Origin: Bifidobacterium aesculapii
GTDB taxonomy: Bacteria > Actinomycetota > Actinomycetes > Actinomycetales > Bifidobacteriaceae
Direction of reading: 5' to 3'
Length of the DNA: 64,000 nt
Assembly (NCBI RefSeq): GCF_001417815.1
Contig: NZ_BCFK01000035.1
Coordinates: 1-64,000 of the forward strand
The stretch's first letter is position 1. Every line of letters starts with the position of its first letter. The position numbers were made by a program, and so were the translations under genes. The notes beneath the pieces were generated by a model. It made no database searches and was not told where the DNA came from. It worked only from the letters and a program-made list of their open reading frames with translations. Below are positions 1 through 64,000 of the stretch, piece by piece.

Positions 1-30
1 ATGCCGGACACCTACCGACGGACCGGAACG

Positions 31-921
31 TCACTGCTGGGCGGTGGCCTGCGTGTCGTACTTGAAGACGTCCTCGCCGTAGTTCTTCTCGGACAGCTCC
101 TTCAGTTTGCCGGCCTTCTTGATCTTGGTGATGGACTTGTTGAGTTCCTTGAAGAACTCGGGCTGTTTCTTGGAGACGAGGAAGTACTGCTGGTCGACCT
201 CCACCGGCTCGGTGGCGCGGAAGTCCACGCCGAGGCTCTTCTTGATGGCGTTCACGTCGAAGCTCTGCTCGGGCTCGATGATCGCGTCGTACTTCTTGTC
301 GACGAGACCCTGGAAGTTCTGGGCCATGGTCACGTTGTCCTGGTGGGTGACGGTGATGGCCTTGTCCGGGTTGGCCGCGTTGTACTTGGTGACGAGCTTG
401 TTCACGCCGCCGTCCGGGGAGATCGGGGCGACCTTCTTGTCGTGCAGGTCGTCGAGCGACTTGATGTCCTTCTCGCTGGGCAGCGTGTAGATCTTCATCA
501 GCGAGATGCCGGTCGTCTCGTCCGGAATCAGGTACTTCTTCACGCGTTCGTCGGTCTTGAAGTAGCCGCCGGTGATGAGCGCGTACTTGCCGGAGTCGAT
601 GCCCACGGTCTCCGCGTCGTCGGCGACCGCCTCGTAGGTGAACTTGTAGTCCTTGAGGTCCTCGTCGATGGCCTTGAGCACGTCGACCTCGTAACCGGCG
701 AGCTGGCCGTTGTCGTCGGTGTAGCTCAGCGGCTTGGAGTTCGCGGCCACTGCGATGCTGATGGTCTTCGCGTTCGCGTCGTCGCCGGAGCCGGAGCTGG
801 ACGCTGCGGAGTTGCCGCAGGCGGCGAGCGAGACGAGCGTGGCGGCGGAGCAGACGAGCGCGACGGCCTTGCGGATCGCCGGGGCGCTCAGACGGAGCGG
901 CGTGTGGTTGATGTGCGACAT
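31..921 (-). CDS. Polar amino-acid ABC transporter substrate-binding lipoprotein
   Basis: A 296-residue extracellular solute-binding protein of family 3 (SBP_bac_3), expected to deliver a polar amino acid or cystine-like ligand to an ABC importer. A lipoprotein signal peptide ends in LVSLAACGNS at about residues 30-39, followed by a Ser/Gly/Asp-rich linker. The mature part has family-typical stretches such as KPLSYTDDNGQLAGYEVDVL. The chosen ATG follows GAGAGGGGAACATC; an in-frame ATG seven codons upstream lacks a comparable site. It lies 85 bases downstream of the ATPase gene on the same strand, so the two are probably co-transcribed. The cognate permease is not in the window and may lie beyond the left edge. 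The exact ligand cannot be told from sequence. Confidence 0.9.
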   Translation of the reverse strand: MSHINHTPLRLSAPAIRKAVALVCSAATLVSLAACGNSAASSSGSGDDANAKTISIAVAANSKPLSYTDDNGQLAGYEVDVLKAIDEDLKDYKFTYEAVADDAETVGIDSGKYALITGGYFKTDERVKKYLIPDETTGISLMKIYTLPSEKDIKSLDDLHDKKVAPISPDGGVNKLVTKYNAANPDKAITVTHQDNVTMAQNFQGLVDKKYDAIIEPEQSFDVNAIKKSLGVDFRATEPVEVDQQYFLVSKKQPEFFKELNKSITKIKKAGKLKELSEKNYGEDVFKYDTQATAQQ

Positions 922-1006
922 GATGTTCCCCTCTCTTGCCATGTGGTTGCGTGTATGGCACGTGGTTGCCCGCGCGGGTGCGGCGCGGCGGTGGATGCGG
1001 CGCGTG

Positions 1007-1699
1007 TCAGCGTCCGGCGATGAACTCGTCGACGCTGCTCAACGGGCGCAGCGTGCCGTTGAGCTCGTAGACGTCCGCGTCGAGACGGCGGGCGAAGTCG
1101 ATGTCGTGGGTGACCACGACGTTGGCGATGCCCTTGTTCTCAAGATCGCGGATCGTCTGGCAGACCTCGCCGACCAGCGCGTGATCGAGCGCGGAGGTCG
1201 GCTCGTCGAACAGCACGGCCTTGGGTTTGGCGGCCAGCGCCCTGGCGATGGACACGCGCTGCTTCTCGCCGCCGGACAGTTCGCGCGGCATGGAATTGAA
1301 CTTCTCTCCCAATCGCAGCTGTTCGAGGTTGGTCTTCGCCAGCCTTTCGGCCTCGTCGCGCTTGAGCCCATGGACGAGCCGAAGCGGTTCGACGATGTTC
1401 TCCAACACGGTGCGGTGGTTGAACAGCGGATAGGTCTGGAACACGGTGGCGATGGTGCGACGCAGCCATGCCACGTCGGCGGCCTTGGCGGATCCGGCCT
1501 CCACCGTGCGCCCGTCCAACGAGACGCTGCCCTTGGCCGGAGGCTTGAGGAACGTGATGTTCTTCAACAGCGTGGACTTGCCCACGCCGGAAGGCCCCAG
1601 AATGACGGCGGTCCTGCCGGCCTCCACCTCAAGATTCACCCCATCGAGGATGGTGCGCCCCTTGATGCCGTAGCCGATCGAACGCAGTTGCAAGGCCAT
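1007..1699 (-). CDS. Polar amino-acid ABC transporter ATP-binding protein
   Basis: A 230-residue ABC ATPase of the GlnQ/HisP type that powers import of the ligand bound by the downstream lipoprotein. Walker A is GPSGVGKST near residues 34-42. The signature LSGGEKQRVSIARAL and Walker B AVLFDEPTSALD follow in the second half, then the switch histidine in VVTHD. The start at MALQLRS is preceded by GAGACGGGGACC. The reading frame stays open 40 codons further upstream, but that extension is Arg/His-rich and has no ribosome site. It is the first gene of a minus-strand pair with the binding protein. Assignment to the polar amino-acid class rests mainly on the neighbour. Confidence 0.9.
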   Translation of the reverse strand: MALQLRSIGYGIKGRTILDGVNLEVEAGRTAVILGPSGVGKSTLLKNITFLKPPAKGSVSLDGRTVEAGSAKAADVAWLRRTIATVFQTYPLFNHRTVLENIVEPLRLVHGLKRDEAERLAKTNLEQLRLGEKFNSMPRELSGGEKQRVSIARALAAKPKAVLFDEPTSALDHALVGEVCQTIRDLENKGIANVVVTHDIDFARRLDADVYELNGTLRPLSSVDEFIAGR

Positions 1700-2048
1700 T
1701 GGTCCCCGTCTCTTTCGTGAAAATCTCGTTGCATGGATGTGCCGGCGGTTTGTGGCCGCCGGCATCGTCCCATGCGTTTCCCCAACCGTTCGCGCGTGGT
1801 GACGCGAACTGCGCCTCAATATACGGGTTTGCCCATGCGGAAATGCGTCGGAACCTATAGGCGCTGTTTATACGCGGCTATCGAGGCCGTGGCGCGTATG
1901 CGTTGCGGCGCTTCGGTTCGCGGCCATAGGGATAGTCGATGACGAGCCATAGTGAAATCGGGTAGCCGCGCGCAGGCGGGGGCTGCGCCGGTCGCGTATA
2001 TTGGCTATCAACGCCGTTTTGGCGACGTTCACGAATTGGGGGACACCG
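1700..2048. other. Intergenic stretch upstream of two divergent units
   Basis: About 350 bases separate the minus-strand amino-acid ABC pair from the plus-strand peptide ABC operon and its preceding small reading frame. The only pattern I noted is an eight-base palindrome CCTATAGG at 1854-1861, which also occurs in the promoter area of the minus-strand reductase gene at 26988-26995. I see no convincing coding sequence here; several open frames exist but are Arg/Pro-rich and lack ribosome sites. Confidence 0.4.
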
Positions 2049-2276
2049 ATGTTGGGGACGCTGATCAGGATTCTCGGATTGGACTACCAGCCCGTCGCGC
2101 GGGATCCGCGGTCGGGGGCGGAAGGGGCCGGATGCTCCGATGTCTCCCGGTCTCTTCCGCGCTCCGAACGGTCTGGTTGTTCCGAACGGTCCGGCCACCC
2201 CGATGCGCCGGTGTTCATGCCATTGGGCCCGGGCAGCATGTCCCAGCCCATCATCATCCGCACCATGCGGCCGTGA
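2049..2276 (+). CDS. Small hypothetical protein, uncertain
   Basis: A 75-residue reading frame starting MLGTLIRILGLDYQP with GGGGGA placed correctly upstream of the ATG. The first dozen residues are hydrophobic. The rest is low complexity, rich in Ser, Arg, Gly and Pro, with a repeated SERSG, and ends SQPIIIRTMRP. I do not recognise it. It sits in the leader of the peptide ABC operon, about 170 bases before that operon's first start codon. It could be a real small protein or a chance frame in GC-rich DNA. Confidence 0.25.
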   Translation: MLGTLIRILGLDYQPVARDPRSGAEGAGCSDVSRSLPRSERSGCSERSGHPDAPVFMPLGPGSMSQPIIIRTMRP

Positions 2277-2378
2277 CCGCTCGCCGATTCGCGTGAGGTC
2301 GGTCGCGTCTTCGGGGGAATAGGCGCCCGACGAATCAATTGGGGGAATACAAGCCGGCGTCGCGTCGGTCAGTTCGCT

Positions 2379-2398
2379 GCCGTCGCTTACGTAACGGC
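2379..2398. promoter_or_regulatory. Palindromic operator candidate before peptide ABC operon
   Basis: The perfect eight-base palindrome TTACGTAA at 2387-2394 is flanked by GCCGT on the left and CGGC on the right, giving an extended dyad about 55 bases before the binding-protein start. Position and symmetry suit a repressor site. No regulator gene is adjacent, so this is a guess from symmetry alone. Confidence 0.3.
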
Positions 2399-2449
2399 GT
2401 TCCATATATGAGCCTGCTTACCCGCTCATGCAACCAGAAGGGGAATCAT

Positions 2450-4066
2450 ATGAAGACACGAAGGACGATCGCCGCGATAGCGGGATTGGTGCTCACCTCG
2501 CTGCTCGTGGCCGGATGCGGCTCGACGGGCGCGGGTGATGGAGATGCCTCAGGCTCCGTCGGAAGCGACGCCTCATCCATTCAGAAAGGCGGCACCCTGA
2601 TTTGGGGCTCTCGTAGCGAACCCGGCAACGGTGGCCTTGACCCGTATGTGGCATCGGTCTACCGCTCGACGGCGGTATTGGCGCTCACCTATGAGACGCT
2701 GGTGGTCAAGAACGATTCAGGCAAACTCGAGCCGGCGCTCGCCACCAAGTGGGAACAGCCCGATCCCACCACCTACCGGTTCACGATCCGCGATGGCGTG
2801 AAGTTCTCCGACGGGTCCGCGCTGACCATCGACGATGTGGTGTGGTCGTTCAAACACCACAAGGAGGTCAACGGGGCGGGCGACGAGGCGCTTGCCAATC
2901 TCAAGGACATCAAGGCCGTGGACGACCACACCGTCGAATTCACGTTCACCGAGGCGGTCCCAAGCTTCCTCAACCTCATCTCACGCAGGACCGGCGGCTA
3001 CTTCATCGTCAAGCAGAGCTGGTATGAACAGGCGGACTCGAAGACCCGACAGACGCAGACCGTGGGCACAGGTCCGTTCACCGTCGAGGAATGGAACCAC
3101 GGTGTGGACCTGAAACTCGCCAAGAACACGCATTACTGGGAGAAGGGCGTGCCCTACCTCGACGGCATCGATTTCAAGGTCACCGGTGGTGATGAGCAGA
3201 CGCTGCTTTCGCTGGTGCAGCAGGGCAGTGTCGACGCCGCATGGTTCTGGGACTCCGAGCTCGCCGCGCAGGCCCAGAACGCGGGATTCACCAAGGGTAA
3301 GGACCAGTTCACTTCGGCGCGTTCCATCTGGATTGATCCGAACTACGGTAATGGTGCATTGAAGGATGTGCGCGTCCGCCGCGCCATCTCCGAGGCCATC
3401 GACCGCGAGCAGCTCATCAAGCTCGGAGCCAACGGCGAAGGCGCGCTGTCGTTCGCCACACCGCCGGCCTTCAACGAACTTGCGAAGCCGAACGATTCGA
3501 CGCCCTACTACAAGTACGATCCGGATGACGCCAAGAAGCTGCTCAAGCAGGCCGGTGCCGACAATCTGACCATCAGCATCACCTACGGCAGCGACGCCTC
3601 GTCGCAGACCGACGTGGCCATCCTGCAGCTCATCGCTAAGCAGCTCTCCAAGGTCGGTGTGAACCTGAAGCTTAATGGCGTGCCGTACTCCGAGGTGCAG
3701 AACGTGTTCACCACCGGTGCCGACTTCCCCTCGGAGCTGGTCTGGGTGGTCGGCACGAAGGGTGCCGATGCGGCATCCAGCTATCATTCCTGGCTGGATG
3801 ACTCCGGCAAGGTGTCGCATTGGCAGGGCAACGCCGACGCCGAGAAGGCGAAGTCCATCCTCGCCCAGGCCCGCAAGGAGACGGACGCCACCAAACGCGC
3901 CAAGCAGCTCGATCAGCTCAATACCGAAGTGGCGGACAAGGTGCTGATTCTCAACCCGTTGGCAACGCCGCTCAACACCCAGCTGTGGTCGAGCAAGGTT
4001 CATGGCTTCTCCACCGATTCCGAAGACGCCCGCGCCAATCTCAAGTACACCTGGATCGAGCACTGA
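2450..4066 (+). CDS. Peptide/nickel-type ABC transporter substrate-binding lipoprotein (SBP family 5)
   Basis: A 538-residue periplasmic-type binding protein of the DppA/OppA family, anchored to the membrane outer face as a lipoprotein. The signal peptide ends LLVAGCGSTG near residue 22. The body shows family features: KGGTLIWGS at the mature N-terminus, YETLVVKN, FTIRDGVKFSDGSALTIDD, and VRRAISEAIDREQL. The start ATG follows AGAAGGGGAATCAT; longer in-frame extensions have no ribosome site. It heads an operon with two permeases, two ATPases and an acyl hydrolase. A ten-base-pair hairpin directly follows the stop codon, as expected where a binding protein is made in excess over its permeases. 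The ligand is probably a short peptide but is not provable here. Confidence 0.92.
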   Translation: MKTRRTIAAIAGLVLTSLLVAGCGSTGAGDGDASGSVGSDASSIQKGGTLIWGSRSEPGNGGLDPYVASVYRSTAVLALTYETLVVKNDSGKLEPALATKWEQPDPTTYRFTIRDGVKFSDGSALTIDDVVWSFKHHKEVNGAGDEALANLKDIKAVDDHTVEFTFTEAVPSFLNLISRRTGGYFIVKQSWYEQADSKTRQTQTVGTGPFTVEEWNHGVDLKLAKNTHYWEKGVPYLDGIDFKVTGGDEQTLLSLVQQGSVDAAWFWDSELAAQAQNAGFTKGKDQFTSARSIWIDPNYGNGALKDVRVRRAISEAIDREQLIKLGANGEGALSFATPPAFNELAKPNDSTPYYKYDPDDAKKLLKQAGADNLTISITYGSDASSQTDVAILQLIAKQLSKVGVNLKLNGVPYSEVQNVFTTGADFPSELVWVVGTKGADAASSYHSWLDDSGKVSHWQGNADAEKAKSILAQARKETDATKRAKQLDQLNTEVADKVLILNPLATPLNTQLWSSKVHGFSTDSEDARANLKYTWIEH

Positions 4067-4074
4067 TCCGCATC

Positions 4075-4099
4075 GGGCACGGCCGTCATGGCCGTGCCC
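4075..4099 (+). terminator. Stem-loop between binding protein and permease genes
   Basis: GGGCACGGCC and its exact complement GGCCGTGCCC enclose a five-base loop, ten bases after the binding-protein stop. There is no U-tract and the operon continues, so it is more likely an mRNA-stabilising or partial-termination element than a full terminator. Confidence 0.7.
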
Positions 4100-4127
4100 T
4101 CGGTGAAAAACGCATAGGGAGGTTCCG

Positions 4128-5096
4128 TTGCCGTCTGCATTCCGCGCATATGGGCGTTATGCCGTGCGTAAGCTCGGTTCGACAGTGTTCGTGCTGGTCG
4201 TGCTCTCGCTGATCGTGTTCCTGATGGTGCGTCTGGTACCGGGCGACCCATTGGCCGGCTACTACGATACGCAGGGCATACCCAGTGATACGAAGATAGC
4301 CGCTTTGCGCGCCCAACTGGGGTTGGACAAGCCTTGGCCCGTCCAGTATGCCAGTTGGTTCGGCGCACTGTTGCACGGTGACTTCGGCGACTCCCTGACC
4401 CAGCCGTACAGTGTTGGATCGCAGATAGCCAAACGACTGCCCTACAGCATCGAGCTGTCCGTCCTTTCGACGCTGATCGCTCTAGCCATCGCCATTCCGT
4501 TCGGGTTGGTCGCCGGTCGCAGGGAAGGCGCATGGCAGGATGCCGTCATCAGAGCATGCTCGTTCTTCGCGATCGCCATGCCGAGCTTCGTGATTGGCCT
4601 TGCCATTGTGCTTACGAACTCGCGCACGCTGCGGTTGCGTCTCGTCGGCGCCGTGTCGTTCGCCCAGGATCCGTTCGATAATCTGCGTCTCATGTTGGCG
4701 CCCGCCTTGGTGCTGGCGTTCCCGTTCGCGGCGGAACTCATCCGGTATCTGCGCGCCAACGTCATCGAGGATCTCAAACGTCCGTATGCGGTCACGTTGC
4801 GTGCGAAGGGTCTGACCCGTGGCCAGATGGTGTCGGGACATAGCCTCAGAAACTCGCTCATACCGTTGAGCACCGTGGTGGGCCTGCATCTCGCCGCGCT
4901 CGTCGGGGGAACGGTCGTCATCGAGAACGTGTTCTCGATTCCCGGCATGGGGCAGTTCCTCATCCAGTCCATCAACGCGGCCGACTATCCCAGCGTGCAG
5001 GGTGCCGTGTTCGTGATTGGAGTGATTTTCATCGCGATGAACCTCGTCATCGAACTCCTGTACCCCGTCATCAATCCGCGGATTGGGGAGGTGTGA
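4128..5096 (+). CDS. ABC transporter permease, DppB type
   Basis: A 322-residue integral membrane permease, the first of two for the upstream binding protein. It opens with a membrane segment (VFVLVVLSLIVFLMVRLVPGD), contains the DppB-typical QLGLDKPWPVQYASW, and near the end carries the EAA-loop region that contacts the ATPase (TLRAKGLTRGQM...HSLRNSLIP). The end FSIPGMGQFL...YPVINPRI is also standard. Start is TTG, chosen because AGGGAGG lies six bases upstream and the first hydrophobic segment follows directly. It is separated by three bases from the second permease. Confidence 0.9.
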   Translation: MPSAFRAYGRYAVRKLGSTVFVLVVLSLIVFLMVRLVPGDPLAGYYDTQGIPSDTKIAALRAQLGLDKPWPVQYASWFGALLHGDFGDSLTQPYSVGSQIAKRLPYSIELSVLSTLIALAIAIPFGLVAGRREGAWQDAVIRACSFFAIAMPSFVIGLAIVLTNSRTLRLRLVGAVSFAQDPFDNLRLMLAPALVLAFPFAAELIRYLRANVIEDLKRPYAVTLRAKGLTRGQMVSGHSLRNSLIPLSTVVGLHLAALVGGTVVIENVFSIPGMGQFLIQSINAADYPSVQGAVFVIGVIFIAMNLVIELLYPVINPRIGEV

Positions 5097-5099
5097 TAA

Positions 5100-5912
5100 A
5101 TGCGGTCGTCATCGAAACATGTCCGCAACCTTTCCCTGTGGATCGGGCTGGGCATACTGGTGGTCGTGTTCGCGTTGTCCGTGTGGGCCAACGTCGCGCC
5201 GCCGTTCGACCCTTATGATTCGGTCGGCGGCCGATTGGAGTCGCCCAACGCCGTCCATTGGTTCGGCACGGACAATATCGGCCGTGACGTCTTCACCCGC
5301 GTCATGCAATCCGGTCTGTTGGGATTGGGCACTTCGGCGTCCGCCGCGGTGAGCGCCGAAATCATCGGCGTGGTCATCGCCGCGGCCGCCATCAGCGGCG
5401 GTCGTGCCGTCCAAGAGCTCATCATGCGTTTCGCTGACGCGTTCCTCGCCATCCCGGGCATCCTCATCGTCCTGCTGCTGCGTGTGGTGCTGGGGGCAGG
5501 GACGGTCCAGCTCATCATCGCCATGGTCGTGCTCTATGTGCCATCCGTGATTCGTGTGGCCAGAGGCGCGATGATCGAGGTCAACACCAGCGACTTCGTC
5601 GTGCTCGCACGTCAGCAGGGCGTGAGCCGTGCGCGCATCATGTTCCTGTACCTCATCCCCAACGCGTATCCGACCCTGCTCGTGCAAGTGGCTAACATCG
5701 CCTCGCGCATCATCGTGCTCGAAGCGGCGCTCAGCTACCTTGGTTAGGGCATTCAGCCTCCGGTACCCTCCGCCGGAAGGATGCTCTACGAGAATCAGGT
5801 ATACATGCAGCCCGCACCGTTCCTGCTGGTGGCGCCGGCGCTGATCATCTTCGCGCTCGCCACCGGGTGGAACCTGCTCGCCGACGGTCTGCAGCGCAAA
5901 CTGGCCGTGTGA
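5100..5912 (+). pseudogene. ABC transporter permease, DppC type, interrupted by an in-frame amber codon
   Basis: The second permease of the operon. The frame encodes 215 residues with DppC features (HWFGTDNIGRDVFTRV, EAALSYLG) and then meets TAG at 5745-5747. The same frame continues for 54 more codons to TGA at 5910-5912 and still reads as the DppC C-terminus: GIQPPVPSAGRMLYE, a final membrane segment and WNLLADGLQRKLAV. In the family the position after SYLG is usually Phe or Leu, so TTG to TAG would be a one-base change. The product lacks its last membrane helix unless the codon is read through. All other operon genes look intact, so this is a recent mutation, readthrough, or a sequencing error. 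Confidence 0.85.
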
Positions 5913-5936
5913 CGGGACGGCGGGAAGGAGTCTTAT

Positions 5937-6824
5937 ATGAGTGATCGGCATGACGTCGTCTCGGCATCGGGGTTGAACATCGCCTATACGGGAGCCGGCG
6001 GATTCGCTCTGCGCGACATCGACTTCACCATCCGTGCGGGGGAGATCCATGGTATCGTCGGGGAATCCGGAAGCGGCAAGAGCACGCTGGGATTGAGCCT
6101 TCTCGGCTTGCTGCCCGAGAACGCCCGGCTTTCCGCCAGCGTCTTCAGCATCGCCGGCCATGACATGGCTGCGGCCCATGAGCATGACTGGATTCCGATA
6201 CGCAGAGGTGTGGGAAGCATGGTGTTCCAGGAGCCGTCCTCGGCGCTCGACCCCACATTGCCTGTGGGCAGGCAGATCGAAGAGTCGCTGAAACTCGCCG
6301 GCTGGCCTCGTGATCAGCGTCGGGCCCGCGCGATCCAGATCCTCGACAGGGTGCACATCCCCGAACCGGAGCGTCGGGCGGACATGTACCCGCATCAGTT
6401 GTCCGGAGGGCAGCGGCAGCGCGTGTGCATCGCGATGGCGCTCGCGCCTAGGCCCACGTTCCTCATCGCCGATGAGCCCACGAGCGCGCTCGATGTCACC
6501 GTTCAGCATGAGATTTTGGACTTGTTCCGGGAGATCCGCAGGGTTACCGACATCGGCATCGCATTCATCTCCCATGATCTGGCGGTCGTCTCGCAGATTG
6601 CGGATCGCGTCACTGTGCTGTATCGCGGCGGTCTCGTGCAGCATGGCACAGTGCATGATGTGCTTGCGAACCATCCGGAACCCTACACGCAAGCGTTGCT
6701 TCGTGCCGTGCCATCGGTGCGGGACAGGCCGAAATCCCCGTTCGACATCGGCCAGGGCGGTGCATGGTCGTCCGTGCGGCCGCACGAAACCGACGATGGA
6801 ACGAAGGAGGTCTCCCATGGGTGA
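5937..6824 (+). CDS. Peptide-type ABC transporter ATP-binding protein, DppD type
   Basis: A 295-residue ABC ATPase coupling ATP hydrolysis to the peptide permeases. Walker A is GESGSGKST near residue 40. The Q-loop region reads MVFQEPSSALDP, the signature LSGGQRQRVCIAMAL, Walker B FLIADEPTSALDVT, and the switch AFISHDLAVVSQIAD. The C-terminal tail (HPEPYTQALLRAVPS) is the oligopeptide-transporter C-terminal region. A GGAAGGAG ribosome site precedes the ATG. Its last eight bases overlap the next gene, which indicates translational coupling. Confidence 0.93.
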   Translation: MSDRHDVVSASGLNIAYTGAGGFALRDIDFTIRAGEIHGIVGESGSGKSTLGLSLLGLLPENARLSASVFSIAGHDMAAAHEHDWIPIRRGVGSMVFQEPSSALDPTLPVGRQIEESLKLAGWPRDQRRARAIQILDRVHIPEPERRADMYPHQLSGGQRQRVCIAMALAPRPTFLIADEPTSALDVTVQHEILDLFREIRRVTDIGIAFISHDLAVVSQIADRVTVLYRGGLVQHGTVHDVLANHPEPYTQALLRAVPSVRDRPKSPFDIGQGGAWSSVRPHETDDGTKEVSHG

Positions 6825-7599
6825 GGCATTATCGGATGGCCGCATTCTGCTGAGCCTGGACCATATCAGCAAATCCTACCGAGGCAGGGGAGGCTACCGT
6901 GTCCAGGCGTTGGACGATGTCTCTTTGGATGTCGCGAAAGGCGCGACTACCGCCATCGTGGGTGAATCAGGCTCGGGGAAATCCACACTCAGCCGGATCG
7001 CCCTGCGTATCGAGCATGAGGATTCGGGGGATGTGCGGTTCCACGGCGAACGGCTTGCCTACTCCCGTGGCCGCGGGGTCGCGGGAAAGGTGCAGGCGGT
7101 TTTCCAGGACCCTTACGGGTCGCTCAATCCGCGGTTCACTATCCGGCGCTCCATGTTGGAACCGCTGCACGTCATCGGCGTGGACGGCGACGAGGCGGAA
7201 CGGCGCATTCGTGACGCGCTGTCATTCGTCAAACTGCCGCAGGACAGTCTGGACCGTTACCCCGACCAGTTCTCAGGAGGGCAACGGCAGCGCATCTGCA
7301 TCGCGCGCGCCATCGCTCCTGACCCGGAACTGATTGTGCTCGATGAGCCCACTTCCGCATTGGACGTCATCGTCCAAGCCGAGATCATCAACCTGCTGTT
7401 GAGATTGCAACAGGAGCGGGGAGTGGCCTATTTGTACATCTCGCATGATTTGGCGACCGTACGGCATATCGCCGATGCAATCGCCGTCATGCACTCCGGT
7501 CGAATCGTCGAGCAGGGGGACGCCACGACGATCATCGACGACCCGCAGGAGGCGTACACGCGCCAACTGCTCAATTCCATTCCAGACATCCGGCTCTGA
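6817..7599 (+). CDS. Peptide-type ABC transporter ATP-binding protein, DppF type
   Basis: A 260-residue partner ATPase. Walker A is GESGSGKST near residue 50; the motifs AVFQDPYGSLNPRFT, FSGGQRQRICIARAI and LIVLDEPTSALDVIVQ are all present. The start ATG follows AAGGAGG and lies inside the end of the preceding ATPase gene. The frame is open far upstream, but that part overlaps the DppD gene and is not coding in this frame. Together with the upstream gene it would form the usual heterodimer driving DppB/DppC. Confidence 0.93.
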   Translation: MGEALSDGRILLSLDHISKSYRGRGGYRVQALDDVSLDVAKGATTAIVGESGSGKSTLSRIALRIEHEDSGDVRFHGERLAYSRGRGVAGKVQAVFQDPYGSLNPRFTIRRSMLEPLHVIGVDGDEAERRIRDALSFVKLPQDSLDRYPDQFSGGQRQRICIARAIAPDPELIVLDEPTSALDVIVQAEIINLLLRLQQERGVAYLYISHDLATVRHIADAIAVMHSGRIVEQGDATTIIDDPQEAYTRQLLNSIPDIRL

Positions 7600-7661
7600 C
7601 GGATGCCGTACTCCGACATCACACCGATATCGGTGCCAACAACAATAGAAGGGGAACCATC

Positions 7662-8960
7662 ATGACCATCGACATCACGCCGCGCGACGCGCTCATCAGC
7701 ACTCCGCGCCGCATAGTCATCTCCGATTACGAACCGAACACAATCATCGTAGTGGACGCGCGCACCGAGCGGGCGCACGGCGCATGGTCGAGCCGCAACT
7801 ACTATCTGACCGGTCTCGACGGCACAGTCGATCTCGATACGACCGCACCGGTCTGGGGTGACGGGGACGCCAAGGGCTATGACACGCCCCTATGGTCGCA
7901 AAGCCCGGAAGAGGGCGTGGCGAACGGATCGTTCTCCGCTTCCCCCGACCAGCCGCTCATCACCACGTTGACTGTCTCCACACTGCAGGGGGAAAGCGAG
8001 ACGGCGACGTTTACGCAGCGGTTTCTCACCGACGGTGTGCGTAGGACCGTGCTGTCCGGCGAGATCGAAGGCCATCTGTACACGCCCGCGACACAAGGTC
8101 CATACCCGACGGTGTTGCTGCTCAACGGTTCCGACGGTGGCTTCTCGGACCATCGCGCCGCCCTGTACGCCAGCGTGGGCATCCAGACGCTGACGTTGGC
8201 GTACTTCAATGCGGAGCATCTGTCGCCATGGATTTCCGAAACGCATATCGAATACTTCGAAAAGGGCTTCGATTACCTGCACTCCTTGGGGACGGCGTTG
8301 AACGATCGCGTCATCGTCTCCGGACAGTCCCGTGGCGGTGAACTGACGCTGCTGCTCGCTTCTCTGCTGCCTGACAAGATCTTCGGAGCGGTGGCGTACA
8401 CACCCGGTGCGTTCGTGCACAGCGCGCAGACCTCCAAGGCACCCGAGGCGGACTGGAAGGATCCGGCGTGGATTCGCGGCGGCGAGGCGTTGCCGAACCT
8501 GTTCCACGACAACCCGTATGTGGAAGGCAACCCGTTCCTGCACAACGTGCCCCGCTATGAGGACCATAACGGGCGCAACACGGTGTTCATCGACGCGCAG
8601 CGCTCGCGGGAGCACGTCGAACGCGCCAGGATCCATGTCGAGAACATCAATGGCCCGGTGCTGCTGGTCTCCGGTACCAATGACAAGGTGTGGCCGGCCT
8701 CGTTCGCGTCCCGGTACGTGAAGAACCAGCTCGAGGCGGCCGGGCACCCCTATGAGGTGACCCATCTCGACTATGTGGGTGCCGGACATTCGATCGGCTT
8801 GCCCACGGTGCCCCGCGTGCTCACCTCGGCGCACCCCGTCTCAGGCACAGTCTCTTATTCCGGCGGCACCGCTCTGGGCAACGCGCTCGCCTCGGATGAT
8901 GCGTTCGACAAGACCGTCGACTTCATCTACCGCGCCGCGTTGACGCCTCTCGCCGCATAG
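7662..8960 (+). CDS. BAAT/acyl-CoA thioesterase-like alpha/beta hydrolase
   Basis: A 432-residue cytoplasmic hydrolase without signal peptide. The C-terminal two thirds is an alpha/beta-hydrolase domain with nucleophile elbow GQSRGGE (Ser223), acid in GTNDKVWP (Asp341) and base in GAGHSIG (His376). The N-terminal 130 residues look like the beta-sandwich domain of acyl-CoA thioesterase / bile-acid-CoA:amino-acid N-acyltransferase proteins. In that family a Cys nucleophile favours acyl transfer and Ser favours hydrolysis, so Ser here argues for a hydrolase. It starts 62 bases after the last ABC gene with AGAAGGGGAACCATC ahead of ATG and is probably in the same operon. This hints that the imported compound carries an acyl or conjugate group. 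The substrate is unknown. Confidence 0.75.
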   Translation: MTIDITPRDALISTPRRIVISDYEPNTIIVVDARTERAHGAWSSRNYYLTGLDGTVDLDTTAPVWGDGDAKGYDTPLWSQSPEEGVANGSFSASPDQPLITTLTVSTLQGESETATFTQRFLTDGVRRTVLSGEIEGHLYTPATQGPYPTVLLLNGSDGGFSDHRAALYASVGIQTLTLAYFNAEHLSPWISETHIEYFEKGFDYLHSLGTALNDRVIVSGQSRGGELTLLLASLLPDKIFGAVAYTPGAFVHSAQTSKAPEADWKDPAWIRGGEALPNLFHDNPYVEGNPFLHNVPRYEDHNGRNTVFIDAQRSREHVERARIHVENINGPVLLVSGTNDKVWPASFASRYVKNQLEAAGHPYEVTHLDYVGAGHSIGLPTVPRVLTSAHPVSGTVSYSGGTALGNALASDDAFDKTVDFIYRAALTPLAA

Positions 8961-9003
8961 GGGGTCACCGCATAGCGGGGAATACGGCGGTTTCGCCGGC
9001 GGC

Positions 9004-10416
9004 TCAGTCGGTCATATCGGCGAATGCGACCAGTTGTATGGTGGGGTCGTTTTCGGCCATGCGCTTGAGGTTGTCGGTGAATCCGCTTTTGGAGAACAGG
9101 ATGTAGTGCCGGTCGGGATAGGGCAGCAGTTCGCTGCGATGCCGGAGGGTGTGGTATTCGGTCTCGCCGACGGGGTCGTTGCGCCATTTGCATTCGCAGA
9201 AGACGGCTTTGTCCGGAGCATCTCCGGTGGCGATGATGTCGATTTCCTCCTGCTGATGGGTTTCCGGGTCGGAACCCCACCAGCGTCCGGCCTGCAGGAT
9301 GGGGTATGGAAGCTGGTCGTAGCCGCGGCCCCACAGCCATTGCGTGCTGATGTCCTCGAATACCTGCCCCATGAACCGGGGCAGGTCGTCCATGATTCGG
9401 GAGGCTACCGAATCGAGACGGCGTGCCTGCAGCGCCGACATGCTGCGCGGGATGTAGCGGTACCAGAAACGGAAGAACGGATCCTTGACCCTGTACAGGG
9501 GCCGTCGGTGGTTCTTCGTGCCGAAAGGGGTCTCCTTCTCCAGAATCCCCAAGTCGATCAGGTTCGTCAGATAGGTCTGCGCCTGGCCGGTGGGCATGCG
9601 GCTGGCGGAGGCGATGTCGCTCATGCGGGATGCCCCCGTGGCGATGTTGCTGATCATTTCGTTGTATTCGGCGGGTTTGCGCACCTCCTGTTGCAGCAGC
9701 ATGTATGGTTCGTCGAACAGGTTGCACGAGGGGGAGAGCATGTTGTCCCTGATCGTCGTTTGGATATCGTCGGTCGGTGTGAGCCATTCAAGGTATTGTG
9801 CGACGCCGCCGGTCAGTCCGTATGCGATTGCGGAATGCTCTTTGGCGAGTGTGCCGGTGTATTCGCGTGTCTCGTCGAAGGTGAACGGCATAAGGCGTAT
9901 GGATCCGGTGCGGCGGCCGTACAGCGGACTCTTGTAGTCGAGCACCTGCCGTTCCATGAATGACATGCTTGAGCCGCACAGGATGATCATCAGGTGGCTG
10001 TCGTCCTTGTGCCGGTCGATGGCGTGCTGCAGCACCGACGATACCGAGCGGTCTGCTTGGGCGAGGAACGGGTATTCGTCGATGACCCACACCAGGCGCT
10101 TGTTCCGCGACATGGCGAACACGGATTCGACGGCGCTTTGGAAGTCCTGGTAGATGGGGGCGTCGGCGTCGAATCCATTACCGTTGCGATAAGCGGAGAT
10201 GGCGCCGCTGAGCGTGGCGAGATTGCCCTGTATGGTGGCTTCGAGTGCGGAGAAGAAGATGGCGGGCTTGTCCGCGAGGAAATGGTTGATGAGCGTGGTC
10301 TTGCCGATGCGACGTCTGCCGTATACGACGATGCACTCGAATCGGTCGGAATCGTATGCGCGCTGGAGTTGAGCCAGTTCCGCGCCGCGCCCTATGAACA
10401 TGGATGACTTGGACAT
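9004..10416 (-). CDS. P-loop ATPase with C-terminal DUF234/PD-(D/E)xK-like domain
   Basis: A 470-residue protein of the archaeal-type ATPase group. The N-terminus has VVYGRRRIGKTTL (Walker A near residue 30) and LVWVIDEYPFLA (Walker B), then SPLYGRRTG and a winged-helix-like stretch. Near the C-terminus EEIDIIATG is followed by AVFCECKW, which matches the D...ExK core of the nuclease-like DUF234 domain. The family is common but its role is poorly known. The start was set at MSKSSMFIGR, with GAAGGCGGATC upstream. An AT-rich promoter with an inverted repeat lies just upstream, suggesting autoregulation. A second, broken copy of the family follows upstream on the same strand. Confidence 0.85.
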   Translation of the reverse strand: MSKSSMFIGRGAELAQLQRAYDSDRFECIVVYGRRRIGKTTLINHFLADKPAIFFSALEATIQGNLATLSGAISAYRNGNGFDADAPIYQDFQSAVESVFAMSRNKRLVWVIDEYPFLAQADRSVSSVLQHAIDRHKDDSHLMIILCGSSMSFMERQVLDYKSPLYGRRTGSIRLMPFTFDETREYTGTLAKEHSAIAYGLTGGVAQYLEWLTPTDDIQTTIRDNMLSPSCNLFDEPYMLLQQEVRKPAEYNEMISNIATGASRMSDIASASRMPTGQAQTYLTNLIDLGILEKETPFGTKNHRRPLYRVKDPFFRFWYRYIPRSMSALQARRLDSVASRIMDDLPRFMGQVFEDISTQWLWGRGYDQLPYPILQAGRWWGSDPETHQQEEIDIIATGDAPDKAVFCECKWRNDPVGETEYHTLRHRSELLPYPDRHYILFSKSGFTDNLKRMAENDPTIQLVAFADMTD

Positions 10417-10460
10417 GGATGATCCGCCTTCAACTTCAGCATTTATTTGCAATATCGTAC

Positions 10461-10479
10461 TTTAGTATATCGTACTAAA
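10461..10479 (-). promoter_or_regulatory. Inverted repeat over the ATPase promoter
   Basis: TTTAGTA and TACTAAA form a perfect seven-base dyad around a five-base centre, in a locally AT-rich patch 45 bases before the ATPase start. On the minus strand the dyad contains TATACT, a good -10 hexamer, so a bound repressor would cover the promoter. A partial extra copy, ATATCGTAC, flanks it. Confidence 0.5.
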
Positions 10480-10523
10480 CTTAAAGTGCGATTCGCTGCG
10501 TGCGCGGGCTAGGCGTGCGCGGG

Positions 10524-10646
10524 CTAGGCGCGCTCGCGGATGAATGTGAAAATCGCGTCCAGCACCTCGCGGCTCCAGAAGTCCTGTTCGTGTTCGGCGC
10601 CGTCCACGAGCACGAGGCGGGCGTCATGGTTCCTCCTCGATGCCTG
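10524..10646 (-). pseudogene. C-terminal remnant of an alpha/beta hydrolase (esterase-like)
   Basis: Read on the minus strand, this stretch ends in TAG at 10526-10524 and encodes [18 protein letters not shown] followed by [16 protein letters not shown]. That is the classic end of an alpha/beta hydrolase: strand, Gly-x-x-His carrying the catalytic histidine, then the last helix. There is no start codon and an in-frame stop lies just upstream at 10649-10647. It is a 3' gene fragment fused end-on to the decayed ATPase remnant. The family call rests on about 34 residues. Confidence 0.6.
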
Positions 10647-10649
10647 TCA

Positions 10650-11445
10650 TGTCTTTGCGTCTTTACATCTTTACGCGGTTCCCGGCTTGCCGCCGTCAGT
10701 CCCGCCTGGTCTGCGATCTTGTTCTGCTTGGTGGCTCCGGCTCCTATGGCGTTCATCACCGAGTTGTAGGTGGCGGGGTCGCGCAGCTCCTGGTGCATGA
10801 GCATCAGAGGCTCTTCATACAGCAGCCCGCTGGTGTCGAACAGCAGCTCCTCCACGTTCTGTTCATAGGTCAGCGACGGCTGCACCTGCTTGAGATAATA
10901 GGGGGTTCCGCCGAACGTGGCGTAATACCGCACGGCGTCCTCGGGCGTGACGTCCGGCAGCATGAGGGCCGCGTCGAACGCGTCGAACGCGGCCAGTCGC
11001 AACTGGCCGGTACTTCGTCCGTACAGTGGACTTTTGTACCCGAGCAGCTCGCTTTCCATGAATCCTTCGTTGCTGCCGCACAGCACCAGCATCAGGTTCG
11101 TGTCATTGAAGCCATGGTCTATGGCGATCTGCAGCGTCGAAGGGAGCGATGCATCGCTCATCGCGGCGTACGGGAATTCGTCGAAGATGAGCAGCATCGG
11201 TTTCGACGTCTGCCCGCGCAGGCGTTCCGCGATGAAATCAAAGGCGTCCTGCCAGAGGGTGAACGCGGGCAGTGAGGCCGGCATGCTGAAGAACTCGTAT
11301 ATCTTCCGGGAGAAGTCCCTCAGATTCGCGATTGCGGTCTGCTGTCTCGCGGTGAAGTACAGGGTCCTCTTGCCCGAAGAGAACTCGTCCAGCAGTGCGG
11401 TTTTCCCGATGCGGCCGTATCCGTATTGCCGTGGTTGTGTTTCAT
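10650..11445 (-). pseudogene. Decayed second DUF234-type P-loop ATPase
   Basis: The minus strand encodes a partial paralogue of the ATPase at 9004-10416. It has [14 protein letters not shown] (Walker A), [14 protein letters not shown] (Walker B), [13 protein letters not shown] and [15 protein letters not shown], then [15 protein letters not shown]. Upstream, the family N-terminus is missing and the frame runs into TG-rich low-complexity DNA near 11445. Downstream, after about 10690, similarity stops and the frame enters the esterase remnant. The DUF234 part is absent. An ATG at 11284 could still make a truncated protein but it would lack Walker A. I read it as a deletion remnant. Confidence 0.75.
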
Positions 11446-11898
11446 GTTCGTGTGGTTGCGGTCGTGCGGTTGCAGTTGTGCGGCTATGCCGGCGCCGTCA
11501 TGTTCGTGTCGTCATGGCGGTGCTTTGTCTGTTGCCATGGCCGTGCTGTCATGCGCATTGTCGCCGTTCATCCATGAACGCGGTATGATGCGCCACGCAT
11601 TCGCCGCCGTCGGCAGGCGATTGGATTGCCGTCACCAGAAACGCCGCATAGAGATTGGTGACCTTCACGCCGCTGCCGCTCCGGCACGGGCGACGCCGCG
11701 GCCTCGTTCCGAATCTGCGCGATGGTCTTGCTGCTGGTCATATCTACCGGATAATCGTGGCGTGGGAATCCGGGGCCCGTAAGAGCCCATAAGAGATTGC
11801 TATAGCCGCCCGGCCGGTCTGCGTGCGCCGTTCCGCTATGGTCGTGCACAACCGCATGGGATGGGGCCCATGCGACGAATGATCAGGGGGGAAACATC
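11446..11898. other. Low-complexity, probably non-coding stretch
   Basis: From 11446 to about 11575 the plus strand is rich in short TG/GTTG words (GTTCGTG and GGTTGCGG recur), consistent with decayed or expanded repeat DNA. From about 11580 to 11850 minus-strand frames are open but shift between frames without ribosome sites, so this could be further gene debris. The last 20 bases hold the AGGGGGGAAACATC ribosome site of the FAD oxidase. Confidence 0.4.
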
Positions 11899-13398
11899 AT
11901 GACATCAGTCGTACCTGTAGACGCGATACCTACGGCGGAAGCTTCCGTGCCTTCCGCGTCGGTGGCGCCCGCACCGCGCGTGCAAGGTATGGACGCGGCA
12001 GGGGAGGCCGAAACCATCGTGGACTCCGACGCCAGGAGCGAGTTTCTGGACGCGGCGTTGCACGCTCTCGGAAGCCGTGTCGTCGTTACCGAAGTGGAAC
12101 GGATCCGGGAGTTGTTGGCATCCCACCATCACGCCTTCAGCCGGGAGCAGGAGCCGTTCGCCGTGCTCCTGCCCGGTTCAGCCCATGAGGTGAGCATCAT
12201 CCTGAGGCTGGCGAACGAACGGCGCATCGCCGTGTTCACACGCGGCACAGGTACCGGTCTCGGCGGCCTGTCCACCATTGACAGGCCGGGCGTATTGCTG
12301 CTCACCGACCGGCTGAATCGCATCCGTTGCATCAATCCGCTCGGACATTACGCGGTCGTGGAGGCGGGCGTCGTCAACGCGCGCATCAACGAAGCCGCGG
12401 CCCAATACGGACTGTGGTATGCGCCCGATCCGGTCAGCCGTGACCGCTCCACCATCGGCGGCAACGTGGCGACCAACGCGGGTGGCATCAACTGCGCGAA
12501 ATACGGGGTGACTCGCGACTCGGTGCTGTCATTGACCGTAGTGCTGCCCGACGGGCGCATCATCGAGACAGGAAGACCGACCATGAAGAACGTGGCCGGA
12601 TTCGATCTCACTTCGCTGTTCACCGGATCGGAAGGGTTGCTCGGCGTGGTCGTCGCCGTGACGGTGCGCCTTCTGCCCATCCCGCAGGGGTCGTCTCGGA
12701 TTGTCGTGTTCGCCTCTGGCCTGGACAGAGTCGGCGATGCGTTGGACGCGGCCCTTGCGGCTCCTGTGCGTCCGGCCTCGATGGAGCTTATGTCCGCACC
12801 GCCTGACGCCGCCGATCTCGATATATTCGGCGAGACCGCGCAGGGCGCGCGCTGGCTCATCGAAATCACCACGGACGGCTCGGCGGCGATACGGGAGGCG
12901 GATGTGCTGCAGGAGGCACTGCGCAAGACCGGGGTCACGGCGATCAGGGCGACGGATGCCCAATCGGAAGAGTTCCTCGGCCTGCGCAAAGCAGGCAAGG
13001 CGTTCCCGCGTGGCAAGGCGTGGATGGCGGGCAGTGACGTGGCGGTTCCGTTGGATCATCTGTCCGATTTCCTCCGCAATCTCGGGCGGTGGGCGAACGA
13101 TGCGCACGCCCGGCTGACCGTGCTTGCGCATCTGGCCGACGGCAATACGCACACCGGATTCATCCTGCCGAAACGCTCCTCGGACGAAACGATGCCGCCG
13201 GCGTTGGTGGAGGCGAATCGTCGCCTGTTCGACTATGTGCTCGCCAACGGCGGCACGATCACTGGTGAGCACGGCATCGGGCTGGAGCTCAAGGACCGTC
13301 TGCCAGGGCAGGTCGGCGAAGACAATCTCGCCCTCCAACGCGCCATCAAACGGACTATTGACCCACACGGCATCCTTAACCCCGGCAAGTGGGTGTGA
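11899..13398 (+). CDS. FAD-linked oxidase, GlcD/D-lactate dehydrogenase-like
   Basis: A 499-residue flavoprotein of the FAD_binding_4 / FAD-oxidase C family that oxidises 2-hydroxy acids such as glycolate or D-lactate. The FAD-binding PCMH fold is marked by FAVLLPGSAHEVSIILRLAN, RGTGTGLGG, DRSTIGGNVATNAGG and FTGSEGLLGVV. The C-terminal domain contains HLADGNTHTGF and ends GEHGIGLELKD...DPHGILNPGKW, both family hallmarks. The first 50 residues are Ala/Val-rich and look non-conserved. The start follows AGGGGGGAAACATC. The next gene begins three bases after the stop, so a two-gene operon with the aminotransferase is likely. A matching route would be amino acid to 2-oxo acid to 2-hydroxy acid. 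Confidence 0.85.
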   Translation: MTSVVPVDAIPTAEASVPSASVAPAPRVQGMDAAGEAETIVDSDARSEFLDAALHALGSRVVVTEVERIRELLASHHHAFSREQEPFAVLLPGSAHEVSIILRLANERRIAVFTRGTGTGLGGLSTIDRPGVLLLTDRLNRIRCINPLGHYAVVEAGVVNARINEAAAQYGLWYAPDPVSRDRSTIGGNVATNAGGINCAKYGVTRDSVLSLTVVLPDGRIIETGRPTMKNVAGFDLTSLFTGSEGLLGVVVAVTVRLLPIPQGSSRIVVFASGLDRVGDALDAALAAPVRPASMELMSAPPDAADLDIFGETAQGARWLIEITTDGSAAIREADVLQEALRKTGVTAIRATDAQSEEFLGLRKAGKAFPRGKAWMAGSDVAVPLDHLSDFLRNLGRWANDAHARLTVLAHLADGNTHTGFILPKRSSDETMPPALVEANRRLFDYVLANGGTITGEHGIGLELKDRLPGQVGEDNLALQRAIKRTIDPHGILNPGKWV

Positions 13399-13400
13399 CC

Positions 13401-14657
13401 ATGAGTGCCGTTTCAGTCGCCGGCGCCGTCACGTCCGCGCACATCCGCCGCTCCAGAATCCTTGACGCGCTGCATTCAGGCGAATCCCTGCGCGGTGGGG
13501 CAGTCCACGCCCGTACAGGTGTACGCCCCGTGGACGTCGCCGCGGGACTGCCGGACGACGATGTGCTGCCATATGCGCGCATCGGAGCGGCGTTCGCCGA
13601 TGCGTTGCGTTCGCATGAGTCCCTGACTTACCCGTCGCCGTATGGACTGCGGCCGTTACGTGAGATCATTGCGCGGCGACGTGGCGTGCCCGTGGAGTCC
13701 GTGATTGTGACGAACGGTGCGATGGGAGGTATTTTCCTGTCGATGATGGCTGTGGCGGATCCCGGCGATGTCGTGTTGGCGGAGGATCCCTCCTTCCCGC
13801 AGTGGGCGGGTACGTTCCGACGGTTCGGTGTGCATGTCGAAGGAGTCGGATTGGCTGATGAGGGCATTGACGTGGATGAGGTGGAGCGTCGTCTCGCAGC
13901 GGGGCGACGGTATGCGGCGATTTACACGATTCCCGATTTTCAGAATCCGACGGGGCGTGTCTCTTCCGGACGTGTGAAGCGTCGTCTTGTTGAAGTGGCC
14001 GGCCGGTACGGCGTGCCGGTCATTGCCGATAATCCATACAGGGAATTGTGGTTCTCCCGTGAGCCGGCCGAATTTCCGCAGGAGGCGCGCGGCGCATCGG
14101 GCAGTCCTCTGCTGGAGATCGGCTCGTTCTCGAAATGGCTTGGCCCGGGGTTGCGCGTCGGCTGGCTTATCGCCGATCCCGCGCTTGTGAGCCGTATCGC
14201 CGAATATCGGCTTGCGGTCGATGGCGGCGTTTCGGCAGTGACGCAGGCGGCGCTCGTCTCGATGCTGTCGGATGAACGGTGGGTGGACGATCTGCTGGCG
14301 CATGAGCGTCGCGTGTATGCGGGCAAGGCCACGGTGTTGATGGATGCGCTCGAGGACCGGCTCTATGGAGACATCGATGTTGTCCGTCCTCAGGGAGGGT
14401 ATTTCCTGTGGGCGAGGTTGCCGCGATGGTTGCGCGTGGAGGATGACGCAGTCGCCCGCGAACTCGCCGCTGAAGGCGTCAATCCGCTTGGTGGCGAAGC
14501 GTTCTTCCTCGCGGGCGGTGTGCGCGGCCGCTCCTGTTCCGGTGTGCATGCCGCCTACGCCCGGTTCTCCTTCGCACATGCCTCGCGTGATGATCTCGTC
14601 GAGGGTGCGGCACGGCTTGGCTCCGTTGCGCGCCGACTACGCCCGACATTGATATAA
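13401..14657 (+). CDS. PLP-dependent aminotransferase, class I/II (2-aminoadipate-type)
   Basis: A 418-residue cytosolic PLP enzyme of fold type I. Landmarks in order: YPSPYGLRPLREIIARRRGV, VTNGAMGGIFL, AEDPSFPQW, YTIPDFQNPTGRV, ADNPYRELWF and the PLP-lysine motif GSFSKWLGPGLRVGW. These are typical of the LysN / MocR-like aminotransferase branch, but there is no GntR DNA-binding domain in front, so it is an enzyme rather than a regulator. The ATG at 13401 was preferred to an upstream in-frame GTG that overlaps the FAD-oxidase stop. Translational coupling to that gene is likely. Substrate preference is unknown. Confidence 0.85.
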   Translation: MSAVSVAGAVTSAHIRRSRILDALHSGESLRGGAVHARTGVRPVDVAAGLPDDDVLPYARIGAAFADALRSHESLTYPSPYGLRPLREIIARRRGVPVESVIVTNGAMGGIFLSMMAVADPGDVVLAEDPSFPQWAGTFRRFGVHVEGVGLADEGIDVDEVERRLAAGRRYAAIYTIPDFQNPTGRVSSGRVKRRLVEVAGRYGVPVIADNPYRELWFSREPAEFPQEARGASGSPLLEIGSFSKWLGPGLRVGWLIADPALVSRIAEYRLAVDGGVSAVTQAALVSMLSDERWVDDLLAHERRVYAGKATVLMDALEDRLYGDIDVVRPQGGYFLWARLPRWLRVEDDAVARELAAEGVNPLGGEAFFLAGGVRGRSCSGVHAAYARFSFAHASRDDLVEGAARLGSVARRLRPTLI

Positions 14658-14770
14658 ATCTAATTTATTGCATCACTATCATCTATAAACCTTCCTTATA
14701 TGCCGGTGGGTGGGAACCGCGATAACGGACGGGCGGTTTGCCGCCGTTCACGCTGGTAGGCTGTGCCCTA

Positions 14771-14800
14771 CGACCTGCGAAGGGGAAACGAAACAGGTCG
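14771..14800. promoter_or_regulatory. Dyad in the leader of the second peptide ABC operon
   Basis: CGACCTG and CAGGTCG form a perfect seven-base inverted repeat separated by 16 bases, 45 bases before the GTG start of the binding protein. A second small dyad, GTAGG/CCTAC, lies just upstream. The stretch at 14655-14705 before it is AT-rich and probably holds the promoter. Either an operator or an mRNA hairpin is possible. Confidence 0.35.
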
Positions 14801-14845
14801 GGGGAATCAACACGACTTATCCGTGAACCGCAAGGGGGACACACC

Positions 14846-16531
14846 GTGAACACCAGAATCGACTCGAACAGCACGTGGAAGCGCACATGGCGAATCGCCG
14901 CCGCCGGCATGTCCGTGGCGGCCTTCGCGATGCTCGCCGCGTGCGGTTCCGATCCCGCCGCGGCGACCGCCTCCGGTCAGGATGCAGGCAGCCCGCAGCA
15001 GGGCGGCACGGTGACGCTCGTCACCGACCCGGACAGCCTCCAGTGCGTCGACCCGTTCCAGACCGCGTGGACCCAGTCGCGTACCATCGTGCGCAACTAC
15101 GTGGACTCGCTCGTCGACCAGGATCCGAAGACCGGCGAGATCAAGCCGTGGCTTGCCAAGAGCTGGACCATCAGCGACGACGGCAAGACCTACACCTTCA
15201 CCCTCAAGGACGGCGTGACCTTCTCCGACGGCTCCAAGTTCGATGCCGATGCGGTGGTGGACACCTTCACCGAGAACCTCGCCACCCTCAAGGAGAAGCC
15301 CGGCACGGTGGGCGGATTCTACGTGCAGAACCTCACCGGCGTGAGCAAGGTCGACGACCACACCGTCAAGTTCGAACTCTCCGCTCCGAACGCCAGCTTC
15401 CTGCAGGGTCTTGCCACGCCGACGCTCGGCATCATCTCGCGCGCCTCCGCCAAGCTCACGCCGCAGCAGCGCTGCGACGGCCAGGTAGTCGGCACCGGCC
15501 CGTTCACCATCGAGAAGTACGACGCGAAGAGCGGTCTCACGCTCAAGAAGCGTACCGGCTACACGTCGTCCTCGCCGCTGGCCGCGCATCAGGGCGACGC
15601 CTACCTCGACTCCATCGTCATCTCCTACGTGTCGGAAAGCTCGGTGCGTCTCGGCAACCTCGCCGCCGGCACCGCCGACGTCGTCTGGTCCGGCTCCGAC
15701 AAGCCGCTCGTCTCGAACGAGCTGTCGCAGATCAAGCAGGTCGGCGGCACCGTGGAAAGCAGGCCGCTGCCGGGCGCCACGTTCGGTCTGTTCCCGAACG
15801 TGCGCAACGGGGGCATCCTCTCCGACAACGACGTGCGTCAGGCGTTGAGCCTGTCCATCGACCGCGCCACCTACGCGAAGACCGTGTTCCGTGACGGCTA
15901 CCCGAACGTCAAGGGCGTCATCAGCTCCACCACGCCCGGCTTCAAGGCCGAACCCTCCAGCGTGGAGTTCGACAAGGCGAAGGCCGCCAAGCTGCTCGAC
16001 GCGGCCGGCTGGAAGAAGGGCGACGACGGCTACCGTTACAAGGACGGCAAAAAGCTGACCGTCACCTTCCTCACCTCGACGAAGGACGATGGCTACGAGC
16101 TCCTGCAGGACGAGCTCAAGCAGACCGGATTCGACTTCCAGATCAAGGTCGTCACCAGTGCCCAATACACGACGCTCACCAACGCCAACAAATACGACCT
16201 GGTGTCGCTGACCTACACGCGCGCCGACCAGAGCGCCATCAACACGCTTCTCGACGAACGCTACGCCACGTTCAAGGCCATTTCCGGCAACACGCAGGAC
16301 GCCGACACCCAGGCCACGATCGAAGCCGCGTTCGACAAGGGCACTTCCGCCACCGACACCAAGGAGCGCACCTCGATCTACGAGGGCGTACAGGACACGA
16401 TCAGCAAGCAGAACGTCATCATCCCGGTCTACGAGCGCTCCCAGGACGTCGCATTGTCCTCCAAAGTACACGGACTGCGCTTCACCGCGGAATCGTTCGG
16501 CGACTTCCACGACCTGTGGAAGGCCCAGTGA
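14846..16531 (+). CDS. Peptide/nickel-type ABC transporter substrate-binding lipoprotein (SBP family 5)
   Basis: A 561-residue binding lipoprotein, the head of a second peptide-type ABC operon. The signal peptide ends AFAMLAACGSDP near residue 33. The body shows QQGGTVTLVTDPDSL, SWTISDDGKTYTFTLKDGV, TFSDGSKFDADAVVDTF and the late VRQALSLSIDRATYAKTV, all diagnostic for family 5. The GTG start was chosen because AAGGGGGACACACC precedes it and the Lys/Arg-rich signal n-region follows; a longer open frame upstream has no ribosome site. Its sequence is clearly different from the binding protein at 2450-4066, so the two systems probably take different ligands. Confidence 0.92.
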   Translation: MNTRIDSNSTWKRTWRIAAAGMSVAAFAMLAACGSDPAAATASGQDAGSPQQGGTVTLVTDPDSLQCVDPFQTAWTQSRTIVRNYVDSLVDQDPKTGEIKPWLAKSWTISDDGKTYTFTLKDGVTFSDGSKFDADAVVDTFTENLATLKEKPGTVGGFYVQNLTGVSKVDDHTVKFELSAPNASFLQGLATPTLGIISRASAKLTPQQRCDGQVVGTGPFTIEKYDAKSGLTLKKRTGYTSSSPLAAHQGDAYLDSIVISYVSESSVRLGNLAAGTADVVWSGSDKPLVSNELSQIKQVGGTVESRPLPGATFGLFPNVRNGGILSDNDVRQALSLSIDRATYAKTVFRDGYPNVKGVISSTTPGFKAEPSSVEFDKAKAAKLLDAAGWKKGDDGYRYKDGKKLTVTFLTSTKDDGYELLQDELKQTGFDFQIKVVTSAQYTTLTNANKYDLVSLTYTRADQSAINTLLDERYATFKAISGNTQDADTQATIEAAFDKGTSATDTKERTSIYEGVQDTISKQNVIIPVYERSQDVALSSKVHGLRFTAESFGDFHDLWKAQ

Positions 16532-16566
16532 CGGCGGCCGGTCGGAAATAAGCGAAAGGGAATCCG

Positions 16567-17514
16567 ATGAGGACATCGAAACCGTGGTACGTGCTGGGAC
16601 GTATCGGGCAGGCGGTGCTGGTGCTGTGGGCCGCATACACCGTGTGCTACATCATTCTGAACCTGCTGCCCGCCGATCCGCTGGCCTTGCTCCTGCAGGC
16701 CAAAGGCACCGACATCGGGTCCCTCAACGCCGACCAGATCGCCACGCTACGCCACACGTACGGGCTTGACGCCGGTCCGGTGCAGCAGTATCTGACGATG
16801 TTGCTCGCCGCCCTGCACGGCGACTTCGGCACCTCCTACACGCTGGGCCAGCCGGTACTGCCGCTCATCGCATCCCGCGTGTCCAGCACGCTCGCCATCA
16901 GTCTGCTCGCGTTGGTCGTGGCCGTGGCTCTGGCCTTCGCCCTCGCCTTCGCGGCGGTCTTCACCCGCAGCCGCGTGATTCGCAACGTGCTCGGAGCCAT
17001 TCCCGTGATCGGCATGTCCGTTCCGTCCTTCTGGGTGGCGCTGCTGCTCATGCAGGTGTTCAGCTTCTCGCTCGGATGGTTCCCGTCCATGGGCATGCAG
17101 GGGTGGAAGAGCCTCGTGCTGCCGACCGTGACGATGGCCATCCCCACCAGCGCGCTCCTCGGGCAGCTGCTGCTCAGCGAATTCGACGCCGTGCTGGAAA
17201 GCCCGCAGGCTGTGGTGGCCAAAGCCCATGGCCTGAGCCGCACGCAGGTCATCCTCCACCACGTCGTCAAGAACGCGTCGCTGCCGTCACTGACCATCCT
17301 CGGACTGCTCGTCGGCGACACGTTCACCGGCGCAATCATCGCCGAAACCATCTTCGCCAGGCAAGGTCTCGGCATGCTCATCCAACAGGCCGTCACCCAG
17401 CAGGACGTCCCCGTGGTACAGGGAGCCGTCGTACTGGCCGCCGGTGCGTTCGTCCTCGTCAACCTCATCGTCGACCTGATCTATCCGCTGCTCGACCCGC
17501 GCATCCGCATCTGA
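16567..17514 (+). CDS. ABC transporter permease, DppB type
   Basis: A 315-residue permease. It starts with WYVLGRIGQAVLVLWAAYTV, a membrane helix, then NLLPADPLALLLQ and the family-typical LRHTYGLDAGPVQQYL. The coupling loop is AKAHGLSRTQVILHHVVKNA, and FARQGLGMLIQQAV lies near the end. GAAAGGGAATCCG precedes the ATG. It lies between its binding protein and the second permease with short gaps, as in a standard operon. Confidence 0.9.
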   Translation: MRTSKPWYVLGRIGQAVLVLWAAYTVCYIILNLLPADPLALLLQAKGTDIGSLNADQIATLRHTYGLDAGPVQQYLTMLLAALHGDFGTSYTLGQPVLPLIASRVSSTLAISLLALVVAVALAFALAFAAVFTRSRVIRNVLGAIPVIGMSVPSFWVALLLMQVFSFSLGWFPSMGMQGWKSLVLPTVTMAIPTSALLGQLLLSEFDAVLESPQAVVAKAHGLSRTQVILHHVVKNASLPSLTILGLLVGDTFTGAIIAETIFARQGLGMLIQQAVTQQDVPVVQGAVVLAAGAFVLVNLIVDLIYPLLDPRIRI

Positions 17515-17531
17515 GCCCAAGGAGGCCCGAC

Positions 17532-18461
17532 ATGACAACCCAACTGACGCTTGACCTGACCCGTCCCGAACCGAACACGCACATCATCGACGAAGTGAGG
17601 AAGACGACGGCCGCAAGCCGCCGCACCGGCCGCGTCACCAAGACGCTGCGCCGCTTCGGCACCCTGCTCCGCAGTCATGTGGTCGCCTCGTTCGCCGCAC
17701 TGTACGTGGCGCTCGTGCTGATCTCGGCGCTGCTGCCCCAGTGGTTCACCCGCGCCGACCCATACGCCACGGCGCCCGCGCAGAGCATGCAGGCCCCGTC
17801 CGCGGCCCACTGGTTCGGCACCGACAAACTCGGGCGCGACGTGTTCACCCGCGTCGTCTACGGAGGCCGCACCACCATCACCGCGAGCCTCGTCGCACTC
17901 GCCATCGCCGTAATCGCCGGTCTGGCGCTCGGCGTGATCGCGGGATACGCGGGCGGCGTCCTCGACGCCCTGCTCATGAGGTTCGTCGACGTCTGGCTCG
18001 CCATCCCCGGACTGCTGCTCGCCATCACCATCGTCACTGCCATCGGCTTCGGCACACTGCCGGTCGCCATCGCCATCGGCGTCGGCATCTGCCCCACGTT
18101 CGCCCGCACCACACGCTCTCAGGTATTGCGCGTCAAGCAGGAGGACTACATCGAGGCGGCGCGCACAAGCGGTTCCTCGGACGCCTCCATCGTCGTCAAC
18201 CACATCCTGCCCAACGCGATCGGGCCGGTCGCCGTGCTCGCCCTGCTCGACTTCGGAGGCATCATCATGGCCGTCGCCACGCTGAGCTTCCTCGGCTTCG
18301 GCGTCAAACCGCCGGAAGCGGAATGGGGCTCGCTCATCAACGACGGCCGCGACTACCTGCTCACCGCGCCATGGCTGTCGATCCTGCCCGGACTCGTCGT
18401 CGTCGCGACCGTGCTCGCCATCACCGTGCTCGGCAACGCCGTCAAGAAGGAGCTGAAATGA
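17532..18461 (+). CDS. ABC transporter permease, DppC type
   Basis: A 309-residue permease with an N-terminal cytoplasmic tail of about 50 residues before the first membrane helix. HWFGTDKLGRDVFTRVVYGG and the coupling loop EAARTSGSSDASIVVNHILP are present. LSFLGFGVKPPEAEWG shows the intact Phe at the position that is an amber codon in the paralogue at 5745. The start follows AAGGAGGCCCGAC. Its TGA overlaps the ATG of the ATPase gene (ATGA). Confidence 0.9.
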   Translation: MTTQLTLDLTRPEPNTHIIDEVRKTTAASRRTGRVTKTLRRFGTLLRSHVVASFAALYVALVLISALLPQWFTRADPYATAPAQSMQAPSAAHWFGTDKLGRDVFTRVVYGGRTTITASLVALAIAVIAGLALGVIAGYAGGVLDALLMRFVDVWLAIPGLLLAITIVTAIGFGTLPVAIAIGVGICPTFARTTRSQVLRVKQEDYIEAARTSGSSDASIVVNHILPNAIGPVAVLALLDFGGIIMAVATLSFLGFGVKPPEAEWGSLINDGRDYLLTAPWLSILPGLVVVATVLAITVLGNAVKKELK

Positions 18462-20188
18462 CCGAAGCGACCACCGCCGCACCCGCCGGTGCACAGCCTG
18501 CGCTGCTCGACGTCGTCGACCTGCGCGTCTCCTACGCCTCCCGCCGCCGCACCGTCGATGCGGTGCGCGACGTGACCTTCGCCGTGGCGCAAGGCGAGCG
18601 CGTCGCCATCGTAGGCGAATCCGGCTCCGGTAAATCCACGATCATCCGCACCGTGCTTGGCATCCTGCCCGACAGCGCGACGACCGCCGGCCAGGTGCTC
18701 CTCGACGGCTCCGACCTGCTCAAGGCCGATGACCGGCAATGGCTCGACGTGCGCCGCACCACCATCGGATTCATTCCGCAGGACCCGCAGACCAGTCTCG
18801 ACCCGACGCTCACCATCGGCCGTCAGCTCGGACTCATCATCCGGCTCAAGGAACATCTTGACGGTGATGCGCTCCAGGCTCGCGTCGAACAGCTGCTTGG
18901 CGAAGCCGGATTCGACAAGCCAGCCCTGCGGGCCCGCCAATACCCGCACGAACTGTCCGGCGGTCTCAAACAACGCGCCCTCATCGCCGAATCGCTGGTC
19001 GGGAACCCGCGACTGCTCGTCGCCGACGAACCCACCAGCGCGCTCGACGTCACCGTGCAGAAGGAGATACTCGACCGCATCGACGAGCTCGTGCGCGCCA
19101 AAGGACTCGCACTGCTCATGGTCACGCACGACCTCGCCGTTGCCGCGGACCGTGCCGACAGGATCGTCGTCATGCGCAACGGTGAAATCGTCGAACAGGG
19201 CACCGCCTCCGCCATCATCGCGCACCCGCGGCAACGGTACACGATCGACCTGTTCGAGGCGGCGCCCGCGCACCGCCTCGACGAAGCCTCCGCGGCCGGT
19301 GCTTCCGCTTCCGCGGCGGCGGACACCGAAGCGGAAGAGGCGGACGACGCCGCGACGGACGCGACACGGAATGCGGCCGTGCGCTGGCATGGCGTGACCA
19401 AACAGTTCACGCTGCGCCACGGCCAGACCCGCACGGCCACCACCGCAGACGGGTCTGGTGCCCGCGAGTCCCGCACGTTCACGGCGGTCGACGATGTGAC
19501 GCTCAGCGCGCCACGCGGCGAAACGCTCGCCATCGTCGGCGAATCCGGTTCCGGCAAATCCACGTTGCTGAAGATTGCGCTCGGACTCGAAAAACCCGAA
19601 CACGGCTACGCGGAAGTCAACGGCGTCAACATCACCAAGACCGGCGGCCGTGCGCTGCGCGAAGCGCGCCGCACCTTCCAGCTCGTGCAGCAGAACCCGT
19701 TCGGTTCGCTCGATCCGACCAAGAAGATCTCCTCAATCGTCGCCGAGCCTCTCAACGCGTTCCATGAAGGCGACCGTGCGTCGCGCCGCCGTCGCGTCGC
19801 GGAGCTCATCGACCGCGTCGCACTGCCGGCGAACGTGCTCGACGCGAAACCCAAGGAACTGTCCGGCGGGCAATGCCAGCGCGTCGCCATCGCACGAGCG
19901 CTCGCCATCCGCCCGAACACGCTGTTCCTCGACGAGCCGGTGTCCGCGCTCGACGTGACCGTCCAATCGCAGATCATCGATCTGCTCATCGACCTGCAGC
20001 ACGACTTGGGATTGAGCTACGTGTTCGTCACGCACGACCTGTCCGTCGTCTCGCAGATCGCGCACCGGGTGGCCGTCATCGAACACGGCAGACTCGTCGA
20101 GCAGGGCCCGGTCGGCCGGGTGCTCACGCACCCCGCGCACGACTACACGAAGCGGCTGCTCGCCAGCGTTCCGGGCCATCACAGGTGA
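18458..20188 (+). CDS. Fused dual ABC ATPase for peptide-type transporter (DppD-DppF fusion)
   Basis: A 576-residue protein made of two complete ABC ATPase domains joined by an acidic Ala/Glu/Asp linker at roughly residues 275-305. The first half has GESGSGKST, FIPQDPQTSLDP, a signature that reads LSGGLKQRALIAESL, and VADEPTSALDVT. The second has GESGSGKST, LVQQNPFGSLDPT, LSGGQCQRVAIARAL and LFLDEPVSALDVT. It thus supplies both nucleotide-binding subunits on one chain. The start overlaps the permease stop by four bases. The fusion contrasts with the separate ATPases of the 5.9-7.6 kb operon. Confidence 0.92.
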   Translation: MTEATTAAPAGAQPALLDVVDLRVSYASRRRTVDAVRDVTFAVAQGERVAIVGESGSGKSTIIRTVLGILPDSATTAGQVLLDGSDLLKADDRQWLDVRRTTIGFIPQDPQTSLDPTLTIGRQLGLIIRLKEHLDGDALQARVEQLLGEAGFDKPALRARQYPHELSGGLKQRALIAESLVGNPRLLVADEPTSALDVTVQKEILDRIDELVRAKGLALLMVTHDLAVAADRADRIVVMRNGEIVEQGTASAIIAHPRQRYTIDLFEAAPAHRLDEASAAGASASAAADTEAEEADDAATDATRNAAVRWHGVTKQFTLRHGQTRTATTADGSGARESRTFTAVDDVTLSAPRGETLAIVGESGSGKSTLLKIALGLEKPEHGYAEVNGVNITKTGGRALREARRTFQLVQQNPFGSLDPTKKISSIVAEPLNAFHEGDRASRRRRVAELIDRVALPANVLDAKPKELSGGQCQRVAIARALAIRPNTLFLDEPVSALDVTVQSQIIDLLIDLQHDLGLSYVFVTHDLSVVSQIAHRVAVIEHGRLVEQGPVGRVLTHPAHDYTKRLLASVPGHHR

Positions 20189-20258
20189 GGGCCCGACGCC
20201 ATCAACATACCTATCCGACCAACATCATCCACAACCACATAGCAACAAGGGGGAAACC

Positions 20259-21296
20259 ATGTCCGAATGGAGCAAGATCGACAGGCTGAACGCGGTCTTC
20301 AAAGGGGAGAAGGCCGACCGTCCGCCGGTGAGCTCGTACACGCACGAAGTCGCCGCGGAACGCAACGGCGACGACCTCGTCGCGGCCACGCTGCGCAACG
20401 CCCGCACATGGGATTGGGACTGGATCAAGCTCAACCCGCGCACCGTGCACTACGCCGAGGCGTGGGGCAACGAATACGACTACGACGATTACCCGGTGCC
20501 GTTCCTGCCGATTCCGGCGCAGAAGAAGGCGCTCGTCAACACGCCCGACGACCTGTGGAAGGTGAACGAGCTCGACATCGCCGGCAACGCGCCCATCGAG
20601 GAACAGCTCGACGTGATACGCAAGGTCAAGGAGGGCGCGCCCGATACCCCGGTGTTCGCCACCCTGTACTCGCCGATCAACGTGCTCAGCAAGATCGCCG
20701 GCCTGCCGCTCGCCCCCGGCCTTCCCGCACCGGGCTCCACCACTACGCTCACCATCCACGACCTGTTCCGCGAGAACCGGGCCGGCGTGCACCACGCGCT
20801 GCACGCGATCGCCGAGACGCTCGCCAAGTACGCCGAGGCGCAGAAGGATGCCGGCGCGGACGGGCTCGTGTTCGTCGTGGCCGGCATCACCAACCCCGGT
20901 TTCCTGAGCGAAGCCGAATACAACGAGTTCTCCCGCCCCTACGACGACATCGAGCTCGAAGGCGCCGACGGACTGCTGCGCATCGTGCACACATGCGGCG
21001 CCGAATCGCATCCGCAGTGGTTCCAGGAGTTCCCGCTCGAAGGCATCAACTGGGACCACGAGGATCCCACCAACCCCGGCATCGACGTGGCACTGAACAA
21101 GACCAAGGTCGGCGGTGTCAACCACAACCTGCTCGCCCAAGAGCCCACCGCCGAAGTGCTCAACAAGATCCGCTCGGAGGTCACCGAGGCGCGCAAGGCC
21201 ACCGGCGACGTGCTCGTCGTCGCGCCGACCTGCTCCGTCTCCTCCAAGGCGTCCCACGAGGCGATCGCCGCATACAAGGAAGCAGCCACCGCCTGA
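20259..21296 (+). CDS. URO-D-superfamily protein with zinc-methyltransferase HxC...C motif (paralogue 1)
   Basis: A 345-residue TIM-barrel-type protein of the uroporphyrinogen-decarboxylase superfamily. It has RTWDWDWIKLNPRTVHYAEA near residues 49-68 and then His244-x-Cys246 (HTCGAES) and Cys325 (APTCSVSS). The spacing HxCx(78)C matches the zinc-binding triad of MtaA/MtbA/CmuA-type methyltransferases and MetE, which true HemE enzymes lack. No heme genes are nearby. I therefore infer a thiol- or cobalamin-linked methyltransferase rather than a decarboxylase. It begins 70 bases after the fused ATPase with AAGGGGGAAACC before the ATG. A diverged paralogue lies at 27219-28268. Confidence 0.7.
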   Translation: MSEWSKIDRLNAVFKGEKADRPPVSSYTHEVAAERNGDDLVAATLRNARTWDWDWIKLNPRTVHYAEAWGNEYDYDDYPVPFLPIPAQKKALVNTPDDLWKVNELDIAGNAPIEEQLDVIRKVKEGAPDTPVFATLYSPINVLSKIAGLPLAPGLPAPGSTTTLTIHDLFRENRAGVHHALHAIAETLAKYAEAQKDAGADGLVFVVAGITNPGFLSEAEYNEFSRPYDDIELEGADGLLRIVHTCGAESHPQWFQEFPLEGINWDHEDPTNPGIDVALNKTKVGGVNHNLLAQEPTAEVLNKIRSEVTEARKATGDVLVVAPTCSVSSKASHEAIAAYKEAATA

Positions 21297-21317
21297 GCTC
21301 CATCATCCGCGACGCTC

Positions 21318-21345
21318 GAGGACGGCCGCAACCGTCGCCGTCCTC
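21318..21345 (+). terminator. Hairpin after URO-D paralogue 1
   Basis: GAGGACGGC and GCCGTCCTC form a perfect nine-base-pair stem with a ten-base loop, about 20 bases after the stop codon. No U-run follows, so it may be a weak terminator or an mRNA 3' end element before the next gene. Confidence 0.5.
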
Positions 21346-21443
21346 GCGTCGCCACCGATATCGCATCCTCGCCAACGCAACAACGCAACCAACACGTCCG
21401 AATCAACCGAACCACCCCCACATCGATCCACAGGAGAAACACC

Positions 21444-22307
21444 ATGACCTACTTCATCACCGGCGCCACCGGCCACTACGGATCCGCCGTCGTGCGCGAA
21501 CTCATCGCACTCGGCGTTCCGGCCGACCAGATTGTCGCAGCCGGCCGCAACAACGACAAGCTCGCCGCGCTCAAGACGGAACTCGGCGTCGCCACCGCAC
21601 AAGTCGACAACGATGACGCGGCGGCGCTCGACAAGGCTCTGGACGGTGTCGACAAAGTCCTTCTCGTCTCCGGCGTCGACTTCTCCAAGCGCGCCCAGCA
21701 GCATCGCAACGTCATCGACGCCGCCAAGAAGAACGGCGTCAAGCTCATCGCCTACACGTCCGTGCTCAAGGCGGACACCTCGCCGCTGCTCGTCGCCGTC
21801 GACCATCGCGCCACCGAAGCCTACCTCGAGCAGGCCGGCGTGCCCTATGTGAGCCTGCGCAACACCTGGTACGCCGAGAACTTCATCGACGAGGTCAAGC
21901 AGGCAGGCGCGAGCGGCGTGCTCGAAACCGCCGCCGGCGACGGCGCCATCGCCGCGGCGTCCCGTCCCGACCTCGCCGCAGCGGCAGCCAAGGTGCTGTT
22001 CGACGGCACGCTCGTCAACGCGACTCTCGAACTCGGCTCCGACACGACATTCACCTACGCCGATCTCGCGCGCATCGCCGGTGAGATCTACGGCAAGGAA
22101 GTCACGTTCAAGCCGGTCTCCGTCGAACAGCGCGGCGCCGACCTCGCCGCCGCCGGCGTACCGCAAGGTGGCATCGACTGGATCACCAAACTCGACGGCG
22201 ACATCGCCGCAGGCGCGCTCGCCGGCCCGACCGGAGGCCTCTCCGCCGTGATTGGGCGCGCGCCGCAGACCATCGAGGACGTGCTCAAGGCCGCGCTCGC
22301 CGACTGA
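21444..22307 (+). CDS. NAD(P)-binding NmrA/QorB-like oxidoreductase
   Basis: A 287-residue atypical short-chain dehydrogenase of the NmrA / quinone oxidoreductase 2 group. The dinucleotide-binding motif GATGHYGSAVVRELI is at residues 7-21, followed by VAAGRNNDKLAAL. LRNTWYAENFIDE in the middle and the C-terminal PPQTIEDVL-like end (here APQTIEDVLKAAL) fit QorB. It probably reduces a quinone or reactive carbonyl with NADPH in the cytosol. The ATG follows CAGGAGAAACACC. It is the second gene of a four-gene plus-strand run with URO-D, GNAT and SDR genes, but hairpins separate them, so co-transcription is uncertain. Confidence 0.8.
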   Translation: MTYFITGATGHYGSAVVRELIALGVPADQIVAAGRNNDKLAALKTELGVATAQVDNDDAAALDKALDGVDKVLLVSGVDFSKRAQQHRNVIDAAKKNGVKLIAYTSVLKADTSPLLVAVDHRATEAYLEQAGVPYVSLRNTWYAENFIDEVKQAGASGVLETAAGDGAIAAASRPDLAAAAAKVLFDGTLVNATLELGSDTTFTYADLARIAGEIYGKEVTFKPVSVEQRGADLAAAGVPQGGIDWITKLDGDIAAGALAGPTGGLSAVIGRAPQTIEDVLKAALAD

Positions 22308-22316
22308 GCGCATCGA

Positions 22317-22350
22317 CGTCGGGCCGCGCGGCGATTCGTGCGGCCCGACG
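22317..22350 (+). terminator. Hairpin after the NmrA/QorB-like gene
   Basis: CGTCGGGCCGC and GCGGCCCGACG make a perfect eleven-base-pair stem around a 12-base loop, ten bases after the stop codon. It lacks a clear U-tract but is strong enough to mark a transcript end. Confidence 0.6.
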
Positions 22351-22388
22351 CGAGTATCCGATACGCATGCGAAAGAACGGGGAACGAT

Positions 22389-23243
22389 ATGGTGGACATC
22401 GTGGAAGCCGCACCGGAACAGTACGGGGACGTCGCCGACGCGCTGGTGGACGCCTTCGGCTCGACCATCGAACTGTCGCCGCTCTACGAGGCCGACCTGC
22501 GCGACGTCGAACGGCACGCGAAGGAATACCGCATCTGGACAGCGCAGGAAGAAGGCGACATCGCCGGCGTGGTCCTGACTCCGCGCGGCGTGCTCGGCGA
22601 CGCCGACGCGCTCGCCTTCACACGTTCCGGCGAACGTGAGTTCCGCCAACTCGCCGTCCGACCGCAATACCGGGGTCGTGGCGTCGCCCGCGCGCTCATC
22701 GACCATGCTGTGCGGTCCATCGGCGCGCTCGGCATCGGCACGGTGGAGATTCACACCGGACTGCGCATGGTCTCCGCGCGGCGGCTGTATGAATCGTATG
22801 GGTTCACGCGCAGGCCGGAACGTGAGACATTCGTCGTGGATGGCGGCTACCGGATCGTCACCTACACGTACCGGATACCGGAGCGGTACGTCGCGCATGA
22901 TCCAGTGGTGGACGAATGGGAACGTACGCGACCATACCGCGGCGACGCCGTCGCGGACGGTCCCGGTTCCATCGCGGGTTTCACGAACGCGTTGGACCGT
23001 GCGGGACTCGGCTGCATCGTGTCGACTGATCCGGACGACATCGCGCGCTACGAGTTCCACCGCAGCGCGGCCGACGAGGAGCACGGACTCGCCGTCGCCT
23101 GGCCCGACACCAGCGAACAGGCGGCTATACTGCGCCGCGTGGCGGAGCGCTACGGCGTGCCGGTCACGCGCTGGCGTAACGGGTCCTTCACGTTCGAGCC
23201 TCCCGCGCGCAGTGGGCTCATTGTGGTCGGCGAGGCGGCCTGA
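22389..23243 (+). CDS. GNAT-family N-acetyltransferase
   Basis: A 284-residue protein. The first 160 residues form a GNAT domain with the acetyl-CoA loop RQLAVRPQYRGRGVARALI and the late SARRLYESYGFTRRP. The remaining 120 residues are not recognisable and are rich in Asp, Arg and Ala; they may be a degenerate second domain. The ATG at MVDIVEAAPEQ follows GGGGAACGAT. A longer frame upstream has no ribosome site. The acetyl acceptor is unknown. Confidence 0.8.
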   Translation: MVDIVEAAPEQYGDVADALVDAFGSTIELSPLYEADLRDVERHAKEYRIWTAQEEGDIAGVVLTPRGVLGDADALAFTRSGEREFRQLAVRPQYRGRGVARALIDHAVRSIGALGIGTVEIHTGLRMVSARRLYESYGFTRRPERETFVVDGGYRIVTYTYRIPERYVAHDPVVDEWERTRPYRGDAVADGPGSIAGFTNALDRAGLGCIVSTDPDDIARYEFHRSAADEEHGLAVAWPDTSEQAAILRRVAERYGVPVTRWRNGSFTFEPPARSGLIVVGEAA

Positions 23244-23283
23244 ACGGATTTGATGGACGGAAACGACGTAAGGAGGAGTGCAG

Positions 23284-24045
23284 ATGAGCGAGACGGAGAC
23301 GACGCCGGAGACGATACCGGAGACGAAGCGTCATGACGAACGGCGCACGGCCGTCGTCACCGGGGCGAGCGGCGGCGTGGGCGGCGCGTTGGCGCGACTG
23401 CTCGCCGCGCGCGGGTGGCGTGTGATCGCGCCGGTGCGCTCGCAGGACGCCCTGCGCGAGTTGAACGCCATCGACGGTGTCGAGGCCGAACCGCTCGACT
23501 TGTCGGACGGCGAGGCGGTGCAGCTCTGGGCGGAAGGCGCCGCACGGCGTCTCGACCGTCTGGACCTGCTGGCGCACGTCGCTGCGGTCGGCCCCACGGG
23601 CCGTGCGGTGGATGCTGATCTCGACCTGTGGCGGGCGACGCTGGCCGTGAACGTCATCGCTCCGGCGACGTTGACGGCCGGTCTCATCGTGCCGATCCGC
23701 GCGGCGCGCGGCACCGTCGTCTTCGTGAACTCCGGCGCGGGCACGCGCGGCGTGCCGAGCCACGGCGTCTACGCCGCGTCCAAGCACGCGCTGCGCGGCT
23801 ACGCGGACACGCTGCGTCTGGAGGAGTCCGCCAACGGCGTGCGGGTGAGCACCGTCGCACCCGGCCCGATGGATACGAAGATGCTGCGCGACGACCATAC
23901 GTGGGGCGATTTCCGTCACGAGGACGTCATCGACCCGACGAGCGTGGCCGATGCGATCGCATGGGTGGCCGACGCCACCCCGGACGTGCAGATCACCAAC
24001 ATCGACGTCCGCCCGCGCCGGGAGCTGTCCATCAAGGCCAAGTGA
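23284..24045 (+). CDS. Short-chain dehydrogenase/reductase
   Basis: A 253-residue classical SDR. The cofactor motif TGASGGVGGALARLLA starts near residue 21. NSGAGTRG is followed by the catalytic YAASKHAL (Tyr-x-x-x-Lys), and TVAPGPMDTKML is the typical segment after the active site. The start ATG has GGAGG seven bases before it; a GTG two codons upstream would leave too short a spacing. The gene is followed by a strong terminator, closing the four-gene run that begins with URO-D paralogue 1. Substrate unknown. Confidence 0.85.
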   Translation: MSETETTPETIPETKRHDERRTAVVTGASGGVGGALARLLAARGWRVIAPVRSQDALRELNAIDGVEAEPLDLSDGEAVQLWAEGAARRLDRLDLLAHVAAVGPTGRAVDADLDLWRATLAVNVIAPATLTAGLIVPIRAARGTVVFVNSGAGTRGVPSHGVYAASKHALRGYADTLRLEESANGVRVSTVAPGPMDTKMLRDDHTWGDFRHEDVIDPTSVADAIAWVADATPDVQITNIDVRPRRELSIKAK

Positions 24046-24076
24046 TCCGCACAAACGTAAGTGACCCACATGCCAA

Positions 24077-24122
24077 CGACGGGGAGGGGCCGGTACCGCG
24101 AATCGGTACCGGCCCCTCCCCG
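24077..24122 (+). terminator. Strong terminator hairpin after the SDR gene
   Basis: GGGGAGGGGCCGGTACCG and its exact complement CGGTACCGGCCCCTCCCC enclose a short loop (CGAAT). This 18-base-pair GC-rich stem lies about 30 bases after the stop. Little U follows it. Confidence 0.85.
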
Positions 24123-24365
24123 TCTGCGCTGGTTTGCATCGGCCTTATCTGCGCGCGGCGCCGGCGGTGCCGTGCGCAGAGGCATCGGCGGGTAGTTGCG
24201 GTTGCTTTCCACGCGTAGGAGCGGGCTCATCTCCACCGCGCGGACGCATACCTCGTCACACAGACTGGCGAAGGTTTTTCCCTGCCGGGGTGCCGGTGTT
24301 CCAGTGGGTTGCCATTTTCCTCGCTTACCATGCGGTTCGGTGAAGGGCTTGCGCAGTCGGAATAT

Positions 24366-24460
24366 GAACTTGTGCAATCCTCTGGTGAACCTGCGCAGTC
24401 TGGTGACGAACCTGCGCGATTGGGTTTCGAACCTGCGCAGTCTGGTGACGAACCTGCGCA
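24366..24460 (+). repeat. 21-bp-period repeat array, forward half (five units)
   Basis: The word GAACCTGCGCA, with small changes, begins at 24366, 24387, 24408, 24429 and 24450, so the period is exactly 21 bases. The ten-base spacers between cores are partly repeated too (GTCTGGTGAC twice). Because 21 is a multiple of three, each strand stays open and reads as seven-residue repeats (AQV-containing on the minus strand, EPAQSGD on the plus strand). An inverted array of the same core follows at 24587. Confidence 0.9.
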
Positions 24461-24586
24461 TGGGGGTCGTGGAGGCCGGCTCGTGCCGGGTGGGATGGCA
24501 TCGTTGGTTTCCTTGGTATTCCGGGCTTTTCAAAACATGGCGTACACACTCCAACGCCTTGCACAGGGCTTCTTTCAGCACCCCTG

Positions 24587-24701
24587 TGCGCAGGTCGGGG
24601 CTTGGACTGCGCAGGTTACTGCCCGGATTGCGCAGGTTCGGCCGCCGACCGCGCAGGTTGGCCGCCCAATTGCACAAGTCATGCCCTGAACCGCGCAGGT
24701 T
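24587..24701 (-). repeat. 21-bp-period repeat array, inverted half (six units)
   Basis: TGCGCAGGTT, the reverse complement of the core in the preceding array, begins at 24587, 24608, 24629, 24650, 24671 and 24692, again with a 21-base period. The two halves face each other across about 125 bases. The plus-strand frame through both halves (24309-24689) is open and ends in TAQVTARIAQVRPPTAQV-type heptads, but has no good ribosome site. I do not know the function. Confidence 0.9.
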
Positions 24702-24795
24702 CACGCCAAGAAGGTTGCATGATTCATGAGGGGTCCCGTACACCGGCGGATGGATGATCGAATGGGAACCGCGTAAAGGCATCGAGGATGAACCG

Positions 24796-24981
24796 ATGAC
24801 GACCGCACCGGAACCGGCCGTCATTCACATGCCGGCGAATACGAAGCGCATCGGCCTCGCGCGCGTCACGCGCGACGTGGCATACAGGCCCGGCGCGGCC
24901 CAGCTCGTCATGGACATCATCGCGCCGCAGAGCCTCGGCGACGATGGCGATCGGCGCTACCGCACGATCGAGCGATGGGTG
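24796..24981 (+). pseudogene. N-terminal fragment of an alpha/beta hydrolase
   Basis: The frame starts MTTAPEPAVIHMPANTKRI and continues with VTRDVAYRPGAAQLVMDIIA, which looks like the first beta strands of an esterase-type alpha/beta hydrolase. After about 62 codons the similarity ends, and the frame runs through unrelated sequence to a stop at 25065. No nucleophile elbow, acid or histidine region is present. It is a 5' gene remnant. A C-terminal piece of an alpha/beta hydrolase lies at 10524-10646; whether they derive from related genes cannot be judged here. Confidence 0.45.
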
Positions 24982-25278
24982 GCAGAAGGTTCTGTCGTGC
25001 CTGATACGTGGAATGTGAGTGTACGAAAAGCATCTGCACGAAATCAACGGTATGGAAGTGCCTGATTCTACACGAAATCAACGGTGTGTGGGTGCTGGAG
25101 TGTGGGGTATTGGAGCAGCGCACACTGGAGTGCTGGCCGGTGACGCTCACGCGGCTGGCCCTTCACCGTCGTATCGGGACGAACGGGTGAGGCCCTGTGT
25201 CAGAACAAGCGAGGCCCTGTACCGGAGCCGCCGGTACAGAGCCTCATCCGCGTGCGCCGGTGCGCACCGCGCCGCCGC
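24982..25278. other. Non-coding spacer with a short direct repeat
   Basis: After the hydrolase fragment there is a 15-base direct repeat CACGAAATCAACGGT at 25037-25051 and 25071-25085, then the terminator of the VOC gene. A further short direct repeat GAGGCCCTGT flanks that terminator. I see no gene. The repeat might be a recombination scar marking the end of a deletion that removed the hydrolase 3' part. Confidence 0.4.
25212..25244 (-). terminator. Terminator hairpin of the VOC gene
   Basis: AGGCCCTGTACCGG and CCGGTACAGAGCCT pair over 14 positions with one mismatch around a five-base loop, 35 bases after the minus-strand stop codon. It can act on either strand. Confidence 0.7.
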
Positions 25279-26046
25279 TCACAGGCTGCGGAAGCGCGCC
25301 TTGCCGATGGTCACGTCGAAGGACTTGCCGGCGGGCGCCTCATACTGCAGTTCGGTGATCGAGTTGCGGCCGCCGCGCACGAAACGCCACACGCGGCCCT
25401 CGCCTACGTTGAGGTCGATGAAACCGTCGCCGTCCGTGCGCTCCAGGTCGAACACGTCCGACCAGTGCGCGGCCACGGCTTCCGGATCAGGCACTTCGAA
25501 CAGCGCGCGGCGCGTGTTCACCTCGCCGATGGCGTGCTGGTGCAGCAGGCCGCTCTTCTCGTAACGGGCCTCCTGTTCGGCCTCGCTTGCGCCCCAGTCG
25601 ATGACGAACGGGTAGCGCAGCCCCTGGTCGTCGCCCTTGATCCACAGCAGCTGCCAGCGGATCTCCTCGCCTTCCGCGGTGGTGCGGTTGCCCGGCACGA
25701 TCTCACCCAGATCGAGCCCCTTGGCGCGCAGACGTTCGGCGGCGGCCTCGATGCCGTGCACGTGCAGGGCCGGGCGGTAGAATCCTACGAAATCGGGCAG
25801 CAGTTCGCCCGCCTCGTGGAAGATGAGCCCGCGGTCAGGCGTTTCCGCCAACGCCTCGTCACGGCTGTACAACGTGAGGAACTCGAGGTAGTTGTCGGTG
25901 AAGTAGGCGAGCGAGTTCTCGGTGCCGTGCCCCACGTGCTTGCCGCCGTAGCGGGCGGTGAGACCCGCCTTGACGAACGCCTGCTCGGCCGCCTTCAGAT
26001 CGTTGACGAACTCGACGGTGTGGTCCCATGTGAATTGCTGTGCCAT
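25279..26046 (-). CDS. VOC-family (glyoxalase-like) protein
   Basis: A 255-residue protein resembling the Glyoxalase_3 group of the vicinal-oxygen-chelate superfamily. The N-terminus WDHTVEFVNDLKAAEQAFVK with TARYGGKHVGHGTENSLAYF and YLEFLTLYSRDEA is characteristic: the conserved His and Glu residues are candidate metal ligands. PFVIDWG lies mid-protein, and the second half repeats the fold. Reaction and substrate are unknown; these proteins often act on reactive carbonyls or as dioxygenase-like enzymes. AAGGAGG lies 13 bases before the ATG. It follows the reductase gene on the same strand by 49 bases and is probably co-transcribed. Confidence 0.75.
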   Translation of the reverse strand: MAQQFTWDHTVEFVNDLKAAEQAFVKAGLTARYGGKHVGHGTENSLAYFTDNYLEFLTLYSRDEALAETPDRGLIFHEAGELLPDFVGFYRPALHVHGIEAAAERLRAKGLDLGEIVPGNRTTAEGEEIRWQLLWIKGDDQGLRYPFVIDWGASEAEQEARYEKSGLLHQHAIGEVNTRRALFEVPDPEAVAAHWSDVFDLERTDGDGFIDLNVGEGRVWRFVRGGRNSITELQYEAPAGKSFDVTIGKARFRSL

Positions 26047-26095
26047 TGTCGTGCGAAACCTCCTTGCAGATTCCTGCGATCCGTTCCCGTATCCG

Positions 26096-26899
26096 TCACT
26101 TCGCGTTCGCGCCGAGCGACGTCGTGCGTTCCACCGCCGCGAGCACCGCCGTCTGCACGGAGGCCGCGAAACCGGTCTTGTTCAGCGTGTACGCCTCGGT
26201 GATGCCCACGCCGCCGGGGGAGTTGTTGATGTTGAGCAGCACCTGCGGCAGCACGTCCTTCTGCTTGAGGAACTCGGTTCCGCCGATGATCGTGTCCAGC
26301 GCGATGGCCTTCGCCACGTCGCGCGGCAGACCGGCGAGCACGCCCGCGTCCACGTAGGCGTCGATGAAATGGTAGACGATGTTCGGCGGGTAGAAGCCGG
26401 TGATGATGTCGATGAGCCGCTCCTCGACGTACAGCACCTTGCCGAACGTGTTGAGGAACGCGTCGACGTCCTCCTGGCGGGCGTTCGCGTTCAACGCGGC
26501 ACCACTGTACCCGTAGTCGACCGTGGTGAGCGTGTTCGGGATGATGCGCACCACGCGCCATCCCTCGCCGAGGCTCTGCTCGAGTTTGGCGATCGTGTAC
26601 CCGGCGACGATGGAGACCACCGTGGTCTTCGCCGGGTCGAAACGTTTCGCCACGGAGGCGGCCACGCCGGCCACGTCGTCCTGCGGGCGCACGGCGATCA
26701 CGACGATGTCCGCATCCGGCGTGTCCGTCGGCTGGGCCGGCTCCACGCCGTACGTGTCCTTCAGGAACGCGGCGCGCGCCTCGGAGATCTCCTCCACGCG
26801 GATGTGGTCCACCGGGTAGGAGTCCGATTTGCGCCGCACCGCCTCGATGATGGCGGTCGGCATGTTGCCTCCGCCGATGAAATACAGATTCGCGCCCAT
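26096..26899 (-). CDS. Pyrroline-5-carboxylate reductase-family oxidoreductase
   Basis: A 267-residue NAD(P)-dependent reductase of the ProC superfamily. The Rossmann start MGANLYFIGGGNMPTAII, the segment VVIAVRPQD, and VSIVAGYTIAKLE followed by VVRIIPNT all match the family. The family C-terminal signature normally reads SPGGTT; here it is NSPGGVGITEA, with Thr replaced by Gly, and the protein is on the short side. It may therefore act on another imine rather than on pyrroline-5-carboxylate. A -35/-10 pair lies upstream, and the VOC gene follows. I would not name it proC on this evidence. Confidence 0.75.
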   Translation of the reverse strand: MGANLYFIGGGNMPTAIIEAVRRKSDSYPVDHIRVEEISEARAAFLKDTYGVEPAQPTDTPDADIVVIAVRPQDDVAGVAASVAKRFDPAKTTVVSIVAGYTIAKLEQSLGEGWRVVRIIPNTLTTVDYGYSGAALNANARQEDVDAFLNTFGKVLYVEERLIDIITGFYPPNIVYHFIDAYVDAGVLAGLPRDVAKAIALDTIIGGTEFLKQKDVLPQVLLNINNSPGGVGITEAYTLNKTGFAASVQTAVLAAVERTTSLGANAK

Positions 26900-26987
26900 G
26901 GGCGCCCCCTTCCTGGCATGTTTCGTATGCTTCCCGTTCCGTCATACCGGAAAACGCGCCGCCGCGCCGCCGTCCGCACAAGGAACG

Positions 26988-27017
26988 CCTATAGGTGTTG
27001 TTGATAGTCGATTGCAA
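26988..27017 (-). promoter_or_regulatory. Probable promoter of the reductase-VOC unit
   Basis: On the minus strand TTGCAA (complement of 27012-27017) and TATAGG (complement of 26988-26993) are separated by 18 bases and lie about 90 bases before the reductase start. The -10 is embedded in the palindrome CCTATAGG. Promoter strength would be moderate. Confidence 0.45.
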
Positions 27018-27018
27018 A

Positions 27019-27036
27019 TCCGCGGCAGACCGCGGA
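27019..27036. promoter_or_regulatory. Dyad in the divergent intergenic region
   Basis: TCCGCGG and CCGCGGA form a perfect inverted repeat around CAGA, between the divergent reductase and URO-D paralogue 2 genes and adjacent to the putative -35 of the former. It is a candidate shared operator. The rest of the 319-base gap (26900-27218) shows no gene. Confidence 0.4.
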
Positions 27037-27218
27037 TGGATAAACCGTTATAAGAAACGTGAGTAAGGAAAAGCCGGTATTTCGTTTGACATGGCTGCCG
27101 CGCATGGGCTTCCATGAGCGGGTGAACGGGACGTCCGGTGGTTTCAGGACGTATCCGAATCGAACATTCGAACAACCGAACAACCGATCATCCGATCCAG
27201 CAGTAGAAGGAGCCGACC

Positions 27219-28268
27219 ATGACGGACCGCCGCAGCGTATTCCATGACATCGTCAACCACAAGCCGACCGACGTGCCGTATCTCGTCGGCGCCTGGCAGC
27301 ACCTTGTCGGTCACGAATACGGGGCCGAGGAGTTCGCTTCCGCCTACGTCGACTTCGTCCGGCGCTGGGACTGGGACTGGGTGAAGATCAACCCGCGCGC
27401 CGTCTACTACGCGGAGGCCTGGGGCTCGAAATACGACAAGGACGACTACGCCGGCTTCGTGCTGCCCAAGCGTGTCTCCTCCGCCATCGAGACCCCGGCC
27501 GACGTGGCCGGCATCAAGGAGCTCGATCCGGAACGCAACGAATACTTCGCCGAGGCGATCGCCGCGGCCGCGCTCATCCGCCAGGGGCTTGAGGACCGCG
27601 CCGTGCTCGAAACGATCTTCTCGCCGTTGAGCGTGCTCCTGCAGATCGCCGACCTGCCGCTCTACCCGGGCGACGACTACGCGACCGGCACGCTCACCGT
27701 CAAGGAGCTCATCGACGACCAGCCCGAAGTCGCCAAGCTCGCGCTCGCCAACATCGCCCACACGCTCGCCGCCTACGCCAAGGCGCTCGTGCGTCCCGCC
27801 TCCGAAGGCGGCGCCGGGCTCGACGGCGTGTTCTACGCGGTCACCGGCACGGTGAGCGAGGACTACTTCGATGCCGCCCGTTACCAGGAGTTCTCCGCGC
27901 CCTACGACCGCATCGTCATCGACGCGGTCAAGCGCGCCAACCCGCAGGCCGTCGTGCTGCTGCACACGTGCCGCGCCGCCTCGCACCCGAACTGGTTCGA
28001 CGTGCCCGGCGTCGACGTGCTGCAGTGGGACCAGTTCCTGCCCGGCAACCCGAAGGCGGACGCCCACTACGCGGCCGTTCCGGTGGCCGGCGCCAACTTC
28101 GAGCTGTTCGCGCCCGGCGGCGACGTCGACAAGCTGCGCGACGAGCTCAAGGAGACCATCGCGCTGCGCGAAGGCAAGCCGTTCCTGCTCGCCCCCAGCT
28201 GCACCGTGCCCACGCCCGCCACCGACGAGGCGCTCGAGGCGCTCGCCGCCACGCGCGTCACCCGATAG
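27219..28268 (+). CDS. URO-D-superfamily protein with zinc-methyltransferase HxC...C motif (paralogue 2)
   Basis: A 349-residue homologue of the protein at 20259-21296. Both share RRWDWDWVKINPRAVYYAEA-type sequence near residue 50, FSPLSVLLQIADLP-type sequence, and the zinc triad, here His249-x-Cys251 (LHTCRAAS) and Cys328 (APSCTVPT), HxCx(76)C. As in paralogue 1, this argues for methyl transfer to or from a thiol rather than porphyrin decarboxylation. AGAAGGAGCCGACC precedes the ATG. It directly precedes a complete Liv-type transporter, so its substrate may be what that transporter imports. No corrinoid protein is seen nearby. Confidence 0.7.
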   Translation: MTDRRSVFHDIVNHKPTDVPYLVGAWQHLVGHEYGAEEFASAYVDFVRRWDWDWVKINPRAVYYAEAWGSKYDKDDYAGFVLPKRVSSAIETPADVAGIKELDPERNEYFAEAIAAAALIRQGLEDRAVLETIFSPLSVLLQIADLPLYPGDDYATGTLTVKELIDDQPEVAKLALANIAHTLAAYAKALVRPASEGGAGLDGVFYAVTGTVSEDYFDAARYQEFSAPYDRIVIDAVKRANPQAVVLLHTCRAASHPNWFDVPGVDVLQWDQFLPGNPKADAHYAAVPVAGANFELFAPGGDVDKLRDELKETIALREGKPFLLAPSCTVPTPATDEALEALAATRVTR

Positions 28269-28310
28269 GGCCGTGCGGCGGGAACGGCACAGCAGGAACA
28301 CAGACAGACT

Positions 28311-28329
28311 TTCCGGCCATAAGCCGGAA
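28311..28329 (+). promoter_or_regulatory. Small hairpin or operator before the livJ-type gene
   Basis: TTCCGGC and GCCGGAA are perfect complements around CATAA, between the URO-D paralogue 2 stop and the binding-protein start. It could be a weak terminator, an operator or a leader hairpin. Confidence 0.4.
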
Positions 28330-28395
28330 CATGCAGTACCACAATATCCATCCGCATCAATGCGTTCGTGATTTTCGTAAGAGAGGGGAAACATC

Positions 28396-29568
28396 ATGAA
28401 GACATCGATCATCCGCAAGGCCCTCGCGGGTCTTGTCGCCGCCGGCACGCTGCTCAGCGTGTCCGCCTGCGGCCTGCAGGGCGACGCCGCGAACTCCGGT
28501 TCCGGCTCCGACTCGGGCGACACCGTGAACATCGGCGTCATCTACCCGAAGACCGGCCAGTACGCCGAATACGGCAAGCTGTTCCAGCAGGGCTTCGACC
28601 TGGCCGTCGAGAAGGTCAACAAGGACGGCGGCGTCAAGGGCAAGAAGCTCGGTCTCAAGTACTTCGACACCCAGTCCGACGCCAAGCAGGACGCGGCCGT
28701 GGCCCCCAAGCTCGTGGCCGACAAGTCCATCATCGCCGTGGTCGGCGACTACGCCTCGCCCGCCTCCGCCGCCGCCTCGCCGACCTTCCAGCAGGCCGGC
28801 CTCGTGCACTACGGCTTCAACAACTCGGCCCCCACCTTCACCGAGACCGGCGACCACGTGTGGACGCCGCAGATCGGCCAGGACAAGTACCAGAAGGCCA
28901 ACGCTGACATCGTCGCCAAGAAGGCGAAGAAGATCTCCGTGGTCTACATCGAGAACGACTGGGGCAAGCAGGCCTACCAGTACTTCAAGGAGGAGGCCGA
29001 GAAGAACGGCACGCAGATCGTGTACGAGTCCTCCTACCTGCCCGACTCCACCGACCTGTCGCCGATCCTGATCCCGGCGCGTGACGCCAAGCCGGACGCG
29101 GTCGTCGACATCGGCTACGGCCCGGACGGCGCGCTCGTCATCAACACGCTGCGCGACAAGCTCGGCTACACCGGCCCGTACTTCGGCGGCCAGGAGACCA
29201 AGGAGTTCCTCGACCTCGCCGGCAAGAACGCCGAAGGCGCGATCATCACCGGCTCGTTCTCCGCGACCGGCACCAAGGACGCCAAGGCCCAGCAGTTCGT
29301 CAAGGACTTCAACGCCAAGTACGGCAACAACCCCGGCAACTTCGAGGTGACCGCCTACCAGGCGATCATCGACCTCGCCTACGCGGCCAACAAGACCGAA
29401 CCGACCCGCGAGGGCATCCAGAAGGGCCTGCAGACCGTGACCGACTTCCCGCTCTACCAGGGCAACGGCGGCACGTTCAAGTTCAACCTCAAGAACCGCC
29501 GCGCCGACAACATCGAGCCAATCCTGCTCATCGCGAAGGACGGCAAGTTCCAGCAGTACGAAGGCTGA
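28396..29568 (+). CDS. Branched-chain amino-acid-type ABC substrate-binding lipoprotein (LivJ family)
   Basis: A 390-residue type-1 periplasmic binding protein. The lipoprotein signal ends LLSVSACGLQG at about residue 27. The mature part begins VNIGVIYPKTGQYAEYGKLF, contains GGVKGKKLGLKYFDTQSDA and IIAVVGDYASPASAAASPTF, and ends NRRADNIEPILLIAKDGKF, a typical family pattern. GAGAGGGGAAACATC precedes the ATG. It is the head of a LivJ-LivHM-LivGF operon followed by an amidohydrolase. Liv-family proteins also bind amides, urea and aromatic or methylated compounds, so branched-chain amino acids should not be assumed. Confidence 0.9.
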   Translation: MKTSIIRKALAGLVAAGTLLSVSACGLQGDAANSGSGSDSGDTVNIGVIYPKTGQYAEYGKLFQQGFDLAVEKVNKDGGVKGKKLGLKYFDTQSDAKQDAAVAPKLVADKSIIAVVGDYASPASAAASPTFQQAGLVHYGFNNSAPTFTETGDHVWTPQIGQDKYQKANADIVAKKAKKISVVYIENDWGKQAYQYFKEEAEKNGTQIVYESSYLPDSTDLSPILIPARDAKPDAVVDIGYGPDGALVINTLRDKLGYTGPYFGGQETKEFLDLAGKNAEGAIITGSFSATGTKDAKAQQFVKDFNAKYGNNPGNFEVTAYQAIIDLAYAANKTEPTREGIQKGLQTVTDFPLYQGNGGTFKFNLKNRRADNIEPILLIAKDGKFQQYEG

Positions 29569-29588
29569 TTTCCGCGGTCTTCCCGTGT

Positions 29589-29636
29589 CCCGCCACGGCA
29601 CCGTCACGCCCTGACGCGTGGCCGTGCCGTGGCGGG
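29589..29636 (+). terminator. Stem-loop between binding protein and Liv permease genes
   Basis: CCCGCCACGGCAC and GTGCCGTGGCGGG form a perfect 13-base-pair stem with an internal smaller hairpin. As at 4075-4099, its place after the binding-protein gene suggests uneven expression within the operon. Confidence 0.7.
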
Positions 29637-29676
29637 CCGTGGGAGGGCCATCGTAGATCGAGAATAGGTAGAGACA

Positions 29677-31491
29677 ATGTTTGACGTACTTTTCGCCGGA
29701 GTGATCCATGGCAGCGCCTACGCGCTGGTCGCGGTCGGCATGTCGCTGATCTTCGGCGTCACCAACGTGGCCAACTTCGCCCAGGGATCCATCGTCGCGG
29801 TCGGCATGATGACCGCATGGTGGCTCGGCACCACCGCAGGCTGGGGCATCGTGCCCACATTCATCGCCGTGATCGTGGTCACCGGCCTGCTCGGCCTCGT
29901 CATGAACGTGGCCGTCATCGCGCCGCTCGAAGGGCGCAAGCCCATTGCCGCGCTGCTCGCCACCATCGGCGTCGGCCAGGTGCTCGACAACGGCCTGCAG
30001 ATGATCTTCGGGCCGCAGACCCGCCCCTTCCCGAAGCTGCTGCCCACCTACAACCTCCAATTCGCCGGCGTCCGCTTCGGCACCTCCGACGTGGTGATGG
30101 TCATTCTCGCCATCGTCTCCATGCTCGGCCTGTGGGCGTTCCTCAAATACGGCAAGTCCGGCCAGGCGATCCGCTCCACCTCGCAGGATCCGGAGGCCGC
30201 ATTGCAGATGGGCATCCCCGTGAAGACCATCCGCAACCTGTCCTTCGTGATCGGCTCCGTGCTCGCAGGCGTCTCCGGCATCTTCGTCGGCCTGTTCAAC
30301 GCCAACATCAACCCGATGAACGGTGGCACCATCGGCATGACCGCGTTCGTCGCGGCCACCATCGGCGGTCTCGGCTCCATCCCGGGCGCCGTGGTCGGTG
30401 GCCTCGTGCTCGGCGTCGTCGAGGCGTTTGGCATCTCACTGTTCGGCGACGGCGCGCACGACCTCATCACGTTCGGCGCGCTGCTCATCATCCTTATCCT
30501 CAAGCCGCAGGGCCTGCTCGGGCCGAAGAACGACGTCAAGTCCGAACCGCTCACCGGCACGTTCCTCGGCGGCGGACGCCCCATCGAACTGCCGTGGTGG
30601 GGCAACCTCATCGGCGCCGTCGCGCTGCTCGCCACCCCGTTCTTCTTCTCCGACTACCTCGCCGGCGTGGGCACGCAGGTCGCCATCTACGCGATCGCCG
30701 CCGTCGGCCTGACCATGATCTCCGGCTCCGCGGGCCAGACGATCCTCGGCATGGCTGGACCGTTCGCGGTCGGCGCCTACGCCTCCGCGTTGCTCACCAC
30801 CCAGGCGCACTGGCCGTTCCTCGCCGCCCTCCTCGCGGCCGGCGTCATCGCCGCCGTCGCCGCCAGCATCCTCACGTTCCCCGTGTGGAAGCTGTCCGGC
30901 CACTACGTCGCGATCGCCACCATCGGCGTGGGCGCCGTCATGGTCGCCATCATCCGTCTCGCCGAGCCCATCACCAAGGGTTCGCTCGGCATCCAGGGCA
31001 TCCCGTTCCCCAAGGTGTTCGGCTTCACCCTGTACACGCAGCAGATGATGTACCTGCTCGACATCATCGTGCTCCTGCTCACGCTCGTCGTCGTCACCCG
31101 CCTGCGCTCCACGCATCTGGGCCGCGTGTTCGAGGCCGTCGGCTCCGACCGCGAAGCCTCCGAGGCGCTGAGCATCCGCACCGGCGCATACAAGGCGCTC
31201 GCCTACGCGCTGGCCACGTTCTTCGCCGGCCTCGCGGGCTCCCTGCTCGCCCACCAGTACACGTACATCGACCCGACCATCTTCAACTCGAACATGTCGA
31301 TCCTGATCCTGACGATCATCGTGCTCGGCGGCATGAACTCGCCGATCGGCGCGCTCATCGGCTCCGTGATCCTCATCGGGGCGCCCGAGCTGCTGCGTTT
31401 CGCCACCGACGCGCGCATTCTCCTGTACGGCGTGCTGCTCGTCCTCGTCATCCTGTTCCGTCCGCAGGGCCTGTTCGCCCGGAAAGCCTGA
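29677..31491 (+). CDS. Fused LivH-LivM-type ABC permease
   Basis: A 604-residue membrane protein equal to two permeases in one chain. The first about 295 residues are LivH-like (VAVGMSLIFGVTNVANFAQG, GGLGSIPGAVVGGLVLGVVE). The remainder is LivM-like (LTMISGSAGQTILGMAGPFA, FEAVGSDREASEALSIRTG, LTIIVLGGMNSPIGALIGS). About 15 hydrophobic segments can be seen. GGTAGAGACA is a weak ribosome site before ATG, consistent with lower synthesis than the binding protein. It forms the channel for the ligand of the upstream lipoprotein. Confidence 0.92.
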   Translation: MFDVLFAGVIHGSAYALVAVGMSLIFGVTNVANFAQGSIVAVGMMTAWWLGTTAGWGIVPTFIAVIVVTGLLGLVMNVAVIAPLEGRKPIAALLATIGVGQVLDNGLQMIFGPQTRPFPKLLPTYNLQFAGVRFGTSDVVMVILAIVSMLGLWAFLKYGKSGQAIRSTSQDPEAALQMGIPVKTIRNLSFVIGSVLAGVSGIFVGLFNANINPMNGGTIGMTAFVAATIGGLGSIPGAVVGGLVLGVVEAFGISLFGDGAHDLITFGALLIILILKPQGLLGPKNDVKSEPLTGTFLGGGRPIELPWWGNLIGAVALLATPFFFSDYLAGVGTQVAIYAIAAVGLTMISGSAGQTILGMAGPFAVGAYASALLTTQAHWPFLAALLAAGVIAAVAASILTFPVWKLSGHYVAIATIGVGAVMVAIIRLAEPITKGSLGIQGIPFPKVFGFTLYTQQMMYLLDIIVLLLTLVVVTRLRSTHLGRVFEAVGSDREASEALSIRTGAYKALAYALATFFAGLAGSLLAHQYTYIDPTIFNSNMSILILTIIVLGGMNSPIGALIGSVILIGAPELLRFATDARILLYGVLLVLVILFRPQGLFARKA

Positions 31492-31500
31492 GTGCCAGCC

Positions 31501-33357
31501 ATGACCGAAAACACCACCGTGGCCGCAAACATCGCCGAAGAGCCGTTCTCCACCGTCGACGCCCTCACCGGCATCGACATCACCAACGAGCGCCTCACCG
31601 ACACGGCCGCGCTCGCCGAATACGCGGAGAAGCACCGCAAGGCCGTGCTCGACGCGCCCGTCGTACTGCGTGTGCGCGACCTCGACAAGTCGTTCGAGGG
31701 ACTGCACGCGGTGAACAAGGTCTCCTTCGACCTGCACCGCGGCGAAGTCATCTCCATCATCGGGCCCAACGGCTCCGGCAAGTCGACCACCATCAACCTG
31801 ATCTCCGGGTTCCTCGAACCGGATTCCGGCATCATCGACCTTGACGACGAGCCGGTCGCCGGCTACCCGTCGTCCGAAATGTCCGAACGCGGCGTGGCGC
31901 GCACGTTCCAGAACGGCCGCGTGTTCGGCGCGCTCACCGTCGACGAGAACATCAACCTCGGCTACCACAAGCGCCTGCGCGCCGCCCGCCCGTTCAAGAA
32001 CCTGCAGCGCTACCCGATCGTGCGATGGCTGCCGTTGCTGGCCGAAACCGGCGTGGCGCTCATCCCCGGGCCGAAGGCGCGCAAGGAGGCCAAGGAGGTC
32101 GATATCCGCGTCGGCCGCGAGATCGACCGTTTCCGCGAACGTCTCGGCAACCGCCGCAACGACTACGCGTACACGCTCTCCTACGCGAACCGCCGCCGCA
32201 CCGAAATCGCACGCGCCCACATCAGCGAGCCGAAGCTGCTGCTCCTCGACGAGCCCACGGCCGGCATGAACCAGTCCGAGACGGCCGAAGTGCTCCAACA
32301 GCTGCAATACCTCAAGGCGCAAGGGCACACGATCCTGCTCGTCGAGCACAAGATCGAACTCGTCACCGCACTGTCCGACCGCGTCATCGCGATGGACGGC
32401 GGCCGCATCATCGCCGAGGGCGCGCCGGACGACGTGCGCAACGCGCCGCAGGTCGTCGAGGCGTACCTCGGCAAACGCCGCGAGATCAACCACACGCGCG
32501 TCTCCGGGCAGAGCAACGTGCTCGCCATGCAGAACGCCATCGAATCCGACGACGCCTCCGGGCCTCTCGCCACGGTGGAGGAGCAAGACGCCGACCTCGA
32601 ACAGGACAAGAGCGAAGCCGTCAAGGCCGACAAGTCCGCCCTGCTCGCGCTCGACGACGTCAACGTGTTCTACGGGCAGGTGCACGCGCTGCAGAACGTG
32701 TCCATCCGCGTGCCGAAAGGCGCCATCGTCTCGCTGCTCGGCGGCAACGCGTCCGGCAAATCCACGACGATGAAGACGATCCTCGGCATCAACCATCCGA
32801 AGACCGGCTCGCTGTGGTACGAGGGACAGGACATCACGAAACTGTCCACGCGCAAACGCGTCGAGACCGGCATCGCGGCCGTGCCCGAGGCCCGCCGCGT
32901 GTTCCCGCAGATGACCGTCGAGGAGAACCTGCTCTCCGGCGCCTACACGCGGCACGACAGGGGCGGCATCGCCACCGACCTGGAGGCCATGTACGAGCGG
33001 TTCCCGCGTCTGAAGGAACGCCGCACGCAGCAGGCCGGCACCATGTCCGGCGGCGAACAGCAGATGCTCGCGTTCGCCCGCGCGCTGATGAGCAAACCGA
33101 AGATCATCTGCATGGACGAACCCACGATGGGCCTGTCGCCCAAACTCGTCGAGGACGTGCTCGAGCAGATCGCCAGACTGCGCGACGAACTCGGCGTCTC
33201 CGTGCTCATGGTCGAACAGCAGGCAGAACTGGCGTTGTCCATCGCCGATTACGGCTACGTGCTGCAGAACGGGCGCATCCGCCTGCACGGCAAGGCGTCC
33301 GACCTGCTCGGCAACGAGAAAGTGCAGGAAGCGTACCTGGGAGGGGCGAAACAGTGA
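31501..33357 (+). CDS. Fused LivG-LivF-type ABC ATPase
   Basis: A 618-residue protein with two ABC ATPase domains. The first has GPNGSGKSTTINLISGFL, RTFQNGRVFGALTVDENI and LLLLDEPTAGMNQSE (LivG-like). The second has GGNASGKSTTMKTILGI, VPEARRVFPQMTVEENLLSG, MSGGEQQMLAFARAL and ICMDEPTMGLSPKLVEDV (LivF-like). About 50 residues in front of the first domain are not conserved. A GTG three codons upstream abuts the permease stop and is an alternative start. The last four bases overlap the amidohydrolase start (GTGA), so that enzyme is translationally coupled to the transporter. Confidence 0.9.
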   Translation: MTENTTVAANIAEEPFSTVDALTGIDITNERLTDTAALAEYAEKHRKAVLDAPVVLRVRDLDKSFEGLHAVNKVSFDLHRGEVISIIGPNGSGKSTTINLISGFLEPDSGIIDLDDEPVAGYPSSEMSERGVARTFQNGRVFGALTVDENINLGYHKRLRAARPFKNLQRYPIVRWLPLLAETGVALIPGPKARKEAKEVDIRVGREIDRFRERLGNRRNDYAYTLSYANRRRTEIARAHISEPKLLLLDEPTAGMNQSETAEVLQQLQYLKAQGHTILLVEHKIELVTALSDRVIAMDGGRIIAEGAPDDVRNAPQVVEAYLGKRREINHTRVSGQSNVLAMQNAIESDDASGPLATVEEQDADLEQDKSEAVKADKSALLALDDVNVFYGQVHALQNVSIRVPKGAIVSLLGGNASGKSTTMKTILGINHPKTGSLWYEGQDITKLSTRKRVETGIAAVPEARRVFPQMTVEENLLSGAYTRHDRGGIATDLEAMYERFPRLKERRTQQAGTMSGGEQQMLAFARALMSKPKIICMDEPTMGLSPKLVEDVLEQIARLRDELGVSVLMVEQQAELALSIADYGYVLQNGRIRLHGKASDLLGNEKVQEAYLGGAKQ

Positions 33358-34589
33358 CCGCAACGACCGCAACGACCGCAACGAACGCGCAGCCGCTGGA
33401 GTCCGAACTGCTCGAGCATTACCGCTGGTTCCACCGCCACCCCGAACCCTCCTACGAGGAGTTCGCCACCACGGCGCGACTGCGCGGCATCCTCGAGTCG
33501 CACGGCATCGAGATTCTCGACTCGGGATTGAAGACCGGGCTCGTGGCCGTGGTGCGCGGCGCGCTTCCCGGGCCGGTCGTGGCCATCCGCGGCGACATCG
33601 ACGGACTGCCCATCACCGAGAACACCGGACTGCCGTACGCCTCCGAGAACGAGGGGCTCATGCATGGCTGCGGCCACGACTTCAACATGACGGTGGCGGT
33701 CGGCGCCGCCATCCTGCTGCAGGAACGCCGCGACACGTTGCACGGCACCGTCAAGGTCATCCTGCAGCCGGCCGAGGAGGGCAAAGCCACCAAGGAACGC
33801 CCCACCGGAGCCGTGCAGGTGCTCGACACGGGCGTGCTCGACGATGTGCAGGCGTTCTTCGGCACGCACGACTGGCCCGGCGAGACCGGCGCCATCTCCA
33901 TCCGCGAAGGCGGCCTGACCGGCGCGGTCGACAAATTCCAGGCGACCATCCACGGCTCGGGGTCGCATGCCGCCGAACCACAGCACGGCGTCGACCCGAT
34001 CACCGTGCTCGGCGCCGTATTGCAGGGACTGCAGGCGGTGACCGCGCGCAACCTCGACCCGGTCAACCCGCGAGTGCTGTCCGTCACGCACGTGGAGGCG
34101 GGCAGCACGTGGAACGTGATCCCGTCCACCGCGTTCCTCGAAGGCACCGTGCGCACCACCGAACCGGCCGACCGCGAAGCGGCCAAGGATCGGGCGGTCG
34201 CCATCATCGAACGCACTGCGGAGGCATACGGTGCCACCGCCGAAGTGAGCTGGTTCTTCGGTTCGCCCTCCGTCGTCAACGATCCGGCGTGGTCGCGGTT
34301 CGGCCGCCGCGTCGCCGGGGACGAAGGCATCGCCGTAACCGAAGACCGCCCGCAGCTCGGCGGCGAGGACTTCTCCTACTATCTGCAACGGGTTCCCGGT
34401 CTGTTCGTGCACGTCGGCGCCGGCGACGCCGGAGCCTCGCACACGCCCACGTTCCGCCCCGACCCGGCGGCCATCTGGCCCGGCGTGCGGTTCCTCGCAG
34501 CGTTGGCGGCACGCGCCACCGAGGAATGGGACACGGTTTCCCCCGAGATATCACACGAGATATCACCCGAAACGGCGAAACGCGCCTGA
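33354..34589 (+). CDS. M20-family amidohydrolase (hippurate/N-acyl-amino-acid hydrolase type)
   Basis: A 411-residue cytosolic metalloamidase. It opens HYRWFHRHPEPSYEEF, has AIRGDIDGLPITE, the metal-ligand motif MHGCGHD, catalytic LQPAEEGK, GTHDWPGE and, near the end, GASHTPTFRP. These supply the Cys/His/Glu/His/His ligands of the M20D subfamily, which releases amino acids from N-acyl or IAA-amino-acid conjugates. The GTG start is four bases inside the preceding ATPase gene with GAGGGGCGAA upstream. Being part of the Liv-type operon, it probably processes the imported compound, which would then be an N-acylated or amide-linked amino acid. The tail carries a duplicated GAGATATCAC. Confidence 0.88.
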   Translation: MTATTATTATNAQPLESELLEHYRWFHRHPEPSYEEFATTARLRGILESHGIEILDSGLKTGLVAVVRGALPGPVVAIRGDIDGLPITENTGLPYASENEGLMHGCGHDFNMTVAVGAAILLQERRDTLHGTVKVILQPAEEGKATKERPTGAVQVLDTGVLDDVQAFFGTHDWPGETGAISIREGGLTGAVDKFQATIHGSGSHAAEPQHGVDPITVLGAVLQGLQAVTARNLDPVNPRVLSVTHVEAGSTWNVIPSTAFLEGTVRTTEPADREAAKDRAVAIIERTAEAYGATAEVSWFFGSPSVVNDPAWSRFGRRVAGDEGIAVTEDRPQLGGEDFSYYLQRVPGLFVHVGAGDAGASHTPTFRPDPAAIWPGVRFLAALAARATEEWDTVSPEISHEISPETAKRA

Positions 34590-34718
34590 GCCGGCTTGCG
34601 CCCGGCGTATCAGCTATGCCGATACCGCACGATAACCAGCACCTGTACCACGGGGCACGTGTCGCACGTGCCCCGTTCCTACACTGTTGACCAAATACGG
34701 ACTCCAAAGGGGAATATC

Positions 34719-36014
34719 ATGACGCAAGCCTTCGCGACAGCGGCCATCCATGCCGGCTACGACCGGTTCCAGCACGACGATGCGGTAAGCACGCCCATCT
34801 ACGCCTCCGCAGCGTTCGACATGGAAAGCGCCGTGCGCGGCGACGCGCTGGCCGCGGGGGAGACCACTGGATTCTCGTATTCGCGCGTGGCCAACCCCAC
34901 CGTCGACGCGCTCGAGCGCCGCATCGCCGCGCTCGAGGGCGGCGTCGGCGCGGTCGCCGTGGCCTCCGGCATGGCGGCCGTCTCGTTCGCTCTGCTGTGC
35001 GCCGCCGAAGAGGGCGGTCGCATCATCTCCCCCTCGAACCTGTACGGCGCGTCCGTCGACGCGATGGAAAGTTTCTTCCCGCACTTCGGCGTGCACACCG
35101 ATTTCGTGAAGAACATCAACGACCTTGACGAGGTCGCCTCGAAGATCGGTCCGGACACGCGCGCCATCTTCGCCGAATCCGTGGCGAACCCCTCCACCGA
35201 GATCACCGATCTCGAACCATTGGCGAAGCTCGCGCACGAGCACGGTCTGCCGCTCATCGTCGACAACACCGTGCCGACGCCCTACCTGCTGCGCCCCATC
35301 GAATTCGGTGCGGACATTGTCGTGCACTCCACCACGAAGGGCATCACCGGGCATGGCAACGCGATCGGCGGTGTGGTGGTGGACGCCGGCAGGTTCGACT
35401 GGGCGAACGGCCGGTTCCCGCATTTCACCGCGAACGAGCAGGTCATCAGCGACGAGCGCGGCGGCGTGGAGCACAGCTTCGCCGAACGGTTCGGCAACGA
35501 GGCGTTCATCCGCCGCGTGCGCATCAAGTACCTGCGCACGTTCGGCGCGGTGCCCAGCCCGTTCAACGCGTACCTGTCGCTCGTCGGCTTGGAGACGCTG
35601 CCGCAGCGCGTGGCACGCGAGGTCGAGACCGCCACCGCGGTCGCCAGGCACCTGACGCGCGCGCCGCATGTCGTCAAGGTCAATTATTCCGGACTCGGCA
35701 ACACGCCCCAGTTCGATCTGCTGCCGAAATACCTGCCGAAGGGCGTCGGCACGATCCTGTCATTCCTCGTCGACGGCGACGAAAGCAACGTGCGCCGCAT
35801 CCTCGACGGCACGAAGGTCTTCTCCTACGTGCCGAACATCGGCGACGCGCGTTCGCTCATCGTCGACCCTGCGCGCATCACGCATCGCGAGGTGCCGGCC
35901 GAGTACCGTCTCGCCGCGGGCGTGACGGACAACCTCATCCGCCTGTCCATCGGACTGGAGGATGCGGACGACCTCATCGCCGACCTCGATCAGGCCATCG
36001 CCGGCGCGTACTGA
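34719..36014 (+). CDS. Cys/Met-metabolism PLP enzyme (O-acetylhomoserine sulfhydrylase / methionine gamma-lyase type)
   Basis: A 431-residue fold-type-I PLP enzyme. Family marks in order: TAAIHAGYD at the start, FSYSRVANPTVDALERRIAAL, VASGMAAVSFALL, FAESVANPSTEI, VDNTVPTPYLLRP and the PLP-lysine motif VVHSTTKGITGHG. The length and the NPTVDALERRIAALE segment favour O-acetylhomoserine (thiol)-lyase, which makes homocysteine from sulfide or methionine from methanethiol. The ATG follows AAAGGGGAATATC. It lies 130 bases after the amidohydrolase. In this neighbourhood it could supply homocysteine as methyl acceptor for the URO-D-like proteins or recycle a released thiol. Confidence 0.85.
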   Translation: MTQAFATAAIHAGYDRFQHDDAVSTPIYASAAFDMESAVRGDALAAGETTGFSYSRVANPTVDALERRIAALEGGVGAVAVASGMAAVSFALLCAAEEGGRIISPSNLYGASVDAMESFFPHFGVHTDFVKNINDLDEVASKIGPDTRAIFAESVANPSTEITDLEPLAKLAHEHGLPLIVDNTVPTPYLLRPIEFGADIVVHSTTKGITGHGNAIGGVVVDAGRFDWANGRFPHFTANEQVISDERGGVEHSFAERFGNEAFIRRVRIKYLRTFGAVPSPFNAYLSLVGLETLPQRVAREVETATAVARHLTRAPHVVKVNYSGLGNTPQFDLLPKYLPKGVGTILSFLVDGDESNVRRILDGTKVFSYVPNIGDARSLIVDPARITHREVPAEYRLAAGVTDNLIRLSIGLEDADDLIADLDQAIAGAY

Positions 36015-36109
36015 CGCCCGCATGCCGTGCGCGGGGCCGCCTCCGCGCGTACAGTAGGCGTACGGTAGGTGAACGCGACGAGATGGACAACAGGGGGAGT
36101 GCGGCGAAC

Positions 36110-36898
36110 ATGACGGCGTACATGAACCATAAGGATCTGACGAACGAGACGATCGGCGAGGAGCGCAAGGCCGAAATCGCGGCGGGCGTGCACCGCGTGC
36201 TCGAAGGCATCGCGGAAGCGGAGAAGGCCGCCGGGCGCGAACCCGGTTCGGTGAGGCTGCTCGCCGCCACGAAGACGCGCGACGTGGGCGAGATCATGGC
36301 CGCCATCGACGCGGGCGTGCGCATGATCGGCGAGAACCGTCCGCAGGAGGTGCAGGCGAAGGCCGACGGCCTCGCGCGGCAATGCCATGCGCGCGGCCTT
36401 GAGCTCGGGCGCGACGTGCCGTTCCACCTGATCGGCCAGTTGCAGTCGAACAAGATCGGCAAGGTGCTGCCCGTCGTCAACACCATCGAATCCGTGGATT
36501 CCATCGAGCTTGCGGAGAAGATCGCACGCCGAGCCGTCATGCGTGACATGACCGTCGGCGTGCTGCTCGAGGTCAACGAGTCCGGCGAGGAGTCGAAATC
36601 CGGCTGCGCGCCCAGCCATGCCATCGACCTCGCCAAGCGCATCGGCGCGATGGGCGGGCTGAAGCTGCAAGGTCTCATGACGATCGGCGCGCATGTGGAC
36701 GACGAAGCCACGATCCGCGCCGGATTCGCGCACCTGCGACGCACGCGCGACCAGATTCTCGCCTCCGGCGCGCCCGGCACGGAAGGCTGCACGGAGCTGT
36801 CGATGGGCATGACGCAGGACATGGCGCTCGCCATCGAGGAGGGTTCCACGATCGTCCGCGTCGGCACCGCGATCTTCGGCCCGCGCGCGTTCATCTGA
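36110..36898 (+). CDS. YggS-family pyridoxal-phosphate homeostasis protein
   Basis: A 262-residue TIM-barrel PLP-binding protein of the YggS/PROSC family that buffers free PLP and has no known enzymatic reaction. The PLP lysine is in VRLLAATKTRD. IGENRPQEVQAK, FHLIGQLQSNKIGKVLPVV, ESVDS, LLEVNESGEESKSG, LQGLMTIGA and ELSMGMTQDMALAIEEGSTI are diagnostic. ATG at 36110 was chosen because GGGGGAG lies ten bases upstream; an ATG nine codons earlier is possible. Its position after a PLP enzyme is fitting. A long perfect hairpin follows. Confidence 0.92.
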   Translation: MTAYMNHKDLTNETIGEERKAEIAAGVHRVLEGIAEAEKAAGREPGSVRLLAATKTRDVGEIMAAIDAGVRMIGENRPQEVQAKADGLARQCHARGLELGRDVPFHLIGQLQSNKIGKVLPVVNTIESVDSIELAEKIARRAVMRDMTVGVLLEVNESGEESKSGCAPSHAIDLAKRIGAMGGLKLQGLMTIGAHVDDEATIRAGFAHLRRTRDQILASGAPGTEGCTELSMGMTQDMALAIEEGSTIVRVGTAIFGPRAFI

Positions 36899-36928
36899 CG
36901 GCGCGCGGGATCGGGCATCGGCCGCGGA

Positions 36929-36981
36929 TATGCGTGAGGGGTGTGCATGGACATTGACACCATGCACACCCCTCACGCATA
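36929..36981. terminator. Bidirectional terminator between convergent genes
   Basis: The 22-base arms TATGCGTGAGGGGTGTGCAT(GG) and their exact complement enclose a nine-base loop. It lies 30 bases after the YggS stop and 55 bases before the stop of the convergent DJ-1-family gene. Partial A/T flanks support termination in both directions. Confidence 0.85.
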
Positions 36982-37035
36982 GCTGTGCCTGTGCGGGTCC
37001 CGGTGCCGGGACCTACGTGGCGTCGCCGCTATGGC

Positions 37036-37587
37036 TCAGGCGTTCAGCGTGTCCTTGATCGCGCCGACGAAGTAGTCGAGGTCGTCGGGCTTGCGCGAGG
37101 TGATGAGACGCCAGCCGTTCGCGTCGTCGACGTGCAGCTGCTCGTCGACGTAGTGGCCGCCCGCGTTCTCGATGTCGGCGGCGATGTAGCGGCACGGCGC
37201 GGCGGTCTTGCCCTCGGCGAGCCCCGCGTTCACCAGCAGCCAGGCGCCGTGGCAGATCGCGGCGATCGGCTTGCCTTCGTGCGCGAACTCCTGGGCCAGC
37301 GTGATCGCGTCGTTGTTCACGCGGATGCGGTCCACGTTGCAGGTGCCGCCGGGCACGACGAGCAGGTCGTAGTCGGCCGCCTGCACGTCGGACAGCTTCG
37401 CGTCCGGCGTGAGCGTCTCGCCCTCGTAGCGGTCGTGCTGCACGGTCTCGCACGGCTCCAGCTCGGTGGCGGCGAGCGTCACCTGCGCGCCGGCGGCCTT
37501 GAGGTCGCGCAGCGGGCGGGTGAGTTCGGTCTCCTCGATGCCCCAGTTGTTCACGATGATGAGCACCTTCTTGTCCGCGATGGCCAT
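37036..37587 (-). CDS. DJ-1/PfpI-family protein (type 1 glutamine amidotransferase-like)
   Basis: A 183-residue protein of the PfpI/YhbO group with possible deglycase, chaperone or protease activity. The nucleophile elbow is AAICHGAWLLVNAG (Cys). GIEETELTRPLRDL near the start contributes the conserved Glu, and DLLVVPGGTCNVDRIR is typical. AAGGAGGAACC directly precedes the ATG at MAIADKK; the open frame upstream is Arg-rich and non-coding. It is transcribed alone, convergent to YggS and divergent from the DUF4190 gene. Confidence 0.88.
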   Translation of the reverse strand: MAIADKKVLIIVNNWGIEETELTRPLRDLKAAGAQVTLAATELEPCETVQHDRYEGETLTPDAKLSDVQAADYDLLVVPGGTCNVDRIRVNNDAITLAQEFAHEGKPIAAICHGAWLLVNAGLAEGKTAAPCRYIAADIENAGGHYVDEQLHVDDANGWRLITSRKPDDLDYFVGAIKDTLNA

Positions 37588-37759
37588 GGTTCCTCCTTGT
37601 AATGGTGTGCGGTTCCCACATGTTGCGGTTCCCTCACCATTATGCCGCCGTCGTGCCGCCGCGCCTCGGTTATGCCGTGCGCCGACGCCCGCATGTCGTG
37701 GGCGGCGGCGGTAAGCTGATAGGAACATCACAGTCGGCGCAGTCGACGAGGAGGGCGCT

Positions 37760-38467
37760 ATGGCCGATCAGTACAATCCGAACAATCCCGACGATTCCGG
37801 CAATCCGAACGTTCCGTCGGTCTCTGGCAATCCCGTGAACCCGGTTGGTCCCGGTGCCTCATACGGTCCGAACGCTTTCGGCGCTCCTGCCGGTCAGGGC
37901 GTGCCGGGCGGCAATGACGCGAATCCGAACGAATACGCCCAGCAGCCATACTCCCAGCCGAATGCTTACCCCCAGCCGGCTCCCGGCCAGCCCGTCCCAC
38001 CGGCAGGTCCGGGGTACAACCCGTATTACCAGCCGGAACCCAAGTGGAATCCGATGGCCATCGCCGGATTCGTCTGCTCGTTCATCATCGCGCTGGTCGG
38101 CCTGATCCTCAGCATCATCGGTTACTCGCAGACCAGGAAGACCGGCGAGAAAGGCAAAGGCCTCGCGCTCGCCGGCATCATCATCAGCGCGGTGTCGATG
38201 CTGATGCAGCTGCTGCTGGTCATCCTGATCGTCGTCATAGTGGCGAACGCGCCGTCGGGGCATTCCTCGTACGAGTACGTCGACGGCGACGATTACGGCT
38301 ACGACTACGACTATGACCACGGCGACGATTTCGATTACGACTTCGGCTACGACTTCGACGACGCCGGTAGCGGCGATTCGCGCTCGACCGCGTACCAGCG
38401 GTCCGCGCACGTCGAGCGCATCGACGCGGTCGTCGCCCGGACGGCCGCGGCGTTGCCGTCGCGCTGA
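37760..38467 (+). CDS. DUF4190-type membrane protein with Pro/Asn-rich N-terminus
   Basis: A 235-residue protein. About 95 residues at the N-terminus are Pro, Asn, Gly and Gln-rich (PGPGYNPYYQPEPKWNPMA at the end of this part). Two membrane segments follow: AIAGFVCSFIIALVGLILSI and ALAGIIISAVSMLMQLLLVI, the DUF4190 pattern. The C-terminus is extremely Asp/Tyr/Gly-rich (DGDDYGYDYDYDHGDDFD), then a more ordinary tail. GACGAGGAGGGCGCT precedes ATG. Role unknown; actinobacterial proteins of this build are envelope-associated. The acidic tract could bind cations, which is conjecture. Confidence 0.8.
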   Translation: MADQYNPNNPDDSGNPNVPSVSGNPVNPVGPGASYGPNAFGAPAGQGVPGGNDANPNEYAQQPYSQPNAYPQPAPGQPVPPAGPGYNPYYQPEPKWNPMAIAGFVCSFIIALVGLILSIIGYSQTRKTGEKGKGLALAGIIISAVSMLMQLLLVILIVVIVANAPSGHSSYEYVDGDDYGYDYDYDHGDDFDYDFGYDFDDAGSGDSRSTAYQRSAHVERIDAVVARTAAALPSR

Positions 38468-38531
38468 CGCTCTATGCGGCACCTCGCCACCGGCCGCGGC
38501 GTCGCGCACGTCGCGTCCGGTGGCGGCGTGC

Positions 38532-38570
38532 GCGCGTTCCGGCGTGTGGCGTACGCCCGCCGGAACGCGC
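38532..38570 (+). terminator. Hairpin after the DUF4190 gene
   Basis: GCGCGTTCCGGCG and CGCCGGAACGCGC form a perfect 13-base-pair stem with a 13-base loop, ending ten bases before the -10-like TAGACT of the next gene. Confidence 0.7.
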
Positions 38571-38579
38571 GGCGACGGC

Positions 38580-38593
38580 TAGACTGGGCACTA
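38580..38593 (+). promoter_or_regulatory. -10 element suggesting a leaderless transcript
   Basis: TAGACT at 38580-38585 is a good -10 hexamer and lies seven bases before the ATG of the FAH-family gene. There is no purine-rich ribosome site in between (GGGCACT only). Transcription would start at or next to the A of ATG, as in leaderless actinobacterial mRNAs. Confidence 0.5.
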
Positions 38594-39414
38594 TGAGAAT
38601 CGCACGTTTTTCACTCAATGATTCGCCGCGTTACGCCTTCGTCCAGACGGACGAGGCCGACGGCAAGGATTATCTCGTCGAACTCGACGGCCATCCGCTG
38701 TTCGGCGGCAAGGTCGCCCCCACCGGCAAGCGCTACGCGCTCGACGCCGACGGCATCCGCCTGCTCGCTCCCGTGCTGCCCTCCAAGGTGTACGGTCTGG
38801 CCAAGAACTACGAGGCGCACGCGCAGTTCATGCACGAGGCCGGCCATTCGGAGATCTCCCACGCCCCTGAGGACATGGTCATCTTCACCAAGCCGTCCAC
38901 CTCGGTGATCGGCCCGGACGATCCGATCGTGTACCCGCCGTGCTCGAAGGACATGAACTTCGAGCCTGAGCTCGCGGTGGTGATGGGCCGCGTGGCGAAG
39001 AACGTGCCGGTCGAGAAGGCCATGGACTACGTGCTCGGCTTCACCTGCGTCAACGACGTGACGCTGCGCGACCTGCAGGGCCTCGACCCGACCTGGACGC
39101 GCGCCAAGGGCTTCGACACGTCCTGCCCGCTCGGCCCGTGGATCGTCACGCGCGACGACGTGAACTGGAAGGACGCGAAGATCTCGTTCACGCTCAACGG
39201 CGAGGACGTGCCGATGGCGTCCGGCACGACCGCGAACCTCATCCACGGCATTCCCGAGCAGATCGCCGCGATTTCCAGCTTCTCCACGCTGCTGCCCGGC
39301 GACGTGATCATGACCGGCACGCCGAACGCCTCCGGCCACCTCGACCCGGGCGACGAGACCATCGTCCACGTCGAGGGCGTGGGCGATCTGCGCAACGTGA
39401 TCGTCCGCGCGTAG
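38593..39414 (+). CDS. Fumarylacetoacetate hydrolase-family protein
   Basis: A 273-residue cytosolic metal-dependent hydrolase/decarboxylase/tautomerase of the FAH superfamily. KVYGLAKNYEAHA, VIFTKPSTSVIGPDDPIVYP and the metal-site region FEPELAVVMGR (Glu-x-Glu type) are followed by GFTCVNDVTLRDLQ, RAKGFDTSCPLGPWIV and LLPGDVIMTGTPNASG. This is the usual form of the acylpyruvase or oxaloacetate-tautomerase-like branch. The short N-terminal domain fits the family. No ribosome site; see the -10 element directly upstream. Exact substrate is uncertain. Confidence 0.88.
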   Translation: MRIARFSLNDSPRYAFVQTDEADGKDYLVELDGHPLFGGKVAPTGKRYALDADGIRLLAPVLPSKVYGLAKNYEAHAQFMHEAGHSEISHAPEDMVIFTKPSTSVIGPDDPIVYPPCSKDMNFEPELAVVMGRVAKNVPVEKAMDYVLGFTCVNDVTLRDLQGLDPTWTRAKGFDTSCPLGPWIVTRDDVNWKDAKISFTLNGEDVPMASGTTANLIHGIPEQIAAISSFSTLLPGDVIMTGTPNASGHLDPGDETIVHVEGVGDLRNVIVRA

Positions 39415-39471
39415 CGCGTGTGACGGTATTCGTGACGGTGCCCGTGATGGCAGCGTGACATCCACGCGGGG

Positions 39472-40554
39472 TCATGATTGCCGCGCCACGTACCGTGTGG
39501 CGCGGCCGGCGCCGATTTTCTTGATGCGTCCCGCATCCTGCAAGGTCTTGAGCGTGCGCTCGACGGTGGTCATGCTGATGTCCGGCATGCGCGCGAGGAT
39601 GTCCGCTTTGGACAGCGGCGTCAGTTCATGGTCGAACAGTGCCGCGATGCGCTCCTCCTTGGTGGCTTTCCGCAATGCGTTTCCGTTCGCGTCCGGAGCG
39701 GTCAGGGACAGTGAAGCCATGCGTTCGTCGAGTTCCCGATATGCCGCCAGAATCACGCCGAGCAGGTAATTCACGAACGGCGCGTAGTCGTTCGTTCCGT
39801 CGTTCCAGCCGACGGTGCTGGCCGCCAACGCCTCGTAATACGTGTCCTTGCTGCGTTCGATGAGATGCTCGACGCTGATGTATTTGCCCACCTCGTAACC
39901 GTTGCGGTACAGGAGCAGCAGCGTCAACAGTCTGCTCATACGGCCGTTGCCGTCGTTGAACGGGTGGATGCAGGTGAAATCGAATACGAACATGGCGAGG
40001 GCCAGCAGCGGATCGGTGCGACCATCACGCATCGAATCGGCATATGCGGCGCATATGCTCGCGACGAGGTCCGGCGTGACCAACGCCGACGGCGGGACGA
40101 ACCGTACGTGCCGTTCGCCGTTCGCGTCGCGTTCCACGATGACGTTGTCGCTGTCCTTGAACCGTCCGCCGAACGTCAACGGCGTGTGATGGAACAGGTC
40201 GCGATGCAACTGCAGGATCACGTTCGGCGTGGGCGGTATGTAGTCGTGGCTGTCATGGATGGTGGCGAGCACGTCACGGTATCCCGCGATCTCCTCCTCG
40301 TCGCGGTTGCGTGGAGTGGTCTTCTCCTTGACGAGGTCGTTGAGGCGTTTGTCGCTGGTGGCGATGCCTTCGATGCGATTGGAGGCATCCGTGCTCTGGA
40401 TCCGTGCGACCTCGACGAGGGTCTGCAGCATATCCGGATGAATCGAGGCACGGACACTGCACCGGCCCTTGGCCTCGTGGATGGCGGTCAGCAGGCCGGT
40501 GGTGCGTGGGGTGAGCAGCGGCAGGGCCGCCTTGACGTAATCGAATTCCCGCAT
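39472..40554 (-). CDS. Fic-domain protein with N-terminal inhibitory helix (class II)
   Basis: A 360-residue predicted AMP-transferase. The catalytic motif is HPFNDGNGRMSR, with His197 as catalytic base. An N-terminal inhibition motif S58-x3-E62-G63 (SNRIEG) is present, so this is a self-inhibited class II Fic protein, whose Glu blocks ATP binding. The flap region FGGRFKDSDNVIV is canonical. The C-terminus is a winged-helix-like segment (LSKADILARMPDISMTTVER), suggesting DNA binding or autoregulation. GAGAGGTAGGTCC precedes ATG. It is monocistronic. Target protein unknown; no separate antitoxin gene is needed or visible. Confidence 0.92.
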   Translation of the reverse strand: MREFDYVKAALPLLTPRTTGLLTAIHEAKGRCSVRASIHPDMLQTLVEVARIQSTDASNRIEGIATSDKRLNDLVKEKTTPRNRDEEEIAGYRDVLATIHDSHDYIPPTPNVILQLHRDLFHHTPLTFGGRFKDSDNVIVERDANGERHVRFVPPSALVTPDLVASICAAYADSMRDGRTDPLLALAMFVFDFTCIHPFNDGNGRMSRLLTLLLLYRNGYEVGKYISVEHLIERSKDTYYEALAASTVGWNDGTNDYAPFVNYLLGVILAAYRELDERMASLSLTAPDANGNALRKATKEERIAALFDHELTPLSKADILARMPDISMTTVERTLKTLQDAGRIKKIGAGRATRYVARQS

Positions 40555-40593
40555 GGACCTACCTCTCCGTTCTCGCCGTATGATGGCCGTTAT

Positions 40594-40645
40594 TGCCTCA
40601 TTGTTGCGTTTTCTGCATCATATGGTATCAAAATGAGGCAGAAAA
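40594..40645. promoter_or_regulatory. Operator-like dyads upstream of fic
   Basis: TGCCTCATT at 40594-40602 and its complement AATGAGGCA at 40632-40640 flank a second dyad, TTTTCTGC at 40609-40616 with GCAGAAAA at 40638-40645. The nested repeats lie 40-90 bases before the Fic start in locally AT-rich DNA. The Fic protein's own C-terminal winged helix is a candidate ligand (inference). Confidence 0.45.
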
Positions 40646-40789
40646 TCGGTCGATGAGGCCACGAAGCAGACGCTGGACTACATCCGCAAGGAGCTGCTGT
40701 ACGTGGACCGCCGCTGCGCCTGCGGTCAGGTCTGGCTGGTTCCCGCCGATCATCTGGTGCCGTGCCCCATCTGCGGGCAGCAGGTGTGA
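40637..40789 (+). pseudogene. 3' remnant encoding a zinc-ribbon tail
   Basis: The frame is open from just after TGA at 40634-40636 to TGA at 40787-40789 and reads VDEATKQTLDYIRKELLYVD then RRCACGQVWLVPADHLVPCP and ICGQQV. Two Cys pairs (CxC and CPxC) form a zinc ribbon. There is no ATG, no ribosome site, and the front overlaps the Fic operator dyads. It looks like the end of a lost gene rather than a functional small protein. Confidence 0.5.
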
Positions 40790-40801
40790 CGTTGAGAGAA
40801 A

Positions 40802-40822
40802 CTTGAGTCAATGTCGCTCAAG
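40802..40822 (+). promoter_or_regulatory. HAIR element (HspR operator) upstream of clpB
   Basis: CTTGAGT, seven bases, then GCTCAAG matches the HspR-associated inverted repeat consensus (CTTGAGT-N7-ACTCAAG) with one mismatch. It lies 140 bases before clpB, and TAGAAT at 40832-40837 is a -10 candidate. HspR repression of clpB through HAIR is known in actinobacteria. No hspR gene is in the window. Confidence 0.85.
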
Positions 40823-40877
40823 TTTTGGGAATAGAATGTGCTTCGGGTCGGTTGAGCATGTCAGAACATGACATGAA

Positions 40878-40938
40878 GCCCGGCGGACGGCGGCTGCGGA
40901 ACGGTTGTGAATCGTTCCGCAGCCGCCGTCCGCCGGGC
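40878..40938 (+). other. Perfect 26-bp hairpin in the clpB leader
   Basis: A 26-base arm beginning GCCCGGCGGACGGCGGCTGC pairs without mismatch to 40913-40938 across a nine-base loop (GTTGTGAAT). It sits between the HAIR/promoter and the clpB ribosome site (GGAGGACAGT), so it must be in the clpB mRNA leader. It has no U-tract. A stability element, attenuator or processing site is possible. Confidence 0.9.
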
Positions 40939-40961
40939 GACGACAAGACTTGGAGGACAGT

Positions 40962-43643
40962 ATGGAACAGAAGTTCACCACCATGGCCCAAGAGGCCATC
41001 GGCGACGCCATCCAGAGCGCGTCCGCCGCAGGCAACGCGCAGGTCGAGACCCTGCATGTGCTCGACGCGCTGCTGCGCCAGGAGCAGGGCGTGGTGCGCG
41101 GTCTCATCCAGGCCGCTGGCGGCGACCCGCAGGCCATCGGCGCGGCCGTGCGCAACGCGCTCGTCGCCCTGCCGAGCGCCAGCGGCTCCAGCACCTCGCA
41201 GCCGCAGGCCAGCCGTCAGCTGACCGCCGCGCTCGCGCAGGCGGAGAAGGAGATGCAGCAGATGGGGGACGAGTACGTCTCCACCGAGCATCTGCTCATC
41301 GGCATCGCCGCGTCGGCGCCGAACCAGTCCGCCGACATCCTCAAGAAGTACGGCGTCACGCCGGAAGCCCTGCGCAAGGCCGTGCCGGGCGTGCGCGGCG
41401 GCGCGAAGGTGACCAGCCCGGACGCGGAAGGCAGCTACAAGGCGCTGGAGAAGTACTCCACCGACCTGACCGCCGCCGCGAAGGAAGGCAAGCTCGACCC
41501 GGTGATTGGCCGCGATCAGGAGATCCGCCGCGTCATCCAGATTCTGAGCCGCCGTACCAAGAATAACCCGGTGCTGATCGGCGAGCCCGGCGTCGGCAAG
41601 ACCGCCGTCGTCGAGGGCCTCGCGCAGCGCATCGTCGCCGGCGACGTGCCGACCACCCTGCAGGGTAAGAAGCTCATCAGCCTCGACCTCGGCTCCATGG
41701 TGGCCGGATCGAAGTACCGTGGCGAATTCGAGGAACGTTTGAAGAGCGTCCTCAACGAGATCAAGAATGCGAACGGCCAGATCGTCACGTTCATCGACGA
41801 AATCCACACGATCGTCGGCGCCGGCGCGGCCGAAGGCTCGATGGACGCCGGCAACATGCTCAAGCCGATGCTCGCCCGCGGCGAACTGCGCCTGATCGGC
41901 GCGACCACGCTGGACGAGTACCGCGAGAACATCGAGAAGGACCCGGCGCTGGAGCGTCGTTTCCAGCAGGTGTTCGTCGGCGAGCCGAGCGTGGAGGACA
42001 CGATCGCGATTCTGCGTGGCCTGAAGCAGCGTTACGAGGCGCACCACAAGGTGACGATCGGCGACGACGCGCTCGTGGCCGCCGCGACGCTGTCCAACCG
42101 GTACATCTCCGGCCGCCAGCTGCCCGACAAGGCCATCGACCTGGTCGACGAGGCGGCCGCCCACCTGCGTATGGAACTCGACTCCTCCCCGGAGGAGATC
42201 GATGAGCTCCAGCGCAAGGTGACCCGTTACGAGATGGAGGAGATGCAGCTCAAGAAGGCCGAGGATCCGGCCTCCAAGGAGCGCTTGGAGAAGCTGCAGG
42301 CCGAAATGGCCGACGCGCGCGAGAAGCTTTCGGGCCTGAAGGCCCGCTGGGACGCGGAGAAGGCCGGCCACAACAAGGTCGGCGACCTGCGCGCCAAGCT
42401 CGACGCGCTGCGCGTTCAGGCGGACAAGTTCACCCGCGAAGGCAACCTCGCCGAGGCGTCGCGCATCCTGTACGGCGAAATGCCGGCCATCCAGAAGCAG
42501 CTCGCCGCCGCCGAGAAGGCCGACGCCGAATCCGCCGAGGATGGCCAGAACAAGCCCGAGCCGATGGTCCCGGACCATGTGGACGCCGATTCCGTGGCGG
42601 AGATCGTCTCCGACTGGACCGGCATCCCCGTCGGCCGCCTCATGCAGGGCGAGAACGAGAAGCTGCTCCACATGGAGGACTACCTCGGCAAGCGCGTGAT
42701 CGGCCAGAAGGAGGCCATCACCGCCGTGTCCGATGCGGTGCGCCGCTCGCGCGCCGGCATCAGCGACCCGAACCGCCCTACCGGCTCGTTCCTGTTCCTC
42801 GGCCCCACCGGCGTGGGCAAGACCGAGCTCGCGAAGGCGCTCGCGGACTTCCTGTTCGACGACGAGAAGGCCATGGTGCGCATCGACATGTCCGAGTACA
42901 TGGAGAAGGCGAGCGTGAGCCGTCTGATCGGCGCCGCGCCGGGTTACGTCGGCTACGAGCAGGGCGGCCAGCTCACCGAGGCCGTGCGCCGTCGCCCGTA
43001 CTCCGTCGTGCTGTTCGACGAGGTCGAGAAGGCGAACCCGGAGATCTTCGACGTGCTGCTGCAGGTGCTCGACGACGGCCGTCTGACCGACGGTCAGGGC
43101 AGGACCGTGGACTTCAAGAACACGATCCTCATCATGACCTCCAACCTCGGCTCCCAGTTCCTCGTCAACGAGGACATGGACGCCGACCAGAAGAAGAAGG
43201 CCGTGATGGACGCGGTGCACATGAACTTCAAGCCGGAGTTCCTGAACCGCTTGGACGACATCGTGATGTTCCATCCGCTCACCCGCGAGGAGCTCGGCGG
43301 CATCGTCGACATCCAGGTGCATGGCGTCGCGCAGCGGCTCACCGACCGCCGCATCACGTTGCACGTGACGAAGGCCGCGCGCGAGTGGCTCGCGAACATG
43401 GGCTACGATCCGGCGTACGGCGCGCGTCCGCTGCGTCGCCTCGTGCAGACCGAGGTCGGCGACCAGCTGGCCCGCATGCTGCTCGCCGGCAAGGTGCACG
43501 ACGGCGACACGGTGCTCGTCGACCAGACCGGCGGCGAACACCTGGAGCTCACCGCCATGCCGGAGGACCCGCTCGCCGGCGGCCACGACGCTCCGGCCGA
43601 TGACCCCGACGTCTCCGTGGACAGTGTCAAGACCGACGAGTGA
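40962..43643 (+). CDS. clpB: ATP-dependent disaggregase ClpB
   Basis: An 893-residue Hsp100 protein that works with DnaK to rescue aggregated proteins. It has the N-terminal Clp repeats ([12 protein letters not shown]), the first AAA+ domain with Walker [14 protein letters not shown] and pore loop [14 protein letters not shown], and a coiled-coil middle domain (about residues 410-530) that distinguishes ClpB from ClpA/ClpC. The second AAA+ domain has [15 protein letters not shown]. The C-terminus [15 protein letters not shown] is typical. The ATG follows TTGGAGGACAGT. Length is slightly above the usual 850-870 because of an acidic tail. Regulation by HspR is indicated by the upstream HAIR. 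Confidence 0.98.
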
Positions 43644-43650
43644 CGCGGCA

Positions 43651-43686
43651 ACCGCCGCGCCCCTTCGCAGGGACGCGGCGGTTTTC
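43651..43686 (+). terminator. Rho-independent terminator of clpB
   Basis: ACCGCCGCG and CGCGGCGGT form the stem, followed by TTTT, eight bases after the clpB stop. This is the most classical terminator in the window. Confidence 0.85.
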
Positions 43687-43703
43687 ATCCCGGCGATTCC
43701 CAT

Positions 43704-43772
43704 CCCATGGTGCGGTAACACAATTTCTCCATAACGGCGGAATTCCGCTATTATGCGTCACCGCACCATGGG
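43704..43772. repeat. 13-bp inverted repeat between convergent genes
   Basis: CCCATGGTGCGGT at 43704-43716 and ACCGCACCATGGG at 43760-43772 are exact complements, with a smaller palindrome CGGAATTCCG between them. A diverged third copy, CCACACCATGGGG, follows at about 43780. Being downstream of both neighbours, it may form a cruciform or act as terminator for the minus-strand phosphodiesterase. Confidence 0.6.
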
Positions 43773-43828
43773 TGTTTTACCACACCATGGGGGAAGGACG
43801 CACGGTGCGGGGTGCGGCTCCGGGGGTG

Positions 43829-44941
43829 CTACTTCGCCGGAACGAAGGCTTCGAAGATGTGGTGGTCGAAGTACTGATCACACTGTTCGAGTTCCGCCGT
43901 GGAGCGCACCGTCCACGAGACGGCGGTCGCGCCCATCGCGCGCGCGAGACGCACCTGCGGCGAGGCGCCGCCGGTCCAGTCGTAGGCGACGAAATCGGGG
44001 CGGGACAGCCAGTCGAAGGCGAGCAGGCCTGCGGCGAATTCGAGTGGCTTGGCGGGGTTGAGGGGCGCCGGCCAGCTGAGCTGTCCGCGGCACACTTCCG
44101 GATGGTTCTGCTTGTACCAGTTCACCGCGCCGGGGTTGAACGATTCGATGACGAACGGCCCCGAGTACGCCTCCAGCAGCGCGTGCCCCTTCTCCATGAG
44201 TTCGATCTCACGTTCGCCCCACACGGCGTTGTCGGAGAACTTGTATTCCACGATGAGCGGCACGCGCCCCGCGACCACCTTGAGCACGTCGGAGAACAGC
44301 GGCACATGCTGGTAGTAGCCTTCCGGCGCGTGCGCGGGCGTGACGACCAGCGGCGGGTTCTCGTCGGCGCCCGGCAGTGGGTGCGCCTTGAGGTCGCCGG
44401 GCTTCGAGCCGCGCGCGGCCGGGAACAGCGGGATGCGCGTCAGCTCGTCATAGGTGAGATCCTCCACGCGGCGCGGGTCGCCGGCCACGCGCAGGAGGTC
44501 CGCGTCATGCACGACGACGACCTGCCCGTCGAGCGTCAGTTGCAGGTCGAGTTCGATGCCGTACCCGGCTTCGCAGGCGGCGGCGAACGCGGCGAGCGAG
44601 TTCTCCGGCGCGATCGGGCCGGTCTCGTCCGGAGTGCCGTAGCCGGCCTTCATCGCCATGCGCCGCGCGAGCGCCACGTAATCGGCGTTTTCGGCAATTG
44701 AGGCCGCGGTCGTGTCCGCGGCGGCGCTGACCGGATTGTCGCCCGCATAGTCGGTTGCATCCTGTGCGGAGACGAGACCGGAACCGGCGTCGTGCAGGCC
44801 GCGGTGCGCGTACCACGCGTCGGGGATGACGGGCACGTAGTTGCTGCGCTTGTCGTTGAACGAACGCGGCGCGATGGCCCACGCCGCGGCTCCCGCGGCC
44901 GCGACGCCGCCGATCAGAACGTTTCTCAAGGCTTTCGACAT
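43829..44941 (-). CDS. Glycerophosphodiester phosphodiesterase-family protein
   Basis: A 370-residue protein with an N-terminal membrane anchor (LIGGVAAAGAAAWAIA) and a GDPD TIM barrel: WYAHRGLHD, PENSLAAFAAACEAGYGIE, LDLQLTLDGQVVVVHDADLL. The His, Glu and Asp residues of the active site are therefore in place. It would hydrolyse glycerophosphodiesters to glycerol-3-phosphate, probably on the outer membrane face or cell wall side. An extra stretch of about 60 residues separates AHRGL from PENS. GGGAGGATTGCC precedes ATG. Substrate range is not evident. Confidence 0.9.
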   Translation of the reverse strand: MSKALRNVLIGGVAAAGAAAWAIAPRSFNDKRSNYVPVIPDAWYAHRGLHDAGSGLVSAQDATDYAGDNPVSAAADTTAASIAENADYVALARRMAMKAGYGTPDETGPIAPENSLAAFAAACEAGYGIELDLQLTLDGQVVVVHDADLLRVAGDPRRVEDLTYDELTRIPLFPAARGSKPGDLKAHPLPGADENPPLVVTPAHAPEGYYQHVPLFSDVLKVVAGRVPLIVEYKFSDNAVWGEREIELMEKGHALLEAYSGPFVIESFNPGAVNWYKQNHPEVCRGQLSWPAPLNPAKPLEFAAGLLAFDWLSRPDFVAYDWTGGASPQVRLARAMGATAVSWTVRSTAELEQCDQYFDHHIFEAFVPAK

Positions 44942-45103
44942 GGCAATCCTCCCATAGTGTCGCCGAACGCTGCCCTCAAGCCTACTCGCAAGGTCGTCTG
45001 TGGCGCGTGCGGCGTGCGCCAGACGGAACGTCGATCTCCGTCGCGCGTTCCGCCTGTCATGCCGGGTTACGTCGCGCCATGCTCCCGTCGCGCCGTGGTC
45101 CGA

Positions 45104-46522
45104 TCACGCCGTGAGCGCGGCGGTCAGCCAGCCGGGCAGAGCCGGGTCGGCCGGGTCGAGTCGTCGATCCTCATGGCGCGCCTGCAGCGGCGCCCAGCCG
45201 TGCGCGCGGAACAGTTCGAGCGCGTCGCCGGCCGTGCACGGTTCCGGCTTGTCGGTGAGCCGCAGCAGCCACGCGCACACGCCCGTCACCTGTTCGTCGG
45301 TGACGCCGCGCGAACGCAGCGCGCCCATGTCGAGCGAACGTTCGCGTTTCGCGAGACGACGACCGGCGGCGTTGTCGATGAGCGGGACGTGCGCGTATGC
45401 GGGATGCGCGGGGGAGGCATCGCTTGCGGGGGTGGTCGTTCCCCCGGTCGACCTGCGGCCGGCAGTCTCCTCACCGACAGCCCCTTCGTCAGAGGGGACC
45501 AGCAGGGCGGCTGCTTGGGCGTGGTGTTTGTCGGCAGGGGACTGCCGATCGGTCGTGGGTGCCGGCAGGGCGGAGGCGAGGAGACGCTCGCGGATATACG
45601 CCTGCAATGCAGTGGAGCGCAGTAGGTCGCGCCCGCGCACGATCAAGTCGACGCCCATCGCGAGGTCGTCCACGGTGACGACGAACTGGTAGCCGAACAG
45701 ACCATCCGACCGTCGGATCACCGAATCGCCGATGTCGTGCGCGAGGTCGAAGCGTTGCGGGCCGAACACGCGGTCGTCGAACGTGACGTCGCGGCTGCGC
45801 GAACCGTAACCGTACTGGACGTCGGCGTCGGCGTGGATGTCGGCGTGGGCGTGGACGAACGGCTCGTCGCCGTCGGAATCCGTGACGGGGACGATGGCGG
45901 GTTCCGGCATGGCGATGCGCCAGGAATGACGGTCGCCGCGTGCGAGTCGGGTCCGTACCTCGTCCGGGTGCTCGCGCATGAGCCGGCGGCACGTGCCGGG
46001 GTAGACCTGAAAGCCGTCGCCCTCGTTCGGTGCGGAGGCGGCGCGGATGTCCGCGCGCGAACAGAAGCATGGGTAGATGAGCGGCAGGGGCGTGGCACAG
46101 GGGGAGCCGTTCTGTGAAACGTTCTGTGAAACACAGGGGGCGGCGTGTGAAACATCTCGTGAAACAGCGTGTGGGTTGTGCGGGCTGTGTGGGCTGTGCG
46201 GGTTATGCGGGCTGTGACTGCCAGGGGAGGCCTCTGCATCGGGCATAAGCGGCTGCTCGGCAAGCAGTCGGAACGCCTGCTCGTACAGGTCGAGACGCCG
46301 CGACTGGTAGACCGGCTCGCCGTCCCAATCGAGGCCGAGCCAGGCGAGATCGTCCATGATCCACCGGTCGGCGTCGGGCAATACGCGCGGGGTGTCGATG
46401 TCTTCGATGCGCAGCAACATGCGCTGGCCGCGCGCCCGGGAATCGAGCCACGCGGCCAGCATCGCCGTGATGTTGCCGATATGCATGCGCCCCGAGGGCG
46501 TCGGCGCGAACCGTCCAGTCAT
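45104..46522 (-). CDS. gluQ: Glutamyl-Q tRNA(Asp) synthetase-like protein with low-complexity insertions
   Basis: A 472-residue protein; GluQRS is usually about 300. The N-terminus [15 protein letters not shown] includes the HIGH-type motif, then [22 protein letters not shown] and a zinc site with Cys152, Cys154, Tyr174 and Cys178 ([17 protein letters not shown]). [10 protein letters not shown] replaces KMSKS. GluQRS attaches Glu to queuosine-34 of tRNA-Asp. Two insertions are odd: residues 92-147, which contain [16 protein letters not shown] and VSQNVSQN repeats encoded by 9- and 12-base DNA repeats, and about residues 330-385, Ala/Thr/Ser-rich. The core remains complete, so it is probably functional. 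Confidence 0.85.
46169..46213 (-). repeat. 9-bp tandem repeat inside the GluQRS gene
   Basis: Five units of the type GTGCGGGCT/GTGTGGGTT follow each other without gaps. They encode the SPH/NPH tripeptide repeats on the minus strand. A 12-base repeat TTCTGTGAAACG/TTCTGTGAAACA near 46110-46135 encodes VSQN twice. Both are in frame, so copy-number change would not break the gene. Confidence 0.85.
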
Positions 46523-46532
46523 GCGTTCCAGC

Positions 46533-47012
46533 CTACTTGTGGTAGGGCTCGCCGGCGTTGATCTTGTAGGCGCGGTAGATCTGCTCCAGCAGGATCACGC
46601 GCATGAGCTGATGCGGGAACGTCATCTTCGAGAAGCTCAATCGGAAGTCCGCGCGGCGCAGGATCGCGTCATCCAATCCGATCGATCCGCCGATCACGAA
46701 CTGGAGATGGCTCACGCCGTGCAATCCCCAGTCCGCAACCTTCGCGGCGAGCTCCTCGCTCGACAGCTGTTTGCCGTCGATCGCGAGGGCGACGACGAAC
46801 GCATTGTCACGCAGATGTTTCGCGATGCGTTCGCCCTCTTTCGCCTTGATCTGCCGGTCCACGCCTTCCGAGGCGTGTTCCGGCGTCTTCTCGTCGGCGA
46901 CTTCGATGATGTTCAGACGGCAGTAGCGCGACAATCGCTTCGAATATTCGTCGATGGCGTCGCGCAGGTATCGTTCCTTCACGCGCCCCGGCGCGATGAT
47001 GTCGATCTGCAT
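46533..47012 (-). CDS. rlmH: 23S rRNA (pseudouridine-1915-N3)-methyltransferase RlmH
   Basis: A 159-residue SPOUT methyltransferase modifying helix 69 of 23S r[69 protein letters not shown] and the C-terminal NAGEPYHK are diagnostic and the length is exactly typical. It lies ten bases upstream of the GluQRS gene on the same strand and probably shares a transcript with it. Confidence 0.97.
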
Positions 47013-47120
47013 CCGTCGGTCCTTCCGTCTGGTGGTCGATTGACGTGTGCGGTATCGAGGCGTGGCGGGTGAAGGCGTACGGAGGTACGTCGAACTCGCC
47101 GCAACGCGGATAACGCTCCG

Positions 47121-47762
47121 TCAATCGATCACTCCGTAGAGGCGGTCGCCGGCGTCGCCCAGCCCCGGCACGATGTAGCACTTGTCGTTGAGCTTTTCGT
47201 CGACCGCGCACACCACGACCTTGAAGTCGATGGACGGGTCGATGTGCTCCTCGACGTACTTGATGCCTTCCGGCGCGGCGATGATGTTGATCGCGGTGAC
47301 GTCCTTCGCGCCGCGTTCGGCGAGATAGTGCGTGGCGGCGACGAGCGTGCCGCCGGTGGCGAGCATCGGGTCGATGAGGAAGCACTGGCGGCCGGAGAGG
47401 TCGTCCGGCAGGCGGTTCGCGTAGGTGATCTGCTGGGTGGGGTGCTCTTCGTCGCGCTTCATGCCGAGGAAGCCGACTTCGGCGGTGGGTAGCAGGCGGG
47501 TCATGCCGTCGAGCATGCCGAGTCCGGCGCGCAGCACGGGCACGATGATCGGGCGCGGCTCGGCGAGCTTCTTGCCGGTCATCGGCGCGACCGGGGTCTC
47601 GATCGGCACGGACACGACGGACAGGTCGCGCGTGGCCTCGTACGCTTCGAGCATGACCAGCTCGGAGACGAGCTCGCGGAAGGTGGAGGACGGGGTGTTC
47701 TTGTCTCGGAGCACGGTCAGCTTGTGCTCGACGAGCGGATGGTTCAATACATGCAGTTCCAT
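47121..47762 (-). CDS. upp: Uracil phosphoribosyltransferase
   Basis: A 213-residue enzyme converting uracil and PRPP to UMP in pyrimidine salvage. [20 protein letters not shown] at the start, [13 protein letters not shown], the PRPP loop [16 protein letters not shown] and the C-terminal [13 protein letters not shown] are all canonical. The ATG at MELHVL is preferred; a TTG three codons upstream is the only alternative. It is the first of three minus-strand genes (upp, rlmH, gluQ). Confidence 0.97.
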
Positions 47763-47927
47763 GATTCCCAAGAGTACCTGCTTCGTCCGTCCGCGTGACG
47801 GCCGCGTGGCGGTGGAATCATGCGCGACACGCGCCCGCGCGATGGCACTGCGCGTGTAACCGTCATGTCACGGCGGATATGAAACGGAAACACACGGGCA
47901 ACGTGCCATCAACTGGGCGCTGTCATC

Positions 47928-47965
47928 GTTCCGTCTTACGGAAACGGTTCCACGGAACCGGTTTC
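47928..47965 (+). promoter_or_regulatory. Nested palindromes upstream of the urea transporter operon
   Basis: GTTCCGT and ACGGAAAC pair around CTT, and immediately after, GAAACGGTTCC and GGAACCGGTTTC form a near-perfect dyad around AC. The block ends 50 bases before the first gene of the operon. It resembles neither GlnR nor AmtR sites that I can recall, and no regulator is adjacent. A nitrogen- or urea-responsive repressor site is a reasonable guess. Confidence 0.5.
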
Positions 47966-48014
47966 ACACGCACTTCACCGTCAATCCAAGGCGTACGTGA
48001 GAGGGAGAGGACGT

Positions 48015-49355
48015 ATGGCCATATCACATCGACTCAAGGCCGTCGCAGCCTGCTGCGTGACCGTCGCCGTCATGGCGACCGGCGGCTGCGGCTGGGGCCG
48101 GACCGTCGCCGAGAAGGAGGCGCAGGAAGGCAACGCGACCGCCACGGGCAACGCGTCGTCCTGCGTGGACACCTCCGGTGACAGCATCAAGATCGGATTC
48201 GTCAACTCGCTGTCCGGCACGATGGCGATCTCCGAACAGACCGTCAGCGATTCGCTGCACATGGCCGTCGACGAGATCAACGCGAAGGGCGGCGTGCTCG
48301 GCAAGAAGCTCGAAGTCGTCCAGCAGGACGGCAAGTCCGAGCCGGCCGTATTCGCCGAGAAAGCCAAGACGCTCATCGAGAAGGAGTGCGTGGCAGCGGT
48401 GTTCGGCGGCTGGACATCCTCCTCGCGCAAGGCCATGCTGCCGGTCTTCGAGGCGGACAACGCGCTGCTGTTCTACCCGCTGCAGTACGAGGGCATGGAG
48501 GCCAGCCCGAACATCTTCTATTCGGGTGCCGCCCCGAACCAGCAGATCGTGCCCGCGCTCGACTACCTCAAGGAGCAGGGCTACAGGAAGCTGTTCCTCG
48601 TCGGCTCCGACTACGTGTTCCCGCAGACCGCGAACCGCGTGGTCAAGGCGTACGCGGAAGGCAACGGCATGGAGGTCGTCGGCGAGGAGTACACGCCGAT
48701 GGGCTCCACCGACTTCACGACGATCGTCAACAAGCTCAAGTTCTCCGGCGCGGACGCGGTCGTGAACACGCTCAACGGCGATTCCAACGTCGCGTTCTTC
48801 AAGGAGTACAAGGCATCCGGCCTCAAGGCGGACACCACGCCGGTGATCTCCATGTCCATCGCCGAGGAGGAGGTCTCCGCCATCGGCGTCGACAACGTCA
48901 AGGACCAGCTGACCGCCTGGAACTACTATCAGACGCTCGACAACGCGCAGAACAAGACGTTCGTGAAGAACTTCAAGGCGAAGTACGGCGAGAACCGGCC
49001 CACCTCCGACCCGATGGAATCCGCGTACACGTCCGTCTACCTGTGGAAGGGCATGGTCGAGAAGGCCAAGTCGTTCGACGTGGACAAGGTCAAGGCCGCG
49101 GCCGACGGCGTCACCTTCGACGCGCCGGAAGGCCGCGTCAAGGTGGACGGCAGGAACCATCACATCTACAAGACCTCGTACATCGGCAAGATCGGCGAGG
49201 ACAAGCTCATCCACACCGTGTGGAAGTCCGACGGCCCCATCAAGCCCGACCCGTACCTGACGACCTACGACTGGGCGAAGAGCCTGAGCGCCGGCGCCGA
49301 GGACGCGGTGAGCGGGTCCACGGCCGGCTCGGCAAGCGGTTCGGAAAGCAACTGA
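48015..49355 (+). CDS. urtA: Urea ABC transporter substrate-binding lipoprotein UrtA
   Basis: A 446-residue type-1 binding protein. The lipoprotein signal ends VMATGGCGWG at about residue 25. IKIGFVNSLSGTMAISEQTV, VAAVFGGWTSSSRKAMLPVF, LLFYPLQYEGMEASPNIFY and AYTSVYLWKGMVEKA are specific to UrtA rather than LivJ proteins. AGAGGGAGAGGACGT precedes the ATG. The C-terminal 20 residues are Ser/Gly/Ala-rich, an unusual tail. First gene of urtABCDE; it should capture urea or short amides outside the membrane. Confidence 0.93.
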   Translation: MAISHRLKAVAACCVTVAVMATGGCGWGRTVAEKEAQEGNATATGNASSCVDTSGDSIKIGFVNSLSGTMAISEQTVSDSLHMAVDEINAKGGVLGKKLEVVQQDGKSEPAVFAEKAKTLIEKECVAAVFGGWTSSSRKAMLPVFEADNALLFYPLQYEGMEASPNIFYSGAAPNQQIVPALDYLKEQGYRKLFLVGSDYVFPQTANRVVKAYAEGNGMEVVGEEYTPMGSTDFTTIVNKLKFSGADAVVNTLNGDSNVAFFKEYKASGLKADTTPVISMSIAEEEVSAIGVDNVKDQLTAWNYYQTLDNAQNKTFVKNFKAKYGENRPTSDPMESAYTSVYLWKGMVEKAKSFDVDKVKAAADGVTFDAPEGRVKVDGRNHHIYKTSYIGKIGEDKLIHTVWKSDGPIKPDPYLTTYDWAKSLSAGAEDAVSGSTAGSASGSESN

Positions 49356-49379
49356 GAGAGCGGAAGGGAACACGAAACC

Positions 49380-50264
49380 ATGGGTATGCTATTTCCACAG
49401 ATCGTGGCGGGTCTGTCCAACGGATCGATCCTGCTGCTCGCCGCGCTCGGCCTGTCGCTGACGTTCGGCCAGATGGGCGTCATCAACAACGCGCACGGCG
49501 AGTTCATGATGGCCGGCGCGTACACCGCCTACGTGATGAGCACGGTCATCGGCAACAAGGCCGTCTCCCTGGGCGTGGCGCTCGTCGTCGGATTCCTCGT
49601 GGCCGGCGCGCTCGGACTGCTGCTCGACGTGCTGCTGCTCGAACGCATGCGCACGCGCCCGCTCGACACGCTGCTGGTCACGTTCGGCGTCTCGCTGGTC
49701 CTGCAACAGCTCGCGCGCGACATCTTCGGCGCGACCCCGGTCTATGCCTCCGCGCCCGAAGCGCTCACCAACCCGGTGACGGTCTTCGGCTACAGCTTCT
49801 CCGCCGGCCGCCTGTTCATCTTCATCCTGTCGGTGGTGTGCGTGGCCGCGTTGTACGCGGTGCTCAAGCTCACGCCGCTCGGCCGCCAGATCCGCGCCAC
49901 CTCCGAGAACCGCGATCTGGCCGAGGTCTCCGGCATCTCCACGAAGACCGTCGACCACGTCACGTTCTTCCTCGGCTCCGGCATCGCGGGCATCGCGGGC
50001 GTGGCGCTGAGCCTGCTCAACTCGATCAGCTTCAACTTCGGCACCACGTTCATCGTGCAGGCGTTCCTTGTGGTCGTCGCCGGCGGCGTCGGCCAGTTGA
50101 AGGGCGCGGTCATCGCCTCCTTCGTGCTCGGTCTCGCGCAGTCCGCCATCGAACTGCCGACGTCCGCGTCGATCGGGCAGGTCGCCGTGTTCCTGATCGT
50201 CGTCGTCTTCCTGCAGTTCCGCCCGCAGGGTCTCGTTTCCATCCGTTCCAGGAACCTCGCGTAA
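49380..50264 (+). CDS. urtB: Urea ABC transporter permease UrtB
   Basis: A 294-residue LivH-type permease. GLSNGSILLLAALGLSLTFG, MGVINNAHGEFMMAGAYTA (UrtB-typical Asn-Ala-His-Gly-Glu), ATSENRDLAEVSGISTKTVD and VVAGGVGQLKGAVIASFVLG are present, with about eight membrane helices. It starts 24 bases after urtA with GGAAGGGAACACGAAACC upstream. Confidence 0.93.
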   Translation: MGMLFPQIVAGLSNGSILLLAALGLSLTFGQMGVINNAHGEFMMAGAYTAYVMSTVIGNKAVSLGVALVVGFLVAGALGLLLDVLLLERMRTRPLDTLLVTFGVSLVLQQLARDIFGATPVYASAPEALTNPVTVFGYSFSAGRLFIFILSVVCVAALYAVLKLTPLGRQIRATSENRDLAEVSGISTKTVDHVTFFLGSGIAGIAGVALSLLNSISFNFGTTFIVQAFLVVVAGGVGQLKGAVIASFVLGLAQSAIELPTSASIGQVAVFLIVVVFLQFRPQGLVSIRSRNLA

Positions 50265-50282
50265 GGGGAGGGGAGAACCATC

Positions 50283-51419
50283 ATGAACAACGCTTCTCTG
50301 CACGCAGCCGGCGCATTCGCCGCAAAATACAAGCCGTGGATCGGCACGCTCGTCGCCGTCGCGCTGATCTTCCTCGCGCCCTCCATCATGAGCGTGTACA
50401 ACCTCGGATTGCTCTCGAAGTACCTGTGCTACGCGATGGTCGCCATCGGCATCGGCCTCGCATGGGGCCAGGGCGGCATGCTCACGCTCGGCCAGGGCCT
50501 CTTCTTCGGTCTCGGCGCGTACGTGATGGCCATCCACATGAAGCTCGAGGACATCGGCCCCGGTCAGGTGCCCGACTTCATGGCCCAGTACGGCATCACG
50601 GAAGTCCCCGGGTTCTGGGAGCTGTTCCGCAATCCGGTCATCGCCGTGATCGGCGTGGCCGCCGTGCCCGGCGCGATCGCCGCGCTGCTCGGCCTGGCCG
50701 TGTTCGGGCGCGGCGTGCGCGGCGCCTACTTCGCCATCCTGTCGCAGGCGCTCGTCGCCGCCTTCTCCGTGCTGCTCATCGGCCAGTCGAAGACCACCGG
50801 CGGCACCAACGGTCTCAACGATTTCAAGGGATTCTTCGGCTACGATCTCACCGACGACGCGAACAAGCAGATGATCTACTACATCTGCGCGTTCCTCACG
50901 CTCGCCATGGTGCTCATCGTCTACTGGATCCGCCGTTCGTTCATGGGCGACCTCATCATCGGCGTGCGCGACCAGGAGAACCGCATGAAGTTCCTCGGCT
51001 ACAACCCCGCCTCCATCAAGGTGTTCGCGTTCTCGCTGGCCGCGATGTTCGCCGGCATCGGCGGCGCGATGTTCGTGCCCGTCGTCGGCATCATCTCCCC
51101 GTCCGACATCGGCGTGACCCCGTCCATCCTCATGCTCGCCGGCGTGGTCATCGGCGGACGCACCACGCTGCTCGGCCCGCTGGTCGGCACGCTCATCATC
51201 CGTTTCGCCGAAACGCAGCTGTCCGAGGCGTACCCGTCCGCTTGGACGTACATCGAAGGCCTCATCTTCATTCTGGTCATCGCCTTCGTGCCGATGGGAC
51301 TCGGCCAGTTCAAGGGCGTATGGCCCTGGCTTAAGGAGAAGATCGGTCTCGGCGGGAATCCGGGAGCCGTTGCGGCGTCCGCGACGGCGGGCGGCACGGT
51401 CAAGGCGGTGAACGCATGA
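50283..51419 (+). CDS. urtC: Urea ABC transporter permease UrtC
   Basis: A 378-residue LivM-type permease. YLCYAMVAIGIGLAWGQGGM, TLGQGLFFGLGAYVMAIHMK, IGQSKTTGGTNGLNDFKGFF and VRDQENRMKFLGYNPASIKV fit UrtC closely. About nine helices are visible. GGGGAGGGGAGAACCATC precedes ATG. The stop overlaps the start of urtD by four bases. Confidence 0.93.
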   Translation: MNNASLHAAGAFAAKYKPWIGTLVAVALIFLAPSIMSVYNLGLLSKYLCYAMVAIGIGLAWGQGGMLTLGQGLFFGLGAYVMAIHMKLEDIGPGQVPDFMAQYGITEVPGFWELFRNPVIAVIGVAAVPGAIAALLGLAVFGRGVRGAYFAILSQALVAAFSVLLIGQSKTTGGTNGLNDFKGFFGYDLTDDANKQMIYYICAFLTLAMVLIVYWIRRSFMGDLIIGVRDQENRMKFLGYNPASIKVFAFSLAAMFAGIGGAMFVPVVGIISPSDIGVTPSILMLAGVVIGGRTTLLGPLVGTLIIRFAETQLSEAYPSAWTYIEGLIFILVIAFVPMGLGQFKGVWPWLKEKIGLGGNPGAVAASATAGGTVKAVNA

Positions 51420-52435
51420 GCGAGGAGAACACCATGAACACGAATGCGACCACGAACGAGACTGCGAACGCGGCTTCCGTGACTACGAACGCGGCTTCCG
51501 CGGTTACTGCGGCTGCCGGCGCCGCTGAGGCCGCCGCTCCCGCCTCCAAGGAGGATCTGGAGCGTCTGCGCGCCGAAATGGTCGCCATGCGCGACGAGGC
51601 CAAGCGCATGCGCGACGAAGCGGCCGCCATGAAGGCCGAGATCGTCGAGGAGCGCGAACGCCTGCACGAACAGCTCACCGCGCTCGACGACCGCGGCGGC
51701 CAATGGAACGACTACCTCGAAATCAAGGGGCTGCACGTCGAATTCGACGGGTTCGTAGCCGTCAAGAACCTCGACCTGACCGTCGAACACGGCGACCTGC
51801 GCTTCCTCATCGGTCCGAACGGCGCCGGCAAGACCACCATCATCGACGCGATCACCGGACTCGTCCCCGCAAGCGGATCGGCCATGTTCCGCGGCGAGGA
51901 GCTGATCGGCCGCAAGCCGAACGACATCGTCAAACTCGGCGTCGGACGCACCTTCCAGACCGCGTCCGTCGTGGAGGAGCTCAGCGTGCTCGAGAACCTG
52001 CAGCTCGCCGAAGGATTCCGCAAGAAGGGCCGCGACCTGTTCCGCCCCATGGGAGGCGTCACGCAGAACATCGAATACATGATGGACGTGTGCAACCTCA
52101 CCGAGGACGCGCACAAGCCCGCGGGCATCCTCCCGCACGGCAAGAAGCAGTGGCTGGAGATCGGCATGCTGCTCGTGCAGGATGCGCACCTGCTGCTGCT
52201 CGACGAGCCCGTCGCCGGCATGACCCCGGCCGAACGCATCGCCACCGGCGAGTTGCTCAAACGATGCAGCAGGAACCGCACCGTCATCATCGTCGAACAC
52301 GACATGGAGTTCATGCGCCAGTTCGCCGACTCCGTCACCGTGCTCAACCAGGGCGAGATCCTCGCCGAAGGATCGGTCGAAGATATCCAGAACAACGAGG
52401 AGGTCGTCAGGATCTACCTCGGCGGCGAGAACTGA
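51416..52435 (+). CDS. urtD: Urea ABC transporter ATPase UrtD with N-terminal coiled-coil extension
   Basis: A 339-residue ABC ATPase; the core starts only at about residue 98. In front are an Asn/Thr/Ala-rich stretch (residues 1-40) and a charged heptad region, SKEDLERLRAEMVAMRDEAK and onward to about residue 90, that should form a coiled coil. The core has GPNGAGKTTIIDAITGL, GRTFQTASVVEELSV, a degenerate signature LPHGKKQWLEIGMLL and LLLLDEPVAGMTPAER, as usual for UrtD. An ATG six codons in, with GCGAGGAG upstream, is an equally good start. UrtD proteins normally lack this extension. Confidence 0.9.
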   Translation: MSEENTMNTNATTNETANAASVTTNAASAVTAAAGAAEAAAPASKEDLERLRAEMVAMRDEAKRMRDEAAAMKAEIVEERERLHEQLTALDDRGGQWNDYLEIKGLHVEFDGFVAVKNLDLTVEHGDLRFLIGPNGAGKTTIIDAITGLVPASGSAMFRGEELIGRKPNDIVKLGVGRTFQTASVVEELSVLENLQLAEGFRKKGRDLFRPMGGVTQNIEYMMDVCNLTEDAHKPAGILPHGKKQWLEIGMLLVQDAHLLLLDEPVAGMTPAERIATGELLKRCSRNRTVIIVEHDMEFMRQFADSVTVLNQGEILAEGSVEDIQNNEEVVRIYLGGEN

Positions 52436-52446
52436 AGGGACCAACC

Positions 52447-53148
52447 ATGGCAATGCTTGAAGTGAAGGGGCTCAACACCGGCTACGGCAAAGTGACCGTC
52501 GTCAACGACATCACGTTCGACGTGGCAGCCGGGCAGTGGGTGAGCATCGTCGGCAACAACGGCGCCGGCAAGACCACGCTGCTCAAAGCCATCCTCGGCC
52601 TGCTGCCGGCCACGTCCGGCACGATCACGTTCGACGGCGTGGACGTCACCAAAGCCGCGCCGAACAAACGCATCCGCGCCGGCATGGCGTTCGTGCCGCA
52701 AGGCCAGCAGTCGTTCGGCACGATGACCGTCGACGAGAACCTGCACGTCGTCGCCGACCGGTACGGCGCCGAGGCGAAGGCGCGCTACGACGAAGCCGTG
52801 GCGATGTTCCCGGTGCTGAAGGAGTTCGCGGGACGCCGCGCCGGCCTGCTCTCCGGTGGCCAGCGTCAGCAGCTCGCCATCGCCCGCGCGCTCATCACCC
52901 GTCCGAAACTCATGATCCTCGACGAACCGACCGAAGGCATCCAGCCGAACATCGTCGCCGAAATCCAGCAGGCCATCCGATCCATGGCCGAGGAGAAGGG
53001 CATCGGCGTGGTGCTCGTCGAACAGAAGGTGCAGTTCGCCGTCGAACGCGCGGACAAATACTACGTGCTCGCGTCCGGGCGGTTCATCGCCGCCGGCGAA
53101 GGCGGGCCGGGCCAGATCGAGGCGGCGAAGGACGCGATGCGCGTGTGA
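52447..53148 (+). CDS. urtE: Urea ABC transporter ATPase UrtE
   Basis: A 233-residue LivF-type ATPase. MLEVKGLNTGYGKVTVVNDI, GNNGAGKTTLLKAILGLLP, FVPQGQQSFGTMTVDENL, LSGGQRQQLAIARALITRP and MILDEPTEGIQPNIVAEIQQ are the UrtE form of the motifs. It follows urtD by 11 bases. No urease or urease accessory gene follows; instead there is a repeat-rich non-coding stretch. Confidence 0.93.
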   Translation: MAMLEVKGLNTGYGKVTVVNDITFDVAAGQWVSIVGNNGAGKTTLLKAILGLLPATSGTITFDGVDVTKAAPNKRIRAGMAFVPQGQQSFGTMTVDENLHVVADRYGAEAKARYDEAVAMFPVLKEFAGRRAGLLSGGQRQQLAIARALITRPKLMILDEPTEGIQPNIVAEIQQAIRSMAEEKGIGVVLVEQKVQFAVERADKYYVLASGRFIAAGEGGPGQIEAAKDAMRV

Positions 53149-53400
53149 CGCGGCTTGGGCCTGTGCTGGTTCGGGTCGGTTGGGTTGGTTCGGTGCTGGT
53201 TAGTCTGCTGGGTTGGTGCTGGGGTGGTTCGGGGACTAGTTCGGGCTACTTGGGCTGCTGGACTGGGCTGCTGGTAACTGGTTTGGGCTTTCAGGCGGTC
53301 GGGGCGGTTCGGCTGAGCGGTTCGGATTTGTCCCGGGTGGCTCGGGCTACTTGGGCTGCTGCTGAGCTGGCTTCAAACGCGTCTGATTCTTACCCTGCCA
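53149..53400. other. G/T-rich low-complexity spacer after urtE
   Basis: The plus strand is a patchwork of GGTTGGTT, GGTGCTGG, TTCGGG and GGGCTGCTGG words, strongly G+T biased, with a 20-base direct repeat TCGGGCTACTTGGGCTGCTG at 53241-53260 and 53342-53361. Runs of G pairs and triplets could form quadruplexes. A long frame is open but has no ribosome site and reads as low complexity. I see no gene. Confidence 0.6.
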
Positions 53401-53410
53401 CCTGTCAAGC

Positions 53411-53684
53411 GCGTCGTTTCCGTCCCGGATGCGTCGTTGTTGTCCCAAGCGCGTTGCTTCCGTCCCCCGCTTGGGACGAGAGCGACGCTGGTGGGACTTG
53501 GCCTCTCCGATGACCCTTTATTCCACCTGATTTCGCGTTGCTTCCGTCCCAAAGGCGTCTGCTCTGTCCCGACTGCGTCGTTTCCGCCCCACGGTTGGGA
53601 CGAAAGCAACGCTGACGGGCCTCTCAGCGTCGCTTCCATCCCAAGCTTGGAACGAAAACGACGCGTTTGGGACGAAAGCGATGC
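53411..53684. repeat. 20-bp-period repeat array with units in both orientations
   Basis: The 16-base core GCGTCGTTTCCGTCCC, with one to five changes, occurs at 53411, 53431, 53451, 53535, 53555, 53575 and 53627. Its complement GGGACGAAAGCGACGC occurs at 53473, 53597, 53649 and 53669. Within runs the spacing is exactly 20 bases. Forward groups of three are followed by an inverted unit, twice. The minus strand is open through part of it, but repeats not divisible by three argue against coding use. Confidence 0.85.
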
Positions 53685-53758
53685 AATCGACGAAGACGAC
53701 GCTTCTGGCATACAAAACCATCGAGGCTGGGGTATCGGCGCCAGCTGTGTCGAAGGCT

Positions 53759-54943
53759 CTACTGTTCCGATCTGCCTTTGATGTTTTCGCGCATCTGAAG
53801 GTAGGCGCCGTGTTCGCGAAGATAGTCGCGCATGAAGGGGAGTCTGAAGTCAACGTACCCGTATGAGGATTGGTAGATGAGATCCTCGTTGATGAGTTGG
53901 GTCCGGTACACATTGGCATAGCCTGGATCTCGCTTCAGGCGCTTGGCGATTTCCGCGGTCGACGATGGGCCATCATCCTGTGCCATGGCCAACAGATAGT
54001 CGCACTTCATCGGGGACGGTTTGTTGAAAACAGGGCCATGCACCATATCTCCGAGCTTGAGCTCCGCCTGGGCCACGCCTTTGTCCGCAGCTGCTCGGGT
54101 GATTTCCTTGTCATCGGCGAGCGGGCCGACCTCGGACGCATGCCACGCCCAGTAGCCGACCAGCTGAATCATGAAAGGATATCCGTTGGTGGCTTGGGTA
54201 AGCCTGTCCAGTACGTCATCGGACGCATGCTTGCCGTTGGTCGTTATCGTGACCGCGAAAGCATGACGCACCTCATCCAGATCCACATCTTCCAAATGCT
54301 TGCGTTCCGCCCTGCGAAGGAACGTCAGGACATCATCGTCGATGACGTTCTCCACCAAGGTCGGAAGGCCTGCGAACACGAACGCGATGTTGCGCTTCTC
54401 TCGGATGAGGTGCTGGATCGTCGTCGCCAAGGCTCGGATTTCTTCGATGCTCGATGGCTGAACCTCGTCAAGCGTGATGAGTATGCCGAGCCCGTTCTTC
54501 TCCAGTTGGTCGAGCTTGCGGGTCATCGCCTTGCGGAAATCAAGGGATTGCTCGGTGGGTGTGAATTGGATGGAACCTAGGCTTAGCGACGCATCCACGG
54601 ATGTCCCGGGAATAGCGAGTGAGCCTGAGGGCATCGTCCACGAGGTGATGTGGGTTTTGCCGTCGCGGGTTTTGTCATTGTCTTGTAAGGCGTCGATGAG
54701 GCGGGAAATGAATCCGTGGTTGGCGGTTTCGTCGATGACGAGCCAACCGCGTTCTCTGGCGACGTCGCCCAGAGCGTTCAACATGACGGTTTTGCCTACT
54801 CCTCGTGCGCCGGTGACGTACATCAGTCGCCCGGGGGCTCCGACGCCGTCGTCCAAAGCGCATGAGAAATCCTCGATGTCCGCTTTGCGGCCGACCAATA
54901 CCGGCGGTGTCATTCCGGCGGTTGGTTTGAATGGATTGCGCAT
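53759..54943 (-). CDS. P-loop ATPase (archaeal-type/ORC-like AAA)
   Basis: A 394-residue ATPase. It begins MRNPFKPTAGMTPPVLVGRK, has YVTGARGVGKTVMLNALGD (Walker A), GILITLDEVQPSSIEEIRAL (Walker B), an arginine-rich sensor region FLRRAERKHLEDV, ATNGYPFMIQLVGYWAW, and a C-terminal winged-helix-like part. It resembles stand-alone AAA ATPases often found near mobile or repeat DNA. GGAGGATTCATC precedes the ATG at 54943. The frame remains open over 600 codons upstream across the MFS gene, but that is antisense chance. The function is unknown. Confidence 0.85.
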   Translation of the reverse strand: MRNPFKPTAGMTPPVLVGRKADIEDFSCALDDGVGAPGRLMYVTGARGVGKTVMLNALGDVARERGWLVIDETANHGFISRLIDALQDNDKTRDGKTHITSWTMPSGSLAIPGTSVDASLSLGSIQFTPTEQSLDFRKAMTRKLDQLEKNGLGILITLDEVQPSSIEEIRALATTIQHLIREKRNIAFVFAGLPTLVENVIDDDVLTFLRRAERKHLEDVDLDEVRHAFAVTITTNGKHASDDVLDRLTQATNGYPFMIQLVGYWAWHASEVGPLADDKEITRAAADKGVAQAELKLGDMVHGPVFNKPSPMKCDYLLAMAQDDGPSSTAEIAKRLKRDPGYANVYRTQLINEDLIYQSSYGYVDFRLPFMRDYLREHGAYLQMRENIKGRSEQ

Positions 54944-55014
54944 GATGAATCCTCCGTATCGCAGAGGGAGAGGCTTATCCGCAATCTCCCCATCGGACAC
55001 CATAATAGCGAACT

Positions 55015-55041
55015 TATAAAAGATATAAAAGATATAAAAGA
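55015..55041. repeat. Three perfect tandem copies of TATAAAAGA
   Basis: Nine-base units at 55015, 55024 and 55033 in an otherwise GC-rich region, 72 bases before the start of the minus-strand ATPase and about 240 before the MFS gene. It could be an operator, a binding iteron or a promoter spacer tract. The rest of the gap 54944-55279 holds the two ribosome sites and no other feature that I see. Confidence 0.8.
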
Positions 55042-55279
55042 CGTTTATACGTTTCGGTCGGGTGTATTCGGTTATCATCATCCTGATTCGTCTTTCCGGG
55101 AACGACGAGCTTGAATTCGCCATACCGCATCTGGGCGGGTGTCCGTGACTCGTGAGTGTCCATCGCGCGCGGCCGCCTGTCACGCGACGGGGAGCAGGGG
55201 GAGTAGTCTTGCCGGGGCGCGGCCTTGCCGCACCGACAACTTCGACAATCCGACCACTTCCGATTCGAGGGAATCCTCC

Positions 55280-56449
55280 ATGAAGAAAAGCCTGCTCGCC
55301 GTCGCCGCCGGCGCGTTCGTGCTCGGCGCCGCGGAATTCGTGATGATGGGCATCCTGCCCCAAGCCGCCGCAGCCACACACGTATCCATCCCGACCGCCG
55401 GCCATTTCATCTCCGCATACGCGATTGGCGTATGCTTCGGCGTGACCATGCTCGTCTTCGGGCGCAAAGCCAGTCCGAAACATCTCGTGATCCTGTTCAT
55501 GGCGCTCGCCTTCGTCGGCAACGCGCTCAGCGCCGTCGCACCAAGCGCAGCCGTGCTCGTCGCCGCCCGCTTCATCGCGGGACTGCCCCACGGCGCGTTC
55601 TTCGGCACCGGCACGGTCATCGCGAAGGCGCTCGCCGACAAAGGCAAGGAAGGCAAGGCGGTGTCCGTCATGGTGACCGGACAGACGCTCGCCAACATGT
55701 TCGGCGTGCCGGCCGGCACGCTCATGGCCGAATACCTGAACTGGCGTCTCGCCTTCGTGATCCTCGCCATCGGCGCGGCGCTCACCATCGCGCTCACCTT
55801 GGCATGGATGCCTTTGATCCCGGCCGTTCCCGACGCCGGCCTCGCGGGGCAGTTCCGCTTCCTCGCCAAGCCCGGACCGTGGCTCGTGCTCGGCGCGGTG
55901 TTCGTCGGCAACTCCGGCGTGTTCTGCTGGTGGAGCTACGTCTCTCCCTGGCTGCAGAAAACCGGCGGATACGATTCGCAGTTCGTGCCGCTGCTCATGA
56001 TGCTCGCCGGATTCGGCATGGTGGTCGGCGGCCTCGCGGGCGGGCGCATGGCCGACCGGTGGCTGCACGCCGCCACCGCCGCGCTCGGCCAGTTCATCTC
56101 CGCGATGGGCCTGCTCATGGTGTTCCTCATGCCGGGCAACCTCGCGACCTGCGCGCTGCTCACCTTCTGGATCGCGTTCGGCCTGTTCTTCATCAACGGC
56201 CCGCAGATGCTGCTCATGGCCGACGCCGGCAAGGGCGGCGGGGAACTCATCGGCGGCGCCGGCGTGCAGATCGCCTTCAACGGCGGCAACGCGGTCGGCT
56301 CGCTGGTCGGCGGCGCCGCATTGAACGCCGCCGGCATGGACTACCACATCACCGGTCTCGCCGGACTGCCGTTCACGCTGGCCGCGGTCGCGCTGCTCGC
56401 CGCGTTCGCGCTCATCTACGAGCGCAAACGCACGCGTGTCACCTTGTGA
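55280..56449 (+). CDS. MFS exporter, DHA1 family
   Basis: A 389-residue, 12-helix drug/sugar-efflux-type transporter. FVLGAAEFVMMGILPQAAAA is the DHA1 entry motif. RFIAGLPHGAFFGTGTVIAK and VSVMVTGQTLANMFGVPAGT in the first half and GGLAGGRMADRW in the second are the usual signature positions of the AraJ/chloramphenicol-efflux group. GAGGGAATCCTCC precedes the ATG; an upstream in-frame extension lacks a ribosome site. The compound exported is unknown. Confidence 0.9.
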   Translation: MKKSLLAVAAGAFVLGAAEFVMMGILPQAAAATHVSIPTAGHFISAYAIGVCFGVTMLVFGRKASPKHLVILFMALAFVGNALSAVAPSAAVLVAARFIAGLPHGAFFGTGTVIAKALADKGKEGKAVSVMVTGQTLANMFGVPAGTLMAEYLNWRLAFVILAIGAALTIALTLAWMPLIPAVPDAGLAGQFRFLAKPGPWLVLGAVFVGNSGVFCWWSYVSPWLQKTGGYDSQFVPLLMMLAGFGMVVGGLAGGRMADRWLHAATAALGQFISAMGLLMVFLMPGNLATCALLTFWIAFGLFFINGPQMLLMADAGKGGGELIGGAGVQIAFNGGNAVGSLVGGAALNAAGMDYHITGLAGLPFTLAAVALLAAFALIYERKRTRVTL

Positions 56450-56823
56450 GTGCGTCGCCCGGTTCCTGTGCGCGCCGCCTTTCCGTCCGTCGCTTCCCGC
56501 CTCCGCCAAGATCGGGTCGGCCTCTGTCGGCGTTCTGCACAGACGTATGGAGCCATCGATTCGTGTTATGACGACATGCAACCGTTTCTTCTTGGACAAA
56601 TCCGCGTTTCGGGCGTTTACTGGAGCGCAACGCATGACGGGAAGGGGATGCGAATCCCGCGCATGCGTAGCGAGAGGGGGGATTCCCATCATGCTCCGGC
56701 TTGAGGGGAACCGACTTATCCGGGAACAGACAGAGGAAGAAGGGAAGCGGCGGCGCGACCACGTCATCGCCCGTATTCGTCATGTGCGGGGCGGTACGTG
56801 GCTTGCGTTGCCGCGCATCGATT
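56450..56823. other. Gap before the M28 peptidase with a strong but out-of-frame ribosome site
   Basis: GAGAGGGGGGATTCCCATC followed by ATG at 56691 is the best start signal here, but its frame (MLRLEGNRLIREQTEEEGKR and on) is shifted by one base relative to the peptidase frame. A frameshift, a leader peptide or a different true peptidase start are possible. No other gene is seen between 56450 and 56690. Confidence 0.5.
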
Positions 56824-59091
56824 ATGGCACCAACGCAACACGCAGGGGCGTCGCACGGAACGACGCGCGGGACGCGTCCCGCATGGGACGACCAGAACAA
56901 CGGGAACGGCACGGCAGCGACGTCACGTCGCCCGGCGGCGGGACGCAGGCTCGCCGCGATGGCGACGGCCGTCGCCGTGTCTCTGGGCATGGCGGCGTCG
57001 TTCGCCACCGCCGCCTACGCCGGCGAGACGGCGGACGACGCGGCTGTGGCCGCACGGACGTCCGCCGCATTCGACACGAACGAGCGGACCGTCGTCGACG
57101 GTATCGACGACGACTACATCCTCAAGAACGTGCGATACGTGCACGACAACATCGGCCCGCGCGTTGCCGGCACACCGGCGGACGAGGCCAGTGCCGACTA
57201 CTTCGCGAACGATTTCAAGGAACTCGGCTACGGGCCGTTCACGAAGGCCACTGCGGCCGACGGCACCGCCGACTACTTCGACACGTTCGCCAACGAACGC
57301 GTCAACCGCCGTATCGGCGCCTCCGTCACCATCGACGGACGCGACTACACCGCGCTCGCGCCCGGCTGGGCCGACGACAGCGTCTACAAGGGGTACGAGA
57401 CTCCTACCATCACCGGAGACACCGTCTACTTCGCGAACGTTGACGACGCCGTCGCCGCGGACGCCTCCGCCCTCAACGGGCGCATCGTCCTGACCAACCG
57501 CAAGGGCTACGATCAATGGAAGAACGGCGGCACCGACTACGCGGACGCGGCACGCGCGTTGCAGGCCAAAGGCGCGAAGGCCGTCGTGTTCTTCCACAAC
57601 AAGTACACGGTCAACGAGGACGGCGGCACCTCCGCCGAACACCCGTTCCCCGCACCCACCGAAGGCACGGACATCACCATCCCCGTCGTGCTCGCCTCCT
57701 ACCTTGACGGCAGGCAGATCGTGAAGAAACTCACCGGGGCCGACGGCAAGGTCGGCGGCGCATCCGCCACCGTCGTCAACCGCCGCAACACGCACACGAG
57801 CAACATCCTCGCCGTCAAGGAAGCCGCGCATCCGAGCGACAAATACGTGATCGTCGGCGCGCACCGCGACAGCGTATTCGGCGCGGAAGGCGCCAACGAC
57901 AACCTGTCCGGCAGCGTGAACGTGCTCGCCATCGCCAAAGCGCTCAAGAACGTGCCCACCAACGTGAACGTGGTATTCGCGCTCTGGGCCGCCGAAGAGG
58001 ACGGGCTCATCGGATCCGCCCACTTCTACAGCAGCTTCCTCTACCCTGAGGATTGGGGCAAGCAGCACGTGATCGCCTACTACAACATGGACATGGCCGC
58101 TACCTCGCAGACGCGCAACAGCGTACTGACCATCCACACGCCCTACCGCGACGCCGACGGCAACCCGCAGCAGAGCGTCGCCGGCGACGTGGCCGAGCGC
58201 CAGGCCGAACGCTACTGGGACTACACCGACGGCAAGTACGCGAAGTGGTGGACCAAGGGGCCGGACGACACCGTCGACCTCCAATTCTTCGGTAACTGCT
58301 CCGACCATGCCACCATTACCGGTGCGACCGGTGCGAACGGCACGCCCAAACTCGGATTCGGCGAAGGCATTCCCAGCGTGTACATCTTCTGGGGCGACCG
58401 CATCGGCGACGGGCGCAACGACGTCACCGAACAGAACTACCACGTGGTCGGCGACATCTACGAGTGGCCGTCGGACGAGGACCAATTCACCGTCGTCAGT
58501 GATGACCACCCGTTCACCGGCAACTACAGCATCGAACGCGCCACGATCCTCGCCAGCGTATTCGCGCTGGCCGTGTACGACACGGCGGCCGCGCCTGTGC
58601 AAGGCATCGAGGACGGCGGCAGCTACAAGGGCGACGTCACGTTCAACGTCTCCTACAACTACCGTGCCGACGTGAAGGTCGACGGCAAACCGGTCACCGT
58701 GGGCGCGGACGGTGCGGTCACCATTCCCGCCGATGATGCGGACCACACGGTGAGCGTCACCGACGCGTTCGGCGAATCCGTCTCATACGGCGTGCACGTC
58801 GCCAAGGGCGATGGTTCCGGGAACGGGAACGGTTCCGGGAACGGGGCCGGGGCTGGCAACGGCAGCAATGGCGGAAACGCCGCGAACGGCAATGGGAACG
58901 GTGCTGGCGCTGGGACCGGGGCGAATGGTAACGGGAACGGTGCGAGCGACAATGCGGATGGTCATCACGCGTTGTCGGCCACCGGTTCCGACGTCACCAT
59001 GGTGTTCGCCGTCGCGGTGACCCTGCTGCTGGCCGCAGGCGGACTGTTGACGGTCGGCGGGCGCGGAGGCGTGCGTCGCGAACGCAGATAA
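56824..59091 (+). CDS. Secreted, cell-wall-linked M28-family metallopeptidase
   Basis: About 755 residues. An Arg-rich n-region and hydrophobic core (RRLAAMATAVAVSLGMAAS then ATAAYAGE) form the signal peptide. A PA-type domain follows, then the M28 zinc site: IVGAHRDSVFGAEGANDNLS (His-x-Asp ... Asp) and WAAEEDGLIGSAHF (Glu-Glu). A Gly/Asn-rich linker at about residues 665-720 separates the enzyme from a C-terminal membrane helix (MVFAVAVTLLLAAGGLL) and RRERR, so the enzyme is held at the surface. It probably releases amino acids from peptides. The start is uncertain: no good ribosome site precedes this ATG, and TTG at 56701 is possible. Confidence 0.85.
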   Translation: MAPTQHAGASHGTTRGTRPAWDDQNNGNGTAATSRRPAAGRRLAAMATAVAVSLGMAASFATAAYAGETADDAAVAARTSAAFDTNERTVVDGIDDDYILKNVRYVHDNIGPRVAGTPADEASADYFANDFKELGYGPFTKATAADGTADYFDTFANERVNRRIGASVTIDGRDYTALAPGWADDSVYKGYETPTITGDTVYFANVDDAVAADASALNGRIVLTNRKGYDQWKNGGTDYADAARALQAKGAKAVVFFHNKYTVNEDGGTSAEHPFPAPTEGTDITIPVVLASYLDGRQIVKKLTGADGKVGGASATVVNRRNTHTSNILAVKEAAHPSDKYVIVGAHRDSVFGAEGANDNLSGSVNVLAIAKALKNVPTNVNVVFALWAAEEDGLIGSAHFYSSFLYPEDWGKQHVIAYYNMDMAATSQTRNSVLTIHTPYRDADGNPQQSVAGDVAERQAERYWDYTDGKYAKWWTKGPDDTVDLQFFGNCSDHATITGATGANGTPKLGFGEGIPSVYIFWGDRIGDGRNDVTEQNYHVVGDIYEWPSDEDQFTVVSDDHPFTGNYSIERATILASVFALAVYDTAAAPVQGIEDGGSYKGDVTFNVSYNYRADVKVDGKPVTVGADGAVTIPADDADHTVSVTDAFGESVSYGVHVAKGDGSGNGNGSGNGAGAGNGSNGGNAANGNGNGAGAGTGANGNGNGASDNADGHHALSATGSDVTMVFAVAVTLLLAAGGLLTVGGRGGVRRERR

Positions 59092-59139
59092 CATGGCCGC
59101 AAAGACGGTTCGGGACATTATAGTCTGAACCCGATATGT

Positions 59140-59173
59140 ATGTGGGGAGTCTTGGAATTCCAGGACTCCCCAC
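59140..59173 (+). terminator. Terminator after the M28 peptidase
   Basis: TGTGGGGAGTC and GACTCCCCACA pair perfectly; the 12 bases between them include the palindrome GGAATTCC, extending the stem. TTGCGTTT follows. It lies about 50 bases after the stop. Confidence 0.85.
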
Positions 59174-59276
59174 ATTGCGTTTATGCTGGCAGTAGTACAG
59201 GATTTTGCATTCCGGCCTGTGAGTGGCTCGGTGGTTGTATACGCTGTGTAGTCACAGTTGGGTGAGCGGATAGCGC

Positions 59277-59396
59277 ATGATTATCATCAAAGATAACCTG
59301 ATTCGTTCCGTCGGATATGGCAGGCTCGGCTTTGGCGTGCCCATCAGAACGAGTGTCTACGGCAGTAGCGAGATTCTGTGTTATGTAATTGACTGA
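59277..59396 (+). CDS. Small hypothetical protein, uncertain
   Basis: A 39-residue frame, MIIIKDNLIRSVGYGRLGFG then VPIRTSVYGSSEILCYVID, with GAGCGGAT nine bases upstream of ATG. Its composition looks like real protein rather than GC-rich noise. It ends two bases before the convergent KAP gene, inside a palindrome (TGACTGACT/AGTCAGTTA) that overlaps both stop codons. I do not recognise it; it may be a gene fragment left by the insertion of the KAP gene. Confidence 0.35.
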   Translation: MIIIKDNLIRSVGYGRLGFGVPIRTSVYGSSEILCYVID

Positions 59397-59398
59397 CT

Positions 59399-61789
59399 CT
59401 AGTCAGTTACACCGGGCTCCCGTGCAATCGATTCGGATTGCCATCTATTTGATATATCTATAAGTTTATTCAATGTATAATCATCCATTTTGGTTTTAAT
59501 TGCGTTGTCGATGATTGTTTTTATGTCGAAGGCGTTTAGGGTTTCTTTATTGGTGGACTCTAAAGTATGCAATAGGTCTGACGGTGGTACCAGAGAATCT
59601 GGATCATTGATAGTGGAATGGCTGTAATTAAACGCATTAGACCAAACGAGGAGATTGTAATAGTCGTGATTTTCTATATGGCGTTTGATAACAGAATATG
59701 TCCGATCAAGATTGGGGGCGTTAATATCTTGCGTTGAAATGATCATTAGGTTTTTAAACAGGAATTGTAGTATTTTTAGATCAGTTGTTTCAAGGTGTAA
59801 ATTTTGGATTTCAGAAATATATGTAATGATAAGATGTTCTATTAAGATTGATTTCTGATTCAGAATAAACTTGTCTTTTTCTTCTATATTGATAGATTTG
59901 TCGCATGAAAACAGCGTCTTGTACTTTCGTGGGACATGCAGTGCAATTTGTAGTATGGATTCTAAGTACACTATGCTGATGAATGAGGTTTTTGAGATAT
60001 GGGATGGTAGTTTTTTGGCTTGATGACCTATTGATGAAGTAATGTCAAAAAGGGGTTTTAGACTATGCTTTTTTAATACCTGTGTTGCGATTTCCTTGGT
60101 GAACATTGAGGATAGGAAAGATGTGCCAATAGAATCAACCAACGTCACTATATGATTGTTGTATTGAATCATCATTTCGTCAATAATGCGGATAAGTTGC
60201 CAGTAGCTTTCTGCATTGCCGGTGCTATCTATTTCATTAATAATGTGGGTGATGAACGCTTGGAGTTGTTCTTCGTTGTGGATAGGAGATAGATAGCGGG
60301 CGGCTTTCGAGGGGAGTTGCGGGCTTAGGAGAATGTTCAGTCGTTCATCACTGCCGGACAATGGAGTGTGGCTGTTGTCCAATATGAATGAGATGTATTC
60401 GCTTTCGCGGATAAGATTGTCCGGCTGTAAGAAACGGAAATATTTATAGAAATGCTCTATATTATAAATAGTGTTACTGGCAGGTGAGGGCTCGTTCTGT
60501 CTGGTGCTTTCCGGGAATAACGTATCAATTGCATGGCGGGCGGGAGAACCTTGCGAGGCCGTGTCGGGGTATTGTTCCAGGCGTGCTCGCCTGTTGCTGC
60601 CATGGTCTACGATGTCGATAGTATCGTCTGGCTTGTAATGGCATAGTTCTGTTCCATGGTTATATATCCACTGACGCAGCTTTGGTTTGAATAGTTCCAG
60701 TGAAACCATGCATACCAAATCATCGAATTCAACATCTTCCCGAAGGGCTGCATACTCCATCTTCAACGTGTTGACAAAGCGTACGCTGTCGCGCGGGCTT
60801 TTTATGAATGGTTGTATGAAATATTGAAAACCTGCAGGTTTTCCGTTGACTGTCTTGAAATGGTATAATCCGGGCCATTTGTCATAAATATTGGATATCT
60901 CTTTATCAAGCTGTTCCCATACCTTGTCTGTGTTGAACTCGGGGATATGCAGGGAGACCTGTACCAGCTTCTTGAGATATTCTTCGCCTCGTCCATTTGC
61001 AAGCGCATCCAGAGACCGCGCTACGGCTCCCTGGTCGTACATCAGCACATATGTAACGTTGGGGAGATCACCTACCATTTTGATGGTACGGAAGATATCG
61101 CACACTTCGTTATCGGTGAGTCGGTCTATATCGTCGATGAAAACGATGACCCGTTTGCCTTTCTTCTCAAGGGTTTTCTTGAGCTTTGTGCGTACTTTCA
61201 CAAGGTTTGCTATGTCGTCGCTGCCGGGTTTGAGAATGTCGGAAAGTGCCCTGAAGCACGCGGCGAGGGCTTTGTCTCCGATTGACAGGGTTATGCCGGT
61301 TGGCGTGTTTGGAATTGTAAAGGGGGTGTTTGATTTTGTTGCAATGCTTTCCGCCCCGCCGGCTGCTATCCCCAATGCTTTGCTCGCATGTTTTCTGAAG
61401 TTATTGAAGATGCTCTTTACGCCGGTTATTACAGGCTTTATGTTCTTTGAGATGTCAAGAAACATCATCGATATCAGTTCGCCTCTTCCCGAATACAGCC
61501 ATGGGTCGAACTCCGCAATCAGACTCTTCTTGGCCTCTTCGGAATCACCGCGAGTCCGTTCTCTGAGAATCTCCTCCTTCAGCAGGTTCTTCAGTGAAGT
61601 TTTTCCGGACCCCCATTCTCCGGTGATGCCCACCACAAGGCAGTCGCTGCTCAACGGATGCAGAATCGCCTCTTTCAGTGCCTTCACGTATCCATTGCGG
61701 TCGAACGCGTCATCGCTACTCTTCGTTATCGGCGTCTCCGCCGAAAAACCATCATGCGCCGCTTGCCGTGTTTCCCCATTGCCTGACAT
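59399..61789 (-). CDS. KAP-family P-loop NTPase
   Basis: A 796-residue protein. The KAP pattern is clear: VVGITGEWGSGKTSLKNLL (Walker A near residues 57-64), IAEFDPWLYSGRGEL, a hydrophobic-amphipathic insertion at about 100-190, VIVFIDDIDRLTDNEVCDIF (Walker B) and VTYVLMYDQGAVARSL. The C-terminal 450 residues are unfamiliar, rich in Ile, Asn, Lys and Ser, and the DNA there is strikingly AT-rich beside its neighbours, with AT-ending codons. KAP NTPases are sporadic, often membrane-associated, and several occur in anti-phage islands. CGGAG upstream of ATG is a weak ribosome site. The atypical composition argues for horizontal acquisition. Confidence 0.88.
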   Translation of the reverse strand: MSGNGETRQAAHDGFSAETPITKSSDDAFDRNGYVKALKEAILHPLSSDCLVVGITGEWGSGKTSLKNLLKEEILRERTRGDSEEAKKSLIAEFDPWLYSGRGELISMMFLDISKNIKPVITGVKSIFNNFRKHASKALGIAAGGAESIATKSNTPFTIPNTPTGITLSIGDKALAACFRALSDILKPGSDDIANLVKVRTKLKKTLEKKGKRVIVFIDDIDRLTDNEVCDIFRTIKMVGDLPNVTYVLMYDQGAVARSLDALANGRGEEYLKKLVQVSLHIPEFNTDKVWEQLDKEISNIYDKWPGLYHFKTVNGKPAGFQYFIQPFIKSPRDSVRFVNTLKMEYAALREDVEFDDLVCMVSLELFKPKLRQWIYNHGTELCHYKPDDTIDIVDHGSNRRARLEQYPDTASQGSPARHAIDTLFPESTRQNEPSPASNTIYNIEHFYKYFRFLQPDNLIRESEYISFILDNSHTPLSGSDERLNILLSPQLPSKAARYLSPIHNEEQLQAFITHIINEIDSTGNAESYWQLIRIIDEMMIQYNNHIVTLVDSIGTSFLSSMFTKEIATQVLKKHSLKPLFDITSSIGHQAKKLPSHISKTSFISIVYLESILQIALHVPRKYKTLFSCDKSINIEEKDKFILNQKSILIEHLIITYISEIQNLHLETTDLKILQFLFKNLMIISTQDINAPNLDRTYSVIKRHIENHDYYNLLVWSNAFNYSHSTINDPDSLVPPSDLLHTLESTNKETLNAFDIKTIIDNAIKTKMDDYTLNKLIDISNRWQSESIAREPGVTD

Positions 61790-61947
61790 AGAGATGATTG
61801 TACTCCGCCGCGCGGCGCATGCCGTTCTGTAACTGCCAGGTAACGCCCGTGTGACGGATGACAGGTGGACAGGCTGGCGGCATAAGGGCTAACATCCCGC
61901 ATAAACCTTGCGCTTCATCAAGGTGTTATGAGGGGAAGGATCACACC

Positions 61948-64000
61948 ATGAATCTCATGGGCAAACTGTCATCGCATGGTCCTGACAGTAGTCGCAACAG
62001 CCGCAACAGTCATAACGCAGCCGGCTCACACACCGCAGCCGCATCCGCCAACGTCATCCGCACCGCCGCGCGTACGGTCGTCGCGTGCGCGGCGACCGTC
62101 GCCGCATTGACGGCGCTCGCCGTGCCGTCGTCCGCCGTCGCAGCGGAACGCGCGAACGAACCGTATCAGCTCGGCGCGGACGGCACCACCAAACCGGTGT
62201 ACTCCTACAAGGACGCCATCCGCGAATACGTATACATCGAAATCCCAGACGATGGTGACGGCGACGGAAAGAACGATCTGATCCGTGCCGACATCATCCG
62301 CCCGAGCGAACTGAACAACGGGCAACACAACGTGCCGATCATCATGGATCCGAGCCCGTACTTCGGCTACGCGGACCTCGGACGCGGCAACGAAGGCGAA
62401 ATCAAACTCTACGAGAACGAACAGGACAAGGCCAACAGTCCGGAAACCCAGTTCCCGCTCTACTACGACAACTACTTCGTGCCGCGCGGCTACGCCTACG
62501 TACTGCCCGACCTGGCAGGAACGAACCTGTCCGAAGGATGCGGCGACATCGGCGGCAAATATGATCTCGACTCCGCCAAAGCCGTCGTGGACTGGGCCAA
62601 CGGACGTGCCAAGGCATACAAATCCAAGACCGCCCCACGCGATGCCGCCAACGAAGTGAAAGCCGATTGGGCGTCCGGCAAAGTGGCGTCGTTCGGCAAA
62701 TCGTATGACGGTTCCGTCACCGATGGCCTCGCCGCCACCGGCGTCGAAGGACTGACCACCATCGTGCCGATCTCCGGCATCTCCAACCAATACAACTGGT
62801 ATCGCGCGGGCACGGGTGCGATGTACGCGAACTGGTGGGAGCCCGGCCCGTTCGCCGAGTATCTCGCCACGGCCGAACCCGGTGCCTCCGACCATTCCGG
62901 CAAGGCCGTCTGCAAGGCGCACGTCGAGCAGATGATCAAGGACGAAGACGCGACCACCCGCAACTATAACGATTTCTGGAAGGAACGCGACTACGCCTCC
63001 CATGTGAAGGACTTCAAGGCGTCCGTGTTCCTCGTGCACGGCGTCAACGATCTCAACGTCCAGATGAACAACGTGGACAAGTATTGGGCTGCGCTCCAAG
63101 CCAATCACGTGCCGAGCAAGATCTGGCTCAGCCAGGACGGCCATGACGATCCATTCGACTTCCGCCGTACGGATTGGGTCAACGAAATCCACCGCTGGTT
63201 CGACTATTGGCTGTTCGACATCGACAACGGCGTGATGAACGAGCCCCAGGCCTCTGTCGAGAACTCCGACGGCACATGGAGCGACTACGCGTCATGGCCG
63301 GTTCCCGGCGCGCGTGACGTGACCATGTCGTTCGCCAAAGGCGATGTCGATGGTCTTGGCACGCTCGGCGAGGGGACTCCCGGCGTCGTCCACGCCCGTC
63401 GAAGCCTCTTTCAAGGGCGGCAGGGTCGATGAGTTGACCGGTGATGCGCCGTCCGCGGCATACTCCCTTTCCCGCGGCGCTTCCGGGGCTGACGCCGATG
63501 CTGACGATGCGGACGCGACGCGGTCCGCGGCGGCGGATTCCCTCGCTTCCAAGCAGGCGACCGGCGTGCAGCCGTTCTCCGCGGATTCCGATGGTAGTTC
63601 CTCCGATGCGGGCGCGACACCTGAATACGCCATTGCAAAGGACACGCGCCTGCTGTACGTGGGGCAGCCGCTCGCGAAGGACACGCATATTTCGGGCACG
63701 CCGAAGATCCGCCTGTCCGTCAAGGCGACCGCTCCGGACACGAACCTGTCGTTCTCGCTCATCGACTATGGTTCCGCGACGCGTATCGAAGCGGACCCGA
63801 GCTCGTTGCACGCGCTGATCACAGACAAGACACAGCCGCAGGATTGCGTGGGCGACAGCGTCGACGGACGCGACGACGCCTGCTACTACCGTACGGTGGA
63901 GAACAAGGTAACCGCCGATTCGTACGTGATTTCGCGCGGATGGGTCAGCACCGCGCACAAGGATTCGCTGGATGCGCTCAAACCCACACCGGTGAACCAG
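61948..64000 (+). pseudogene. Secreted Xaa-Pro dipeptidyl-peptidase (S15/CocE-NonD family), frameshifted, right end outside the window
   Basis: The gene starts MNLMGKLSSHGPDSS with GAGGGGAAGGATCACACC upstream. A signal peptide of about 65 residues ends SSAVAAERA. The alpha/beta-hydrolase domain shows the nucleophile in FGKSYDGSV (Ser252), the acid in GVNDLNVQ (Asp368) and the base in QDGHDDP (His399). At codon about 475, at the GGGG run 63372-63375, the frame breaks and meets TGA at 63430-63432. One base shorter, the run would read GEGLPASSTPVEASFKGGRV and continue openly to the window end, through a PepX C-terminal beta domain (KIRLSVKATAPDTNLSFSL). It is either a single-base insertion, an error, or a phase-variable run. 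Confidence 0.85.

Follow-up and report, generated by a model that had tools for sequence, protein, structure and literature searches.

The window, 64,000 nucleotides of a Bifidobacterium aesculapii contig, carries two genes for URO-D-fold proteins, termed A and B here, each next to an ABC importer on the same strand (Table 1). Both pass the PF01208 cut-off of 23.9 bits in a Pfam search (A 79.2, B 65.9) and are 36% identical across 326 columns. A sequence-only reading of this DNA had taken them for two paralogues; the common family stands but the number does not, as a third copy, C, is encoded on a separate contig of the B. aesculapii genome (L069:13432-14463, minus strand). Although this Pfam family takes its name from a heme enzyme, the genome has no PF01208 member beyond A, B and C, all three of the new family described here.

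Table 1. Genes and sites around proteins A and B, with their positions in the window
Feature	Positions	Strand	Basis or remark
SBP_bac_5 solute-binding protein, Dpp/Opp-type importer ending beside A	14846..16531	+	PF00496, 253.3 bits (searched with start 14837)
Dpp-type permease B	16567..17514	+	translation read by eye; gene cluster c30
Dpp-type permease C	17532..18461	+	read by eye; gene cluster c15
Fused Dpp-type ATPases, ending 70 bases before A	18458..20188	+	read by eye; gene cluster c29
URO-D-fold protein A, 345 aa	20259..21296	+	PF01208; block W51-G70
NmrA/NAD(P)-binding protein 3' of A, system membership uncertain	21444..22307	+	PF05368, PF13460
GNAT acetyltransferase, membership uncertain	22389..23243	+	PF13508, PF00583 (searched with start 22338)
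SDR oxidoreductase	23284..24045	+	gene cluster present in 19/52 Bifidobacteriaceae URO-D loci
Glyoxalase_3-type protein (Glx3), partner kept into Bacilli	25279..26046	-	PF13468
ProC-like NAD(P) reductase (ProC*)	26096..26899	-	PF14748, PF03807
Possible regulator site CCTATAGGTGTTGTTGATA in the ProC*-B spacer	26988..27006	+	second window copy 1854-1872
URO-D-fold protein B, 349 aa	27219..28268	+	PF01208
Liv-type solute-binding protein directly 3' of B	28396..29568	+	PRK15404, E 3.5e-32, below cut-off; solved Liv-type relatives
Fused Liv-type permeases	29677..31491	+	read by eye; gene cluster c4
Fused Liv-type ATPases	31501..33357	+	read by eye; gene cluster c3
M20 amidohydrolase	33354..34589	+	TIGR01891, 334.4 bits, cut-off 153.75
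Cys/Met-metabolism PLP enzyme	34719..36014	+	best model O-acetylhomoserine/O-acetylserine sulfhydrylase

Among the neighbors, the PLP enzyme scores 461 bits with the sulfhydrylase model, below its cut-off of 495.1, and ProC* scores 157.1 bits with TIGR00112, below the cut-off of 196.75. SPAGTT, seen in the ProC proteins of the alignment, is missing from this ProC*. Riboswitches were found neither in the window at the gathering score nor in 13000-37000 at E up to 0.5.

The WDWDW block noticed earlier is indeed common to both proteins (A WDWDWIKLNPRTVHYAEAWG, B WDWDWVKINPRAVYYAEAWG), and the His-x-Cys with a downstream Cys is where it had been placed, at H244/C246/C325 in A and H249/C251/C328 in B. 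Neither protein has any cysteine other than these. A fourth candidate ligand, overlooked in the sequence-only reading, is an Asp, D266 in A and D271 in B. In B numbering, H249/C251/D271/C328 are invariant in 94/94 full-length relatives, two pieces of a split gene (L062) being left out of this count. The relatives range over Bifidobacteriaceae, other Actinomycetota and Bacilli. Six divergent ones keep H, C and C and have Ala at the Asp position; in the tree, which carries a warning of long branches meeting, their joins and those of the A clade are unsure.

Structure prediction and comparison, proposed earlier as a check, gave MtaA (4ay8) as the best match of both models. The A model (pLDDT 94.1, pTM 0.93) matches it with Z 33.5 and rmsd 2.5 over 314 aligned residues, and the B model (pLDDT 95.1, pTM 0.93) with Z 31.4 and rmsd 2.7 over 313. 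In a profile alignment to 4ay7, the H/C/D/C of the relatives aligns with the H, C, E, C of MtaA. The reading of a candidate methyltransferase-type zinc site is thus supported by the 94/94 conservation and the top structural match.

HemE shares the fold, the Pfam family and a similar sequence distance with A and B, and is a close second for the B model (Z 30.4 vs 31.4). As far as these searches tell, sequence distance does not separate HemE from MtaA as the nearest kin: the family profile ranks HemE 1j93 (E 0.0056) above MtaA (E 0.02), B as a single query finds HemE (6.7e-5) and not MtaA, and A finds MtaA first (E 3.6e-4). However, E. coli HemE is without the zinc ligands, so their claimed absence from HemE holds for the sole HemE compared. 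Its N-terminal RQAGRY stretch, which we take to be a HemE motif, was not found in A or B. A HemE identity was rejected by the presence of H/C/D/C and the lack of this stretch.

Judged by curated scores, A and B are not members of the MtaA/CmuA, MetE or MmuM/BHMT families. Like A and B, the methylcobamide:coenzyme M methyltransferases MtaA and MtbA (4ay7/4ay8) have the URO-D fold and the H/C/acid/C order, but the MtaA/CmuA model TIGR01463 gives A 27.4 and B 20.7 against a cut-off of 235.4, and PRK06252 gives A 54.5 against 244 and does not list B. They differ also in that importers adjoin A and B and that no corrinoid protein (PF02310) was found in B. aesculapii.

MetE and MesD (3rpd) have distantly the same fold as the A and B models, with best Z of 20.8 and 21.2 for MetE and 20.4 and 21.7 for MesD. 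MetE binds homocysteine by S433, E484 and D599. These residues are not mappable from the hhalign alignment of A and B with MetE, which has a probability of 0.8%; E66 as the counterpart of E484 was dropped, being contradicted by the E. coli MetE numbering. MetE and MesA-D belong to PF01717, whereas A and B match PF01208 only (E 0.001). According to passages of PMC7857596, zinc is bound by H, C, E and C in MetE and in the core methionine synthases MesA-D, one MesB having Asp in place of Glu. MesA-D make methionine without folate, as proposed below for A and B.

The MmuM/BHMT-type homocysteine methyltransferases (PF02574), described in part of PMC539065 with a three-Cys zinc site, transfer methyl from a small donor to homocysteine with zinc and no corrinoid, the very job proposed for A and B, in which PF02574 has no match at E 0.001. 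The MtaA-like proteins (Mlps) of the type 1 mlp clusters are URO-D superfamily members with a His-Cys-Cys zinc set, a proposed S- or Se-methyl chemistry and methionine transporters among the accessory genes, as sections of Kountz and Balskus (PMC10418091) describe. The same sections define these clusters, from anaerobes, by a corrinoid protein and a Ram activase, whereas the B. aesculapii genome has no PF02310 match. The main text of that paper contains neither 'Bifidobacter' nor 'Paenibacillus'. No paper in the open-licence PMC literature was recognised as treating the A/B family, which is weak evidence of absence.

The missing corrinoid partner extends beyond the locus. The whole B. aesculapii genome has 0 PF02310 matches at E 0.001, and PF02310 exceeds its cut-off in 0/189 Bifidobacteriaceae genomes, 58 of which have weak sub-cut-off matches. 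The search for metE and metH proposed with it found MetE and MetF in B. aesculapii and no PF02574, by which MmuM was rejected as a partner. PF02574 and PF01208 occur together in 3 of the 43 PF01208-bearing genomes of the family (G152, G159, G160).

URO-D does not generally replace MetE, as 40/43 of those genomes also have MetE, two of them (G059, G088) with the divergent PF01208 kind only. PF01208 is not enriched where MetE is missing (3/30 MetE-less vs 40/159 MetE-bearing Bifidobacteriaceae genomes). In three URO-D-bearing Alloscardovia, the MetE N-domain, MetF and PF02574 were not found. Likewise, neither MetF nor a full-length MetE nor a PF02574 frame of MetH length was seen in Amphibacillus jilinensis, A. 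cookii and Streptohalobacillus salinus, in assemblies of unstated completeness (the MetF search covered the genomes of 26/44 loci, those for PF02574 and PF01717 covered 11). All six genomes without full MetE keep a short MetE-like PF01717 protein, and both Amphibacillus have a 359-aa PF02574 frame, so URO-D need not be the source of their methionine.

The sequence-only reading saw no partner, and this is overturned by the importers, the sulfhydrylase-type enzymes and a near-fixed operon in Bacilli. An ABC importer gene of one of five classes lies directly adjacent to URO-D on the same strand in 88/94, against 136/1160 for the other genes of the same loci, the loci being picked around URO-D in related species and 3 of the 88 counting through polar-amino-acid or Pot labels that were added after inspecting the URO-D neighbors. 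Genes were called by a custom script and several labels given by eye. Cys/Met-metabolism genes are present in 32/52 Bifidobacteriaceae loci.

Further loci used numbered 44 of 77 (38 Bacilli and 6 Actinomycetota), L087-L116, L120, L123 and L127 being left out, without being judged singly, as apparent repeats of genes already included. The order URO-D-metQ-ProC*-Glx3 is kept in 35/38 Bacilli loci and metN-metI-URO-D-metQ-ProC*-Glx3 is contiguous in 33. A GntR gene is found in 28/38. In one GntR-type Paenibacillus locus (L131), the PLP partner scores best as a methionine gamma-lyase, and ProC* passes the TIGR00112 cut-off with 208.4 so may be a true pyrroline-carboxylate reductase. Other partners, called MalY-like by eye, have the class I/II aminotransferase fold by Pfam.

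The regulation points partly to methionine. In Bacillus canaveralius, a predicted SAM riboswitch lies 77 bases upstream of URO-D with a terminator-like hairpin directly before the gene, so this one relative is predicted to be under SAM-riboswitch control. In 4/38 Bacilli loci, a pair of CGS/OAHS and YxjH, the name we take for the short MetE-like protein matching NCBIfam PRK06520, lies upstream of metN-metI-URO-D, and an S-box precedes the pair in all 4. However, an S-box is present in only 5/37 Bacilli loci scanned (L160 left out) and in none of the 27 scanned that bear GntR. With 267-695 bases between YxjH and metN in 4/5 S-box loci, co-transcription is a possibility only. Promoter-like sites at one locus (L125) show no excess (8 vs 7.3 in shuffles).

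The fold, the invariant H/C/D/C, the importer adjacency and the sulfur-amino-acid context are observed. The earlier proposal that a thiol, homocysteine perhaps, gains or loses a methyl group is supported by H/C/D/C, the MtaA match, the Cys/Met genes and the SAM riboswitch before one relative. With about an even chance in our estimate, the family of A and B consists of zinc-dependent thiol S-methyltransferases of the URO-D fold that need neither folate nor corrinoid and pass methyl from an import, probably to homocysteine.

In the proposed cycle, the neighboring ABC importer would take up a small methylated molecule, probably resembling an amino acid. Our first guess is an S-methylated one, S-methylmethionine or S-methylcysteine for example, with a betaine as a possible donor; stachydrine, an idea from the ProC-like partner, was dropped for want of support, the window ProC* being without SPAGTT. 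Homocysteine would be supplied by the sulfhydrylase-type enzyme encoded nearby or by another source. Its thiolate may bind zinc held by His-Cys-Asp-Cys, as the conserved residues suggest, and the Asp may move aside upon the binding as the Glu does in MetE. The methyl would then pass directly from the imported compound to the sulfur, yielding methionine; direct transfer is suggested by the lack of a PF02310 partner in Bifidobacteriaceae. ProC*, Glx3 and M20 might process the remainder or release the donor.

The same zinc chemistry might instead demethylate an imported S-methyl compound or methionine with the thiol as the wanted product, from which the locus lyase would free sulfide or cysteine, the methyl destination being secondary. 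Bifidobacteria do not use sulfur directly, the partners of the MalY and methionine gamma-lyase kinds fit such a release, and so does the GntR gene where the S-box is missing. The riboswitch of B. canaveralius and the S-box/CGS/YxjH neighborhood of 4 loci point to methionine supply instead, and we regard sulfur release as unlikely, though worth holding beside direct methylation of homocysteine.

A division of labor, in which URO-D takes the methyl from the import and YxjH or full MetE completes methionine, is improbable. It would accord with YxjH preceding metN-metI-URO-D, with the short PF01717 protein in the six genomes and with a superfamily that, in sections of PMC10418091, has demethylating as well as thiol-methylating members. 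Against it, there is no known methyl carrier, PF02310 being below cut-off in all 189 Bifidobacteriaceae genomes, and YxjH is at those few Bacilli loci only. Still less probable, and by a long way no favorite, is a decarboxylase or another enzyme of the URO-D fold that works on an imported acid without moving methyl; the near-equal HemE structures for B and the first rank of HemE with B and with the profile speak for it, but the ligand set foreign to E. coli HemE, the missing RQAGRY and the sulfur-amino-acid context speak against it.

More broadly, and with somewhat less than an even chance, the zinc thiol S-methyltransferases would make up a further, so far unrecognised family of URO-D enzymes that form methionine with neither folate nor corrinoid. 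In the course of evolution they would have changed partners among at least five kinds of ABC importer, each pair being a dedicated route by which methyl is stripped from one class of imported nutrient and put on homocysteine. If so, Bifidobacterium, Paenibacillus, Amphibacillus and their kin would draw methionine from surrounding methylated compounds by a route missed in pathway reconstructions, with URO-D zinc chemistry working without B12. The near-fixed importer operon and the occasional SAM riboswitch make the donor directly testable.

Possible regulator sites were also seen. The motif [CG]CTATA[AG]G occurs before 15/55 URO-D genes, the set used to define it, and before 4/9 ProC*, 6/41 Cys/Met PLP and 12/360 other genes. 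Its preference for PLP genes over others (Fisher p 0.006) is a lead only, because 2 of the 6 PLP and 6 of the 12 other sites lie in a spacer that also borders URO-D, and because the genomes come from related species. The CCTATAGGTGTTGTTGATA pattern, built from its two sites in the window, occurs there twice against a mean of 0.00 in 100 shuffles.

The assembly holding the window (2.69 Mb, 93 contigs, 99.85% complete) carries three PF01208 genes by profile search (E 0.001), encoding A and B in the window and C on another contig. All three fall in the family here called URO-D, and the search thus turned up no PF01208 gene of the HemE type. Their nearest kin in the tree differ (loci L083 for A and L074 for C, both 100/100; L044 for B, 100/97), and each copy has its own importer, Dpp-type for A, Liv-type for B and two adjoining BPD permeases for C. 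The histidine and two cysteines picked out in A and B by the sequence-only reading are present as named, and neither protein has a further cysteine.

Coordinates of URO-D genes, regulatory elements and other features (window positions unless a locus is named)
Feature	Location	Strand	Remark
URO-D protein A	20259-21296	+	named H, C and C present
URO-D protein B	27219-28268	+	named H, C and C present
URO-D protein C	L069:13432-14463	-	third PF01208 gene, A/B family member
Divergent URO-D relatives, Bifidobacteriaceae	L059, L063, L064, L065, L067, L039:4870-5850
Split URO-D gene, genome G143	L062:9196-9681 + 9900-10259
Bacillus canaveralius leader	L125: aptamer 8802-8911; terminator-like hairpin 8932-8957		URO-D start 8989
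Bacillaceae-1 sRNA match	L132:6771-6837		Amphibacillus jilinensis
CCTATAGGYGYTGTTKATA	1854-1872 and 26988-27006
Alloscardovia short MetE-like protein	L167:1429-2625, L168:1489-2685		398 aa
BAAT/acyl-CoA thioester hydrolase-type protein	7662-8960		relative at L074:11845-13143
FAD-linked oxidase, aminotransferase	11989-14657
Second Liv-like importer set	48057-53148

Residue conservation was taken from 94 full-length relatives, 50 from Bifidobacteriaceae, six from other Actinomycetota and 38 from Bacilli. The candidate zinc set H249, C251, D271 and C328 (B numbering) is invariant in all 94, likewise R60, E66, Y77, D230, W270 and N277, and W52 and K56 are conserved in 93. The profile alignment with MtaA (4ay7) pairs HTC with HIC, WD with VE and PSC with PGC. 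According to PMC539065, the MetE ligands are His, Cys, Glu and Cys, homocysteine binding displaces the Glu, and MT2-A has the same ligand set; PMC7857596 describes one characterised MesB in which Asp replaces the Glu ligand. The six divergent relatives retain H, C and C, and their changes of D271 to Ala and R60 to Asp set them apart as another kind, likely with a function separate from that of other URO-D.

The predicted models are confident (pLDDT 95.1 for B and 94.1 for A; pTM 0.93 each) and both have MtaA 4ay8 as the top structural match (B, Z 31.4, rmsd 2.7, 313 aligned; A, Z 33.5, rmsd 2.5, 314 aligned). HemE structures score Z 30.4 (B) and 31.5 (A), so that MtaA leads by roughly 1 Z with B and 2 Z with A, and MetE structures (20.8 and 21.2) and MesD 3rpd (20.4 and 21.7) lie lower. 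In the family profile search, E was 0.0056 for HemE 1j93 and 0.02 for MtaA; A as a single query ranked MtaA first (3.6e-4), and B matched HemE (6.7e-5), MtaA not being among its matches. Sequence comparison does not separate MtaA from HemE as the URO-D relative. A and B score far under the cut-offs of the curated MtaA and CmuA models, the Pfam search gave them no match to PF01717 (MetE) or PF02574 (MmuM/BHMT), and hhalign found no usable similarity between MetE and URO-D.

A His-Cys-Cys set is argued, in PMC10418091, to mark S- or Se-methyltransferases. The gene clusters of that paper require a corrinoid protein, whereas the URO-D of Bifidobacteriaceae come without a recognised one. The corrinoid-binding PF02310 has no match in the window genome and none over the cut-off in the 189 Bifidobacteriaceae genomes, 58 of which give weak matches (19–25 bits), most of them in frames of around 500 aa.

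A PF01208 gene is present in 43 of the 189 genomes, two of which (G059 and G088) hold the divergent kind only. In 35 of the 52 Bifidobacteriaceae loci that contain a PF01208 gene, URO-D, LivK, LivHM and LivGF run uninterrupted. Importer adjacency, defined as a co-oriented importer gene that is the immediate neighbour and no more than 400 bases away, holds for 88 of 94 URO-D genes (Bifidobacteriaceae 44/50, other Actinomycetota 6/6, Bacilli 38/38), three of the 88 depending on labels assigned after inspection of the URO-D neighbours. Among the remaining non-transporter genes in those loci it holds for 136 of 1160. The importers beside URO-D are 43 Liv, 38 MetNIQ, three Dpp, two polar amino acid, one Pot-like and, at L079, a single ATPase from a set with an SBP_bac_3 protein. 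Adjacency is seen for one of the six divergent relatives and one of the two pieces of a split gene. The split gene, in G143, is followed by Liv-type genes and is probably a decayed copy.

A Cys/Met-metabolism PLP enzyme lies anywhere in 32 of the 52 Bifidobacteriaceae loci, an SDR gene in 19, and Glx3, ProC* (a ProC-like reductase) and the amidohydrolase M20 in ten each. In 33 of the 38 Bacilli loci, metN-metI-URO-D-metQ-ProC*-Glx3 forms an unbroken run of co-oriented genes, immediately preceded by M20 in 23 and by a CGS/MGL/OAHS-type gene plus M20 in nine. Thus, ProC* and Glx3 accompany URO-D in both phyla despite the change of importer and regulator. ProC* misses the SPAGTT stretch of aligned ProC proteins, although its Paenibacillus copy (L131) reaches 208.4, above the proC cut-off (196.75); methionine gamma-lyase is the best-scoring model for the PLP enzyme there, below its cut-off.

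A SAM riboswitch was found in five of the 37 Bacilli loci scanned. One is the B. canaveralius leader, where promoter-like hexamers (8745–8773) are not more frequent than the regional chance rate. The other four, three in Amphibacillus and one in Natronobacillus, each precede a CGS/OAHS-type gene and the short MetE-like YxjH, with metN-metI-URO-D-metQ 267–695 bases downstream of YxjH. At L132, the gap before metN has no terminator-like site on that strand. The sRNA match lies there between YxjH and metN, on the same strand. Of the 38 Bacilli loci, 28 contain a GntR gene; the riboswitch scan covered 27 of those and found none. In the window, CCTATAGGYGYTGTTKATA occurs twice (shuffle mean 0.00), between an ABC ATPase gene and the second Dpp-type operon and between ProC* and B, and a shorter form is upstream of some Cys/Met PLP genes in relatives. 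These sites may serve a shared regulator.

Alloscardovia criceti, A. macacae and A. theropitheci carry URO-D and are without the MetE N-domain, MetF and PF02574. Amphibacillus jilinensis, Amphibacillus cookii and Streptohalobacillus salinus also carry URO-D; they are the three of 26 genomes tested without MetF, and have no full-length MetE and no MetH-length PF02574 frame. Plausibly, these six draw methionine from a non-folate donor, which is not attributable to URO-D singly because all six have a short PF01717 protein and both Amphibacillus a 359-aa PF02574 frame. PF01208 is not enriched in MetE-less Bifidobacteriaceae genomes (3/30 vs 40/159 MetE-bearing), and the window genome possesses both MetE and MetF. 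G007, a genome with no PF01208 match, likewise has a short PF01717 protein, close in frame length to the 398-aa MetE-like protein of Alloscardovia.

The genomic data establish the predicted fold, the four candidate ligands, the linkages to importers and sulfur genes and the lack of a recognised corrinoid-binding protein in the family. We consider URO-D very probably a zinc thiol methyltransferase and, nearly as probably, a participant in sulfur-amino-acid metabolism. Zinc would be held by the four candidate ligands, homocysteine would bind as the thiolate, and an imported compound would undergo direct methyl transfer. That the methyl moves from donor to homocysteine has about an even chance. 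S-methylmethionine or S-methylcysteine is our guess because the MetQ-type binding protein recurs and bifidobacteria, according to PMC11540073, make no direct use of sulfur; any particular donor is doubtful. The chemistry and fold are of known kinds. In a limited search of the open-access literature, we recognised no description of this URO-D family without a corrinoid partner, of its pairing with changing importers or of its place behind a SAM riboswitch.

Other window genes may be mentioned. The second Liv-like set, resembling urea transporters by eye, is without URO-D. The FAD-linked oxidase (GlcD-like by eye) and the following class I/II aminotransferase lie upstream of the Dpp-type operon ending at A and could serve 2-hydroxy acid salvage. 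The BAAT-type protein follows the second Dpp-type operon, and its relative in L074 is just upstream of a URO-D gene.
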